A DNA stretch of 64,000 nt from Harmothoe impar (lineage: Eukaryota; Annelida; Polychaeta; Phyllodocida; Polynoidae): contig OX381721.1 in the NCBI GenBank assembly GCA_947462335.1, positions 38,900,488-38,964,487 on the forward strand, given 5' to 3'. The notes under the pieces are model-generated. The model saw nothing but the letters and a program-made list of their open reading frames with translations. It was not told the origin of the DNA and did no database searches. Below are positions 1-64,000 of this stretch, in pieces (the stretch's first letter is position 1; every line of letters starts with the position of its first letter). The position numbers were made by a program, and so were the translations under genes.

Positions 1-1420
1 GACAAAAGGCAGTACATGCCTGCAACAGTCGCCCACACCCACCTGCACACCCACACCCACCTGCTCTCTCACAACCACCTGCTCACCCACACCCACCTGC
101 TGGCCTGTTATGGAATAACATACATGTATGACACATGACTTGAGGGTACTTTTTAACAAGGAATTCATTTCTGATGCCAGAATTGACCAATGAATGATTA
201 TAAGGGAGGATTATATCTAAGTACATGATAAGCTACAAATCCAGCTTACCCTGAGTCATCTGTGAGGTCACTCACACGCTCAATCTTTCACAATGCACAG
301 CACAATACACCAGTACCAACCTGATAATCACACCCCACGACGTGTCTCCGTGTGTCTCTCGACGGTACCACTACAAATCCACTTTTAAAACCACAGCCGT
401 CTCTGACCACACCCCAAGTCGTCCTCAGTGTCCATAAACACGCACCACCCTTGGTTGACATCCGACGTCGTCTTGGGTGTCCACAAATGTGTCCCTGGAC
501 TGGACACAACGTCACACACACACATACAACAGCACATCGTACACGGCGTCCTAGTGTACACGAGTCACAACAGTTACACACGTGGCTCCCCACTGCGTCC
601 CCGGGGCGTCTCTCGGAGTTTCCCCAGCGTCCTCACGATGTCCATGTGTGCCCCAACGTGTGCATCTCCAAATGATCAAACCAGCCCTGTCACACCATAC
701 ACATCGTATCCATGGCATGTGTATCATAGTGCCGACCTACTGCCAGTTTGAAAGTCCATCCACATCAGCAGATCGTACACGGCGTCCTCGCCACCTTGCT
801 GCTACTTTCCCGAGGTGGGCGCTCCCCCTCCTCAGGCCAGCTGCCGCCTCACGCTGCCTCCCACGTCGTCCCGGGGCGTCCAAAACTCGCCGTTCAATCT
901 CTTATCAATCCTCCGTAATCCAACCCCGAATTCCTTCCAGCAGAACGCACTTTACAGCTTCAGATGTTAATCTCTCCACTGATCGTATTCTGGGTCCATA
1001 GCCTATTGATTTTATATGGATTAGGTCGGATCTAACAGAGACTCAGGAATACATCGTCTGACATGTTGGGACGCCAACTTGTAGCTGCTTTAATTGCGCA
1101 TGCGCCAACATATAATTTATACACCAGGTGGCAGGTGGGTACTTTGCCACCTTGATTAATATGTAGGATCGCACATAATTTCAACAATATGTAGATATTA
1201 ATTGATGTCAGTAACGTTTGAAGGAGTATTCTTTTTAACAATTAGTGAGGATGGGAATCACAGGGCCGGCTGCAAAAACATTACCAGAACTAGTTCTCAG
1301 TTCCTGTTCCTGCTCCCACCAGGCCAAAAACTAGATCTTGTTAAGTCTTAATTCATGTTTCTATAGAATCCGGCAATTTCCCCGATCATTAACCCTTAAC
1401 GTCAGCATTATGCCAAAAAG
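1..1420. other. gene-free stretch, low-complexity repeats
   Basis: No gene is supported here. Positions 20-110 hold short tandem copies of an ACCCACCTGC-type unit. From 340 to 900 there are irregular short repeats around GTCCTC and GGCGTCC words; the phrase TCGTACACGGCGTCCT occurs near 537 and near 772. Open frames of 101-139 codons across 288-1001 overlap one another on both strands. They give Ser/Pro/His/Thr-rich, low-complexity translations with no motif, so I treat them as chance frames in a decayed minisatellite. Confidence 0.5.
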
Positions 1421-1910
1421 CTACCCAATAAACAAAAAAACGTTATACAACTTTATTTAACGTTTCCAGAGGCGTAGGAAGCAAATCTTTATTGGGGGGC
1501 CCACTCCAACCAACTTTTAATACCAGCTTTTATGCATGATGTATCATATATACACACTTATATATGATTGTATATAAAAGTAGTATTTGACCCCCTTTAG
1601 TTCTGATTGGCCTACCCACTTTTCCCTATGCGGGAGAGGTACAAATTGGAAATAGTGTAATTATATTACAGGTCTTGACAAATTTTTGGGGGGGCCCAAA
1701 CATATTCAGGCCCCCCTTCCTCAGTGATTGGGGGGGCCGGGGCCCCCCTGGCCCCCCCTTTTCCTACGCCACTGAAGTTTCTCTATGGCTCCTTATTATG
1801 GCAAAATGTGATATAACGTTTCTCTATGGCTCCTTATTATGGCAAAACGTTATATATAATGTTAAAACGTTATTTTGACGTAAAATAATGTATTGTTGTT
1901 AGCTGGGTAG
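1421..1910. mobile_element. AACGTT-type MITE with TGGGTAG ends
   Basis: The ends form an imperfect inverted repeat, CTACCCA at the left and TGGGTAG at the right. Both arms are full of AACGTT and ACGTTAT words. The same terminal words (CCAGCTAACAAAAAACGTT type) recur at 14.55 kb, 16.98 kb and, more degraded, at 4.3-5.1 kb and 17.4 kb. There is no coding capacity. A hAT-like element is nested inside at 1467-1774. The superfamily is not clear to me. Confidence 0.6.
1467..1774. mobile_element. hAT-like MITE nested in AACGTT element
   Basis: The left end reads CAGAGGCGTAGGAAG and the right end, reversed, CAGTGGCGTAGGAAA, a close inverted-repeat pair. The flanks AACGTTTC and AAGTTTCT look like a decayed 8-bp target duplication, as expected for hAT. 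The interior is G/C-run rich with no reading frame of note. It splits the surrounding AACGTT element, so it inserted later. Confidence 0.55.
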
Positions 1911-2291
1911 TTATTGATCTGTTGTCACAAATAACTCATTGGTACTGTGTCGGCGCATCATGCTGATCCTTTGGGTGTGCACCAACACCGTAGGGTTGAC
2001 ATAATGGATGAATTCACATTGGAAACTTACTCGTGAGGTAGCCTCCATGCATCATGACGACAAACGGATTATTAAAGCACAATGCGGTCTGGGATGCTGT
2101 TAAATGGAGCTGGCCTACAAGTAGAGTCTACATAACTATGTCTAGGTTTTCCCAAATTTCACAATCCAGGAACTGTAGCTGTCAACTAACTAGTGCACGG
2201 GTGCTTGTGTTGTACTGTGATATAAGCAGTATATTATATAAAGCTACGGCAGTAAGTCCTCTCACAGATATTATACAAAAATATTAAGTAG

Positions 2292-2529
2292 CTGGATGGT
2301 GTTTCTCCACAAATTTGCGGAGGTCCGCAAATTTGCGGAGGTCCGTAAATGCACTCTCCATATATTTATGGAGGTCCGCAAATATATATGGAAATGGTTT
2401 TTTAGTACTTAAGCATACAAATACGGAGCTCCATATATATTTGCGGAGCTCCGCAAATTTATGGAAGCAAATTTGCGGAGCTCCACACATTTGCGGAGCT
2501 CCGCAAATTTGTGGAGAAACACCATCCAG
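2292..2529. mobile_element. palindromic MITE built of TTTGCGGAG modules
   Basis: This is a 238-bp near-palindrome. Both ends begin CTGGATGGTGTTTCTCC in inverted orientation. Each arm carries several copies of a CAAATTTGCGGAG module, written GGAGGTCC in the left arm and GGAGCTCC in the right. A single-stranded copy could fold into a long hairpin. There is no protein-coding capacity, and no target duplication could be read with confidence. Confidence 0.75.
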
Positions 2530-3285
2530 GAGGGGTGAGGGGTTAGTACACTACTTGTGCTTCTACATTATTACGGTGGTGTATGTATTGTAATTATGTA
2601 GGCTGAAAACAAATCCTAGGAAATCTCGAAACATTTTTGAGTCATGACCAGGATGATTTGGGATCCCCTTTGAAAGATTTGCAAGAGAAATGTGACAGGG
2701 TTTCTCCAGTGTTACACAAAAAAAATTGAGTCAAATTTTAGGGGCATTCGCATCCTTTCTATCAATTAACTTGGACACAAGAGAATTAAAAATGGCCTAA
2801 CTTTATATTACGTACACGGCTGTATATCGATGCGGTCCATTAAGCACATTCTCCCACTGTGAGTGTACATCAGATTTGGATACGTGTGAGTGGCTGCATA
2901 CATGTTATAAGCCTTGGACAATGGTAATTATCCTCAACTGATGCGTTGGACAATTACCCTGTCCTTCGCGCATAACCCTTATACGGCAACTCACTCGTAC
3001 CATATCTACCATGAAAATAAAGTTGATTTTCTTTGAAATTACATTGTATAGGCCTAGGACTGTAAAAGATTAAAATGGATTTGCACAAATGCCAAGGGAT
3101 TTATGTACAGTGTCGTGTCAGGTAGACCCAAGAGTCCCCTACATTTATAGTTCCTAAAATAGGAAAACTTCCAATTATCCGTGATTAATAATCATTATAA
3201 TAATCATGTAACAATTTCAACTTCATATTAAATGGTAATATGCAATCTACATGATACAGGAAGCCTGTCAGTAATTCCCATGATA
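2530..3285. other. gene-free stretch
   Basis: I see no gene, RNA or clear repeat here. It is ordinary AT-rich intergenic sequence leading into a TA microsatellite. Confidence 0.5.
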
Positions 3286-3287
3286 TA

Positions 3288-3356
<69 letters not shown>
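3286..3356. repeat. (TA)n microsatellite
   Basis: An almost uninterrupted run of TA dinucleotides. The Tyr-Ile repeat frame on the minus strand is a by-product of the repeat and not a gene. Confidence 0.97.
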
Positions 3357-3358
<2 letters not shown>

Positions 3359-3882
3359 CCAAATTCCCAAATCAAACTTTTTTTCAGCAGAACGCAAAGC
3401 ACTATGTATAGGGTAGACCGCCCATGATGTGACTAGCTGGATGGACTATTGGTACCAATATGCATATATCTCAATCATGGGTGCCATTGATCTTGCGGCC
3501 AATAGGTGGCAACAAGGGACGAACCTGCGGAGTCACTAGACGCCACCCATTCTGTGTGTAATCTTAAATCGCCACTTCTGGCGTAATCTTAAAGTCTTAT
3601 TCTTAGTCTTAAAGTCTTAATAGTACTCACCATTTGAAAAAAAGAAAAGAAGAACAGGGGTTGGGGGGCAGAGCCCCCCATATCAACATAAGATGCCATC
3701 CACAATTAAGATTATGCCAGAAGTGGCGATTTGTATATACAATGCATACAGGCAATAAAGAAAAGCATATGTAGAACTAGGGTCTCAGACCCAGTTTTTC
3801 CGTTTTTTCCACGGGTACGCCAAAACGAAAGAATCACGAGGATCATATCCTCTTCCTGTAAGTCACGGGACACTAGATCTGC

Positions 3883-3920
3883 TATATATAATGTGCTGAG
3901 TAGGACATTCTGTGTCAGTC
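3883..3920 (+). promoter_or_regulatory. candidate TATA/initiator core promoter
   Basis: TATATATAA lies at 3883-3891. A TCAGTC initiator-like word sits at 3915-3920, about 32 bp from the start of the TATA box, which is the usual TATA-to-start spacing in animals. A consensus splice donor follows at 3990. Together these suggest the start of a spliced transcript running rightward, most simply the receptor gene whose coding exon opens with an acceptor at 7.69 kb. The link across the intron is inferred. Confidence 0.45.
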
Positions 3921-3989
3921 AGTGTTACCCATGCTGCTTCCCACCGGCCGACCACAGGGACACAGGGACAGCTTATCATCAAGTGAAAG
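3915..3989 (+). other. candidate non-coding first exon of the receptor gene
   Basis: This stretch follows the TATA/initiator pair and ends GTGAAAG before a perfect GTAAGT donor at 3990. The next good acceptor facing it that leads to a coding exon is CCGATAG before 7696, eleven bases upstream of the receptor start codon. The intron would be 3.7 kb and would include a MITE, a TA microsatellite and a SINE. Only transcript data can confirm the join. Confidence 0.35.
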
Positions 3990-5696
3990 GTAAGTCACTA
4001 TATATCCTCAAACTCAGGGGTCATATTAATTTGTCGTAGCCTATATTGCACTAATGCCGCCTTGGTGAATAATATATTTGCACTGTATCAATCTGGTTAC
4101 TCACCAGGGCTACATGCATTTATGCATCATGACCACGTACGAACAAAGCGTACAACCCATCCCCCTGTTAAAGGAGCAATAATATCACCACTCGCGCAGC
4201 TACCACATATTAGACGAGAACAGCACTAGAATTCTGAGTGGGACACGCTCGGTTATCATGCCGCTTTAAGGGTTGTCCAGTCAGCAAAGAACATTTTTTG
4301 ACGTTTTAAAACGTTTATGATTGGTTAAACATTTAAAGACGTTTCCACATAGTTTGAGAAGGGACCCTGGCTTATAAACGTTATTTAGACGTTAATAAAA
4401 CGTTCCAAATATAGGCTACTACGTGCCAGCACTATCCTATGAAAGTACTTAGCTGGATCTACACATGATTGTTTCAATTAAAAAGTACCATAACAACTAT
4501 GATATTCAAATGTTTCAAACATTGCAGCTGCAATATATTCGATTAAATCAGGATATTGATAATGGGGTCGGATAAATTACCACTCTACCATTTTATGGAC
4601 AATATACAGGAGGTAGACTTACATGAACACCCACTATGTGGGATAAGAAATTACTTAAAGTCTTACACATTCAAACCTTTCATTGTGATATCTATCTTGC
4701 AATGATAGATGATCTATCTCTCTTGAGGTAGAAACATAAGCAGATTCTCATAAATATGGAGGATCTTGTGTAAAGGGTTATTATTTCTGGGGTTACAAAA
4801 TCTCATAGAAAACCAATATATTGACATGTAGTGCAACTTCATTATTAATTTTCTTTGGTGGTTATTATGATGTTAAAGTAAAACATTGGAAAAACCTTTG
4901 AAAAAAATGTTAGAAAAACGTAAAATTGAGTCAACATTTTACGTCCCTTTAACTTTCTTACTCTAACGTTTTCTAACATTTTCACGGCGTTTTTACGTCA
5001 ATAAAACGTGTTTTTGCTAACAGTAAACAAAAAACGTTATACAACATTTTAATAACGTTATATAATGTTTCACTAAGGCTTCTTACTATGGCATAACGTT
5101 ATATAACGTTTTAAAACATTATTTTACATCAAATATTACCCCCGAAGTTCTTGTGAAGATCGCCGTTCTTCCACGACATTATCTTATCTCTCAAGTATCG
5201 GAAATAGGTTCCTGTCTCTGGACATATATTGCATGGCTACATGGTCATATTGCATTGTACTACAATACTTTCACATTTGAACCAATGACAGAAATGCCTG
5301 CATTCGTCTGGTCTCCTATATGGAACTCTTCAAGCACTAATATGGTATGTGTATAGCTAGGGCTTGGCTCGTTATACACAATGTACTATTCTATTCTCTT
5401 GTTAACATTAGTCATGATGCACATACTCGGTGCATCATGTCAACCCTTTAGTGATGTATCTACCCTGTACATTTGGGTGACAAAATCCAGAGTGAATTGA
5501 TATACGATGCGGCTATTAACTGATTAAACTAATAGAAGTGCAGGCATGATTTTCATTGTGTTAAAATCGTCACTATAGTTGGAACTAAGGATTGGCCACT
5601 GCATACATTTATTGGAGTTGACTGTGTACTATGTGTTCATAGTGTATGGATCCACGATTTTAGAGGTGGCGCAGGGTAAACGGGCGGGCAACTACA
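3990..5696. other. probable intron with decayed AACGTT-type repeats
   Basis: No gene is seen. AACGTT/ACGTTTT-rich stretches at 4290-4410 and 4890-5130 are decayed relatives of the 1421-1910 element. A short copy of the dispersed CATCATG-type repeat lies around 4100-4140 and again at 5413-5450. Confidence 0.5.
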
Positions 5697-6028
5697 GGCT
5701 GTGTCTCACGACCTTGGGCCAATGTTTTTGTCTCTGACCGGGTGCCAGCTCTGACCGGGTGCCAGCTCTGACCGGGTGCCAGCTCTGACCGGCCTGAATA
5801 AAATCGGGTTATTTAGGGCAGATGGAGATAGAATTTGGCTGAAAAGGCTAATGGTTGTTATAACTCTCTAAACTAGTCATTAGTTGTGCATTTTTATCAT
5901 CATCTGCCCTAAATAACCCGTTTTTATTCAGGCCGGTCAGAGCTGGCACCCGGTCAGAGCTGGCACCCGGTCAGAGCTGGCACCCAGTCAGAGACAAAAA
6001 CATTGGCCCAAGGTCGTGAGACACAGCC
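5697..6028. mobile_element. 332-bp inverted-repeat MITE, TSD TACA
   Basis: The ends are GGCTGTGTC and GACACAGCC. The inverted repeats run about 130 bp each with very few mismatches and contain three-and-a-half tandem copies of a 17-bp GCTCTGACCGGGTGCCA unit in each arm. Direct TACA repeats flank the element at 5693-5696 and 6029-6032, read as a 4-bp target duplication. A second copy lies at 25551-25818 and a half copy near 17672-17745. There is no coding capacity. Confidence 0.9.
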
Positions 6029-6268
6029 TACACCCTATTTAGGGGCAATCTATGCTAAATTGAGGTAGCAATAACTGGCGTTGATATTCAGTATGGCGAA
6101 AACACATAGGTTTCATAATATGTGGCATGATTAATCGTACATTTCCACTGTAGATATGGCGGCAAGTTGCATTGAAGCCACAATTCTCATCATAATAGAC
6201 CAATCCTGACAGAGACTACAATTGCCTGTGAAGATATAGGTGAAATATACGTCAGGAATCATATGCTG

Positions 6269-6269
<1 letters not shown>

Positions 6270-6341
<72 letters not shown>
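6270..6341. repeat. (TA)n microsatellite
   Basis: A TA dinucleotide run within the probable receptor intron. The Tyr-Ile frame on the minus strand comes from the repeat. Confidence 0.97.
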
Positions 6342-6343
<2 letters not shown>

Positions 6344-6917
6344 CATGTATTAAAGCCATGTGTTTAGCAAGCTGTCAAGTGTACAAACCTATAATAATAT
6401 TATGGTGGCATATAGTTTCCTGTTTGCATTAAGCTAATAGCTGTGGTTGAGTGACATGGGAGTACACACGGCCTGTATATCGGGGGATTAATGTGGTGCA
6501 TGTATCATATGGTATACAGAATAAACAAACATCATAACATGGGATAGACCCGGGGGGTTCCCCTCCCCAATACTTCCCGATACCACACATTTCCTCTCTT
6601 CTCAATCATTTTCTCCTCGCTGTCTACCACACCTCCTTCCCTATCTGCATGTCCTCCGTTGTTCTTTTAGGGGCTGATATTATTTTTGGGGATTTATGAA
6701 TAATGGCCCGCCCCCTCTCTTTTTTTTTCAAAATCCTTTATCCGTCCCTGTTCAGTGTCGTCAGCAGAGAAGCTACTGATGGAGGAGAAACCGGTGTGTT
6801 CTGTAACTTACTATACATTCAGATCTGAGTGTAACTGTTATTATACATTGAGATCTGAGTGTAGTAGCAGAGGTTTAATACATTCTACCTAAGCATAGAG
6901 ATTGGACCATACACTTA

Positions 6918-7210
6918 GTGGTGAGGTGGAGTAGTCGGTTACTCGCTCGCTCACGGACCTGAGAGTCGTGGGTTCGAGCCTCGCCCTGCGTTGACTCAGC
7001 TCTCCATCCTTCTGAGGTTGGTAAAATGAGGAGCACCAGAGACTTATCTCACTGTGCGAAAGTAGGCAAGAGGCAGTGACAAAACAGGTTGGTGACAGCC
7101 ATTAACCTGTAGCGACCACAAGTGACTCCCTTGGGCACTGTGTATGTATCCCGTAGACCTAGTATAGCCCTGTGGTACTTGTGTTCTCTGAGATACACCT
7201 CCTGAAAGCT
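6918..7210 (+). mobile_element. tRNA-derived SINE
   Basis: The head looks like a tRNA gene, with an A-box-like TGGAGTAGTCGG near 6928 and a clean B box GGTTCGAGCC near 6971. It is followed by about 230 bp of non-tRNA body including GGTTGGTAAAATGAG. This arrangement fits a Pol III-driven SINE better than a real tRNA gene: the cloverleaf is incomplete and there is no terminator directly after the head. It lies in the probable first intron of the receptor gene. Confidence 0.6.
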
Positions 7211-7705
7211 AGGGGTTTATAAAGGGGAATTAGCACCCAGCTCCATGTTCATGAGAAAGGCCCAGAAAAGACATGATACCGACTTAATGTCTAACAGAAA
7301 AGGCAGGAGTAACAGCTTACTTCATCTATTAGTATATGTAATCAAACTAACAACATCAACGAAAATATAACATTTCTTTGTATGGCCCCATTAACCCCCT
7401 CCCCTACCCTATAATTATATTGGGCTGAGTCCCTGTCCCACCTTGATATCAGAATCATGAATGAATGATAAAAATATATAAAAAGAAGTGATTTAATGCT
7501 CTATACCCTTATATTATCCTAACCGCTCACTGGCGAGTAACTTGCCACTGTTGCATTCATGTATCATGCTGGCCCAATCAATGAACAGGAATACTTTAGG
7601 CATTAAGAAGTGTTTGAAGGGTTAAGAAGTGTTGATTTGACCATACTTGAAGTAATAATTAATATTCTGTAATTTCTCTTTTTCCCCCCGATAGGTGCTG
7701 TCACC

Positions 7706-9118
7706 ATGAAGTTCCATCCTCCCACGGAACCCCCGCTGTGGGCCTGCCGTGTAGCTTCCTCCCTACTACCGCTTGTATGCACTGGCCTGATGGCAATACT
7801 CAGCCTCATCCTTCTCTTCATCCTGGTCATCCAAATCATCCAGATTCACACCCAGAAAGCCAGATCTACCTTCTTTAACACAGTCCTCGCCAACTTCCTC
7901 GTCATGTCGCTATCCTTCTCAGCTATCGCACGGCCAGTTTTCATTTTACAGAACGATGACTTTGATTCCCGCTACTGCCCTGTCTCAATGTTTGTATTGG
8001 AGCTTGAGACAACAGGGATACCACTAGCACTCTTGATGCTGATTGCTGAACGTGCAGTTTACTTTGCATGCCTTCCCCTCGAGGGGCCAATGGAGATTTA
8101 CAAACGTAGACTGAGTGGTGGGTGGAAGGTCCTCTTGGTGGCTCTGCCATGGATTGGTGGTGCGCTATTAGTATTTGTGAAGAAGTCCAGGGCATTGCTG
8201 TGGCAACCCACAGCACATGATGGCGATATCCCAAAGAGGAAGAATGTTACCCATGGATACCACGGCTGTCAAGAGGCTCGCTCTCCAGAGGAGGGCTTAC
8301 TATATTCAGGCCTGCCACTTGTATACCTCTTAGTGTCCATCACCGTTATGATATACTACTATGGCAAGGCCGACTCCTTCTTTAGAGAGAAGCAAGATGG
8401 ATCCAATGACAATATCCGGGTGGAGAGCACTGATGAGGAGACGGTTGCAGGACGGTCATGGAGACCAATAGTCAAGAGTCAAAGTGCAGATTCAGCGATT
8501 GGTGATCCACCGGAAACCCAAGAACTGCATGACTCAAAACCAACTCTGCAATGCCCAAAAACTCTAAACCCACTTTTGGAGGCAGGCAATAAGATTGGAG
8601 AAGAGAATCCAGTCATTGAGGACAAATCTGATAATAAAACTCCAGAAGACAAGAGCCAGAATCTTCCAAGTCAGAACGTATCACATCAGGAAAGTGCCCA
8701 GGATGGCTCAAGCTGCCAAAGTGCAGATTCAGCAATCGGCGATCCTAAGGAAACCCCGAAACTCCATGAATCAAGACCAAGTCAACCATCAAATTCACTG
8801 TTGGAGCCTGACAATAAGATGCATTTCACATTCGGCATCATGATCCTGCTGGCCCTCACGTGTGGTTGTGTGACTGTAGGTCGTTTTATCATGGTCTGGT
8901 TCCACGGCTGGCAGTATGACAACACCCAATGGTTATACTTTGTCTTGGAGCTTAAGGTGGTTCTTCTGGCCTATTGCCTTCTACCGGATGTCAAACGCTC
9001 ACTGTGCTGCAGAAAGACGAAAGAGGTAGGACATTTTAACTCTTGTACGTCAAATTATGAACTAGGAATGGCTGAGCTGGGAAGCAGCAATTCGGCCATC
9101 AAATCTGAGAGGAATTAG
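7706..9118 (+). CDS. divergent seven-transmembrane receptor (class A GPCR-like)
   Basis: A single-exon reading frame of 470 codons with start context GTCACCATGA, eleven bases after a splice acceptor (CCGATAG at 7695). Seven hydrophobic segments lie near residues 17-46, 56-81, 95-122, 139-158, 197-220, 374-399 and 406-427. Cys91 at the top of helix 3 and Cys188 in the second outer loop could form the usual GPCR disulphide. The DRY position reads Glu115-Arg116-Ala117, and the NPxxY motif of helix 7 is absent, the region reading LLPDVKRSLCC; Cys434-Cys435 could be palmitoylated. The third inner loop is long (about 150 residues), acidic and Ser/Gln-rich, and contains a repeated 24-residue block. 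I infer a plasma-membrane receptor signalling by G protein; no ligand can be proposed. A distant, non-GPCR seven-pass family cannot be excluded. Confidence 0.75.
   Translation: MKFHPPTEPPLWACRVASSLLPLVCTGLMAILSLILLFILVIQIIQIHTQKARSTFFNTVLANFLVMSLSFSAIARPVFILQNDDFDSRYCPVSMFVLELETTGIPLALLMLIAERAVYFACLPLEGPMEIYKRRLSGGWKVLLVALPWIGGALLVFVKKSRALLWQPTAHDGDIPKRKNVTHGYHGCQEARSPEEGLLYSGLPLVYLLVSITVMIYYYGKADSFFREKQDGSNDNIRVESTDEETVAGRSWRPIVKSQSADSAIGDPPETQELHDSKPTLQCPKTLNPLLEAGNKIGEENPVIEDKSDNKTPEDKSQNLPSQNVSHQESAQDGSSCQSADSAIGDPKETPKLHESRPSQPSNSLLEPDNKMHFTFGIMILLALTCGCVTVGRFIMVWFHGWQYDNTQWLYFVLELKVVLLAYCLLPDVKRSLCCRKTKEVGHFNSCTSNYELGMAELGSSNSAIKSERN
8474..8785 (+). repeat. duplicated block inside the receptor's third inner loop
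   Basis: Residues 257-280 and 336-359 share the core QSADSAIGDP, then ET, a His-(Asp/Glu)-Ser triplet and Pro. The DNA of the two blocks is also alike, so this is a tandem duplication within the exon with about 55 residues between copies. The Ser-rich blocks could be phosphorylation or scaffold-binding sites; that is inference. Confidence 0.8.
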
Positions 9119-9653
9119 GAGCACAAAGGCGCTCGTCTGGACATCACCACGAGAGAACCAGCTAGCCAGACATTATCCTGAGCGTTATATTAAAATGAAT
9201 GTGTAATCTTAAACGTTTTAAAATTAAGATAACCAAATTATTCTTTGCATTATCGTAACATACTACATTCAGTGATGCCATCTGGAGGATCAGTATCAAC
9301 TAACTTTCTCTACCAACATTTAGTACTACCACACGCAATTTATACGTCCATTTGGTGATAGATAGTCCAAAATCAGTGAAGCAGTGAATTGTCTTATATT
9401 CTCATAACCCCTCTTTGCTCTAGCCTAATGCCAGATATAGTGCTGTGGTAAATGATGGGATTGAGTATAGGGGTTATTGCAGCAAGTGTACTAAAAAGAC
9501 TAAACATTGTCAAATATATCGAATGTTATACTTCGGGTTATTCAGAACTTGGGCATTGCGGAGACTGGTAGAACCTATTTTTTTCAGAAGATGGGCTTCT
9601 TATAGATGTCCGCCCAGTAATGTGGTCCTATGTAGTCAGACTACAATAAACTA
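9119..9653. other. 3' UTR and downstream sequence, no further gene
   Basis: This follows the receptor stop codon. It is AT-rich and has no supported reading frame beyond short chance ones. It probably belongs to the 3' UTR if the polyadenylation signal at 9963 is used. Confidence 0.4.
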
Positions 9654-9824
9654 CACTGTAAGAAGTTACTGTATTTAAACAGCACAATGTGCTGTACATT
9701 TACATCACTTATTGCTGGAGTTGGTATTACAGCACTATTTGCTGTATAATTACAGCATTATGTACTGTAAATTGGGTCTCCGGAACTGTTGCTGTACATT
9801 TACAGTACATTGTGCTGTAGATTT
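9654..9824. mobile_element. CACTG-ended MITE of TGCTGTA modules
   Basis: The left end CACTGTAAGAAG resembles CACTA/EnSpm-type termini. The interior repeats a palindromic module around CAGCACAATGTGCTGTA and TTACAGCA in both orientations. The right end is not clear and runs into a CTCF-like motif at 9825. There is no coding capacity. Confidence 0.5.
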
Positions 9825-9843
9825 CCGCCACTAGGTGGCAGCA
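9825..9843 (+). promoter_or_regulatory. strong CTCF-like motif
   Basis: CCGCCACTAGGTGGCAGCA matches the core of the bilaterian CTCF consensus (CCASYAGRKGGCA) at every core position. It lies at the edge of a MITE, downstream of the receptor gene. Whether it is bound cannot be known from sequence. Confidence 0.5.
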
Positions 9844-9962
9844 GTAGACCATTTCTGTAGTAATTGACCCAGGGGCACTGCTGTGCCTCAGGGTCTTATA
9901 CGACGGTTCTGAACCCAATTTAAGACATTTTTCCCATCACTTGTATCTGGAATAATTCTGCA

Positions 9963-9968
9963 AATAAA
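9963..9968 (+). terminator. candidate polyadenylation signal
   Basis: AATAAA, 845 bp after the receptor stop codon. It is the first perfect signal I noticed downstream. Use is not proven. Confidence 0.3.
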
Positions 9969-10252
9969 TGTTCCTGCCTAACAAATGTCACTGTTCTATG
10001 TACTGCTGGTCAATGCCAATCTCCCCATACCAGTATTGTATATGTGGGTTTGCTCAAATGCTCAAAAAAGGCATTTAAAAAAGTGTCACTTTTAGCTTTT
10101 TTTGCACAAATTCCTTTAGCATTGCAGGTATAGGAAAAACCTCCCTCTGATGTCCTCCACCAACTTGTCAAGCCCATAGAGTTCCATGTTAAAGCAGCCA
10201 GGAACGCTTTTTTGAGACGGTATATGAGACGCCTTGTGATTACCTCCCTCTA

Positions 10253-10257
<5 letters not shown>

Positions 10258-10283
<26 letters not shown>

Positions 10284-10457
10284 TTCTTTTTCAAACTTTT
10301 TTTTTTTCCAAACTTCTTTTTTTTCAAACTTCGTTTTTTCCAAACTTTGTTTTTTCAAAACTTTTTTTTTCAAAACTTTTTTTTTCCCAATTTTTTTCCC
10401 TCCCTCCCTCCCTCCCTCCCTCCCTCCCTCCCTCCCTCCCTCCCTCCCTCCCTCCCA
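10258..10457. repeat. poly-T and (CCCT)n simple repeat block
   Basis: About 27 T, then imperfect T8-CAAACTT units, then a run of roughly 14 CCCT units up to 10457. The Gly-Arg-Glu-rich minus-strand frame and the Phe/Pro/Ser plus-strand frame arise from these repeats. Confidence 0.95.
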
Positions 10458-10810
10458 ATGGGTCATGAGTTCAAATCCATGTCTAGGCTTTTTTGTTCAC
10501 ACATAATTTTAACATGTATTTTTTGGTAGGTCAAAAATTGTGATAGTATACAATTCGGTTTTATGACCCCTAAAACACCAAATATCTGTCATGACAGGAA
10601 CCAGCTTCAGCTAATCAGCAGGCTTCTATAGTTAGCAGAGGAAAGAGCACTGGTACCAGACAAGATGGCGCTGTACAGTGATCATCTAGCTAATGCGGAA
10701 TAGGCCGATCCTATAAGCTGCACTGGCGATCTGATTTGCGTAATATACGCGGCTTCTGCGTGAGAATTTATGGTACAATATAGCATCTCAGGAGGAGTCT
10801 AAAATTGTTA

Positions 10811-10847
<37 letters not shown>

Positions 10848-12598
10848 ATGGATAGGTGACTAATGTCTATCCCTAAAGATTTTTTGATTTTTTCGAAGCA
10901 TCTTTTTAGCTGCCATTACATAATTATGTGAACAGTTTGTGTCCTTGTATATATATATGTGTTTCCCGTTTATGCTGTGTCATCAGGATGTCTGGCATTT
11001 CCCTTGTGTGTGGGCGGTTGTTATATAGAACAGACACAGTTTTATACACACGGTACAATACTGTACATAAATGGAAATGTATAGCGGTCTTTGTGAAAAG
11101 GAATATTATATTGTACCAGGAACTGCTAACCCGATGCAACATGAAAAACGGTGGACAAATACCCTCGATTCAGGACAGGAAACAATTTCATGCTATGCAA
11201 ACTTTGGTAACAAATTATATTTCTACTGGGAATCCCTTGACATAAGTGTGTGTCCGACATGTATTCTACCATGCATAATACACCATGGGATTGATAAGGG
11301 ATTCTCCTGGAGGAAGACATCTGGGTATTTTCCAAAGTCGCCATAGTAGGCCTACTTAATACATAGGCCCTACCGCGCCTGGCTCTCTGTCGTGAATCGA
11401 GGGTATCAAGCTGGCCCCATTAGTGGAAGACCAAACCTTTATTAAATGTGTCAATAAAGTGTTATGATACTCATAGCAAAAAGAAATTAAAAAATAAAAA
11501 TAAATAAGAATAAAATAAATAAATAAAAATCATCCCCGGACGCATCCGAGCGACATCACTGAGGGGCCATAAACACGTAACTTCCCCCGTATATTGGGGG
11601 AGATCCTTCGACTATCCGACTGGGACTACTAGTATCGATTTTTGAGTAAATTATCCCTGTATCGTTTATTTATCTGAGATCAATTAGGCTATGTATAGGC
11701 TACCTAGTATATTGATCATGGTTAATCTATAGCCATCAATTGCTAAAGGGGCCGATCTCTGAGAGTGGAGGAGTGTGGATCATGTTCATCTAATGCAGTG
11801 ACCCAGGTGGCTCCTGTATAGCTCTCTCTATGCCACCATGTAATAGTAGTAGTAGTAGTGGTCTGCATGGATCACTAGCCACCCCTGTGGTTATAATTAC
11901 CTTGAACCAGTTGACGCAGCCTCGTCAGGTGAAATTGGTAGAGGGACCATGAATCAGGCTTGGCTTGGTATGAAACATTCTATAAAACCAGGATAAAGCT
12001 ATCATGACCTCCTTAAATTAATCATTGAACTAGGCTTCTAGGGATACACAATGCAGAAAGGAATCCTTGAGTATTTAAGTGTTTATTTTTAACCAAATCC
12101 ATGGGATGTGGTATATTCAAGGGGTAGTATACCATTTTCTGTGGGCACACAAGTAGTAGTCTAGACAGCCAGTACACTGGTGGGTATCAATAGTATTGTA
12201 TACTACCACTGGCATAGTCTAACTGCTGGTCACACCAGTGCAACTTATGTAGAGCAGTGAATTACTGGAAGGGAACAACCAGCATCCTATTTCTTGGTTG
12301 CCTGAGCTGTTATTTTTGGGGTACTTTGCTAGGGAATACCATCCTACAGGGCTAGGCCATGCCTGGATCTCAGGGATTGTGCTTGGGTGATTCTAAATTT
12401 AACTGAGGTGTTATATAAACTCAACAACCCTGCCAGAGGATTTTACGATTTGGTTTGAGAAGTCTTAGCCTTTAATATGAATCATCATTTTAGATCTGTA
12501 TGACTACAGTGAGGAAGATGAAAACCTTTAGGGTGCTTGAAGTAATTGAATGGGCTGTCACACAAAGTAGTGAGCTCATTGATAAATGTTGTATTTTC
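10458..12598. other. gene-free stretch
   Basis: No gene is supported. A C17-CA run lies at 10810-10841 and an AAAT-rich run near 11485-11530. Overlapping chance frames of 70-105 codons at 10.92-11.35 kb on both strands show no motif or splice support. Confidence 0.45.
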
Positions 12599-12696
12599 TT
12601 GAAGTGGCATTCTAACCTAGCATATCCCATTCATAATTCTAGTACTGTTCTAGTGTACTATGTGGTCAAGTGCGAGTGGTTAGAATGCCCCTTTAA
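12599..12696. mobile_element. short TTAA-ended (piggyBac-like) MITE
   Basis: About 98 bp. The right end GAATGCCCCTTTAA and left end TTGAAGTGGCATTC are inverted repeats; the left TTAA has decayed to TTGA. The interior (TAGTACTGTTCTAGT and AAGTGCGAGTGGT) matches the better preserved copy at 30131-30233. It has the TTAA target and AGTGGCA terminus of piggyBac-type non-autonomous elements. Confidence 0.65.
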
Positions 12697-14550
12697 TGCT
12701 CGCCTTGCCTCGCCTAGCTGAAGTGGCCTACAGGCTAGGCGAGCCAACCAATTTATGGCGGTACCACCCCAAATGTGCCACTTCCAGGTAGATTGACGGA
12801 TTGAAAATTTTATCTGAAAATCCATGTCTGAAAACTGGGACATTTTGAGCAGATTTTTGTCGCTGCAAGTTTTGCGATCAATTTATGACTGATGGTATCC
12901 AATATCTTCTATTTTTAAAGGAATTATCTGGTAACCATGGCAACCCAAAAAAACTTTTCCTGTTAACCAGGGTTAATTTCTGACGAAAATAGGCGAAAGA
13001 ACCTCATTTCTGAACACATTTCCCCTTTTTCCTGTCTAAAATTACACATATTTTCATGAATTTGACTCAGGAATCTTCAGATTTCCTCAAAATATTGACC
13101 TCAAAAGTAGCCGTCTGCTTAGATCGCCCCCAATGGCGTCCAGAAAATATGTGTCCACGTCCTCACAAAATCAGACAAAAATGGCACTGCTTTTGGACAA
13201 CTTAGGTACGGTGAGCCCCGATCAGCGATTGATCAAACAAATCAATTCCAGGTAGACTAGTACGGGTTCATTGGTTAGGCAAAAAAAAAAGGTTTGTTTC
13301 AGGTCACCCAACTGACCCTATCAAATTGGTCAATTTTTAAAGAAATTGGCTGGTACATTTATATTTTAAAAATAAAATTAAAAAGAGAAGAATTCCGACC
13401 GACCGACCCTACATTTTCCTCCCGTGTTACCTGAAACAAACCGTTTTTGATGGACCTCAATACATTATTTAGATTCATGGTTAGGGATGTCATTATATCC
13501 AATTTGCACAGCAAATCCATATTGTGCATTTGATGTATTATAATTGTATTTATTAAAATCATTTTTGAAATAAATACTTTGGGTATCATTTTTTGGTTAA
13601 AATTTCTCACTCTCCCAAGCCTAATGTCTGACTTCCCATCGTTGGTACCAGGTACCGGGGAAGCCATGCATCTAGCCCTCTTATGGAGTGGAGTGGCTTT
13701 CCGCAAAAACTTCAGACCCCTCCCTCACTAGGAAGGGTCACCAGATAGAGACCATAAGGGGAAGAAAGGCCCTAGGGCCGATAACCCCCTTTTTTGCTCT
13801 TACCAACAATATCAATGTTGCACCATTCTGACCTAAGACTGACACTGACCAACATGCAGTGCAAGTCTACCCCCCATGCCAATACTATCCTATACAGGAG
13901 GCCTTGGTTTATTTTATATTTTTTATCTTTCCCTGAAAAATAAAAAATATGCAAAGTTTTTTGCACCCTAAAATGCTACTGATGAGTCAATTGACGAAAC
14001 CGAAGAGCTACAGTTACTTTTTAAATATGTTGGCATATTTCACAGTGTATTTACACTAAAGGTGTACAAATTAGTTCAAACAACAAGGGACTTATGCAAG
14101 TCTACAGCCTGGGTATGTTCTCACCTGGCCTTGACCCCCAGGGAGGTGTCTTAGATTGTTTTCACCGGAATGTGTGGTCATGGGACTTAAATCTGACCTA
14201 TATAGGTGTGTTGCGATTTCTAGAAATATAACCTCATTCCTGTGTAAATTCTGCAAAAAGCATACCCATATGTGTGCAAGGCCTCTATGCATGGATCCTG
14301 ATACCACATCCCAATGGGACTGTAAAGGGCTAAGTATACATTTTGATATTTCTGATTTAAGAATTATACCATATACTGTAGTTCAAAGGGGAAAAAGGAA
14401 GAGTTAAGCAGTCAAGCTTGTGAGTCAGTCCTAGATACCACACCCATATAGGAATAATGGAGGTTATCCCTAAAAAGCATACCCATATAGGTGTACACCA
14501 CTCCACTCCCTTGGGGCTGAAATTGAACCCATATCACTCCAAATTATGAC
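12697..14550. other. gene-free stretch
   Basis: No gene is supported. The 115-codon minus-strand frame at 13359-13706 has no recognisable motif and no flanking splice exons. The phrase GGTTTGTTTCAGGT with a nearby mirror at 13430 suggests an old inverted-repeat element around 13.29-13.45 kb. Confidence 0.4.
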
Positions 14551-14720
14551 CACCCAGCTAACAAAAAACGTTTCCAGAACGTTTTAAAACGTTTGTATTT
14601 GGTTTGGAAACAAACGTTTGTTTTAGAACATTTTAAAACGTTTGTATTTGGTTTGGAAACAAACGTTTGTTTTAGAATGTTTTAAAATGTTTGTACACGG
14701 TTTGGAAGCAAACGTTTATG
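14551..14720. mobile_element. left part of an AACGTT-type element
   Basis: It begins CCCAGCTAACAAAAAACGTT and repeats GTTTTAAAACGTTTGTAT blocks. The matching opposite end, TTTTTTTGTTAGCTGGG, lies at 16973-16989, so the two may be the ends of one element enlarged by later insertions. Confidence 0.55.
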
Positions 14721-14937
14721 TCCGAACCTTAATCTCATGTGGTCATTATCAATTCAAGGAAATGGAAATCTTTTTAAATGATTAAAAAGAATTGTCAATG
14801 GATTTTGCTCACCTAATTTTTGAAAATCGAGAATTCTTTTAAAGTGTGTTTCTTCTATTTATTCTCCCAGGCCAACAGATTTATCTTTTTGTTAAACACA
14901 AAGTTCTTAAGAAAGAATTCTGTCTCATTACCAAGTC

Positions 14938-15060
14938 ATAAAATCTGTTCGTTTTGGGATTCGAACCCTGCCCTCACTCATGTGGAGGGGGGGGGTCGTG
15001 GGGGTGGAGGAGGGGGGTGGAGGAGGGGGGGGGTTAGCCGGGGATGCTGTGGGTTGTAGA
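14938..15060. repeat. G-rich low-complexity stretch with tRNA-like B box
   Basis: A minus-strand B-box-like GGGTTCGAATCC at 14958-14969 is followed on the plus strand by about 60 bp of G-runs (GGGGGGG, GGAGGAGG). There is no gene. Confidence 0.4.
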
Positions 15061-15289
15061 TTTCAAATGGGAGGGCCGGGGACGTCTAGTGTCTCAATGT
15101 GTGCGTGTCCAGTGCGGATGGGTCACCAACTGGGTTGACCTGTCCCCAAACTCTTTAGTACATTCTATCACGTCCCTAAAAGGTGATGATGATACAGGGC
15201 CCATACGGACCGAACCTGTCCCTAAAAGTGTAGGGACGTGCTTTTTGCATCTAGTCACCTCATAGATTCGATCACCATGACCACCCTTA

Positions 15290-15365
15290 TAATAAAGCTC
15301 AGTTGGCAAGTCTTAACATAGAGAACCCAAAGGTCCCTGGCTCGATTCCCAGTAGTGCAAGATTG
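15290..15365 (+). mobile_element. tRNA-like SINE head
   Basis: An A-box-like AGCTCAGTTGGCAAG near 15297 and B box TGGCTCGATTCCC near 15340 have tRNA-like spacing. The middle does not form a clean anticodon arm, so I read it as a SINE head or tRNA pseudogene. Confidence 0.45.
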
Positions 15366-15461
15366 TGAAACGGAAATGCTTATTTTCCAAAAAGGCCCAC
15401 AATATTTTACCCCCCCCCCCGCCACTCTCAAGAAGGGTCAAAATTGTTACTCCCACCCCCC

Positions 15462-15537
15462 TGGAGAACCGAACCCGGGATCTGCAGACTGGGAGTTCAA
15501 GGCTCTCCCTATTGAGCTAAGGAGGCTGTTGGTGTAA
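15462..15537 (-). mobile_element. tRNA-like SINE head, inverted mate of 16.68 kb
   Basis: On the minus strand it reads TTAGCTCAATAGGGAGAG, then GATCCCGGGTTCGGTTCTC, which are A- and B-box words. Nearly the same sequence lies in the opposite orientation at 16676-16741. Neither copy has a clean acceptor stem, so these are SINE or pseudogene copies. Confidence 0.55.
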
Positions 15538-15893
15538 TCAGGTACAGAGGGTAAATTGAAGGGTTCAATAAACGCGGAGGTATGCCATTTTACATGCATC
15601 AGTGGTAGTGGTTAAGAGCTATGTTACGTCCACGTTCTATGAGCTTTGACATGGTTGCTAAAGGTCTCTATATGTCACTCTCTACTATTTCAGGGGGAGC
15701 TATTGGTCCTCCATTATAATGAATCATATAGGATTATTGTATATATACGGGGGCATATCCCAGACCAACCCCGCCTATTCTATGATGGATAGTTGAGAAA
15801 TTATGGTAAAAATAAAAAGGTTTCAAGTAATAGAACATGTGTATAAATACAGTCCTTCAAAATCCGGGGACTAGACACATTTTAATGCAAATA

Positions 15894-16422
15894 CAGTAAA
15901 ACTTCGTTATAAGGAGGACCTTGGGACCAGTGCGATTTGCTCCTTATAAGCAAGGTCTCCTTATAAGCAAGGTCAGCCTTATAAAGGTCCAACAACAGAA
16001 CACTCCCTACATGTGTGTCTTATACCCTTATAGACTTGATTTGAATACAATTCAGATGGGTGTGTGTATTATTTCAAGTCAAAACCCCTTCTAGATCCCC
16101 TTCATGGAGCTTTTGATCTCCCTTCCTCCCTAGGGAAGCTACAAATGTATTCTCCCTACCCCTATGGGATGGGCCAGTGGGCAATTCTAATCAATATGTG
16201 ACTGTAATCCTGAGAAATAACTTCCCTGGGTAAGGTTTGCACGTACAAAATAAGAAATGAGCCAAAATTACCTCCTTATATCAGAGGTTAAGGTAAAAAC
16301 ACCTCCTTCTAAGAGAGTTTTCTTACTATATAAATGTATAGGGAAAAATCAGGACCACATAAATCTGCTCCTTATAAGCAAGGTCTCCTTATATCAGAGT
16401 TCCTTATAACGAAGTTTCACTG
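15894..16422. mobile_element. pogo/Tigger-like MITE, TSD TA
   Basis: The ends are CAGTAAAACTTCGTTATAAG and, reversed, CAGTGAAACTTCGTTATAAG, the typical pogo-type terminus. TA dinucleotides flank both ends. The interior repeats CTCCTTATAAGCAAGG phrases and codes for nothing. Relatives lie at 55527-57091 and, decayed, at about 35066-35840. Confidence 0.85.
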
Positions 16423-16675
16423 TATAGAAAAATAGAATAAGTGGATAAAATATGAACTATCCATTGAAGTTTCCCCCGGAAATTAACCCTATTGGGGACC
16501 TTTAGCAAACCCAACTTAGCTGATTTAACCCAGACGTGTCCTATCCATTCAGCACTGCTACATCTGCGTTTAATGAGCTTTTACGTGGTTGCTAAATGTC
16601 CATGTTGATACAGTGTGACACAAAGAACTAATTTTTGATGCAACATCCTACCTCTGTACCTGATTGTACCCAGTC

Positions 16676-16741
16676 TTCTTAGCTCAATAGGGAGAGCCTT
16701 GAACTCTCAATCTGCAGATCCCGGGTTCGGTTCTCCGTGTG
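16676..16741 (+). mobile_element. tRNA-like SINE head
   Basis: TTAGCTCAATAGGGAGAG (A box) and ATCCCGGGTTCGGTTCTC (B box) with tRNA-like spacing. It is the inverted mate of 15462-15537. The sequence after it turns into ACGTTTT repeats of the AACGTT-type element. Confidence 0.55.
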
Positions 16742-16789
16742 GCTTTTGCAGTCAAAAGAATTTGTATGCAAAAGGTTACACCCAAACCT

Positions 16790-16989
16790 TTTGCAAACCT
16801 TTTGCAAACCTTTTGCAAACGTTTTTCAGAGGTTCTACAAAAAACGTTTTGAAAACGTTTTTTTGCAAACGTTTTTTTGTGTCAACGTTTTAACGTTTTA
16901 TAAACGTTTTATAAACGTTTTTGCAGACGTTTGCAAACCTCCTGCAAACGTTTTCCCAACGTTAGAAAAACGTTTTTTTGTTAGCTGGG
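16790..16989. mobile_element. right part of an AACGTT-type element
   Basis: Tandem GCAAACGTTTT-type units end in TTTTTTTGTTAGCTGGG. It pairs in inverted orientation with the 14551 terminus. Confidence 0.55.
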
Positions 16990-17926
16990 CAGTCCTCCAG
17001 GTATGGTTGGACCTGAGACACCTCCCCGGGCCTTGACCTTGCCCCAGTACTAGGACCAATAACAGGCCTAGCTTCTGGACACACCCTAGTAACTGGTAAA
17101 CACTTACCTGGATACCTTTGTCCTGGTGGTGTCACATGGTACAGAAGAAGTTGTGGAGGTGAAACCCTGGTCTGTGTCATATTATGTTGATGACGATCAT
17201 TTATATAATAGCTGTCGATATATCAATACATTGCAATAAAATATTTAGCCATAAAGTTCATCTGAAACACTGTTTATTACCTTATGGCAGTTGTTCACGT
17301 AATAATCATTGACATGATACACAAAACTCCCAGTCTTCCCAGGAAACAAAAGACATTATACAACGTAATTAACATTTCTCAATCGATCCTTATCGTGGCA
17401 AAACGTTATTATAACGTTTGTTCAGCCGGGTTAAATACGGTGAGACTGGTCAAAAAGAATAACAACCGTAAAACTTGACCAATAAATCGACCTAACCTAT
17501 AAATCAAATTGGAATTTCGAGGGAAAATCGATTTATAGGAAAATACTTTGAACTATTGGAAAACCTCACTTTTCAGTCGATTTGGAGTTTGAGATCTTTT
17601 AGGGGAAAGACCACACCCCAGACTCCCCTAAACCACACATAACTCAGGGACAAAGACAGTATTATTTATGTTAATCTGCCCTCCTTTTTTTTCAAAATCT
17701 GCCCTAATTAAACCATTTTCTATCAAGCCGGTCAAAGTTGGTACGATATGCATCGCACTATTGTTAAGGACCTACTGTGAGACTACTGATCTTCCATTAG
17801 ATCATGACAAATACTGCATATTTAATGAGAACGTGGACAAAGCTGTATGGAATAAATTTGATACAAATTGTTGACTTGGTTGCCTACCTATACAGCGGAG
17901 AAAGTGGCACCAGGCCTACCATCAGA
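16990..17926. other. gene-free stretch upstream of the lectin gene
   Basis: No gene is supported. A half copy of the GGCTGTGTC-ended MITE (TCTGCCCTAATTAAACC, then TCAAGCCGGTCAAAG) lies at about 17672-17745, just upstream of the lectin start. The lectin promoter is probably here but I see no convincing TATA box. Confidence 0.4.
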
Positions 17927-20900
17927 ATGACGTGTTCCCGGCAGCTCTTGTACATTCTAGTTTTCTATTTACAAACACGAGGAGTTTACCAAGGTGAGTT
18001 TTTTACTGCTCTCTTAAGGTCAAATCCCACAACGCGAGAGAGGGTCAGAAAATGTTGCTAATTGGTAGTATAGCCGATTTTGGGGCCTATATTGGCTAAG
18101 ACAGGCCCAAATAGGCAAGAAAGTGTTGTCTATATCTTGTGATTTGGGAAATTACCGGGATCAAAAAAGTTAGATTTTTTCCCCCAGAAGGCCTGGAAAA
18201 TGTTGTTTATCAGAATATGTCAAGGTTCCTTGCTAAATCACAATGGTTGTGTCACTGATTAATCATTACCCAAATCCCACATGCTCCATATATACAGGGG
18301 ATTTGCTGTGTGATTTATAGTGTTTAGCTATGCATATAATGGTGAATATAGTTGCAGGTAATGTAATTGCATCAACATTCCTTAATATTTGAATTTCAAA
18401 GTCCCTTCTGTTGCGATTTCAAAACCTACACCAAGTCCCACATGGCCCAAATCGCAACACTCTCCCTGTCCAAATTGGGTACAGTGGGATTTGAAGAGCC
18501 CTAAAATCGGGGGACAAGTGTTGCGATTTACAATATTGGCAACAGTTGCCCCTTGTTATTATGTCAATAATCAACACTTTCTGGCCCTTGTTTCGCGTTG
18601 TGGGATTTGACCTTTATGGGAAGCAATCATTGTCTGTTTTGTGTTGTTGATGACAAGGCATCATACTACAAATGCGGCATGATGAAGCATGGGGGAGTTT
18701 CTTGTTAGTTCTCCTGTTTTAGTATAGCTTATAAATATTGACATTTTATCCCACAGATTGTCCAAATCCTTACGCAGCTGCGGGACGCTACTGTTATGTT
18801 GTTACTGATGGCACCTACAGCTGGTATGACGCCCAGAACCTGTGTATGGGCCTTGCAGCAGGAGCCCTAGCAACAATAAGGTCTGCCGCCGAATCCACTG
18901 CCATAGAAACATTCCTCAATAAGTAAGTATACTTTACATGCAGACGTGTTGAGGCTTATCTTTGAGGCCTATCTTAAAGCAAGAGTTTATACTGCATTGT
19001 TATATAGTAACCCATTATTTTACTATGAAATGACTAATTGATTTAGTTATGCAATAAAGTATTTTACTGAAAAGGCTACTGTACTGCACCTTTAGATTTT
19101 TAGCACAGGCCATTAATAAATTCTGGGAGTCGCAACATTTTGAAATCTATAATTACTACACCAGTCAGCACCGTGGAGGAAAGTATCACTGAAATTAGTG
19201 CAAAGCCAATCCAATACATCACTCATGTGGCTCAACATGTGAAAAGGTACATTCATGGGGATTTTTAATACTGGTTTTGGCCACCAGAGCGCATCAGAAT
19301 GGCAAAATAGTGAAAGACATGCCCAAAAATGCTTTATGGAAAATCCGGTAGTCTTCTGAGAATTGTTCGATTTTTGGTGCAAATTTTCTGCATTTGGAAT
19401 ATATAAATGAAATGTTTTCTCTGGGAAATTGACATATAGGCTAATGCACATTCTGTTTTCCATGGAAACCATTTCATTCCAAGTTATAAATGACAACTCA
19501 TGTTCGATATAATTATGATTCCCGCAAACTACCAGGAATATCTTAGCTTATGATATCTCATTTTAGAGATCTTCCCAGCTAGCACCTTACGTAAAAATAA
19601 CTAGTAATTTCATGATATCATTTTTCGTTCCTAAGACGTCACATATGCAAGAAGTGTTTACGTGCAGGGATGACATTTATACCAGTTTTGATTATACCCC
19701 CTCCCCAGTAGTGATTATAAATCAGATAGGATATTAGGATACCTCTGAGAGAGATTGTAGACATCATGAAGTTATGTTCATTTTATGTCCAATAGGCACT
19801 CTGCATAGGAAACAAGTAACACCTGCTCTGTGAAAGATACTTTGCAGGCATTTTCCATTCCATACAGACACATTTATCCTAGCCAGGAGGCCCAGATGTG
19901 ATATCAGCCCAAAGCCAGAATTCCTGCTTATACAATTTCAAAGGACACAGAAAACTCAAAACTGGTATAACTGTCATCCCTGCAACATGTCATGTACATA
20001 TCGCCATATCACATCTTTTTGACATGACTAAATTTATATGTTTTAGACATGTTTTACAGCTGGTCATATATACTTCATTATTGTTAAGTTCAAACGTATT
20101 GTTGATGTGTATTCTTTTTTATGTAAATATATTTATGTAAAATACCCATGACATGTAAAAACTTCTTGCGTATCTGACATCTTGGGAACGAAAAATGACA
20201 TCATCCAATGATGTCACCAATCCGAAAATGATGTAAAAATAATGTGATTTACATGAGTTTTGCTAGCTGGGTTGACACAAACTTAAATAATCGATTCCCC
20301 CCTCAGTACCCCTTTCCATGTGCCCGGTTACACATGTGTGGTGATCGTCTGATATGATCTGATGACATTTTTCTATCAATTATCAGAGTATTTGTTTTTT
20401 CACATGAGCCTTAGATTTGTAGTCAGTAAAAACTATTTTTCCTTGACATTTTTTTCTTTCACACAGCAATGGGATCACAGTTGATGTATGGATCGGCCTC
20501 CGTGACTCTGGCACAGGGACTGATTTTAAATGGATCTGGAATGAATCAACTGCTACATATGTCAACTGGGACACTGCCACTGCCCAGCCAAATCGAGCGC
20601 AAGTTGAAATTGGGCCCACCGACTCAGCTTGTACCCATTTGAGATTTGAATATGCTTTCAGATGGAATGATTTTTTATGTGCTGCGGAATCCAGAGCTCT
20701 GTGCATGCGGCCTTGTGCGTATAATCTTCATGTAACCAAAAGCCTTGATAAGGAAATAATATCAATGATAAGATGCATAATTATATCTATTATGGCAGAT
20801 GTGCTTTTGGAGCGTTATATATGCAGGTATTTATCTGGCACCTGCATAGACTCTGCATAGACTCTACATGAGTGTTTTATATGTTCTTACTGTAGGTTAT

Positions 20901-21624
20901 AAACATTTGTATGCCATACTCTACCCCTTCTTGCGTGACAGTAGGAGGAGGTTATGGGGACTTGGCTTGAAGAAGGTTATGGGGACTAGCCCAGGAGGCT
21001 ATACTTCCAATCATGTATTGAAAGCAAGGTGTAGGGATATAGTAGACACCTAGCATCTGAGCAGGTTAATTTCACTTACAATGCCTGACTTGCATATCTA
21101 ACATCTGAGCGGATGCCTTTTTGTAGTGTCCAAACAAAGATCTATCTAATACCCATTAATGTGCCTAGCAATCCTCTCTTATATTTCCAGTGTTTGAGAT
21201 TGAAATCAAGAATGACCCTCATGGAAAGATTCTGGTGCCCGAACTCCAGGATGACAGAGATTCAACTTGCCTTACACTCAAGCACCCACCAGTCGTCATG
21301 AAGATTGACAAGCCAGTCTGGTCTGAAGATGGAACCAACACCTTCTACATCAAGATCCACCATGGTGATGTCCCCATCAACTACAAGGACTGGCTGGCGG
21401 TGTATGTGACCATCGCTGGGCTTATGAGGAAGTACACAGAGCCGCCGATGGTGGGGACCACCCTCATGAAGGAGTGTGTGTATGATGCTGCCCACTCTGA
21501 TGCAGTCACCACTACTGTATTTCAGTGTGTCTGTCTGCAGGAATGCTCCGTCACCTTTCGCCTCAAGCTGGATGTGGTTAATCCCATCACGGTCTGCGAG
21601 ATTGAGGTGTTGAAAGTACTTTAA
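17927..21624 (+). CDS. secreted C-type lectin-like protein, four exons
   Basis: Coding exons are 17927-17993, 18757-18922, 20467-20714 and 21191-21624. All joins keep phase (1, 2, 1) and use GT..AG. The product is about 304 residues. Exon 1 gives a hydrophobic signal peptide (QLLYILVFYL). Exons 2-3 form one C-type lectin-like domain: YCY, then SWYDAQNLC, WIGL, a W-x-W pair, YVNW, and near the end RWNDFLC with a final Cys in CMRP. The WND calcium-site triplet is present, but the usual EPN/QPD loop reads QPN, so sugar specificity is uncertain. Exon 4 encodes a separate 143-residue, beta-rich, Cys-containing tail with no membrane segment that I cannot assign; its end (VCEIEVLKVL) is faintly like a galactose-binding or fucolectin fold. 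The inferred role is an extracellular recognition protein. Exon 3's donor (GTGCGT at 20715) was chosen because it alone keeps exon 4 open. Confidence 0.8.
19574..20271. mobile_element. 698-bp long-TIR element in lectin intron 2
   Basis: The ends are CCCAGCTAGCA and TGCTAGCTGGG. Homology between arms continues inward: ATCATTTTTCGTTCC followed by AAGACGTCA at the left against TCATTTTTCGTTCCCAAGAT at the right (reversed), then CAAGAAGT and GCAGGGATGAC words. The arms total over 100 bp, with an insertion in the right one. Its terminus resembles that of the AACGTT-type elements. It is non-coding and lies between lectin exons 2 and 3. Confidence 0.8.
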
Positions 21625-22324
21625 GAGGTTAAGCAGGACTGTGTATGATCTATGCTTGAGGGTCTGTTAGTGTTAATTAGCATAATTATACAACAGGCCC
21701 CAGGGGTATGCTACAATAAGGTACGACAGAGCTAGACCACTATCATCTTTCAATATTAGCCCTACTGTACCATGTGTTTAGCTATAGACAGGTGGCACCA
21801 TCTGAGGTTGGAAGGTGATGGTGGACTAGGCAGTTTGTGGAGTGCAACCTAGACAAATGCAACATGGCCGGCGCTAATCCAGGACAAAGATGTTAAAGAA
21901 ATGGATCCAATTGGATTATCTATACATAATATTAGAAAGAATTCAACATTTTGTCCATTGTTTTGTTATTTATCTTTATTGTTGGGTGACTCACTGTGAG
22001 CATATAAATTGATCAAAAGTGATGCAGAAATCTGTAATCATTTGGTAATTTTATAATCCTTTATATAAAATAATGAAAACATGTGTTAATCAGGTTCATA
22101 ACATATTGTGGATTAGCATTTCCTCTATGAAAATAATATATATCCCACATCTTCTAAAAGTGTAATCTCAAACTCATTTCTGGTTAAAGGGAATGTCCTT
22201 TAATAACTTGATGTATTACCATTGAAATGTCCTTTTCATATTTCGTACTTATATTTTGGTTTTACCTCCTAGATAAATACTACAAAAAACGTTTTTAAAA
22301 AATATGTTAACAGCACTTGAAAGG
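21625..22324. other. convergent intergenic stretch between lectin and carrier genes
   Basis: The lectin gene ends from the left and the SLC49A4-like gene ends from the right, so both 3' UTRs fall here. There is no further gene. A minus-strand AATAAA is at 21975-21980. Confidence 0.5.
21975..21980 (-). terminator. candidate polyadenylation signal of the carrier gene
   Basis: AATAAA on the minus strand, about 345 bp after the carrier stop codon. Confidence 0.4.
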
Positions 22325-25300
22325 CTATGTGTCTATTTGAGTCTTGGGTTCTGCAGGGTTAGTTTCCTGTGTGTCAATGTCGAGTCGTGTGTAGCGCTCC
22401 TTCACCATACACAGTATAGGTATACACAGCAGTATACACCCTGTCATGCACCAGTTCATCCATGCTGTACCTATACATGGAAATAGTTGCAGAAATACAT
22501 CAAAATAAGTAACATTTGAAAAAATGCAATTAAAGAGGTTCAAAACCCTCGGTATGAATATATGAAATGAGTAGGCATTAAAAACTGAAATACGAGATTT
22601 CATTAATAAATGACAATAGATTAATGTATCATGGCCAACCCTTGAGAGGAAATTAACCATTAAACTGTAGGAAGAGTAACAAGGAAATCGTGATCTTGGA
22701 AGGAAAAAGCAGCGATAACTTTATCATACTCCCCTGATATCTGGTTAAACCTAAACTTTTATCATTGATCAAATAAAACGAAAAAACTATATTGGGTGTA
22801 ATGTATATACATATATATATAATGGAGACATCATAAGCTCTATAAAGACAGCACAGTGCTTTAATGCGCCATGTCCTCTTGTCACCATGATGCATGAAGG
22901 CATAACACATAAGAATATAACATACCTATATTGGGGATCATCATGAGGAGAAGAAAGATAAACCCAGACACATTGTTGAGCCAGGTGAGAAGGGAGTTAG
23001 TTACCCCCTCAGCTACAGGGTATGTTGCCTCACAGCAGAGCTCAAAGAACATGGGTGTAGCACCGCTTATGCATATAGCGCCAAGGATAATGCTCGGATA
23101 TAGTACCGCTGAAAATATATTGTAAAATGTTAGTTTATTTTCCGTATGTTAGGGAGTGTTCATTTATTAATTACAGGGGGGGGGTGGTGAGATTTCGCGC
23201 GGAGGGGCGAAAAAATTTTACGCCCCCCCCCTTGAGAGCGCGTGTAACGTTTCGCGCCCCCCTCGCCGAAGGCGCCGAAAATTTTTCGCCCCCCCCCCCC
23301 CCTTTGAACTATAGTAACGCGCGGGCTTTTTGGCTAAAAAGGGGCTTAAATTTTTACGCCCCCCCTCAAGAGGGGTCAGAATTTTTTACGCCCCCCCCCT
23401 CAGAAGGGGTCGGAAATTTTTACGCCCCCCCCCAAACCCACCACCCCCCCCTGTAAATAATAAATGAACACTCCCTTAGAAACCTCCTTGCAATCTTCAC
23501 CAATGTATTATACTAAAATGTCTACTTCTACTTCTATTCTATCAAATAGTCTTCACAAATCTATTTCTGCTGGGAATCTTTAATCAACATTTTACTTCAA
23601 ACCTTAAATTTCCTCTATCAAAAGGGCATACATACCATCTGTTAAAGGAATCAAACCCTGGCAAGCGAAGGTTAATACACTAAAGGCAACCGTGGCACCA
23701 GAATACAACACCAGCATGTAAACCTTCATACGCTTCTTAAAAATATCGGCACACCTGCAGAAAGTAAAACATTCAATAAGGCTAGTGCCAGTAGAAATGA
23801 GATTTTTCAGCACGTCATCTTTTATGTAGAGTAATCCAGACAGTGTTTCACTCCCAACGGTTTACATTTGTTACCCCACCTCTGGATGCACCCTATGTTG
23901 ATAAAAGACTATACCACATCCTCAGTCATGACGTACCCTGCTATGAGAAGGCCTGCTACAGCACCAGCCAGTGTGGAGTAGAAACCAAGCCAACCGGCCT
24001 TCACCTGAAAGTGAATACAGGCTTGTGTATAATATCATAGGGGCTTATTAGTGTCCACCAGATAGTCTAAATGATTAAATCCCTTTATTGGAGCCCAAAG
24101 CTGAAATAAAGCAATAAAACATTGCTCATTTAGATCAGTCAGTTGCGATTTATTCTACTACAGTACATTATGTAAGTGTATAAATATGGTCGATTTAAAC
24201 AGAACAGAAATATATCCTTAGCTGATATATACTCTGGCAGCCTTCATCGATCTCAGCAAGGCATTTGACAGCGTAGACCACCTGATACTTGAAAGCAGGC
24301 TGGATAATCATGGAATTAGGGGATATATCCTAAATGGATCTCAAGTTATTTAGTGGATAGATCTCAAGTAAGAAAAGAGAACAACATGATATCTCAAAGT
24401 AAGCGGGGGGTCTGCGATGTCCCCCAGGGTTCTATTCTTGGCCCTTTGTTATTTTTGTTGTATATTAACCCATTGAGAGCGAATGTCGATTATAATCAAC
24501 ATCCATCCCTGGCCGGATGCCGATTATTTACTACACCATGTGGGGCCGGATGTCGATTATAATTGACTTAACTCTATGGGATTTTGGAAACCCCCGGCCC
24601 CTGGGGAAAAAGAATTAAAAAAATCCGGCCCCCATACATGTAAGACTAAATTTATGGCCTTCGCAGCTTCAAAACAATTATCAACATATCCTTTATGTAA
24701 CTGTCCAACTACCCATCGGTAATAAAGATAAAAGTTTACAAAAAAATATGAATCCCTTTAATATAGTCCTTTTGTGTCCCCTTTAAGTATAAACTTATAC
24801 AGTAAGTACAACCTGCTTAAATATGTTTTCTCGTGCACATAACCTTATTTTCATTCTTGATATATCTAACTTAGGCCATGTCTATATGCAACAAACCTTT
24901 CCCTTATATTGCATGCATACCTCAGATACCCCGAGAGGCTTTAAATTGGTGTCCAGTACCGAACCCCAGCAGCCGAATACACCGCCTGATATAGCATACG
25001 GTGCAGCCAGTATCCAGAACTGTTTGTGTCTGGAGGAGAGATATGAACATTTTGTAATATCAATTGGTTGTGTGACCTACCTCAGAGACACCTACTGGTT
25101 TCAGGTTGGTGTCTAACACTGAGCCCCAGCAGTTGTACACACCGCCTGATATAGCGTACGGCGCTGCAAGGACCCAGAACTGTTTGTGTCTGAAAGAGAA
25201 TTAATGTACTTGATACTCAGTAAAGTAGCATTACAGAGACTCTTAGCAGCAGATATGTGGCTTCAGGTTAGGATTGAAGACTGATATCCAGCGGTTATAC

Positions 25301-28300
25301 ACAGAAACATGCCTCACAATACGGCACTTAAAGTATCAAAGATCATTTCTTTTCAAAGACCCGACATTGATTCAATTGTACAACACATGCTGTAAATTAT
25401 GCATCTTGGGCATAGAGTTGGGTTTAAACCTTTAGATATATAATGCATAATGCATCAAGGCCTGCAGCCAGCAGGATGAGATTATGCACTTAGACTGCAT
25501 TTATATAACACTTCAATATGTACCAGAAAGGAACAAGGAAAATTAGATAAGGCTGTGTCTCACGAGATAGGGCCAATGTGAACATCTTTGACCGGATGCC
25601 ATCTTTGACTGGGTGCCATCTTTGACCGGCTTGATATAAAACGGTTTATTTAGGGCATATGAATATATATATTTTCATCTCCCCTCAATTAACTGTTTTC
25701 TATCAAGCCGGTCAAAGATGGCACCTAGTCAAAGATGGCACCTAGTCAAAGATGGCACCCAGTCAAAGATGGCAACCGGTCAAAGATATTCACATTGGCC
25801 CAATCTAAAGACACAGCCATAAATAAGATGTATACTTGAAGAGTTGCTTGACACCCTCCTTAAAGTTGACTCTGTCTATAGACGCTGTGATACTTGGTGG
25901 TTTGGGTGGCTTATTTGGGAAGTATAATATGATCAGCAGAAGGATAGCAGCACCCACACCAAATTCTGAAAGAAAAATAGATAATGTACATAAAGGACCA
26001 ATAATATTCTTCAACATGAAAATATAAACCCAAGGATCAAACTATTTTGAAGTACACAATGTATCATTAAGGTTCAGACAGTTCTGGCCAAGCCATTGGT
26101 ATATTGGTTTATTTAGTGCACTGAAAGACACATTATGCTTCTTTTAATAACTAGAAATTAAACAATAAATGCAACTTAAACTTCGTCTTACCTATGTACA
26201 TGAGTTTTAGAATATCCTTTTTCGTTTCTGCAATATCTGGAAAGGAAAGGAGGAGAAAACTTAAGTTTCAAATAATCTACTACATCTAACATCTAGGTAT
26301 CATTATATACATCTTTAAAGTGTCCAGGATTAGCCCTTCACTCATATAGACCTAACAAGACCAGTGTTCCAACCTCAATTGATAAAAGCTCTAACCCTGC
26401 AACTGCAACTCTAACCACCCCGAGTGTTGTTTGGTTTGTGGTATTCAATCCCAATCCATCTTTAAAGTTAGTTTAGGAAACCATGTGAAAAACTTACCTT
26501 TCTGAGATGAGTTCCCCCAAAACATATCACTGCAATAACAACATAAAAAACAGTTATGATGGGCATTCATCTGTTACGTTATGATACACTTGCATACAAA
26601 TTGATATATTCCTTATTCTGTTCCTGTCCCTTATCCTATTCTTGTTTCTTATAGCTGAAGACCATCAATATCATATCCTGTAATTGGGATATGTTCAGCT
26701 TACCTTGAATTACCAGATATTGTACTGTTTCTGTCTGGTACTAGAAGGGGTCCTGCAAAAAGACTTATGTCATCAGGCCCTGATGCAGGTGTAGATATTC
26801 TCAATATTCAATATTTAATTGAGAGGTTCTTCATTATGCTCATATACAATACTCAGAAATGATTTAAAGAGTCAAAATACCTGCTCACCTAGCGCAAAAG
26901 CAAAGAAAACAAGAGTTTGCTCAGTGTTTATACGAAAAGCCGAATCAAATTTTAATTGATGATAAGCCCTGTGAAAGCCAAAATGATGTACGCAATTTCA
27001 GCTTCCTACCTAGATGCATTTGCTAGGCCTTTAAGCTGTCAGGTTATGGAGGTCAAATGTCTAATTTATACAATAGAAAGACAAATATCCCCATAAGAAA
27101 ATTAATTATATCTAAATTTCCTTAAGGTAAAATGGCCGAGAGATGTGGAGATTTCCACAAGTATTACAAGGCCTCTTCCATGGAAGTGTAAACTGAGAAA
27201 TCTTACCAATGATGAATGAAATGGCGACCCCCATACTATTCATGATGGCTATGAAGGCTGTGGCAGTGGTACGTTGGTATGCGGGGAACCACAGTGCGGA
27301 CAGCAAAGGAGCTGCTCCCATGGCCACCGGACCTCCAAAGCCATTCAGCACCTGACCAATGTGTATTAGCCTGCAACGGAATATGGGTCTGCTTCAGAAG
27401 GGTATATTCCTGAGAGGTTTACATAATAGTTCATAGTGCTTAAAAAAAGGGGGTTCCAAATGGTTGCTTTTGCCCTAAGCATTTGACCCTTAGGGTTATA
27501 CATATAGTGCAGCTCTGGCTTTTTCTCTATGATGGGCAAACATGAGGGGTGGAAAATATTTTTGAGTTATCACTCCCTATTATTCCTGACAATAATATCT
27601 ATTGCTGACAATAAAAATGTGGTAAATCAGGTGTAGCATTTGAAAAGAAGTGGTATCATCTTATATTTGAAGACATTTTATATTCGATACTTAGTATCAA
27701 ATAAGATAAAGTCGGTAAAGACGAAATATACCATGTGGCAGCTGGGTTGGTTGCTGTAATACACCTGAGCCCTGTCCCTCCAGCCACCAGTACGCCTGTC
27801 ACCAGGGATGCCCACCGCAGCCCTAGAAACATTCAAATTGTCACACAACATAAACCAACGATCAGTATCTCTGACCATATCCCCCTTCTACGACCTAGAA
27901 ACATTAAAATACACTGAAAACTTTATGGGGAAAAAAGTCATCAGGGGTGATGACTTTTTGTAATCACTGTGATTGTTCCCCCAGTGATTACTTGGTCATC
28001 ACGAGAGTCATCATAATATGTGATGACCCAAGCCCTACCCTTTGACCTAATTAGAGATGAGGCAGTGGTGGTCAGAATTATGACCCAGGTCATCAATGTG
28101 ATGACTATGTCATAATCTATGATTACTTTTATTTAATTTATGTATCTGTCTAACAAGGTATCAATCCCTAATAATCTTATAATTACCCCCTCCTCTTGTC
28201 ATCAGACCTTAATTGGGGGCACATCTAGCCCCCATAGTAAGTCCATAAGGCATGGATGTGTATAGTTACTGACAGCCTATCCTAACATTAGTAAATATAG

Positions 28301-30842
28301 TTTCAGACACAAAAAAAAGGTGTCCATGTATACACAAATGTGTGCTCTTGAGAAATTCTGCTTAGAACTTATTGGTAACATGTAGTTTTTGATGTGATAG
28401 TAATCTTTATACATTTCACATTATAAGTTTCTATGATCAGAGTTAACATAGATTTTAAAAAAACAGTAAATGGCCTGAAGTAGGTACTGCAGATTCTATT
28501 ATTGTCTAGTGGAGCCCCCTGGTGGCAAATATTGTAATCAAGATGATGACTTTCGGTCATCACCGTGATGACCTTGGCTCATCAACTGGGCATGATTACT
28601 CAAACTAATCAGCAGTGATGAGTTTCATATATGCCTAAGTTTTCAGTGTAGTCACAACATAAACCAGCCAACAGTAGGCCAGTCACCCCAGTCCCCCTAA
28701 GACCTAGACACATTCAAACAGGCATAACATAAACCAGTATGCCGGTCACAAAAGGATGCCCACCGCAACCCTAGAAAATTGTCAAATTGTCCGCAACATT
28801 ATTAACTTTTTTAAACCAAGAAGTAAGGATGAAGTAAACTTGAAGGTAGGATAAATGGCATGGGTGGCACACTGAAGTTAGATCAAATATAATTCACAAT
28901 AACTTCCATACAGTATAAATCCTCTATTTTCATACTGGAGATTATCATTTAACAGTATCATATTTCCCCTAATAATCTATAATCATGAACTATAGTATTA
29001 CCCATACCTTTGACATCCATGAGCCAGGCGAAGAATGGTGTACTGATGAGGTAGGTTATGGGCCCCCAGTTAGAGAGAAGTGCGATGTCACTTTCTGCCC
29101 ACCCAAACACAAGGTTGGTGGAACCAGCCAGTGGGCCCCAGGTATTCCAAACTCCACCCTTAAAACAAACAAAAAACATGGATTTTCTTCTTGCTTTCCA
29201 AATAAGAATTTCTCTCATTTAGTATACCATTTCAATGTAAATTGTCTTGAAAATCCCTTGACATCAAATGCCTGCTTAGGCCAAATAAAAAAAAGGTGTG
29301 TTTCAGGTTACCCGACCCTACATAGCAAAACAGGGCCGACCCTAGAAAGTTTTATGCAATTTTGAAAAAATATTAATATTTTGGGTCTTTTTGGGGCTAT
29401 TTAGGGAGTGATCATTTTTTAACAACAGTGGGGGCGGGTGTTTTTCCGCGCGGAGCGCGCGAAATTGTTTTCACCCCCCCGGTCAATGGGTCAAAATCTT
29501 TTACCCCCCCCCCTACGGGTCGGAAATCGGCGCGCGCGCGGGCCCTTTGAAGCATAGTAACGCGCGGGCTTTTTGGCCCAAAACAGGTTAAATTATTTTG
29601 ACCCCCCCCAAACCAACCCCCCCCCCCTGTTGATAAAAAATGATCACTCCCTTAAGGGTCGATCTGATAGTTCACGAGTCAAGGGGGTCGTCGGCGAGTC
29701 GGCATTATGGTTTAATCTCATGGTTATAATAAGAGAAACAACAACTGCATGCAAAGACCCAGGCGCCCTTCCACTTTACTATGGTTATATTAACATAGAC
29801 TGAACCACTCGTAGGTAATCTTATAGATAACCTAGCACTTACCTGCATAAAGCAGAGCATGGCAAACAGCACCAGGATGTACCAACGCTGTGGGTACAGC
29901 TTGCCCGGTGCTGCTGTCGTGTCAGGGCCGGGTGAGCTGCTCTCTGCCTTGACATCACCATCTCCCCTGCTGCTACCATCCTGATCAGTGAATAACATTG
30001 TAATAAGAGATAGTAACCCTTCAAGGGCGGCATGAAATGCAGCATGGGTATCTCACCAATGCTGCATTAGTGCATCATGTAAACCTTTCAAATCGCCAAT
30101 CTCTAAAGTCTGCATACTGTGTGAAACAAATTAAAGTGGCACAATCACCGAGTGAATCCCACTCACAATTCTAGTACAGTTCTAGTCTACTAAACTATGT
30201 AGTTAAGTGCGAGTGGTGAGATTGTCCCTTTAATCTATCACAAGAAGTATGTGAGATTCAGACCCGATTCAGAACGTTATCATGGTGGTTCTGTACAATC
30301 TATACCACATACAACACTTCCATATGCATTAACCACACCATGTGACTCTATGTTATCCAACTGACTGATATTGCACAGTGAAAGTCCCAGATCAATGACA
30401 ATACTATGGCGACTAGCAACATGTATTTCATCCCATACCAAATGAAGCTCTAGTCATTATAATGAACTATTGACGGAGAGTTCTGCCTGGGATTGAACAA
30501 AATGGCAATACTTGACCAAGACCAGTGAATTAACCTGTACATTATTAAAATACATAATTAACTCCAGAAAAAAGACATAGATTAGGATAGTAACTCCTAC
30601 CTCACCTTACCCCCCAGGAGAGGTTACGATTGTTGTGAATGACACTAAGAGTCTTAGTAAGTAAGAGAAAATGAACAGAATGCAATACTTTTACTCCGTT
30701 AAAATCAACAAAAAACCCATTTCTGGACATTGAAATTAACTAAAACTAGACCCACCTCAGGGTAGTGGGTAGTCCCATAGAAGAGTGGTCGCGTGTCGTC
30801 GTTCATGTTGTCTATTGTGTTTGTATCTGTATTATTATCCAT
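22325..30842 (-). CDS. SLC49A4: SLC49A4/DIRC2-like major-facilitator carrier
   Basis: Coding exons in transcript order: 30842-30756, 29980-29843, 29158-29008, 27822-27732, 27370-27207, 26752-26704, 26529-26498, 26236-26192, 25965-25836, then one of 25189-25081 or 25029-24921, 24004-23937, 23754-23636, 23108-22926, 22470-22325. Every join is in phase and totals 1512 nt, a 503-residue protein, slightly longer than vertebrate family members. After a polar, acidic N terminus, helix 1 (WYILVLFAMLCFMQ) is followed by VWNTWGP, ALLSNWGP and FFAWLMDVKG, then QVLNGFGGPV and WFPAYQRTTATA. These segments are characteristic of the SLC49 family and closest in my judgement to SLC49A4. Known family members are membrane carriers; the vertebrate one sits in lysosomes and is reported to export pyridoxine with protons. 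Assignment among SLC49 members rests on memory of the family, without alignment. Confidence 0.9.
22800..22822. repeat. short TA-rich run
   Basis: A TATATACATATATATATAA-type stretch in the last carrier intron. Confidence 0.6.
23150..23478. mobile_element. GC-rich inverted-repeat MITE (AGGGAGTGTTCATTTATT ends)
   Basis: The ends AGGGAGTGTTCATTTATTA and, reversed, AGGGAGTGTTCATTTATTA are perfect inverted repeats flanking C/G runs. The core includes GTAACGCGCGGGCTTTTTGG and several ATTTTTACGCCCCC repeats. A relative lies at 29401-29656. The 109-codon Pro/Phe-rich plus-strand frame across it is a by-product. It sits in a carrier intron. Confidence 0.8.
24230..24475 (+). pseudogene. fragment of a non-LTR retrotransposon reverse transcriptase
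   Basis: Translation in shifting frames gives AFIDLSKAFDSVDH, then LDNHGIRG, and further on VPQGSILGPLLFLLYIN. These are hallmark reverse-transcriptase blocks of Jockey/CR1/L2-like LINEs. Stop codons and frameshifts lie between them, the catalytic YxDD block is missing, and only about 80 codons remain. It is a dead fragment in a carrier intron, antisense to that gene. Confidence 0.8.
24465..24640. repeat. dispersed TTAACCC(A)TT-type repeat, copy 1
   Basis: It begins TTAACCCATTGAGAGCGAAT and carries ATGTCGATTATAAT phrases and ACTCTATGGGAT. Relatives lie at 39214-39424 and 53930-54130. The best preserved copy (53930) ends CCTCAATGGGTTA, making the family inverted-repeat ended. Confidence 0.65.
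24921..25029 (-). CDS. SLC49A4: alternative exon 10b of the SLC49A4-like gene
   Basis: A 109-nt copy of exon 10a between TCCAG and GTATGC, with the same phases. Its 36 whole codons differ from 10a at four places (Val/Ile, Tyr/Phe, Asn/Gly, Val/Leu), while many silent sites differ. Both splice sites and the frame are intact, so it looks functional. Confidence 0.85.
25081..25189 (-). CDS. SLC49A4: alternative exon 10a of the SLC49A4-like gene
   Basis: A 109-nt exon between TTTCAG and GTAGGT, entering in phase 2 and leaving in phase 0. It encodes HKQFWVLAAPYAISGG, then VYNCWGSVLDTNLKP and VGVSE, a membrane-helix segment. A near copy of the same length and phase lies 51 bp downstream in transcript direction. 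Because the exon starts and ends in different phases, using both in one mRNA would shift the frame, so the pair must be mutually exclusive. Confidence 0.85.
25551..25818. mobile_element. 268-bp inverted-repeat MITE, TSD ATAA
   Basis: The second copy of the family at 5697-6028: ends GGCTGTGTC and GACACAGCC, with arms carrying tandem CATCTTTGACCGG-type units. ATAA repeats flank it at 25547-25550 and 25819-25822. Its edge lies 17 bp from the donor of carrier exon 9 (25836). Confidence 0.9.
27911..28649. mobile_element. CACTG-ended non-autonomous element in carrier intron 3
   Basis: The ends are CACTGAAAACTTTATGG and, reversed, CACTGAAAACTTAGGC, with TA on both outer sides. Both arms carry palindromic GTCATCACnGTGATGAC modules, for example near 27940-27980 and 28555-28575. 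There is no coding capacity. A CTCF-like motif lies inside at 28514-28525. Confidence 0.75.
28514..28525 (-). promoter_or_regulatory. CTCF-like motif within a MITE
   Basis: The minus strand reads CCACCAGGGGGC, matching the CCASYAGRKGGC core. It is carried by the CACTG-ended element, so other copies of the family may carry it too. Confidence 0.4.
28655..28800 (-). pseudogene. relic duplication of carrier exon 4 and its 5' intron
   Basis: The phrase GGATGCCCACCGCA, then CCCTAGAAA, then TTGTCAAATTGT repeats the start of exon 4 at 27806-27845, including its acceptor. The neighbouring CACAACATAAACCA is also present twice (27843 and 28656). Only about 45 bases of exon sequence survive, with no matching donor, so it is not a usable exon. 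The copies lie on either side of the 27911-28649 element. Confidence 0.65.
29401..29656. mobile_element. GC-rich inverted-repeat MITE, second copy
   Basis: The ends TTAGGGAGTGATCATTTTTT and, reversed, TTAAGGGAGTGATCATTTTT flank a core with GTAACGCGCGGGCTTTTTGG, shared with 23150-23478. It sits in a carrier intron between exons 2 and 3. Confidence 0.8.
30131..30233. mobile_element. 103-bp TTAA-ended (piggyBac-like) MITE
   Basis: TTAAAGTGGCACAATCACC at the left and, reversed, TTAAAGGGACAATCTCACC at the right, each including TTAA. It is a close relative of 12599-12696. It lies in carrier intron 1. Confidence 0.75.
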
Positions 30843-31340
30843 GCTGGGGGACTAGTCTCCCTATCTCTGCCTCCCACCGTCCTATCTCTCATGTGTTCTC
30901 TGCAAGGCCAGGCATAAAACACTGTGTGTTTAGAGTCACAGGACGACCTAGATGCAGTCAATATAGGGAAGATTTCAGACTGGGATCAGACTGTTGTTGA
31001 ATGATTCTATTTATAGGACTCTGGGGGAAGCAAACGTCTGAGCTGTGCCATATGGGAGATATGTAAGGCCCGGTGTAAAGGGTATATGGACCATGTCTCA
31101 GTCAGTTAGTAAATCGGGTTATCATTGGTAATTACTTAAATCACAAGTGTGTCTAAATGTAGAATGTCATTCCAAATTCATTTTAGCTATCCCAACAGTT
31201 ACCTATATCTGTTGGAAATGATAGATAAGAGGCAAATGGGAGAAAACATTATATAACAGCTAAGCATTGGGATTGAATTTCTCAATGTCTACTCATGGTC
31301 CAGCTATCTGATCACGACCACCAACCACCCTAGGCCTGTG
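30843..31340. other. upstream region of the carrier gene
   Basis: This contains the 5' UTR and probably the promoter of the minus-strand carrier gene. I see no convincing TATA box or other gene. Confidence 0.4.
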
Positions 31341-31341
31341 A

Positions 31342-31699
31342 TATAGCAGAGGTTAGAGTTTCCTCTGTCACTACGTCACAGGAGGGTGATTGGGGGGCAA
31401 ACAAAGGCCTCCACGTGTTTAGGTAGTTGTACCATGATAGATTCATTGGACCAAAGTTTATTATATTTACTAACCTGGATCGCAGTATAGTCTGCAGATT
31501 TTACTATAGTTATACATACGATATATAAGAGAGTCCCAAAACATATATTTATTTCATAGCAATTTACAATGTATTAATGTGGTCATTACTGTGTGAGATA
31601 TGGTTCATATACCCTGTAAAGTTTCACCCTCGTGACTTTTGTTTGCCCCCCACTGTTCTATTATTAGGTGCAATCTACAACTCTAACCTCTGCTATAGA
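31342..31699. mobile_element. 358-bp MITE with CAGAGGTTAGAG ends
   Basis: Both ends read ATAGCAGAGGTTAGAGTT in inverted orientation. Arm homology resumes farther in at GGGGGGCAAACAAA, so each arm is about 75 bp. There is no coding capacity. Confidence 0.8.
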
Positions 31700-31952
31700 A
31701 GTGGAGCTAAATGTAATTTAGCCTATATCAAAATGTCTACTTCACACTAACACCCAGTCAGCAAGTTAACACTGTAGGCCGAAGTCACTGCATTATCATA
31801 GTCGGTGACTGACACGCTCTGCAGAGGACATTTAGCCCCAACGAGACAAGTGTAATGTAGTGCATTTCTCATTTAGTATTGAACTTCACGAACCTATCAT
31901 GTCTCATGTCAAGTTCAAGAAGCACCCTAATAATGCCACTATAATGTCACTA

Positions 31953-32326
31953 TTAAAGTGACATGGTCCGATTTTTTCAGTATTTTAAATCCTGCTTAAA
32001 TATGTTTCAAATGTTAGTACAATATAATATTTGGAGGATAGGGCACAATACGATGTCATCGATGGGCAGTAAGAGCTCAATTAGAGGTTCAGGTGTGGCC
32101 CAAGTATAACATTTTACAGTGTATTTTCAATGGGGGAATTATAGTGTGCACTCCAAAATTAGTAAATTGAGCCATAATCTGATAATTAGTCGAACTCTAA
32201 GCTGAATCCTTGGGAATGACATCAAATAAAGTATGTAGCACATGAAGTATGGCCATAAGCGACATTCTGGTTCATTTTTAACTTATTTGATTTCTGAGCC
32301 CTAATCATCGGACCATGCCACTTTAA
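31953..32326. mobile_element. 374-bp TTAA-ended (piggyBac-like) MITE
   Basis: TTAAAGTGACATGGTCCGAT at the left and, reversed, TTAAAGTGGCATGGTCCGAT at the right. TTAA is at both outer ends. It is non-coding. Confidence 0.85.
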
Positions 32327-32552
32327 AGCCCTTATCGCAGGCTAAATTCGAGAAACATTGTTGTGTAGTTCTAATTTAATAGGCTGGACCAATACACTTG
32401 TCTTGTTTGTACAACATTAATCAAAATCGGTTGGCCTCAAACCCCCATGTTATTGTTATCATTGTGATAGTCACATGGCATATTGTTATATTCAATGAAT
32501 GGAATGAACAACGGATCTAAGTGAGTGGTCATTATCTATATATCCCCAGTAG
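32327..32552. other. short gene-free stretch
   Basis: I see no gene or repeat between the TTAA-ended MITE and the minisatellite. Confidence 0.4.
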
Positions 32553-33215
32553 GAGGGTGGCATGTAGTATGGGAGGGTGGCATGTAGTAAGGGAGGTGGT
32601 GTGTAGTAAGGGAGGGGGGGTGTAGTGAGGGGGGGGTGGTGTGTAGTGAGGGAGGGTGGTGTGCAGTAAGGGAGAGTGGTGTGAAGTGAGGGAGAGTGGT
32701 AAGTAGTGAGGGAGGGTGTTGTGTAGTGAGGGAGGGTGGTGTGTAGTGAGGGAGAGTGGTGTGTAGTGAGGGAGGGTGGTGTGTAGTGAGGGAGGGTGGT
32801 GTGTAGTGAGGGAGAGTGGTGTGTAGTGAGGGAGGGTGGTGTGTATTGAGGGAGGGTGGTGTGTAGTGAGGGAGGGTGGTGTGTAGTGAGGAAGAGTGGT
32901 GTGTAGTGAGGGAGGGTGGTGTGTAGTGAGGGAGGGTGGTGTGTAGTGAGGGAGAGTGGTGTGTAGTGAGGGAGGGCGGTGTGTAGTGAGGGAGGGTGAT
33001 GTGTAGTGAGGGAGAGTGGTGTGTAGTGAGGGAGGGTAGCGTGTAGTGAGGGAGGGCGGTGTGTAGTGAGCGAGGGTGGTGTGTAGTGAGGAAGAGTGGT
33101 GTGTAGTGAGGGAGGGTAGCGTGTAGTTAGGGAGGGTGGTGTGTAGTGAGGGAGGGTGGTGTGTCCTGAGTAAGGGTGGTGTGTAGTGAGTAAGGGTGGT
33201 GTGTAGTGAGCGGAG
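32553..33215. repeat. 20-bp minisatellite, array 1
   Basis: About 33 copies of GTGTGTAGTGAGGGAGGGTG. Through the middle of the array every third unit tends to carry GAGTG in place of GGGTG, giving a 60-bp higher-order period. Because 20 is not a multiple of 3 and the unit lacks minus-strand stops, long minus-strand frames (231 codons here) appear with a 20-residue Thr/His/Pro/Ser period. I regard these as non-coding. Confidence 0.95.
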
Positions 33216-33640
33216 GGAGTTGCTCAAAGCGGAGGGAGTTGACTACTCTGTTTCTGTAAACAGAAACACCTGACCTCCTCCCCAAGGTTTAGCTCAGTGG
33301 TGGGCCATGGGGACTGCAGTCAGCTAGGAAGGGTATTATGTAGGCCTACAGTCAGGGAGGGTGTCATGTAGGAAGGGATAGTGGTATGGAAGAGGAAAGA
33401 TCTGGCCCAGTTAGTTTGATGATGCAGTATGAAAGAGAGTACCTTAGGTCATGACAGTTGTAATGGGAAATAAGCATTGTTGTTGATTTCTCTTGGCCAC
33501 AGGATGTTGTGAGTTTTAATGATAAAATGGGAAAAGTTGTGACCCACTGTCAGACGAGGTTGCTCAATTGGCCACAGGAAGGTGACAGCACCATCAGCTT
33601 ACTATACACTAGTATACAGTTTATCCCCCAGATGTCAGCA
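33216..33640. other. spacer between minisatellite arrays
   Basis: No gene. It contains a short duplicated GCGGAGGGAGTTG and a GTTTCTGTAAACAGAAAC hairpin near 33250. Confidence 0.5.
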
Positions 33641-34620
33641 AGGGACTGTGGTGTGTACCGGTGTGTAGTGAGGGAGGGTGCATGGTGAGTAGTGAGGGAG
33701 GGTGGTTTGTAGTGAGGGAGAGTGGTGTGTAGTAAGGGAGGGTGGTGTGTAGTAAGGGAGGGTGGTGTGTAGTGAGGGAGGGTGGTTTGTAGTGAGGGAG
33801 AGTGGTGTCTGGTGAGGGAGGGTGGTATGTGGTGAGGGAGGGTGGTGTGTAGTGAGGGAGGGTGGTGTGTAGTGAGGGAGGGTGGTGTGTAGTGAGGGAG
33901 GGTGGTGGGAAGTGAGGGAGGGTGGTGTGTAGTGAGGGAGGGTGGTTTGTAGTGAGGGAGAGTGGTGTCTGGTGAGGGAGGGTGGTATGTGGTGAGGGAG
34001 GGTGGTGTGTAGTGAAGGAGGGTGGTGTGTAGTGAGGGAGGGTGCATGGTATGTAATGAGGGAGGGTGGTGTGTAGTGAGAGAGGGTGGTGTGTAGTGAG
34101 GGAGGGTGGTGTGAAGTGAGGGAAGGTGGTGTGTAGTTAGGGAGGGTGGTGTGTAGTTAGGGAGGTTGCATGGTGTGGAATGAGGGAGAGTGGTGTGTAG
34201 TGAGGGAAAGTGGTGTGTAGTGAGGGAGGGTGGTGTGAAGTGGGGGAGGGTGGTGTGTAGTGAGGGAGGATGGTGTGTAGTGAGGGAGAGTGGTGTGTAG
34301 TGAGGGAGGGTGGTGTGTAGTGAGGGAGGGTGCATGGTGTGTAATGGGGGTGGTGTGTAGTGAGGGAGGGTGGCGTGTATAGTGAGGGAGGGTGGTGTGT
34401 AGTGAGGGAGGGTGGTGTGTAGTGAGGGAGGGTGGTGTGTAGTGAGGGAGAGTGGTGTGCAGTGAGGAAGGGTGATGTGTAGTGAAGGAGGGTGACATGT
34501 AGTCATGGAGGGAAGTGTATAGTGAGGGAGGGTGGTGTGTAGTGAGGGAGGGTGACATGTAGTCATGGAGGGAAGTGTATAGCTAGGGAGGATGACAATT
34601 GGCATGTATAGTTAGGAAGG
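33641..34620. repeat. 20-bp minisatellite, array 2
   Basis: About 48 copies of the same 20-bp unit as array 1. Higher-order copying is visible: an eight-unit block at 33781 recurs at 33941, and a 60-bp block with GACATGTAGTCATGGAGGG recurs at 34490 and 34550. The 351- and 133-codon minus-strand frames are repeat by-products. Confidence 0.95.
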
Positions 34621-34659
34621 GTGGTGCACAGTTGGTATGCTTACTCTTTTACATGTGCC

Positions 34660-35050
34660 ATTGGCTGTCATGATGCAAGGATGCAGCCCTGGTGAGTAAC
34701 TCGCCAGTGCTACATTCAAACATCATGACGGCCTACTGGTTTGAGACACTCCCGAAATGTTGCTCTCTTTAAGTGATATCCTGTCCTCCGGGGCGTACAT
34801 ATGCAGCACCCTATATTGCCACATGGGAGGTGGGTTGCCCCCTCTTTAAGGACGGCATGTCACTTAAAGATGCCATTTGTCGGCATGATGCACTGATTCA
34901 GCGTGGCGAGTTGGTGCATCATGCCAACCCTTCGGGCGTGTCTCGACCCCTTAGGTTGGCATGATTCTTGAACACAGCATGCACTGGCGATCGTGAGATA
35001 CTCACCATGCAGGATTGCACTCACACATGATGACGACCAAAGGCACGTAA
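34660..35050. repeat. dispersed CATCATG/GCGAGT repeat, several units
   Basis: Units combine GAGTAACTCGCCAGTGCTACATT with a CATCATGACGAC or TGCATCATGCCAACCCTT phrase. Three units lie here. Other copies are near 1955-2065, 4095-4140, 5413-5450, 7521-7580, 39465-39605, 47680-47815 and 53700-53870. It is probably a MITE family, but no clean ends were found. Confidence 0.6.
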
Positions 35051-35065
35051 AAAGTAGATTATACC

Positions 35066-35840
35066 TTACAATCTCGTTATATAGGCCTAAAGGGGATACA
35101 AAGGAGCACCTTTTGGCATTTTGCTCCTTATAACCCACCTTCCATGTTTACAACTGACTGTGGTCATTATAATAGGGCCTATAGCTATTAGCTTTCCAAA
35201 TAAATGACCACACATGTTTATTGATTGACAACTACCGGTATTCATTAGGAAATCTTAACTGCTTAATATATAATTATGTAAAAGCCCTCTCTACCTCACC
35301 TGAGAGGCCCAACCTCCTACTTCTAGAGTAGGGAGGACAACAAGGGACCGCTTTCACAGTCCTGCATCTGTCACAGTGCTAAACAACCCAAATGGATCCA
35401 TTGATTTCTCAGCCAAAAAAACATGTTACAATAATGCATATCAAGAGAAAGAGGATGAATGTGTTTACATGTATCATGTTAGTTTGTAGTTTTTCAGACT
35501 CTAGATGATGAGAATTTAATTGATACAATTGATGGAGCTGCTGTGCACTGTCAGCAGGGGAATTGGAACCACATTTCCAGGACAGTTAGCCTACTGGTGC
35601 TAGCTATACAGAAAGGTCAGAGAGGGCTCAATCTTGCTCAATGATGCTTTCAGATATGGTTTAAATGGACTCTACTGATTGCATGGAATAGGTAAATGTT
35701 ATATTTTATATTGTATGATGCTGTGTTTATATTGTATTGTGCTCCTATAGAAAAGTATGGGGGGGGGAGGCACAGCAAATTTGCTTCTTAATAACCGTCT
35801 GCTCCTTATATCCGTCCTCCTTCATAACGTCCTCCTTGTA
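35066..35840. mobile_element. decayed pogo-like MITE
   Basis: The left end ACAATCTCGTTATA and the body phrases GGAGCACCTTTTGGCA and CTGCTCCTTATA match the element at 55527-57091. The right end is degraded (TCCTTCATAACGTCCTCC). It is non-coding. Confidence 0.65.
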
Positions 35841-40689
<4,849 letters not shown>

Positions 40690-40838
40690 CACTGAACTTA
40701 CATGTATATAGAAATATGAGCGATTCACTAAATGTTTTTTCTCCTATAAAGGAACTGATTTATTTTTGTATTGAATCATCAATTTCTACTTTTAACTGTT
40801 CCCTAACATATTAAGAAGAATGGGATTACAGGCTTTTC

Positions 40839-40844
40839 AATAAA
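40839..40844 (+). terminator. polyadenylation signal of the methyltransferase gene
   Basis: AATAAA, 150 bp after the stop codon. Confidence 0.6.
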
Positions 40845-40859
40845 TATATTTCAACTCAA

Positions 40860-42397
40860 ATGTGTTCACTTCCAGCTCTGGTATATGTCATTTATGTTAT
40901 AAGTAAATCATGAATGTTATAAAAAATATCAGCCTTTTTAAAATTATTTTTATTAGAAACAATAGATGCTATAGTTATTAGTACATGAAATTGGACAAGG
41001 GTATAATTAATACAAAATAACTTATTTAATTCCACAAATGTATAAAGTAAGGTGACGCCTTCAGTTCAACTAACCATTATTCCAATTGCCCTTTAAGTGA
41101 CATGACAAATATCAATGCTTCATATACACAGATTAGTATAAAAAATACACTTGAAATGCACTTATTTGATAGAACAATATAATAAATGCCCTGAAGAGTT
41201 AGAAGTGCATTATGATACAAATGTACATTTCATTCAATACAAGTAATTTTCAAACTAAATTGGTCAAATTATTGTACATGACAATCCCCTAAATAGGCAC
41301 CTCCAGATCCTACCAAAATAAATGGTACTGGGCTTTGTCACATATAAACCTCTAGCTGGTTCATTTATGCTTGTGTCCAAAGTCTCATTTCCCAAACTCA
41401 TTCCATATACCTGAGCATCAAGATTTATCTAAACAGGTTTTTAAGTGAATTAGAACTTTAGACTAAAAAACCTGTTTGCTTTTCAGAGATTCCTTGGGTA
41501 CAATACTTTCTCCTGGGATTGGGGTGAAATAGTCTTATAAAACACAAGTTTTAGTTTAAACATTACACAATATAACCACAGACAAACATTGTACATTACA
41601 GTCATGCATGAAAAAAAAACATCCCAAAATGGGATCAAGTATTTAAGAACAAATGAGAGATACTGGCCTAATTGGGTTGCACCAATGATGAAAGACTAAA
41701 ATATATACACATCATTATAGGTTAAATTTGAGCATATAGATACAACTCTTTTCCTTATTTTTGAGAATGTATACCGTAAATCCTTGCGTGAAAGCCTAAC
41801 TCATTCTTTACCATTCGAAACATACTTGAAAATGCAGATTTATTGTTGTAGCATATTTTTAAGCGGAATATATTGGTAGCAAATACCATTACAAGTCCAA
41901 AGAACTGCTTAGTTTGTAGATACAATCAATATATGAATGGGGAAAATTCCGTAGTAAATGAGCCATCAAATGTGATTGACATAAGGTGAATCGGTCGGTT
42001 GTGCAGTCTGGTCTGACGAGTACTGCTGGTAGATTAATATCATAACAGCCATTTTGTCACCCTATTGTCCCATAATTCATTGCAATCATTGTCCTAGTAC
42101 CCCCAGAGTGGGATTGGCACCAGATGCAAAATTTATTACTGGTCAGCATGTCCTTCACCATGAGGAAGGTACATTGCCTAAACTGGTTCATGCCACCATG
42201 AAATCGCAGTTGCTTGTGTTAGCCAATTAAACACCAGCCATTATGACCACCTGGATCTAATATTTTACCAGTGAATTGATATGTTGAAATGGTCCAATTA
42301 GATAGTTATACACCATTAAGAAATACAAGTAGGTACCCAGTTTTGAGGTTATTTTGGGGCCATTTGCGTTGTGCCTTGGTAGATTGATGAAAGCCCT
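40860..42397. other. convergent intergenic stretch
   Basis: The methyltransferase gene ends from the left and the reductase gene ends from the right. No further gene is seen. A minus-strand AATAAA at 42132-42137 could end the reductase transcript, about 260 bp beyond its stop. Confidence 0.5.
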
Positions 42398-45300
42398 TCA
42401 GGCGACATTGATGAAGTACAACATGAGAATGACGAGAGCGATGGTAACGAGCACTCCGACCACCAGCCAAACGAGGTGCACCACCCTCCACAAGTCACTG
42501 TTAGGTTTGGATGGCGGGTCCTGAATATTCATACCATTCTTTGTCACATGCTCCACCTGGTCGGCATTCCCTGTAAACACATATATATGTTCAAGCTAGA
42601 AGAAATGGCACATTTCCAGTCACAGCAGAATATGAATAAGTTTTGGGATATAAAAAAATGTTTACAATACCAAAATTGGTTCTTATGACTTTCAAGGAAT
42701 ACTGCTGGAAATAGCTGTTTGACTTGATCTTCAAACCTTCAGTTTCCACCTTGCTTTGGACATCCTGGGAGTCCAGCAGCTTCTTGATAGCAGACACAAA
42801 TCATATTCATGCCAACTCTTAAGTTGTGTGAGGTTAACTGGGAAGTCGATTTTGTATGAACTGAAGAAAATTTCCTAGTACACTAATAATGCAAGGTCGG
42901 ATCAGCATAATCTAGGATCAAGGTGCAAACAGAATCCTTGGCACCTCCTCCAGAATAACAATCACGTAAATAACCGATTGGAAATTGTTTCTCTATTCCG
43001 CAGTTTAAATATAGGTCAGGCAAGGGAAAAAAGAACTTACTGTCCCTGATGCAGTGTAGAATCTGCAGCACGATGAACCACACCACATAGAAGCCGAGCC
43101 ACGCGGCCACCGTGATGGTGCCCTGCATGCGCACCGGTTCCCCGATGATCTTCACCTGGAATGCCAGCAGCACGCACACAGCTGGGAAGGGCAGAAGATA
43201 CAACAGTGGATGAAAATTGAAAAAGGAAGATTAATACAGGATGGCTGAAGGACCATTGGAAAAACATGATGTATATACTTGCTGGTGCTACAAAAGAGTT
43301 TTCAGCCTTTTATTAAATTGAATCAAAAATCCTCTGGAATTGTTGTAAAAAAAATTGAAAAGCCATGATATTATGACCATAATAGTGATGGTCACAGGAA
43401 CAACCAAATTATACCTGGTTATTACACTTACCAGAGCAGATGAAGCCCAGCATGCCACTGCTCCTGTGGAACCAGTTGAAGATGGTACGTCTGGAGGTCC
43501 CTGGATGCGGGCGTAGTAAACCGCTAATAATCTGCGCCATACCGAAGCCCACCGCAACCAGTCCAAATATAGCATGGATGGCTGCTTTCTGAAATATAGA
43601 AATGAAGGAACATGATAAAATATATTCTCAATGTGCAGTATAGAGAGAGGAACTCATTTTCTCATAGCCTGCTGCACTGATAATAATACCTATAGTCAGT
43701 AGTGACTATACCCCCCTTTTTTACCCCTCCCTAGTCAAATGACCATATACATTCGTCACATCTTAGTCAGAAATGTGGTCATGGTGCCTACCAGTAGGGG
43801 GCCTGACCCAGCAGGTTTCGGTGACGTCACAGGGATGTGTGCACAAAAACGTCATGAGGAAGGAACACATCCTTTTTCATCTCAGGATTCCATGCAAGGA
43901 GGACACTCAACTTCAGGTAGGTAAATATAATTAGGCTAATCTGCCGGAAATACAACCTTAACATGCCCATCTGCAACCATCCTCAATGATTAATCATAGG
44001 TGAATAACTAGGTTACATGTGTGTCGTGATTCTGATGGGAAATGCATTATAGATAGGGGTATTTCATCCGATATTTTTGTGGTGACACATAGCCATTGTA
44101 AGGACTAAGGCTACTGCGTAGTTGTAATCTGACTGAAGAATGACAGAATTTCCAAAATGTCCAGACACAGTAAGCTACAGTTCACGAATCGGTCTAAACA
44201 GTCAGGTCCCGATTTCCCGGGCGCCCCCGTTTGTGTAGTCGACCAATGTCCGAATCGACCGTGTGTGTGAAAGAACGGGGGTGGAGCAGTGCGTGTGTGT
44301 GGAGGGGGGGGGGGGGGGGTCTGTGGGGATGGTGGTGGTGTACGTATATATGAGGAGGGAGGGGGTATGCATTACGGATTGGGTGGTCAACCTTTCACTA
44401 ACAAGCATTCGGTATGTCTGTGTTCACACGGTTTCATAAACGTTGATGTGGAACAAAGTGTGTGTATGTTTGTAATGTAGGTGGGGGGGGGGTGAGGGGT
44501 CCTGATCAATTACACAAGAGGCAAAGTTGTCCAAAAGTCGCCTGTTTGATGTTATTATTGTGCTACATCGCAAGTCACCGAGAAAACAGCCCAGGTCCCC
44601 CCCCCCCTCCACTCCTCCTCCTCTCCCACGCCTCTTATCAACTAGTTGTCAAGGTGATGACCCCGTCTCCGTGACAACTTTCTGCACTCTCCTATAGCCA
44701 ACGTGTTCATCACAGTAACACATTCTCTGCTACAAGTTGAATCTCAGGTTGAAATAAATCGCTCACACAGTCATAAACAATCATGCAGTCCTACAGTAAC
44801 AGATAGACAGAATAGTTCTGTTATACTACATCGATATAACACAATGCATGCCTGTCTTTTACCATAAATGGAAAGATCTACTGGAGCAGAGGTGGTACCA
44901 CAAATTGGATGTGTGGAGAGTGCACGTTGGTCAGTGAGTCCCGTGCTGAGTCTGAGGGTTGTTTGCCACAACTCAATAATATATAGACCTACTTGTGACA
45001 AGGACTTTGTCTTTGATCATTGGCTTCGGCTACCACTAGGCCTACATTTAACTGGGGCGGATCCTATTTTGCTCTCGGGATTTTGTAGTTCCAACAAACA
45101 CCATCCAGAGGAGGTAGCCACTGGATCACAACGTAGGCAGTGAGTGAGTAAGCCCCAGGGGTAAGCTCAACTAGGAGTTTACTGTAGGTCCTATATAACT
45201 AGGCCTATATATATAGCCTAGGCCCACGCCCCCTTTCCCAAACTGCTGCGCACAGCCACAGAACAAGGAATTTTTTTTTTTTTTTGTGATGGCATGGGCT

Positions 45301-48300
45301 ACTAGTACTACTACTGGTACCATTTTAGGCCAACTCACTATCCCTGGTTGCCGGGCCTGGTTGGTATCAATGGGGCGGATCCAGGAAATCTTTTTGGGCG
45401 AAGGGGGGTGGGGAGGGGGCGTAATAACAAATATATTGGGGGATACAAGTTAGCTACATTAAAATGTACAGAAAAATAGGGTATAGATAAATAGTAGGCC
45501 TATAAGCTATTAGGCCACGGGGCGCCCCCATATTTTGCAACCTGGTCACCTGTTTTGCAATAGGCCTAGCTAACCCTCAGGCAACATGCCGGGAACTTAA
45601 TTTTTTGGGAAATATAAAGATGGAGCGGGGATGCCCGGCATGGGCGAGGCCTGGGGCTGATCCAGGATTATGAAAAGGGGGGGGGAGGGAGGGAGTCAAA
45701 GTTTACATTAAAAACGTCAATTTTGCCCAAAAACGCGGGGGGGGGGGCTGGAGGGTGCGTGGTCCCACGCCCCTTCTCAATCTACCACTGGTAGGCCTAC
45801 TGGACAGTGGTAGGCTATAGTGGTAGGATGGCTTTTGGCTTTTTTGCAAATAAATTCTCAAAAAAAATGTTCCCGGCAGATTTGAGCCCCAATCATTTTA
45901 TTGCAGTGATAAAATGTTACCACCAATGGCTGGTATAAATATGATAAATGTGGTGCTATGTTTTATTAGTAAACTGAGATCTACAAACACCTAAATAGGA
46001 GGTGATAGATTCGACCCTATCTATGGGACTTTTAGCATTATGGGAGCCTCCCATAGAAGGCACCAAACCGGTCTGGAACGCAGATCCATCTACGGGGGCA
46101 CCTCTGGAACGCAAAACAGCACTTTCACTGCAGTTGTATATTTAGTATCAAATAACGTCGCGATAAATCGGTCGCTGGGAGTAGGCTGGGAGTCTTCTAC
46201 ACACAGCTGCCACCCCCCCCCCTACACACACACACGCACACCTTGTTCCCTCCCTCTACACATCCCCCTCCCTCCCACCATTGAACTCAAAAGGGGGCTT
46301 CCATAAAGTATGTAGCTAGGCCTACACACCCCCACCCCCATGTTGCATTATGTACGCATTATAAGCTATTTGTTTAAACATACAAATGACCCTATAGACC
46401 CTTAAATTTGACATGGCGACATAGGCCATTTTGGGCCTCAGTGACATGGGACAGGAGGGAAAAATAGATGGTGACATGGAGCATTTCTGGAGCCATGTCT
46501 TAAAATCGATATGGCAACATGAACATTCCTTAAAATCGACATGGTGCATGGGGACCCCCCATCAAGGGCCCCATACAATTTATTCCAATTTTGATTATGA
46601 CTATTTGATCTTGATTTCTCGATTTCTCGATTATCAGGTCTGAGCAATGACCTTCAAGATAGGATGACATAGAGGAAAAGCCCGTCTATCTGTTACTTAC
46701 ATTTTGTGGATTTAATGGGCCATTTTGGGGATTAATGGGCCAGTATGATAAAACTTCAATACTCATCAGCAGAATCTATATTTGCCATCTCGGCCCAGAT
46801 ATGGTGCCCTCCAGGCCCTAGGTACACTTGCCACTCATGAGTGATTGATGATCATCAATGGGGGTGAAATGTGGCCAATCACAATGTGTACCATGGGTGA
46901 GTTTCTTAAACCCTCCCCCGCCCCCCCCCCCCCCCCCCAAAAAAAAAAAAACACACAAAAAAAACAAAAAAAAAACACTTTATCTAATAAACTTGGTCAC
47001 TTACTAACGAAGTAGCCTTAAAATGCATCAAATCATTTCAATATTTTCTAAATCGCCCCCCCCCCACCCTATCTATTTCCCACCATACTGCTTACAACAC
47101 CCAGAAATACCACTAGCCTTTTTTGGAAACCCTTAGGACAGATTAACAAACAAATGTCACTTGTAGGCCTATTGAGAATAGCTGAGATCCGTCATGTTTC
47201 TATGCCTTAAATGGGAATGATCCCATATCTGAAAAGCCATGGAATGTTCACCAGGAAATGTCCCTAAAGCAATGGAGTTATCAATTTAAAAAATGAAAAG
47301 GTGCTACCACTAATTCTTGCATAATTATAAGCCGTGCCCTGGGATAAGTCCCATCTTTAACTTGCAAGAATCATAGAAGTCGCACCTGGGGTCTGATTTC
47401 TGATTTCTATATGTACAAATCTGACTTGTACACACCAGGGCCTCTACACAAGGATCCACTGCATTATTTTTGTAGAAAAGAACTTAAATCATTATTTGTA
47501 TTCATGTAGGATCGCCACATAGACTGTCCCACATCAGCGAGAGCTCCGACTTCGCCACACACTACCCCCCTGTCACTGCTCTCACTATCATAGATTTATA
47601 CAGTTGAAGAAAAAATGTCTTTATCTAAAATCAAAGACTTGAGCTAGTCTAGTCGCTACAGTGCTTGGGGTAAAGCATTCGATGACATGCATGTTACCTG
47701 GGTACCATCCTTACATGGTTGATGCACTCCAAAAGGTCGACATGATGCGTGAATGCAGCCCTTGGAAGTAGACTCATCCAGGCTACATGCATGCATCATG
47801 ACAACAAAAGGCATAACACATTAAAGCACTATGTGACACATAAAGGGTTAATGAGGTTTCCATCTGTTATCACCCACTAAGATATTAGGAAGAGAGGGAT
47901 ATAATTTAAGGATGTCATTGGTATTACAGGTATCAATACATCACTATTTTTTATGTATCTGATAACCAAATCTACAATCTCTGGGTATAGATACTCGGCC
48001 ATCTTGGATTATTTTTGATTAAACAAATATTAAATTGTTGTTTTTTTAAATTTGATTTAGTTTTTTTTTAATTTTAAATTTCCAAATATTCCTAGTTCTA
48101 TCCCTGCCGGTGCAGTTGCCAGTGGAATTCATACATACCATACCGGCGCGATTTAGCGCCGGGGCGCGCTTCAATTTGGAGGGGCCATTAAAGCCAAGAT
48201 AGGCGCTTATTCGAGATCCTATTTCAGCGCTTAAGGAATGTTTCAAAACCCCTGTACCCCGGCGCTTATACAAGACTGGTGCTCTTTCGAAACCGGTGCT

Positions 48301-51300
48301 TTATCATGACGGTACGGTAACGCGATAGGCTCTATGCTGGAGCTTGGGTGTCGGCGTTCCCCTGTTACAGTTCTAAGCTTTTGAATCGATATAAAGGCCT
48401 ATGATGGTCTAATTATTTTAGATCTACAAGTCTATTGGGATAGCCTCCTGGGTCAGCCTACAAACTGTACACAATTCTACCCCCCCCCCATATTTATAGA
48501 AATGATGACCCTTTGCAATGTAAAAATATCTGTGCATAATTAGGTCTATTACTAATTGTACTAATTTTGAGAGGGGGGAAATCTCGTGTAGAGGCACATT
48601 TTTATGCCTACCTAGAGCACACAGAATTTTTCAGCCCCCCTTTGAATTATATTAAGTACGCAAGTGTTCTTTTTGCTAAAAAAAGGAGTACATTTTTCAT
48701 TTTCTAGATGTTTATTGTAGATGTGTAAGAGGCCTGCCCTTGGATCCCTCTGTACTAGCCTCTATCAGTGAAAAGGGAGCCTTCGTGCCTCAAAAATTTG
48801 AAAGGACACTATCTGTATCAAGGTGTTTATGAATGTTTATTATTTTGCAGAATGGACAAAGAACTCAATGTTAGTGAGGAGCTCATAGAAACTGAATGCG
48901 AGGCTTCATGCAGTGAGGAAGATAACACAAAGCAAAGACAAGGCGAAGGAGCAGCGTCTTCAGATACAGTGTACGTACTTTAATAACTACAATGTTTATA
49001 TGTGAGTTTTGTGGCACCGGAGTGTGGTCTCTATTTCATTTCTGGTCTCATGTGAAAATTCACCAAGATGTTACTCACTTTAGTGTCATTTGTCAACATG
49101 AGTCCTGTCCCAAACGCTTCAAGTCAGTGTCATTAGTCCGCCGCCACATGTCAAGTGAGCACCCAGTTCTGTATAAACAGTTGACAGATAAGCCCCAGAA
49201 AAATGATGTCTTGGAACCTGAGAATAGCACAAGACAGTCTTTTGCGGAAGCAGCTGAGCAGCATGATAGCGAAATAATGGATAATGATTCTGATATTTCT
49301 GTGGCAGAAGCAGACATTGATGATATCAATTTCTCTGAGGACAGCATTAAAACACATGTAACAAGGACACTGTTAGGAATTCGAGAGAAACATAATTTGC
49401 CATCAACAGCAGTAGTCGACATAGCATCAAGGTTTGCTGAAGTTGCAGATTTAGAAAGGCATCACCTCTTTGAGAAAATGGAAAGGGAATTGAAAAAAGA
49501 GAATTTACCAATTACAGGTAGCATGAGAGAAATCTTTGAGAATCAATCCACAGTATCAACCGCTTGTGCCCGGATAGACTCCCAGTATAGGTTGGAAACT
49601 GCATCACAGCGTCTTCTAGATTTTATTCCACCGGCAGAATATACTGTTGGCCATGATAAACAGAGGAATGACAAGCCAGAGACATTACAGTATGTGTCAA
49701 TTCAGGAGACAGTGAAAGCACTACTCAAGTTTGATGATATCAAAGCTCATATATTAGGTGCACACAACTCTCAAGGTCCATTACTACATGGTTTACATGA
49801 TGGGGAATTGTGTAAAGACAATCCAGAGCTTTTAGGCTCACGAACTATAGGAATCATACTTTATATGGACGAGTTTACACTAACAAATCCTCTGAGGAGC
49901 CAGGCCAATCAGTACAAGATAATGGCAATTTACTTTCAACTAGCAAATCTGCCACCACGTCTGCGTTCTAGATTAGATACGATTCACTTAGTGTCGTTGT
50001 GCAGAAGCACACTGGTCAAGAAATATGGGCTTAATGAGACCCTGTCATGGCTAGAACAAGAGTTACAGGAACTGGAGGAGAATGGGATAAATTATCGAAT
50101 CGATGCTGAAGAGGAAAACATCAAGTGCAATTTTGTAGCTTGTGTCAGTGATAACTTAGCAGCGCATCAGATTGGGGGATTCTTAGAATCTTTCTCAGCC
50201 AATAGATCATGTAGGTTCTGTCAAGTTACAAAAGAAGATCTGCAAGATGGAAAGATTGGTGAACCAAGAAATCCAGCGAAGCATGATGACCACCTAAGAT
50301 TGGTTGAAAAGCACCCACACTTATCAAGTGTCTATGGCGTTAAATCTAAGTCAATTCTAAATGACCTACGATTTAGTCATGCAACTACAAGTCTACCAAG
50401 TGACATAGGTCATGACCTGTTTCAGGGTACTGTCAAAACAACCATAAAGTTGGTCTTGGGACACATCACACAGAACAACATTGTATCGCTTGAAGACATA
50501 AACACATCCTTGGCCAGCTTTAAATTTGCAGGCACAGACAAAGTGAACAAGCCAACAAAGATACCCTCACACCTGGATCCTAAACAAACATTCGCAAAGA
50601 TGTGGTGTTTATTTCGGTTGCTTCCATTCCTGGTAGGTGATAGAATACCACCGGATGATGCCGTGTGGAAATGGTACTGTCTGTTTCGGAAGGTTGTAGA
50701 GCACATCTGTGCACCTATTCAATCAGAAACCAGTATCAATGCACTCCAAAGTCTACTACAGAAATTCATAGAAACAAAAACCACTTTGTTCCCGGAATCT
50801 CGTCTCACACCAAAAGATCACTACATGCTCCATTACCCCTCACAAATTAAGAAATTTGGGCCCTTGATCCATCTATGGACTCTGCGGTTCGAGGGGAAAC
50901 ACATGTACTTCAATCGAGTGTGGAAACTCAGCACTTGCAGCAAGAACATTTGCAAATCACTTGCCCAAAGGCACCAGTACAAATTTGCACATGACCTTGC
51001 CCTCAAAGACACCTTTTTCACTGTGACTGACACCATGACAGGGGGTAAGACAGTGAAGGTGAAGGACCTGCCACCTCACATTCGAAGTGCTGTGCTTCAA
51101 ATTCCGACTTCGGTAGATGATGAAATCACTGTAGGGAAAACGCTGACATGTGGTGGCACAGTATACCGCAGAAACGATGCCATAATTCTGAAAGGAGATG
51201 AAGACAAACCAACGTTTGCTCTTGTTCGGAAGACTGCCTGCTTCAAAAAGGAACCATTTCTGGTCTGCCAAAGACTGAAGACTGTACGCTTCAATGAACA

Positions 51301-54300
51301 CTATTGCTGCTATGTAGTACAGCGTGAACCAACCACCAACATCATCAAGGTCAATCATGACTTAGATGACCATCACCCCCTTAGCTTATATCGCTCACCA
51401 TGCGGAAATATTGAGGGTGTCATTCTGAGGCATCTGCTAATTAGCAAAGATTAAAGAAATAGAGGTATGTCCAGATTAAGCTAATTTAGAACTGGTGTCT
51501 GCTCTTTGTTACGATGTCATAAGTTGTATAAAATGTAGAAATATCTGACAAATTGCTATAATCTATGTCTTTTCTAGGTAGATGCTGCTGGTTGCATTAT
51601 TGATAAATGTCTTCTCCGAATGCTCTATTCTGAAGGTAGATTATGGTTTATAGTTTTCTTTTTTGTGACAGTAGCAATGTTTCCTTATAGTAATATATCT
51701 CATATTATTTTTCAGGACATATCGCTTCCATGTTACTTATGGACACCAAAAGAAGTTGGTTCAGACAACAAGTTTATTTTCTCTTGAAACTGCCATTCGC
51801 GAGACTTTTGGAAACAATGACAAATCCTTTGAAATGCAATTGTACCTAAAAGATGTAGAAGACTATGTAGATTGGGAAGGTCCAATATTTAACCTTGTGT
51901 CTACCACAGAAGTGAACAAAATTCAAATCTTAAATCCACAAGTAGTAGCAGAAGGACCTTCAGGTCAGGGCACAACTGCTCCGAGACTCAGCACATCTGG
52001 ACAACGGTATGTTCATATCAAATTGTATAAATGTTGCTCTAATAGATTTCTCAACTTGATCTTTAAGTATTCAGAAGGGTTTAGTTGATAGACATTTATA
52101 TTAAATCTAATGGCATATAGAACAACTGTTCATCCTTAAGGTCACCCTCTACATCTTATACGGCAGTACATTAATGCAGGTGGACCCTATGTATTTTGCG
52201 AAACAGAGCAAACTAATTCACTCATCTGTTACCTCCATTTATTTACAGTGGCTTTTGCTTCCCAAGTCAGTTACTTGCACCATCCATAGTGCGGAAAATA
52301 CAGAGAGGAGAAGATGTCCTTAGTAAGAACGACGAGACGCGAATCGCTGAAGCTTGGTACATCCTAACACAAACAAGCGTGTGAGTAAGAGACAATATCA
52401 CTTCCTTCATCTAAATTTACAGAATGTCCGGCATACAATTGTATATGCAGATTATCTAGGGGCCTTCGATAAGTATGTATGCACATTTTTCTCCAGAAGT
52501 TGAACCCACCAACCCTGGCACCCCCTGAAGCTCTTGTAAACAAAAAAAGAGTTTATGTATCCAGAATTTCTCAAGAAATAAACCTGACTGCTCCTTTTGT
52601 GCATACTTCCAATAGTTAAATAAAACACTGCATTTTACATCATGAATCATTGAAGTATGTCCCTAATCACCTGTTCCATGATTTTAAGCAAGCAACACTC
52701 ACAGGATTAAAAGAATATCCAGTCCATAATATTCTTCATAACACTGAACATTTAGTTGAATACAGATAAGGGGAAATACAAACGTGCACCCATCTCAATA
52801 CTGGGTCTCCAGCCCCTACCTCACCTAACCAGGGGTCATTATCCCAGAAGACCCCTCATGCACAGACACTAGCCAGAGCTTGGAAATGAGAGGCAGAGGT
52901 CCCCTCACGGGTGTTGGCTTGTGGATGGATAGAGGCCAGCACAGGTAGATAGGTGGCCCTGGGAACAAGAGAGGACCAGGGAGGCGGAGGGGGCTGTCAC
53001 CACTGTTCCCAACTCCCGCAAATATGTGAAGGCTTCAATTCTTTGATGTGACTGGCTACCTGGTGTAGCTATAGACCTGTGAAGAGGGGGAGTCACTATG
53101 ACACCTGCCCTAGGCGCCCTGCTACAGCCACTATAGAAGCTGGACCCTGTGGCTGATGTTCAGAACCATAACCATGTCCCAACCATCAATAAGAAAGCCA
53201 AAAACCTCATTATGAATGAATTTACATCTAAACATTTTGAAATAACAGGATTTCCTTACTGCTGGAGTGTATTGAAACGGATTTGGGCATTAACTAAAAA
53301 AAATGAATTTGTAACAGTGGAACTTTACTGTAGGTACAGATGTTCCTTGGAACAAACTAATTTCCAGTGGATAAACATGGCTTGTGTATAACCTAGACAG
53401 GTGGTGCTCTATTCCACATTTACTTTACACTTAATTATTTTAGGGTGGAATAAATGTTCATATACCTTAATTCACAGCTACCCTGGACATATCCGCTATA
53501 GAGAGATGGCAGTAGTGACCGTGGAAACAATCAGGCTTCATAGTCATGAGACAGAGATGGAAGCTATAGTAAATCTAAATGTCCATATTATTCATTGATT
53601 ACAGTTACTTGTTCAGTGGTTGTATTTCAGTTTTTATTTCACATTGCTATTCATTTTGTGTGAATTCTTCAAGGGTTGCATACTGCTTTAATTACTTTGG
53701 TCGCCATGATGCATGGATGAACCCCAAGGGAGTAACTCACTGGTGCTACATTATGCTGACCCTTCAGGAGTGCACCCAATAGGGTCATCATGGTGCATGA
53801 ATGCAGCTCTGGAGTCTTACTGACTAGGGCTGCATCAATGCATTATGACGACAAAAGGCATATATGGTATTCGACGTAATAAGCACACAGTGCGCTTAAA
53901 ACATGATTAAGGACACATTTTAGTAGTTAACCCATTCAGGGTGAATATAGACTATACTCTACATCCACCCCTGGCCGAATGTAGACTATTTACTACACCA
54001 TGTGGGGCCGGATGTCGACTATAATTGACTCTATGGGAATGGGCAATGTCCCAGCCCCAGGGAAAAAATCTGGAAAAAATCCCGGCCTCCTGGCTAAAAT
54101 CTTTTTTGGGGGGGCCGGCCTCAATGGGTTAAGAGTTTAATTGGGGTCAAAAATTAAGATATTTTTTGATATTTGTAATATAAAAATCAGCCAAAAACTG
54201 TAGGTTTGCGCTTATTAGAGGATGTGCACTTATTACGTCGAATATTGTACTGTATTAATGCACTATGCAGCTGTTTAGGGTTAAGGCTCTTTGTGAGGGC

Positions 54301-57300
54301 ATAGAGCATTTTTGTTTGCTAAGACTAGAATAAGACCCTAAAGGTGTCACAATACATAACCACAACGGTTGTGGGATATTACTGAATACTTGAATATCAA
54401 TATGTGAATATGACCATAAATCCTCTCTTGAGGCTGTTTGAAATGCAAATGATAGTGCATATGAGATTGAAATATTTTTACATCTTTAATGATCTGATGC
54501 TTGCTATGCCTTCATGGTTATAGCACCCATGAATTATATAATACTATCATGCTATACTCTATGCAATATGTTTTATTAGGTGCTACATTATTATATATGA
54601 ACAGTGAACTAATCTTATTTCCCTTGTTTTTGTTTTATAGACACATTGGCACAAGCGTATCAAAACCCACTTTCAGAATAGGCGTAAGCGAACTGAGCGA
54701 GACAACCCTGAGGTGGCAGCTCGGTTAGAGGCAAAAGGAAAGAAGGGTAAGGCTGTTCTGTAAAGATTCTTTGCTATAAAACCCCGTCAGAGTGAATATG
54801 AATGTATGGTGAATCTTTACCTTGGTAAAGATCTTGTGTACAAGCTAATTTTTATAAGCCACATTCCAAACTTTGCCAAATACTATAAGCCTCCAAGGGA
54901 GTCTAAAATTGCTAATTTAGTACTTTTGTATACTTGTAAAAGAAACCCTATAAACCACATCCTAAGTAGTCAGGTTTGGTATCAAATTGAGGATTACTCA
55001 TCACGACAACAATTGCATCACATTTTTGTATTGTCATTGCCTTTTCATCTCTAGTTGTTGATATAGCTTTTTTTTCAATTCCACTAATTAGGCCCAGCTG
55101 GGGCTGCAGCGAGTTTCGGTAACCTGTTCCCCGATAGGCCAGAGACGGAAGATGATGCTTCTATTATGAGCCATATTGCTGTAAGTACCAACATCTAATC
55201 CCTTGAAATCGATCTCATAGATTGAACATCTACACCTATTGTGCATATGATTTGTGCATAATAACAGACTTTTCTATGAGATAGAACAATTGTGGTGTTT
55301 TACCCTACTGACACAGGGTGAGCTAGGTGCCAAAGTGATATGTTAGCTGGCACCGCAGCATCCCCTGTAGGCCTAGTTCATACTGCCCATTGTCACCCAG
55401 AGTGGTCAATGCGTACCTCGCTTAAGCTTACTTATGCACAACAAGTGACTTATCTATAGAAATACTGACAGACCACTGATCTAGGTATATGTGAGTGGGC
55501 CTCATACAAATGTGTTTTCTGAGATACAGTAAAATCTCGTTATAAGGAGCACCTTTTGGCAAGGGAAATTTGCTCGTTGTAACCAACCTTCTTTGTAACC
55601 GATTTTGGTCATTGACAAGTCATGACAAAGCCCCCCCCCCTCCCCTTGGGGGAGGTGCAGTGGGGTCCCCCCTCAGGTCGAAACAGTCGCTAAAATAAAG
55701 GGTCCCAGGTCACAAAGCCGCTTTTTCAGACCATCTATGCTATAGTCAAACTTTTCCAAAAGGGGGGGTGCAGAGGGGTCCCCCCTCAGGTCGAAACGGT
55801 CGCTAAAATAAAGGGTTCAAGGTCACAAAGTCGCTTTTCAGACCATCTATGCTATAGTCAAACTTTTCCAAAAGTCACCAGGTTGCTTTTATTACACAAT
55901 CAAAAATAATCCCATTTCAAGAAAATCACAGGGGAGGTCCTGACAAAGGCCCCCCCCCCTCCCCCTTCCCCCCCCCCACTCACAGGTCCGTAGGCCTACC
56001 AACACCCCTGTAGCCCGCCCATATCACAGAGAAGTCCTCACAAAGGCCCCGCCTCCCCCTGCCCCCCCCCACTCACAGGTCCGTACCAACACCCCTGTAG
56101 CCTAGGAATGTCATTGACATCCAATTTATTTCGATTTCGATTATCACTATTTTGGTGTCGATTTTCCGATTATATCGATTTATTTTGATATTACTAAGGT
56201 AGTTTGTATCTACTTGAAAAAGGGTATTTTCAGCTGGGTTTTTTTCTTCCTTATACTCGAGGCCAGAAGAATGAACGCTTAATAGGACTTTGGGCACAAT
56301 CTGAAATCATTTTTCACCAATATTATGGACCTAAAAGGGTCATCATTTTTAAGCTGAATAAAAAGCAAGTTATAGATGGAATATTTACACAATTTTTGCA
56401 GTTTTTGAAGGGTAATTTATAAGTCTTATCAGTGGTACAAAAAGTGTATCGATATAATGCTTTTGTCGATGCGATAATCGAAATTCTATAAATGTCGATG
56501 TATCGATTCTGGGTGTATCGATGACAGTCCTACTGTAGCCCGCCCATATCACAGAGAAGTCCTCACAAAGGCCCCGCCTCCCCCTGCCCCCCCCACTCAC
56601 AGATCCGTACCAACACCCCTGTAGCCCGCCCATATCACAGAGAAGTCCTCACAAAGGCCCCGCCTCCCCCTGCCCCCCCCCACTCACAGATCCGTACCAA
56701 CACCCCTGTAGCCCGCCCATATCACAGAGAAGTCCTCACAAAGGCCCCGCCTCCCCCTGCCCCCCCCCCCCCCCCCCACTCACAGATCCGTACCAACACC
56801 CCTGTAGCCCGCCCATATCACAGAGAAGTCCTCACAAAGGCCCGCCTCCCCCTGCCCTCCTTACAATGCAAGTCCTGACAAAGGCCCACACATTATTCCA
56901 CCTTATTTCAATGAAGAATGACTTACTATCTTGAAAATGTTTGCTCCTTATAAACGATTTTTGACTAGAAATGCTCGTTCTAATGGTGTTTTTTCACTAT
57001 AGGGAAGTATAGAAAAGTTTTGGCACAGCAAATGTGCTCCTTATAACCGTCTGCTCCTTATAACCGTCCTCCTTATAACGAGATTTCACTGTACATTATT
57101 TTGTAGATACATTTGATGTTTTCATTACCGAATCATGTTTGAAATGAAGTATTTTAATGGTGGATCCCCCAGCCCTCAAATTGTTTTGTCCACTGTTGGC
57201 AGACCTGCGTCCCCCATACCAGCTACCAATTGCAATTTGTTTTATAGGTAATGAAGTCTGAGTACAGAAAGAAAACAGTTAACCGGCTACTTGTGACGAC

Positions 57301-60300
57301 ACTAATGGAATTAACGATGGGGGATCGGAGGAACATGATCAAAGACCAAGTTCTTCTGGAAGTTGTTCTTGACACATACCCTTTCCTTTTGGATAAATCA
57401 CAGGTACCGTTCCCTTAAAATATCTTGATGATGTCTCTTCTAGGCCTTCTAGACTGGCTATCTCTTTAAATTTCTTCCTTTAAATGCAAATGACCATTCT
57501 TCATATAGTTTGGTTTAAGGATCTCCTAAGTACACAAACCAGATTAATCAATATTCATCTCTTTTATCAACATTGATTGTGAACCAGTTTTAAGTTACTC
57601 AATTTATTGATTATGGATCCGATTTATATCATTTATACTAAATCATTTATAAATATGTCCCAATTTTTACTAAAATCTAGCACGAAAATTGCAGTTTCAG
57701 TATGAGTTTGAAAGAATGCTTCCATCTGTGAACTTCGATGACAAAATTATAAATGGATTCATCGTGCAGACAGACGCCGTATTGGAGCAACAGCACAAGG
57801 CTAGCGATCTTGAAAAAAGATTCATAGAAGCATCCGTTCTCGAAGTTGACAATTCAATGAAAAAAAGTGAGCAAATTTCATGTTTCAGCTGCTATTCTTT
57901 ATAGTCTTTTCAAAAATAGTTTATGGCTTCTATGTAGTTGTCAATCTTAATATCAAAACAAACTATAAAAGATATCATTTATTCTCAAATCCATACCTCA
58001 AGATGATCAACACATCCACAAAAAAAAATATCAATAAAGAAATCATCTATAGAACTAAGCAAGAGATGCCTGTTTGGAGATACAGTACTTTAGCTGACTT
58101 AATAAATTGAGAGTTCTTGTCACATAACTTGTAATAATCAATCTAATGAAGTTTAAAACTTGCCTACTCTGCTCTGTATAGCTCTACGCACATATGCGGC
58201 TGCCATCGCCCTGTCAACACTGCTAAAAGAGGATCCTGAGGTACTGTTCAACAACAAGGTAAGTTTTACCAGTTTCTATCAATTATAGCTTGTTTAGTGG
58301 CTGTGAGTTGCTTTTCTGGTCAAATTCGAAAGCATAGGTTGCTTAAGTGACTGAGGATGTCTTACACAATTCTAGAACTATATTTCATAGATTCAATCAT
58401 GACCCTTAGTTATTCAGCAACCCAAAGTTCACACAACTATCATGTTATCAAACGCCATTATTGCTTGTTCCTATAAAAGAACCATCCTCCCTTTTCTTTG
58501 TAGTCTGCCGGTGCTGGACCTAACCTCGTTCATAATGGCAAGAATAATGCAACTGATGCGGACCTATTCTCAATCACGGTGGAGGGAGAGGTTCTAGCAA
58601 AGGAAAAGGACCTTTTGAAGGCTCTTGCAGCTCTCATGAAGATTTGCTACATGTTTGATCTTCGATACGCAAAAGGAATGGTCAAAATGCTGACATATAT
58701 CCAAACTGTGTTTCTCGAACTTGGAAAGAAAGAAATGACCAAAGGAATGAAAAATCTGTCGAAAAAACTCACAAAGAAAACATAGATCTACATGGGCAAT
58801 GCCTGATATTAAGCTCTGCACAGACAAGTATTACCAAATCCCTAGCCTACTAAAGAAGGTTGTCAAAATGGGTGACATATGCGACTTATCCTTACCTTGT
58901 ACTTGACACACAGAATTTATGTTTTATTAAACTTATCCAAGAGTACTCGACATACTATTGATGTAAACATATATGTATATCTTTTACCGGGAGCTATATC
59001 TACTTACTTTGGATAATTGTGTCTAGGTTGAAGCATTTATCATTTTGTGATGATAAAATTGATGATTGAATGTAGGAAAGCCTAAACTTTTAGGTTATAA
59101 AAATGCCTGCATTGTATTTCGATGTCATTTGGAAGTTATCATAATTGAGTTAGTGTTTTCTGTAGTCTAAACTTATGCTACGCAAAAGTGAATTCTTAAG
59201 CCATAAGGCAAACTAGATTATATTTGATTTATTAAAAGTAAAGGTCAACTCTAAAGTTATGAGGTGATCCAGATGATTATGATTTTATTTCACATACTTT
59301 ATGCTTTAATATCTAAACTATATCCAAGAGTAGAAGTCAAGTTCTTGAACTTAATGCAAGAGGTTCTCCATACTACATTTTATGCAAATAACTATTAATA
59401 TTGCTTTAATTTCTTTCAGTAGCGTAATTGAGGCTTATTGTATATGAATAATTACACTGAACTATTACATAAAAGAATTGGTGCTACAGTGATTGATTAT
59501 TCATAATTATACATATTGCCAAGCAGGAGCTGTGATTAGTTAGAACATAATTATTCCATGGTTTTACTTCATTGTAAAGAGGAGGGGAGAAAAGCTGAAT
59601 CAGTCTGCAACAGTAATTGTCTTGGCTATTCGATTTATTGTAATAAACATGTTTATTCCATAATTCACGGCTCCTTTCTTTTTCCAGAGGCAGGACCATC
59701 CTGGTAGAAGTTGATGTGGAATAATAATTTAATTCCACACCTCAGACCAGTTTTGCCCTGTCTAAACAAGATAAAAATATAGTCACTAGTGACTATGATA
59801 TGTTAGTCACCCATAGTCACATCATAGTCAATTGACTATAGCTTGTCCCCTATACATTTCTAATGCATGACTATACCTTGACTATATGACTATCCAAAGT
59901 TAGTCATAACTACTAATCTAGAGTAGCCCTTTTTAGCACCATCATTTGACTACCTTATGGTAGTCACTAGTGACTAACCTTTCAAGCTATATTTTTATCA
60001 GTGTGTATACCTTCGTCATTGTGTAATTCTAGCACAATCAGGCAAAATTAACATATTTATTACTAGCTACTATACTATATGATGATAAATACTGAAACTG
60101 TCGATGGACAAATATAGAATATGTATGTCTTTTTTCAAATATCACTGAACAATTCTGAGGACAATTTCAGGATAATTCCTGAACAATTTCTAGATGCCAG
60201 ACCTCCTCAGCATCATGTTTGATTAGGCACACACATATAAATAGCTGTATCCCAGGTCCAAATTTAAGCGGGAAGATATGCAATTGAAGGAGGGGGAGTA

Positions 60301-62072
60301 CACTTTTAATATAAATTCAGTTTTTATGGAAAGTGATCTGCATCATTAGTAGGTGGCACTATGGGAGGCAAGGCAGTCCATTTGAAATAACATTCTTGAA
60401 GGTGAAAAAAATACTTTCCTAATTATCTATTGTATCAGTGAGTAATTTAGATTTTTACCTACCTCAGTCCATGCCTTTAGGTATACAAATATTATGATGA
60501 TGCCAATGACTGATATCAGCATAGCCGTCAGAACCAGAGCACGGTGAACCTGTGGAAACAGAATTAGTTGCTTTTGTAGGTGATTTTTACCACTCTACTA
60601 TGGTATGACAAGCAGGAAGGAGACCGTTTTTCTGTACCTCGCCTGATGTTAGTTTGCATCACACTCTTGAGGGGTGACTGTTGTCTTTCGGGTGTGACAT
60701 GACGCACCGAGACGCGAACAGATTAACCGGTGATTATTTAAGTCCCACAGAATTAGGGGTATTAAGGCCTCACTCCACATAGGTACATCAGTCAGTGCAG
60801 GTTCGCCTGACTCCCAGCAATATCCTACGGGAATTCGTGTATGATTTCCATATACTTTATGCTACCTGCTTACCCCTCTCTGCTCCGCAGTAGAGGTAAG
60901 ACCTATTGTATACCTTAGGTTCGGATAATAAACTACTCCTTTTACTTCGCACTTGGAAACTGCCATTCCATGTCATGTTTGACATAATCAAACCAATCAG
61001 GAGCAAGCTGAGTTGCTCCTCGTTTGTTGACGGAATGGTTGCCACATAGAACTAACCAGAATCAGTTGCTTTTTATTAAATTCTTGAAAGTCAGATATTT
61101 TTTATAAATCCCAGTAACGTTTCAGAGTGAGAGCAGCTCCATGAAATTACTTAGCATTGCTTAATCAATGGCAATGTATAGAATTGAAAATCAATCAAAA
61201 TCCTTCAGAAGCTCCTTTACATAGAAACAAGGCATCTAGAAATATATGTGGTACAAGCCTCTGATTCTTAATGTAAAAGCTAGGTCTGCCTTTAAACCTC
61301 AGGCTTAGGCAAGATGCATATTTAATCAACTTACATCTTTCTAAATCAAAAGATAATGTTTAGTAAGTAAAGGAGAATAACACCCACCTGAAACCACACA
61401 GCAGCCCCCAGGAGCTTCCCGCTGAGTGTGGGTTTGTAAAAACGAGCTATGAGGATGGCGATCCCCACCATCGCGATCCATGATACAATTCCCAGACTTC
61501 CTGCAAGAGATATCTAATGCTTGATTTGAATGTTAGATTAACTTAGATGACATTGGTACAAGGACATTTTACTTTCACTTCCATTTGCCCTGGGTATTAT
61601 CATTCTCTGTGTCAGAGTGGGTTTTGTGGAAAAGTAGTAAGAAGAAATCCGTTGCGATCAAAACATGTTTTTGTGATCATTTTGAACTATTTATTTTATC
61701 AATTTCAGGGTGGTATGTACGATACATAGTACTTGTACCTATAAGCTGGAAAAGCTTAAATTGGAATTCATGCTTATTGAAATATTTATTGGTTATCAAG
61801 TTGTGTCAAAAAGAGAAGTTATAAGAACATTATCTACATTGAAACACTGTTTATATATAAAATTTGTAGACAATTTGGATTTTCTAGAACACCTAAAATG
61901 AGGGATAAAATCCAAAATATATCGATTCTAAGGCCATAGATGTGTATGAACTTACCGTGAGCCCTGAGTGTGGGGTGAAGGGACCGGGCGCCCACGATGG
62001 TATTCTTCATCAAGTCCACCTTACCCTCTGATATCAGCGGTAGAACCGCATGATGCTTTGGCGCAGTTGTAC
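42398..62072 (-). CDS. ferric-chelate reductase-like protein, cytochrome b561 half (5' end outside window)
   Basis: Coding exons in transcript order: 62072-61956, 61500-61388, 60549-60463, 43588-43432, 43181-43041, 42570-42398. Phases agree at every join. They encode about 262 C-terminal residues and a stop. The linker (HHAVLPLISEGKVDLMK, then GARSLHPTL) leads into RAHG, the start of a cytochrome b561 core. The four haem-ligand histidines are visible: in RAHG, in VHRALV, in KAAIHAIFG and in FNWFHR. Other family marks are ARFYKP, AVWFQ and LRPHPGTSRR. The first exon begins in phase 1, so the N-terminal DOMON and any reeler domain must lie beyond 64 kb. Such proteins carry electrons across membranes, reducing ferric iron. 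The 16.9-kb intron 43589-60462 hosts a two-gene transposon-like unit on the other strand. FRRS1 or an FRRS1-like paralogue is likely. Confidence 0.88.
43589..43674 (-). other. intron remnant between reductase exon and putative transposon end
   Basis: 86 bp of intron, including the acceptor for exon 43588-43432, lie between the exon and the first CACTGATAA terminus-like sequence. Confidence 0.5.
43791..43802 (+). promoter_or_regulatory. CTCF-like motif near the putative transposon end
   Basis: CCAGTAGGGGGC matches the CCASYAGRKGGC core. It lies about 116 bp inside the putative left terminus. Confidence 0.4.
43805..48840. other. gene-poor stretch upstream of the element's genes
   Basis: No coding gene is supported. 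G/C-run tracts lie at 44305-44320, 45385-45420, 45670-45760 and 46917-46985. A possible non-coding first exon ends at 43917 before GTAGGT. Parts of 45340-45790 (GGGGCGGATCCAGGA and GGGCTGATCCAGGA phrases) and 48560-48690 look like decayed GC-rich MITEs. A CATCATG-type repeat is at 47680-47815. Confidence 0.4.
48851..58785 (+). CDS. SAMD3-like second gene of the putative transposon, nine exons
   Basis: Coding exons: 48852-48970, 51716-52006, 52249-52378, 54641-54746, 55092-55180, 57248-57403, 57695-57866, 58182-58258, 58504-58785. All joins keep phase, totalling 1422 nt and 473 residues. An acceptor (TTTTGCAG) directly precedes exon 1, so a non-coding exon lies upstream. Exon 1 is acidic (MDKELNVSEELIETE). 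Exon 2 resembles a PB1/ubiquitin-like fold (FHVTYGHQKKLV, later LKDVEDYVDWEG). Exon 4 is basic (KTHFQNRRKRTERDNPE). The later part (MKSEYRKKTVNRL, DTYPFLLD, YEFERML) recalls uncharacterised metazoan proteins annotated SAMD3-like. I do not see the SAM domain itself. Function is unknown; a DNA- or transposase-binding partner is plausible by analogy with TnpA. Intron 1 contains the transposase gene and intron 5 a pogo-like MITE. Confidence 0.75.
48992..51454 (+). CDS. CACTA-like (CMC superfamily) transposase with C2H2 zinc fingers
   Basis: An uninterrupted 820-codon frame, all within intron 1 of the SAMD3-like gene. Two C2H2 fingers open it: Cys4-Cys7-His20-His24 and Cys34-Cys39-His52-His57. An acidic linker (about residues 90-120) follows. 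The catalytic region has MDEFTLTNPL (Asp293), YFQLANLPPRLR, SDNLAAHQIGGF (Asp387), a CRFC Cys pair (407/410), SDIGHDLFQG (471-479) and KFGPLIHLWTLRFEGKH (621-637), the order seen in transposases of this type. Asp293 and Asp387 are my best guesses for the first two catalytic acids; Glu634 may be the third. It is not truncated or frameshifted, so the source element may be recently active. A domesticated host gene is the alternative. Confidence 0.8.
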   Translation: MFICEFCGTGVWSLFHFWSHVKIHQDVTHFSVICQHESCPKRFKSVSLVRRHMSSEHPVLYKQLTDKPQKNDVLEPENSTRQSFAEAAEQHDSEIMDNDSDISVAEADIDDINFSEDSIKTHVTRTLLGIREKHNLPSTAVVDIASRFAEVADLERHHLFEKMERELKKENLPITGSMREIFENQSTVSTACARIDSQYRLETASQRLLDFIPPAEYTVGHDKQRNDKPETLQYVSIQETVKALLKFDDIKAHILGAHNSQGPLLHGLHDGELCKDNPELLGSRTIGIILYMDEFTLTNPLRSQANQYKIMAIYFQLANLPPRLRSRLDTIHLVSLCRSTLVKKYGLNETLSWLEQELQELEENGINYRIDAEEENIKCNFVACVSDNLAAHQIGGFLESFSANRSCRFCQVTKEDLQDGKIGEPRNPAKHDDHLRLVEKHPHLSSVYGVKSKSILNDLRFSHATTSLPSDIGHDLFQGTVKTTIKLVLGHITQNNIVSLEDINTSLASFKFAGTDKVNKPTKIPSHLDPKQTFAKMWCLFRLLPFLVGDRIPPDDAVWKWYCLFRKVVEHICAPIQSETSINALQSLLQKFIETKTTLFPESRLTPKDHYMLHYPSQIKKFGPLIHLWTLRFEGKHMYFNRVWKLSTCSKNICKSLAQRHQYKFAHDLALKDTFFTVTDTMTGGKTVKVKDLPPHIRSAVLQIPTSVDDEITVGKTLTCGGTVYRRNDAIILKGDEDKPTFALVRKTACFKKEPFLVCQRLKTVRFNEHYCCYVVQREPTTNIIKVNHDLDDHHPLSLYRSPCGNIEGVILRHLLISKD
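53145..54640. other. intron 3 of the SAMD3-like gene
   Basis: No exon is supported here. The short frames at 53149-53782 have no splice support. It holds a CATCATG-type repeat (53700-53870) and a TTAACCC-type repeat (53930-54130). Confidence 0.5.
53930..54130. repeat. dispersed TTAACCC-type repeat, copy 3
   Basis: It begins TTAACCCATTCAGGGTGAAT and ends GCCTCAATGGGTTAAG, an inverted-repeat pair. Internal phrases ACTACACCATGTGGGGCCGG and ATGTCGACTATAATTGACT are shared with 24465-24640. Confidence 0.75.
55965..56880. repeat. GC-rich tandem repeat of about 90 bp
   Basis: Units carry CCAACACCCCTGTAGCCCGC, CATATCACAGAGAAGTCCT and CACAAAGGCCCCGCCTCCCC plus a variable C run that sets the length. 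The second unit is interrupted by the hAT-like element at 56103-56532. Confidence 0.85.
56103..56532. mobile_element. hAT-like MITE with 8-bp target duplication
   Basis: The ends are TAGGAATGTCATTGA and, reversed, TAGGACTGTCATCGA. Identical CTGTAGCC octamers flank it (56095-56102 and 56533-56540), the 8-bp duplication typical of hAT. The interior repeats TATCGAT and TTCGATT words. It lies in the tandem repeat of the pogo-like element. Confidence 0.88.
58926..58931 (+). terminator. candidate polyadenylation signal of the SAMD3-like gene
   Basis: ATTAAA, the common variant signal, 141 bp after the stop codon. A perfect AATAAA lies farther on at 59642. Confidence 0.35.
58932..59770. other. gene-free AT-rich stretch
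   Basis: No gene or clear repeat is seen between the SAMD3-like gene and the TAGTCA-rich end region. Confidence 0.4.
59771..60003. mobile_element. TAGTCA-rich inverted-repeat region (MITE or subterminal repeats)
   Basis: Both edges carry GATAAAAATATAG in opposite orientation, followed by TAGTCACTAGTGACTA. At least eight further TAGTCA words in both orientations lie between. It could be a 233-bp MITE or the subterminal region of the 16.3-kb element. The outer left edge lacks the CACTG that the right edge has. Confidence 0.65.
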
Positions 62073-62589
62073 CTTAACAACAAAAGATATTATTAAAAAT
62101 ATGTTATAGCTTCTACAGGCCAGGAAGGACATAGAGCTCTATATTAAAGAGAGTAAACCCAGATCTCAACTTGAGTGAATCTGACGAACCACATTTGTAA
62201 TATGAATGAAATCCATGCAACATATGCATCCCAGAGCAATGGATATCTCTGATTGTTGTGTTTCACAGCCATTAATGACATTAATGGCTGTGAAACATTA
62301 TTGGAGTCTGGCTATATGTATGCGATGTATATAGAGTTGACAATGTCGAACAACATGAGATTTGAATCCTTTGTGTGGGAGGTTTGGGGTGAAGTGACTG
62401 GTTACTTTCATGCCCTACACTCTAAAAACAGTGTGTTACACTTTTCTGAAGCCACTTTTAACACACTTTTTCTTTGTAACACACTACACACTTTTGGCAA
62501 AAGTGTGTTGAATCTAAAAAGTGTGTTGGTGTACAAAGCCATAGTATTGCGGAGGTGGGGGGTTCTACACCTAACAGAGCATGTCAGGT

Positions 62590-62654
62590 GCCGTGGCTGA
62601 GTGGTCTAGGGGCTGGCACATCAGTCCCATCCATGCAGGTTCGAATCCCTTGAC
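62590..62654 (+). mobile_element. tRNA-like SINE head or tRNA pseudogene
   Basis: GCCGTGGCTGAGTGGTCTAG holds a perfect type A box and CAGGTTCGAATCCC a perfect B box, in serine/leucine-tRNA style. No long variable arm or matching acceptor stem is evident, so I do not call a functional tRNA. Confidence 0.5.
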
Positions 62655-63291
62655 AATTATTGTTTTTTGAATGTTAAGTATGATTACATTCTATATGGGC
62701 TAAGAGTTAAATTAATATAGATTTATTTAATTTTTTGTCAGGGCTATTCATGTCCATACTGTGCATATACTGTGCGTATCACTTTTAAAGGCTTCTTATA
62801 TCTAGGAAAAGTGTTTATTGAACTGCTCATAATATACAGAAAAGTGGGAATAAAAGTATCATATCAAAACTGAGCTTGTATTGACATTGAACAAATCATA
62901 GTCAACCACTGTGAACACATCCTAGCTCCTGACCCTGGCGAAACTGACACACCTGATAACCAACTGGTGACTGTGGCGCAATGTGCCATGACCGTACCAC
63001 CGTCAGATAGAGTGGGATGGCTGCTCTCACGACCTTTTCTCAGAGTCTCTAGTGGTCAATTGTAGCCTTTTCCCCTCCCGGCTAGGACCACCTTTGTCAA
63101 CACTGATATCTGCTATCTCTTTACCAGTCGCAAGTGTATTATGCTTCTACGGGTTGAAGCGGATCGGTGCAAGTCTCATGGGAGACCAGGACACTGAAGG
63201 TTCACTGCAGTCTGTCTACCGACACTTACAGACGCGACTCCTGTCAGGACAACTTGTTTCACTTGGGAAGACTTGGTGCCAGGTCTTCTCT

Positions 63292-63362
63292 GGGGATCGA
63301 ACCCAGGACCTCTCACACACTTGTCCAGCGACTTGCTCACTAGGCCACCAAATCTCCTTGCA
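63292..63362 (-). mobile_element. tRNA-like SINE head, minus strand
   Basis: The minus strand reads GGTGGCCTAGTGAGCAAGTC (A box), then CTGGGTTCGATCCCCAGAG (B box). About 250 bp of non-tRNA sequence follows in the same direction, as in a SINE. Confidence 0.5.
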
Positions 63363-63799
63363 CAATCATGGCGTATTCCCCCCTCAAATAGGTACCAGAA
63401 CACACAACAGTGAGGAGACAAAAAGTATTCTCAAAGATCACACAACTTCTTGCCTGTTACCAGTAAGCTATATAACTTACCCTTGGGTATTAATATGTTA
63501 TGACAGGAAGTGGTTCTTAGACAATACAAAGACCGCCCTTATTGAGGGATGCCAATGCACTGACTAATAATTTGCAGGGCTTGATTAAAGACAATAGTTA
63601 ATCAGCTATTAATAAGCCCCGTATTTACAGCCTTGCAGAACCTCTAAGTCTTACATGGGATAGTTATTTGGTTTACGCAAAGAACATGTGTGCATAGTTG
63701 AAAAGAAAAAACTTCCCATCTATTTCCAATATGGATTAAGTGAGTTTGCTCATTCAATAAGATTCAAATAATACAGTTTTTGTATGTATCTCATTGAAA

Positions 63800-63960
63800 A
63801 TTAACCCCTATTAAATAGGTGTTATATCTTTCATTGTAGTAGAGGGGATTGGTTGGGGAGGGGGTTGTAAAACAGTTCAACCCCTCCTGAGGGGAAAAGA
63901 AATTTGACACTTCTTGAGGGGGGGGGGCTAAAATATTATGGTCCTTCTTAGAAATTAAAC
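63800..63960. repeat. G/C-run MITE relic
   Basis: Phrases like CCCCTCCTGAGGGG and TTCTTGAGGGGGGGGG resemble the interior of the GC-rich MITEs at 23.2 and 29.4 kb, but inverted ends were not found. Confidence 0.4.
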
Positions 63961-64000
63961 ATTTCCATTTGACAGTCAACCCATAGGGAATCGAGCCAGG

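Follow-up and report, generated by a model that had tools for sequence, protein, structure and literature searches.

A transposase nested in an intron of a partner gene, repeated across the genome of Harmothoe impar, points to a long-kept two-protein locus

The window, by which we mean the whole stretch of 64,000 nucleotides analyzed here, contains an open reading frame of 820 codons without internal stops, which encodes a transposase and whose start codon aligns with the first methionine of its homologues (table 1). All of this frame falls within the first coding intron of a second gene on the same strand, here called the partner, and it takes up 90% of that intron. Enumeration of GT-AG sites gave six complete models of the partner gene, which all share the same nine exons in one open frame; the choices are confined to the donor of exon 1 (48955 or 48970) and the acceptor of exon 7 (57695, 57701, or 57707). 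This confirms the nested frame and the nine-exon structure proposed in a preliminary description of this DNA. Repeats are present in the later introns of the partner gene.

Table 1. Features of the nested transposase and partner genes in the window
Feature	Position	Strand	Basis or remark
Partner exon 1 (first coding exon, ATG 48852)	48851..48970	+	Splice-site model; resembles L009 exon
First coding intron, 2745 nt	48971..51715	+	Splice-site model
Transposase ORF, 820 aa	48992..51454	+	Open-frame call, homologue alignment, domain and fold searches
Donor-like GTATGT	51465..51470	+	11 nt past transposase stop; equal offset at L009
Partner exon 2	51716..52006	+	Splice-site model and paralogue comparison
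Partner exon 3	52249..52378	+	Splice-site model
Partner exon 4	54641..54746	+	Splice-site model and paralogue comparison
Partner exon 5	55092..55180	+	Splice-site model
Partner exon 6	57248..57403	+	Splice-site model and paralogue comparison
Partner exon 7; further in-frame acceptors at +6 and +12 nt	57695..57866	+	Splice-site model and paralogue comparison
Partner exon 8	58182..58258	+	Splice-site model and paralogue comparison
Partner exon 9 with stop	58504..58785	+	Splice-site model and paralogue comparison

Exon 1 begins directly after an acceptor-like site ('tttattattttgcag') and is followed by the donor GTACGT; its counterpart at the paralogous loci L010 and L011 likewise has an acceptor in front, and has no ATG. 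With such a site before it, exon 1 may follow a noncoding 5' exon and thus be internal, and what had been termed intron 1 is therefore the first one to interrupt coding sequence. The similar exon at the locus L009 matches in the stretch MEKELNISEEL (E 0.012). An upstream exon has a candidate at L012, and none is shown at L015 or L016.

The transposase starts with two C2H2 fingers (residues 1–57), followed by a RAG1-like DDE core (residues 113–682) in which D293, D387, and E634 are, from their position, the putative catalytic residues. The available part of PMC12730594 describes for the CMCT transposases (CACTA/EnSpm-Mirage-Chapaev-Transib) a DDE triad in which a C(2)C and an H(3-4)H motif follow the second D and precede the E; the window protein carries these motifs as C407xxC410 and H610xxxH614, and fold comparison shows a core of the RAG1/Transib type. 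Residues and fold together support a transposase of the CMCT kind, in agreement with its earlier designation as CACTA-like. A profile of the whole transposase retrieved zinc-finger proteins and no RAG1 among the best 60 of 143 matches to PDB sequences. The C-terminus (678–810) is possibly BAH-like according to one whole-protein model; a profile search with this region returned weak matches to the ubiquitin-like BAG6 (E 0.04–0.09) and two other weak rows.

A search of the genome with the transposase gave 44 matches among the best 55 of 83 candidates: 14 were assigned to the family, 12 lie in frames of 396–984 codons (two of these, L034 and L035, were examined), and 18 are short fragments. Among these best candidates the family thus has at least 14 full-length copies including that of the window, with open frames of 812–842 codons free of internal stops, spread over 10 contigs. 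Both C2H2 fingers and the DDE core are found in 14/14 copies, and D293, D387, C407/C410, H610/H614, and E634 are invariant in all of them. Partner-type exons, homologous between loci, lie downstream of the transposase at every one of the 14 loci in constant order and strand, and a partner search over 1.51 Gb matched eight places, all eight at transposase loci. The repeated linkage anticipated in the preliminary description was thus borne out at 13 other full-length transposase loci; in this genome the partner homologues did not turn out to be unlinked, nor the partner to be a single-copy host gene free of the transposase.

Among the scored matches, the closest relative of the window transposase in its own genome is 67% identical, and one other pair (L010/L011) reaches 94%. 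Estimates of dN/dS are 0.11–0.31 for four of six pairs, those with estimable dS. Since the L010/L011 duplication, 50 of 1936 nonsynonymous versus 42 of 527 synonymous sites have changed in the transposase (p = 1.6e-7), and 7 of 732 versus 7 of 195 in six partner exons (p = 0.015). Homologues from other records nest inside the phylogenetic tree, where P0001 and P0002 group with L010/L011 at 100/99. At L009, partner exons 3–6 were not recognizable between 5700 and 6960, and the exon-1 frame runs into a stop at the likely donor; a partner can therefore decay while its transposase remains intact.

In five paralogous partners, the transposase intron splits a SAM-like domain over two exons; in one of them (L019), the Pfam match to SAM_1 has an E value of 3.3e-4, 1.6 bits below the curated cut-off. 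The tentative designation SAMD3-like gains support from these paralogues. In the window partner, Pfam detected no SAM domain and gave as best match a chance-level CdiI_3 (E 0.14). Searches of the window partner against PDB sequences and 5.8 billion proteins returned no match. A starfish protein is a relative of the SAM-type partners (E 8.7e-28), likewise with no detected SAM domain, and the C-terminal region is common to both partner clades. The starfish relative is LOC119736107. Where the paralogues encode the second half of the SAM domain or a ubiquitin-like domain, the window partner has its exon 2. Viral contigs gave 1 and 32 pattern matches, none of them confirmed.

Were the window the single locus of its kind, the default reading would be an unrelated host gene with a transposon that had landed in its intron by chance, and repeats in the later introns would fit it; with the same pair in constant order and strand at 13 other loci, homologous partner exons across loci, and donor spacing mostly kept, chance nesting is ruled out for practical purposes. 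Nested genes are common in animals, and the pair could be two independent genes, the transposase having its own promoter and poly(A) site, kept together by selection or inertia with no shared transcript. Consistent with this are donors lying 196 nt (L017) and 91 nt (L018) before the ATG, and an AATAAA or ATTAAA between the transposase stop and the next partner exon at 5 of 13 loci checked (L009, L010, L011, L016, and L017). The other eight loci, including the window, have no such motif in this interval. Of the 11 loci whose donor could be assigned, 8 have a donor-to-ATG distance of 15–26 nt (21 nt in the window), and the introns of L013 and L014 are 98% and 97% open reading frame; this leaves scant room for separate signals inside the intron. 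We regard independent genes as improbable; the spacing, the poly(A) pattern, and the donor-like site after the transposase stop make a single transcript for both products plausible.

A further reading is that of a CACTA-like element of the En/Spm type that still moves but exists in very few copies, making its transposase and a TnpA-like partner from one transcript, with TIRs that are short or degenerate or lie outside the examined stretches. The identical layout at dispersed loci fits such an element, as does the animal precedent SmTRC1 (PMC1636069, in the part available), and, with copies on 10 contigs and intact catalytic residues, the family may retain low-level mobility. In favor of this reading, too, an ordinary CACTA-type family is present in the same genome, with 969-codon frames followed by palindromic repeats (L034 and L035); it is distinct from the family described here and gave no partner match. 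Against mobility, no near-identical copies were found among the scored matches, the 94% pair excepted, and no convincing TIR in a comparison of 40000–48852 with 58786–64000, where TIRs may lie further out or have decayed. The 94% pair shares a block of about 14.3 kb in pieces of 87–98% identity with insertions between them; its ends have neither TIR nor target duplication, so that it looks like plain duplication, and recent transposition was rejected as its origin. The 3' flank (58500–59631) has no second copy among the best 40 of 278 candidates, and hence no end-sharing derivatives were seen among those scored. In the stretches compared, the window and the L010/L011 pair show none of the marks of a mobile CACTA/EnSpm element (TIRs starting CACTA/CACTG or CCC, and a 2–3-bp target duplication), and the scored matches lack multiple recent copies. 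The word transposon in the preliminary description is not upheld by these results, and we consider a mobile element unlikely, if well worth weighing.

Arrangement, transposase frame, and catalytic residues have persisted across deep paralogues, and the recurring nested pair suggests a two-protein locus retained over a long time, not an element that jumped recently. We lean towards an old two-product gene with at least 14 members in the genome, one that probably arose when a CMCT (RAG1/CACTA-type) transposase locus was co-opted and that owes its maintenance to a host function, not to transposition. One promoter would drive both products as alternatives of one transcript: splicing of the intron would yield the partner protein, and an unused donor, with the intron retained or spliced only past the transposase stop, would yield the transposase. 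The latter may be a RAG1-like enzyme that binds and cuts DNA and perhaps reads chromatin through its C-terminus; the partner could assemble with it, or regulate it, through SAM or ubiquitin-like and C-terminal domains, as TnpA does for TnpD. A more specific proposal, which we hold to be doubtful, is a co-opted, catalytically intact recombinase family of RAG1 fold, combining zinc-finger DNA binding with a BAH-like chromatin reader and made by intron retention, with splicing giving the SAM/ubiquitin-like partner instead; such a splice-switched DNA-cutting system might serve programmed rearrangement or genome defence. If the two-product gene is real, an animal has long preserved the En/Spm-style placement of a transposase in its partner's intron in the form of a gene family, and not only as a mobile element, with constraint on both products. 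RAG1/RAG2 would then gain a counterpart, a second RAG1-fold enzyme coupled to a partner, in this instance through one gene, and the role of intact co-opted transposases in animals would become testable at 14 loci.

In maize En/Spm, the tnpD ORFs sit in the first intron of tnpA; TnpA binds subterminal repeats. The window has this layout, with the transposase ORF in the partner's first coding intron and on its strand, repeated at other loci, and like En/Spm combines a CACTA-type transposase and a second, nontransposase protein in one unit. It differs in having one 820-aa ORF with no TIRs found, paralogous partners with a SAM or ubiquitin-like N-terminus, and loci that are old and not recently amplified. 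The alternative splicing that gives four transcripts in En/Spm (PMC1636069, available part) is here a proposal. Plavaka elements have the C(2)C and H(3-4)H motifs in common with this family, and of 11 homologues 4 matched Plavaka weakly in Pfam (best E 1.9e-4), whereas the window protein falls below the curated cut-off; these elements are described, in the part of PMC12730594 available, as fungal elements with defined termini. The THAP genes of PMC13228809 (available part) are unrelated to this locus. RAG1/RAG2, RAG-like elements, and Transib differ through an identity of 12–14% and the C2H2 fingers present here; the partner here is nested on the same strand, whereas the RAG layout is convergent (PMC7204232, available part).

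That such an arrangement had not been described in animals holds only in part, given SmTRC1 of Schistosoma mansoni, published in 2006 (PMC1636069, on whose available part the following statements rest): this animal CACTA-related transposase (Transposase_21) also has alternatively spliced second products, and homologues are noted in sea urchin, Ciona, and zebrafish, with TIRs not found beyond three species and domestication considered. Unlike the family described here, SmTRC1 has 30–300 copies and 54-bp TIRs that begin with CCC, and 7 of the 14 copies analyzed are flanked by 2-bp target duplications. No relatives of its second products are detectable among other TRC elements; the partner described here, in contrast, is common to 14 loci and has a relative in starfish.

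Enumeration of GT-AG sites in the window gave six complete models of the partner gene, which have nine exons in common and differ at one donor and one acceptor only; with the splice choices listed in the table, the product is a single open frame of 473 aa. This agrees with the preliminary description of an 820-codon transposase ORF inside an intron of a nine-exon gene on the same strand. Its naming of that intron as the first holds less well: a noncoding exon likely lies upstream of exon 1, because an acceptor-like site precedes exon 1 in the window ("ttttgcag", directly before it) and also precedes its counterpart, which has no ATG, in the loci L010 and L011.

Coordinates of the transposase ORF and of the partner gene in the window
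Feature	Position	Strand	Basis or remark
Uninterrupted frame	48926-51454	+	contains transposase ORF
Transposase ORF, 820 codons	ATG 48992, frame to 51454	+	open frame
Partner exon 1	48852-48970	+	GT-AG enumeration
Partner intron around transposase	48971-51715	+	2745 nt, transposase ORF = 90%
Partner exon 2	51716-52006	+	GT-AG enumeration
Partner exon 3	52249-52378	+	GT-AG enumeration
Partner exon 4	54641-54746	+	GT-AG enumeration
Partner exon 5	55092-55180	+	GT-AG enumeration
Partner exon 6	57248-57403	+	GT-AG enumeration
Partner exon 7	57695-57866	+	GT-AG enumeration
Partner exon 8	58182-58258	+	GT-AG enumeration
Partner exon 9	58504-58785	+	GT-AG enumeration

Intron 5 holds further repeat insertions (55649-57093): tandem repeats and a "ctccttataacgag" repeat also found elsewhere in the window. 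The window also contains a tandem array with strong G/C strand skew in which a 20-bp unit is repeated ~100 times (32552-34591), an exon-like frame that encodes a C-type lectin domain (20447-20860, +; Pfam Lectin_C E 1.1e-4), and a 481-codon open frame with many hydrophobic stretches (7673-9118, +), by eye like a seven-helix receptor and with no Pfam match at E 0.01.

The genome (1.51 Gb, 736 contigs; window at C21:38900488-38964487) encodes at least 13 other full-length transposase copies (L009-L021), and the 10-kb stretches around these were searched with the window partner by tblastn. Matches were found at L009 (exons 1, 2, 7, 8, and 9; best E 8e-24), for exon 2 at both L010 and L011 (E about 8e-4), and at L013 (E 2.5e-8), L014 (E 2.6e-4), and L015 (E 2e-10); six of the nine partner exons (2, 4, 6, 7, 8, and 9) have relatives in L010 (E 0.011 to 7e-9). 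A whole-genome search with the partner at a cut-off of E <= 0.1 found 19 exon matches, distributed over eight places (the window, L009-L013, L015, and L016), the weakest at L010 (E 0.08) and L011 (E 0.02) and the farthest a single exon ~12.4 kb downstream at L012. Homologues of the two proteins might mostly have been unlinked, yet in this genome all eight places adjoin a transposase copy, with the partner downstream on the same strand. The predicted repeated nesting in the same order was likewise found here: partner-type exons lie downstream of the transposase in 14/14 loci, and an upstream exon is supported in 11 (L015 and L016 not among them), by similarity in the window and L009 (E 0.012), by splice sites in the near-identical copies L010/L011, by alignment in L013/L014 (gaps within the exon being multiples of three), and by the first half of a SAM-like domain in L017-L021. 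L012 has a candidate upstream exon.

In these five SAM-type loci the second half of the domain follows the transposase, which thus lies in an intron splitting the domain; the first-half exon is within ~200 nt of the transposase, or ~1.2 kb in L020. Joined, the L019 SAM exons match SAM_1 at E 3.3e-4, slightly under the curated Pfam cut-off, and L021 has six further partner exons downstream in one open frame. The post-transposase exon of L013 resembles Pfam GRHL1_C (E 1.1e-4, below cut-off), which we take to be a ubiquitin-like family. Profiles of the two partner clades, built from four partners each, can be aligned across 250 columns, with a probability of 93.8 and E 1.7e-7 (0.1 and E 0.48 for the reversed control). 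Among 7995 scored candidates, the SAM-type profile found only one protein, Patiria miniata LOC119736107 isoform X1 (E 8.7e-28), which aligns at 30% across the later exons. As annotated it has no counterpart of the first SAM half, Pfam detects no SAM domain in it, and it starts within ~6 residues of the border holding the transposase intron in L019 and L021; this truncated start would fit an interrupted gene.

A shared transcript for transposase and partner is favored, although not proven, by several features of the loci. The partner donor lies 15-26 nt before the transposase ATG in 8 of the 11 loci with an assigned donor (otherwise 39 nt in L009, where the donor is uncertain, 91 in L018, and 196 in L017), and the ORF fills 98% of the intron at L013 and 97% at L014. 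Between the transposase stop and the next partner exon, AATAAA/ATTAAA is absent from 8 of 13 loci (the window, L013-L015, and L018-L021; L012 was not countable), with at least one in L009-L011, L016, and L017, and in both the window and L009 the stop is followed 11 nt on by a GTATGT donor. The transposase would be the product if the intron stays in the transcript, or if splicing begins only past the transposase stop.

That the loci are mobile elements could account for their spread over 10 contigs and for the intact catalytic residues, but the search for TIRs in the window gave none convincing, the ~14.3-kb block shared by L010 and L011 ends without TIR or target duplication, and the 3' flank of the window has no second copy up to 59631 (best 40 of 278 candidates scored); we moderately favor co-option of the transposase/partner locus over mobility. 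Behind this flank a dispersed repeat begins (59632-60007), parts of which occur at at least 39 other genome places. An ordinary CACTA-type family in the same genome (L034, L035) has 969-codon frames, 79% alike in DNA, with palindromic repeats behind them around 6.5 kb, and had no partner matches in the whole-genome search at E <= 0.1. Sixteen of the 18 listed short transposase fragments cluster at C12:4.66-5.84 Mb and C18:67.1-68.2 Mb, many with stops and two pairs 302 bp apart.

The 14 transposase copies share 22-94% protein identity, that of the window being closest to L009 (67%). Homologues from other sequence records (P0001-P0005, P0007, and P0008) fall within the tree of these copies: P0001 and P0002 group with L010/L011 (support 100/99), the others form a weakly supported neighbor group inside a 99/96 fork. 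If these homologues are from other species, the copies would have diverged before the species split. Transposase dN/dS is 0.31 for L010/L011, 0.16 for window/L009 (dS 1.3), 0.15 for L013/L014, and 0.11 for L017/L019, where dS values of about 1 or more approach saturation; in two further pairs dS is saturated. Since the one recent duplication that gave L010 and L011, the transposase has changed at 50/1936 nonsynonymous versus 42/527 synonymous sites (p=1.6e-7), and the partner, in the compared parts of six exons with one alignment gap in exon 9, at 7/732 versus 7/195 (p=0.015). The partner looks partly lost at L009, where exons 3-6 were not found and the exon-1 frame runs into a stop at the likely donor.

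Among the papers listed by searches of open-licence PubMed Central, none describes a CACTA transposase nested with a SAMD3-like partner. Alternatively spliced second products have already been described in an animal CACTA-related element, SmTRC1, which has TIRs starting CCC and 30-300 copies, and for which homologues are reported from sea urchin, Ciona, and zebrafish; TIRs were found there in three species and none in others, and domestication was considered (PMC1636069). New relative to SmTRC1 are the nesting with a partner that is conserved, recurring at 14 old loci, the constraint acting on transposase and partner alike at one duplicated locus, and the RAG1 fold of the transposase.
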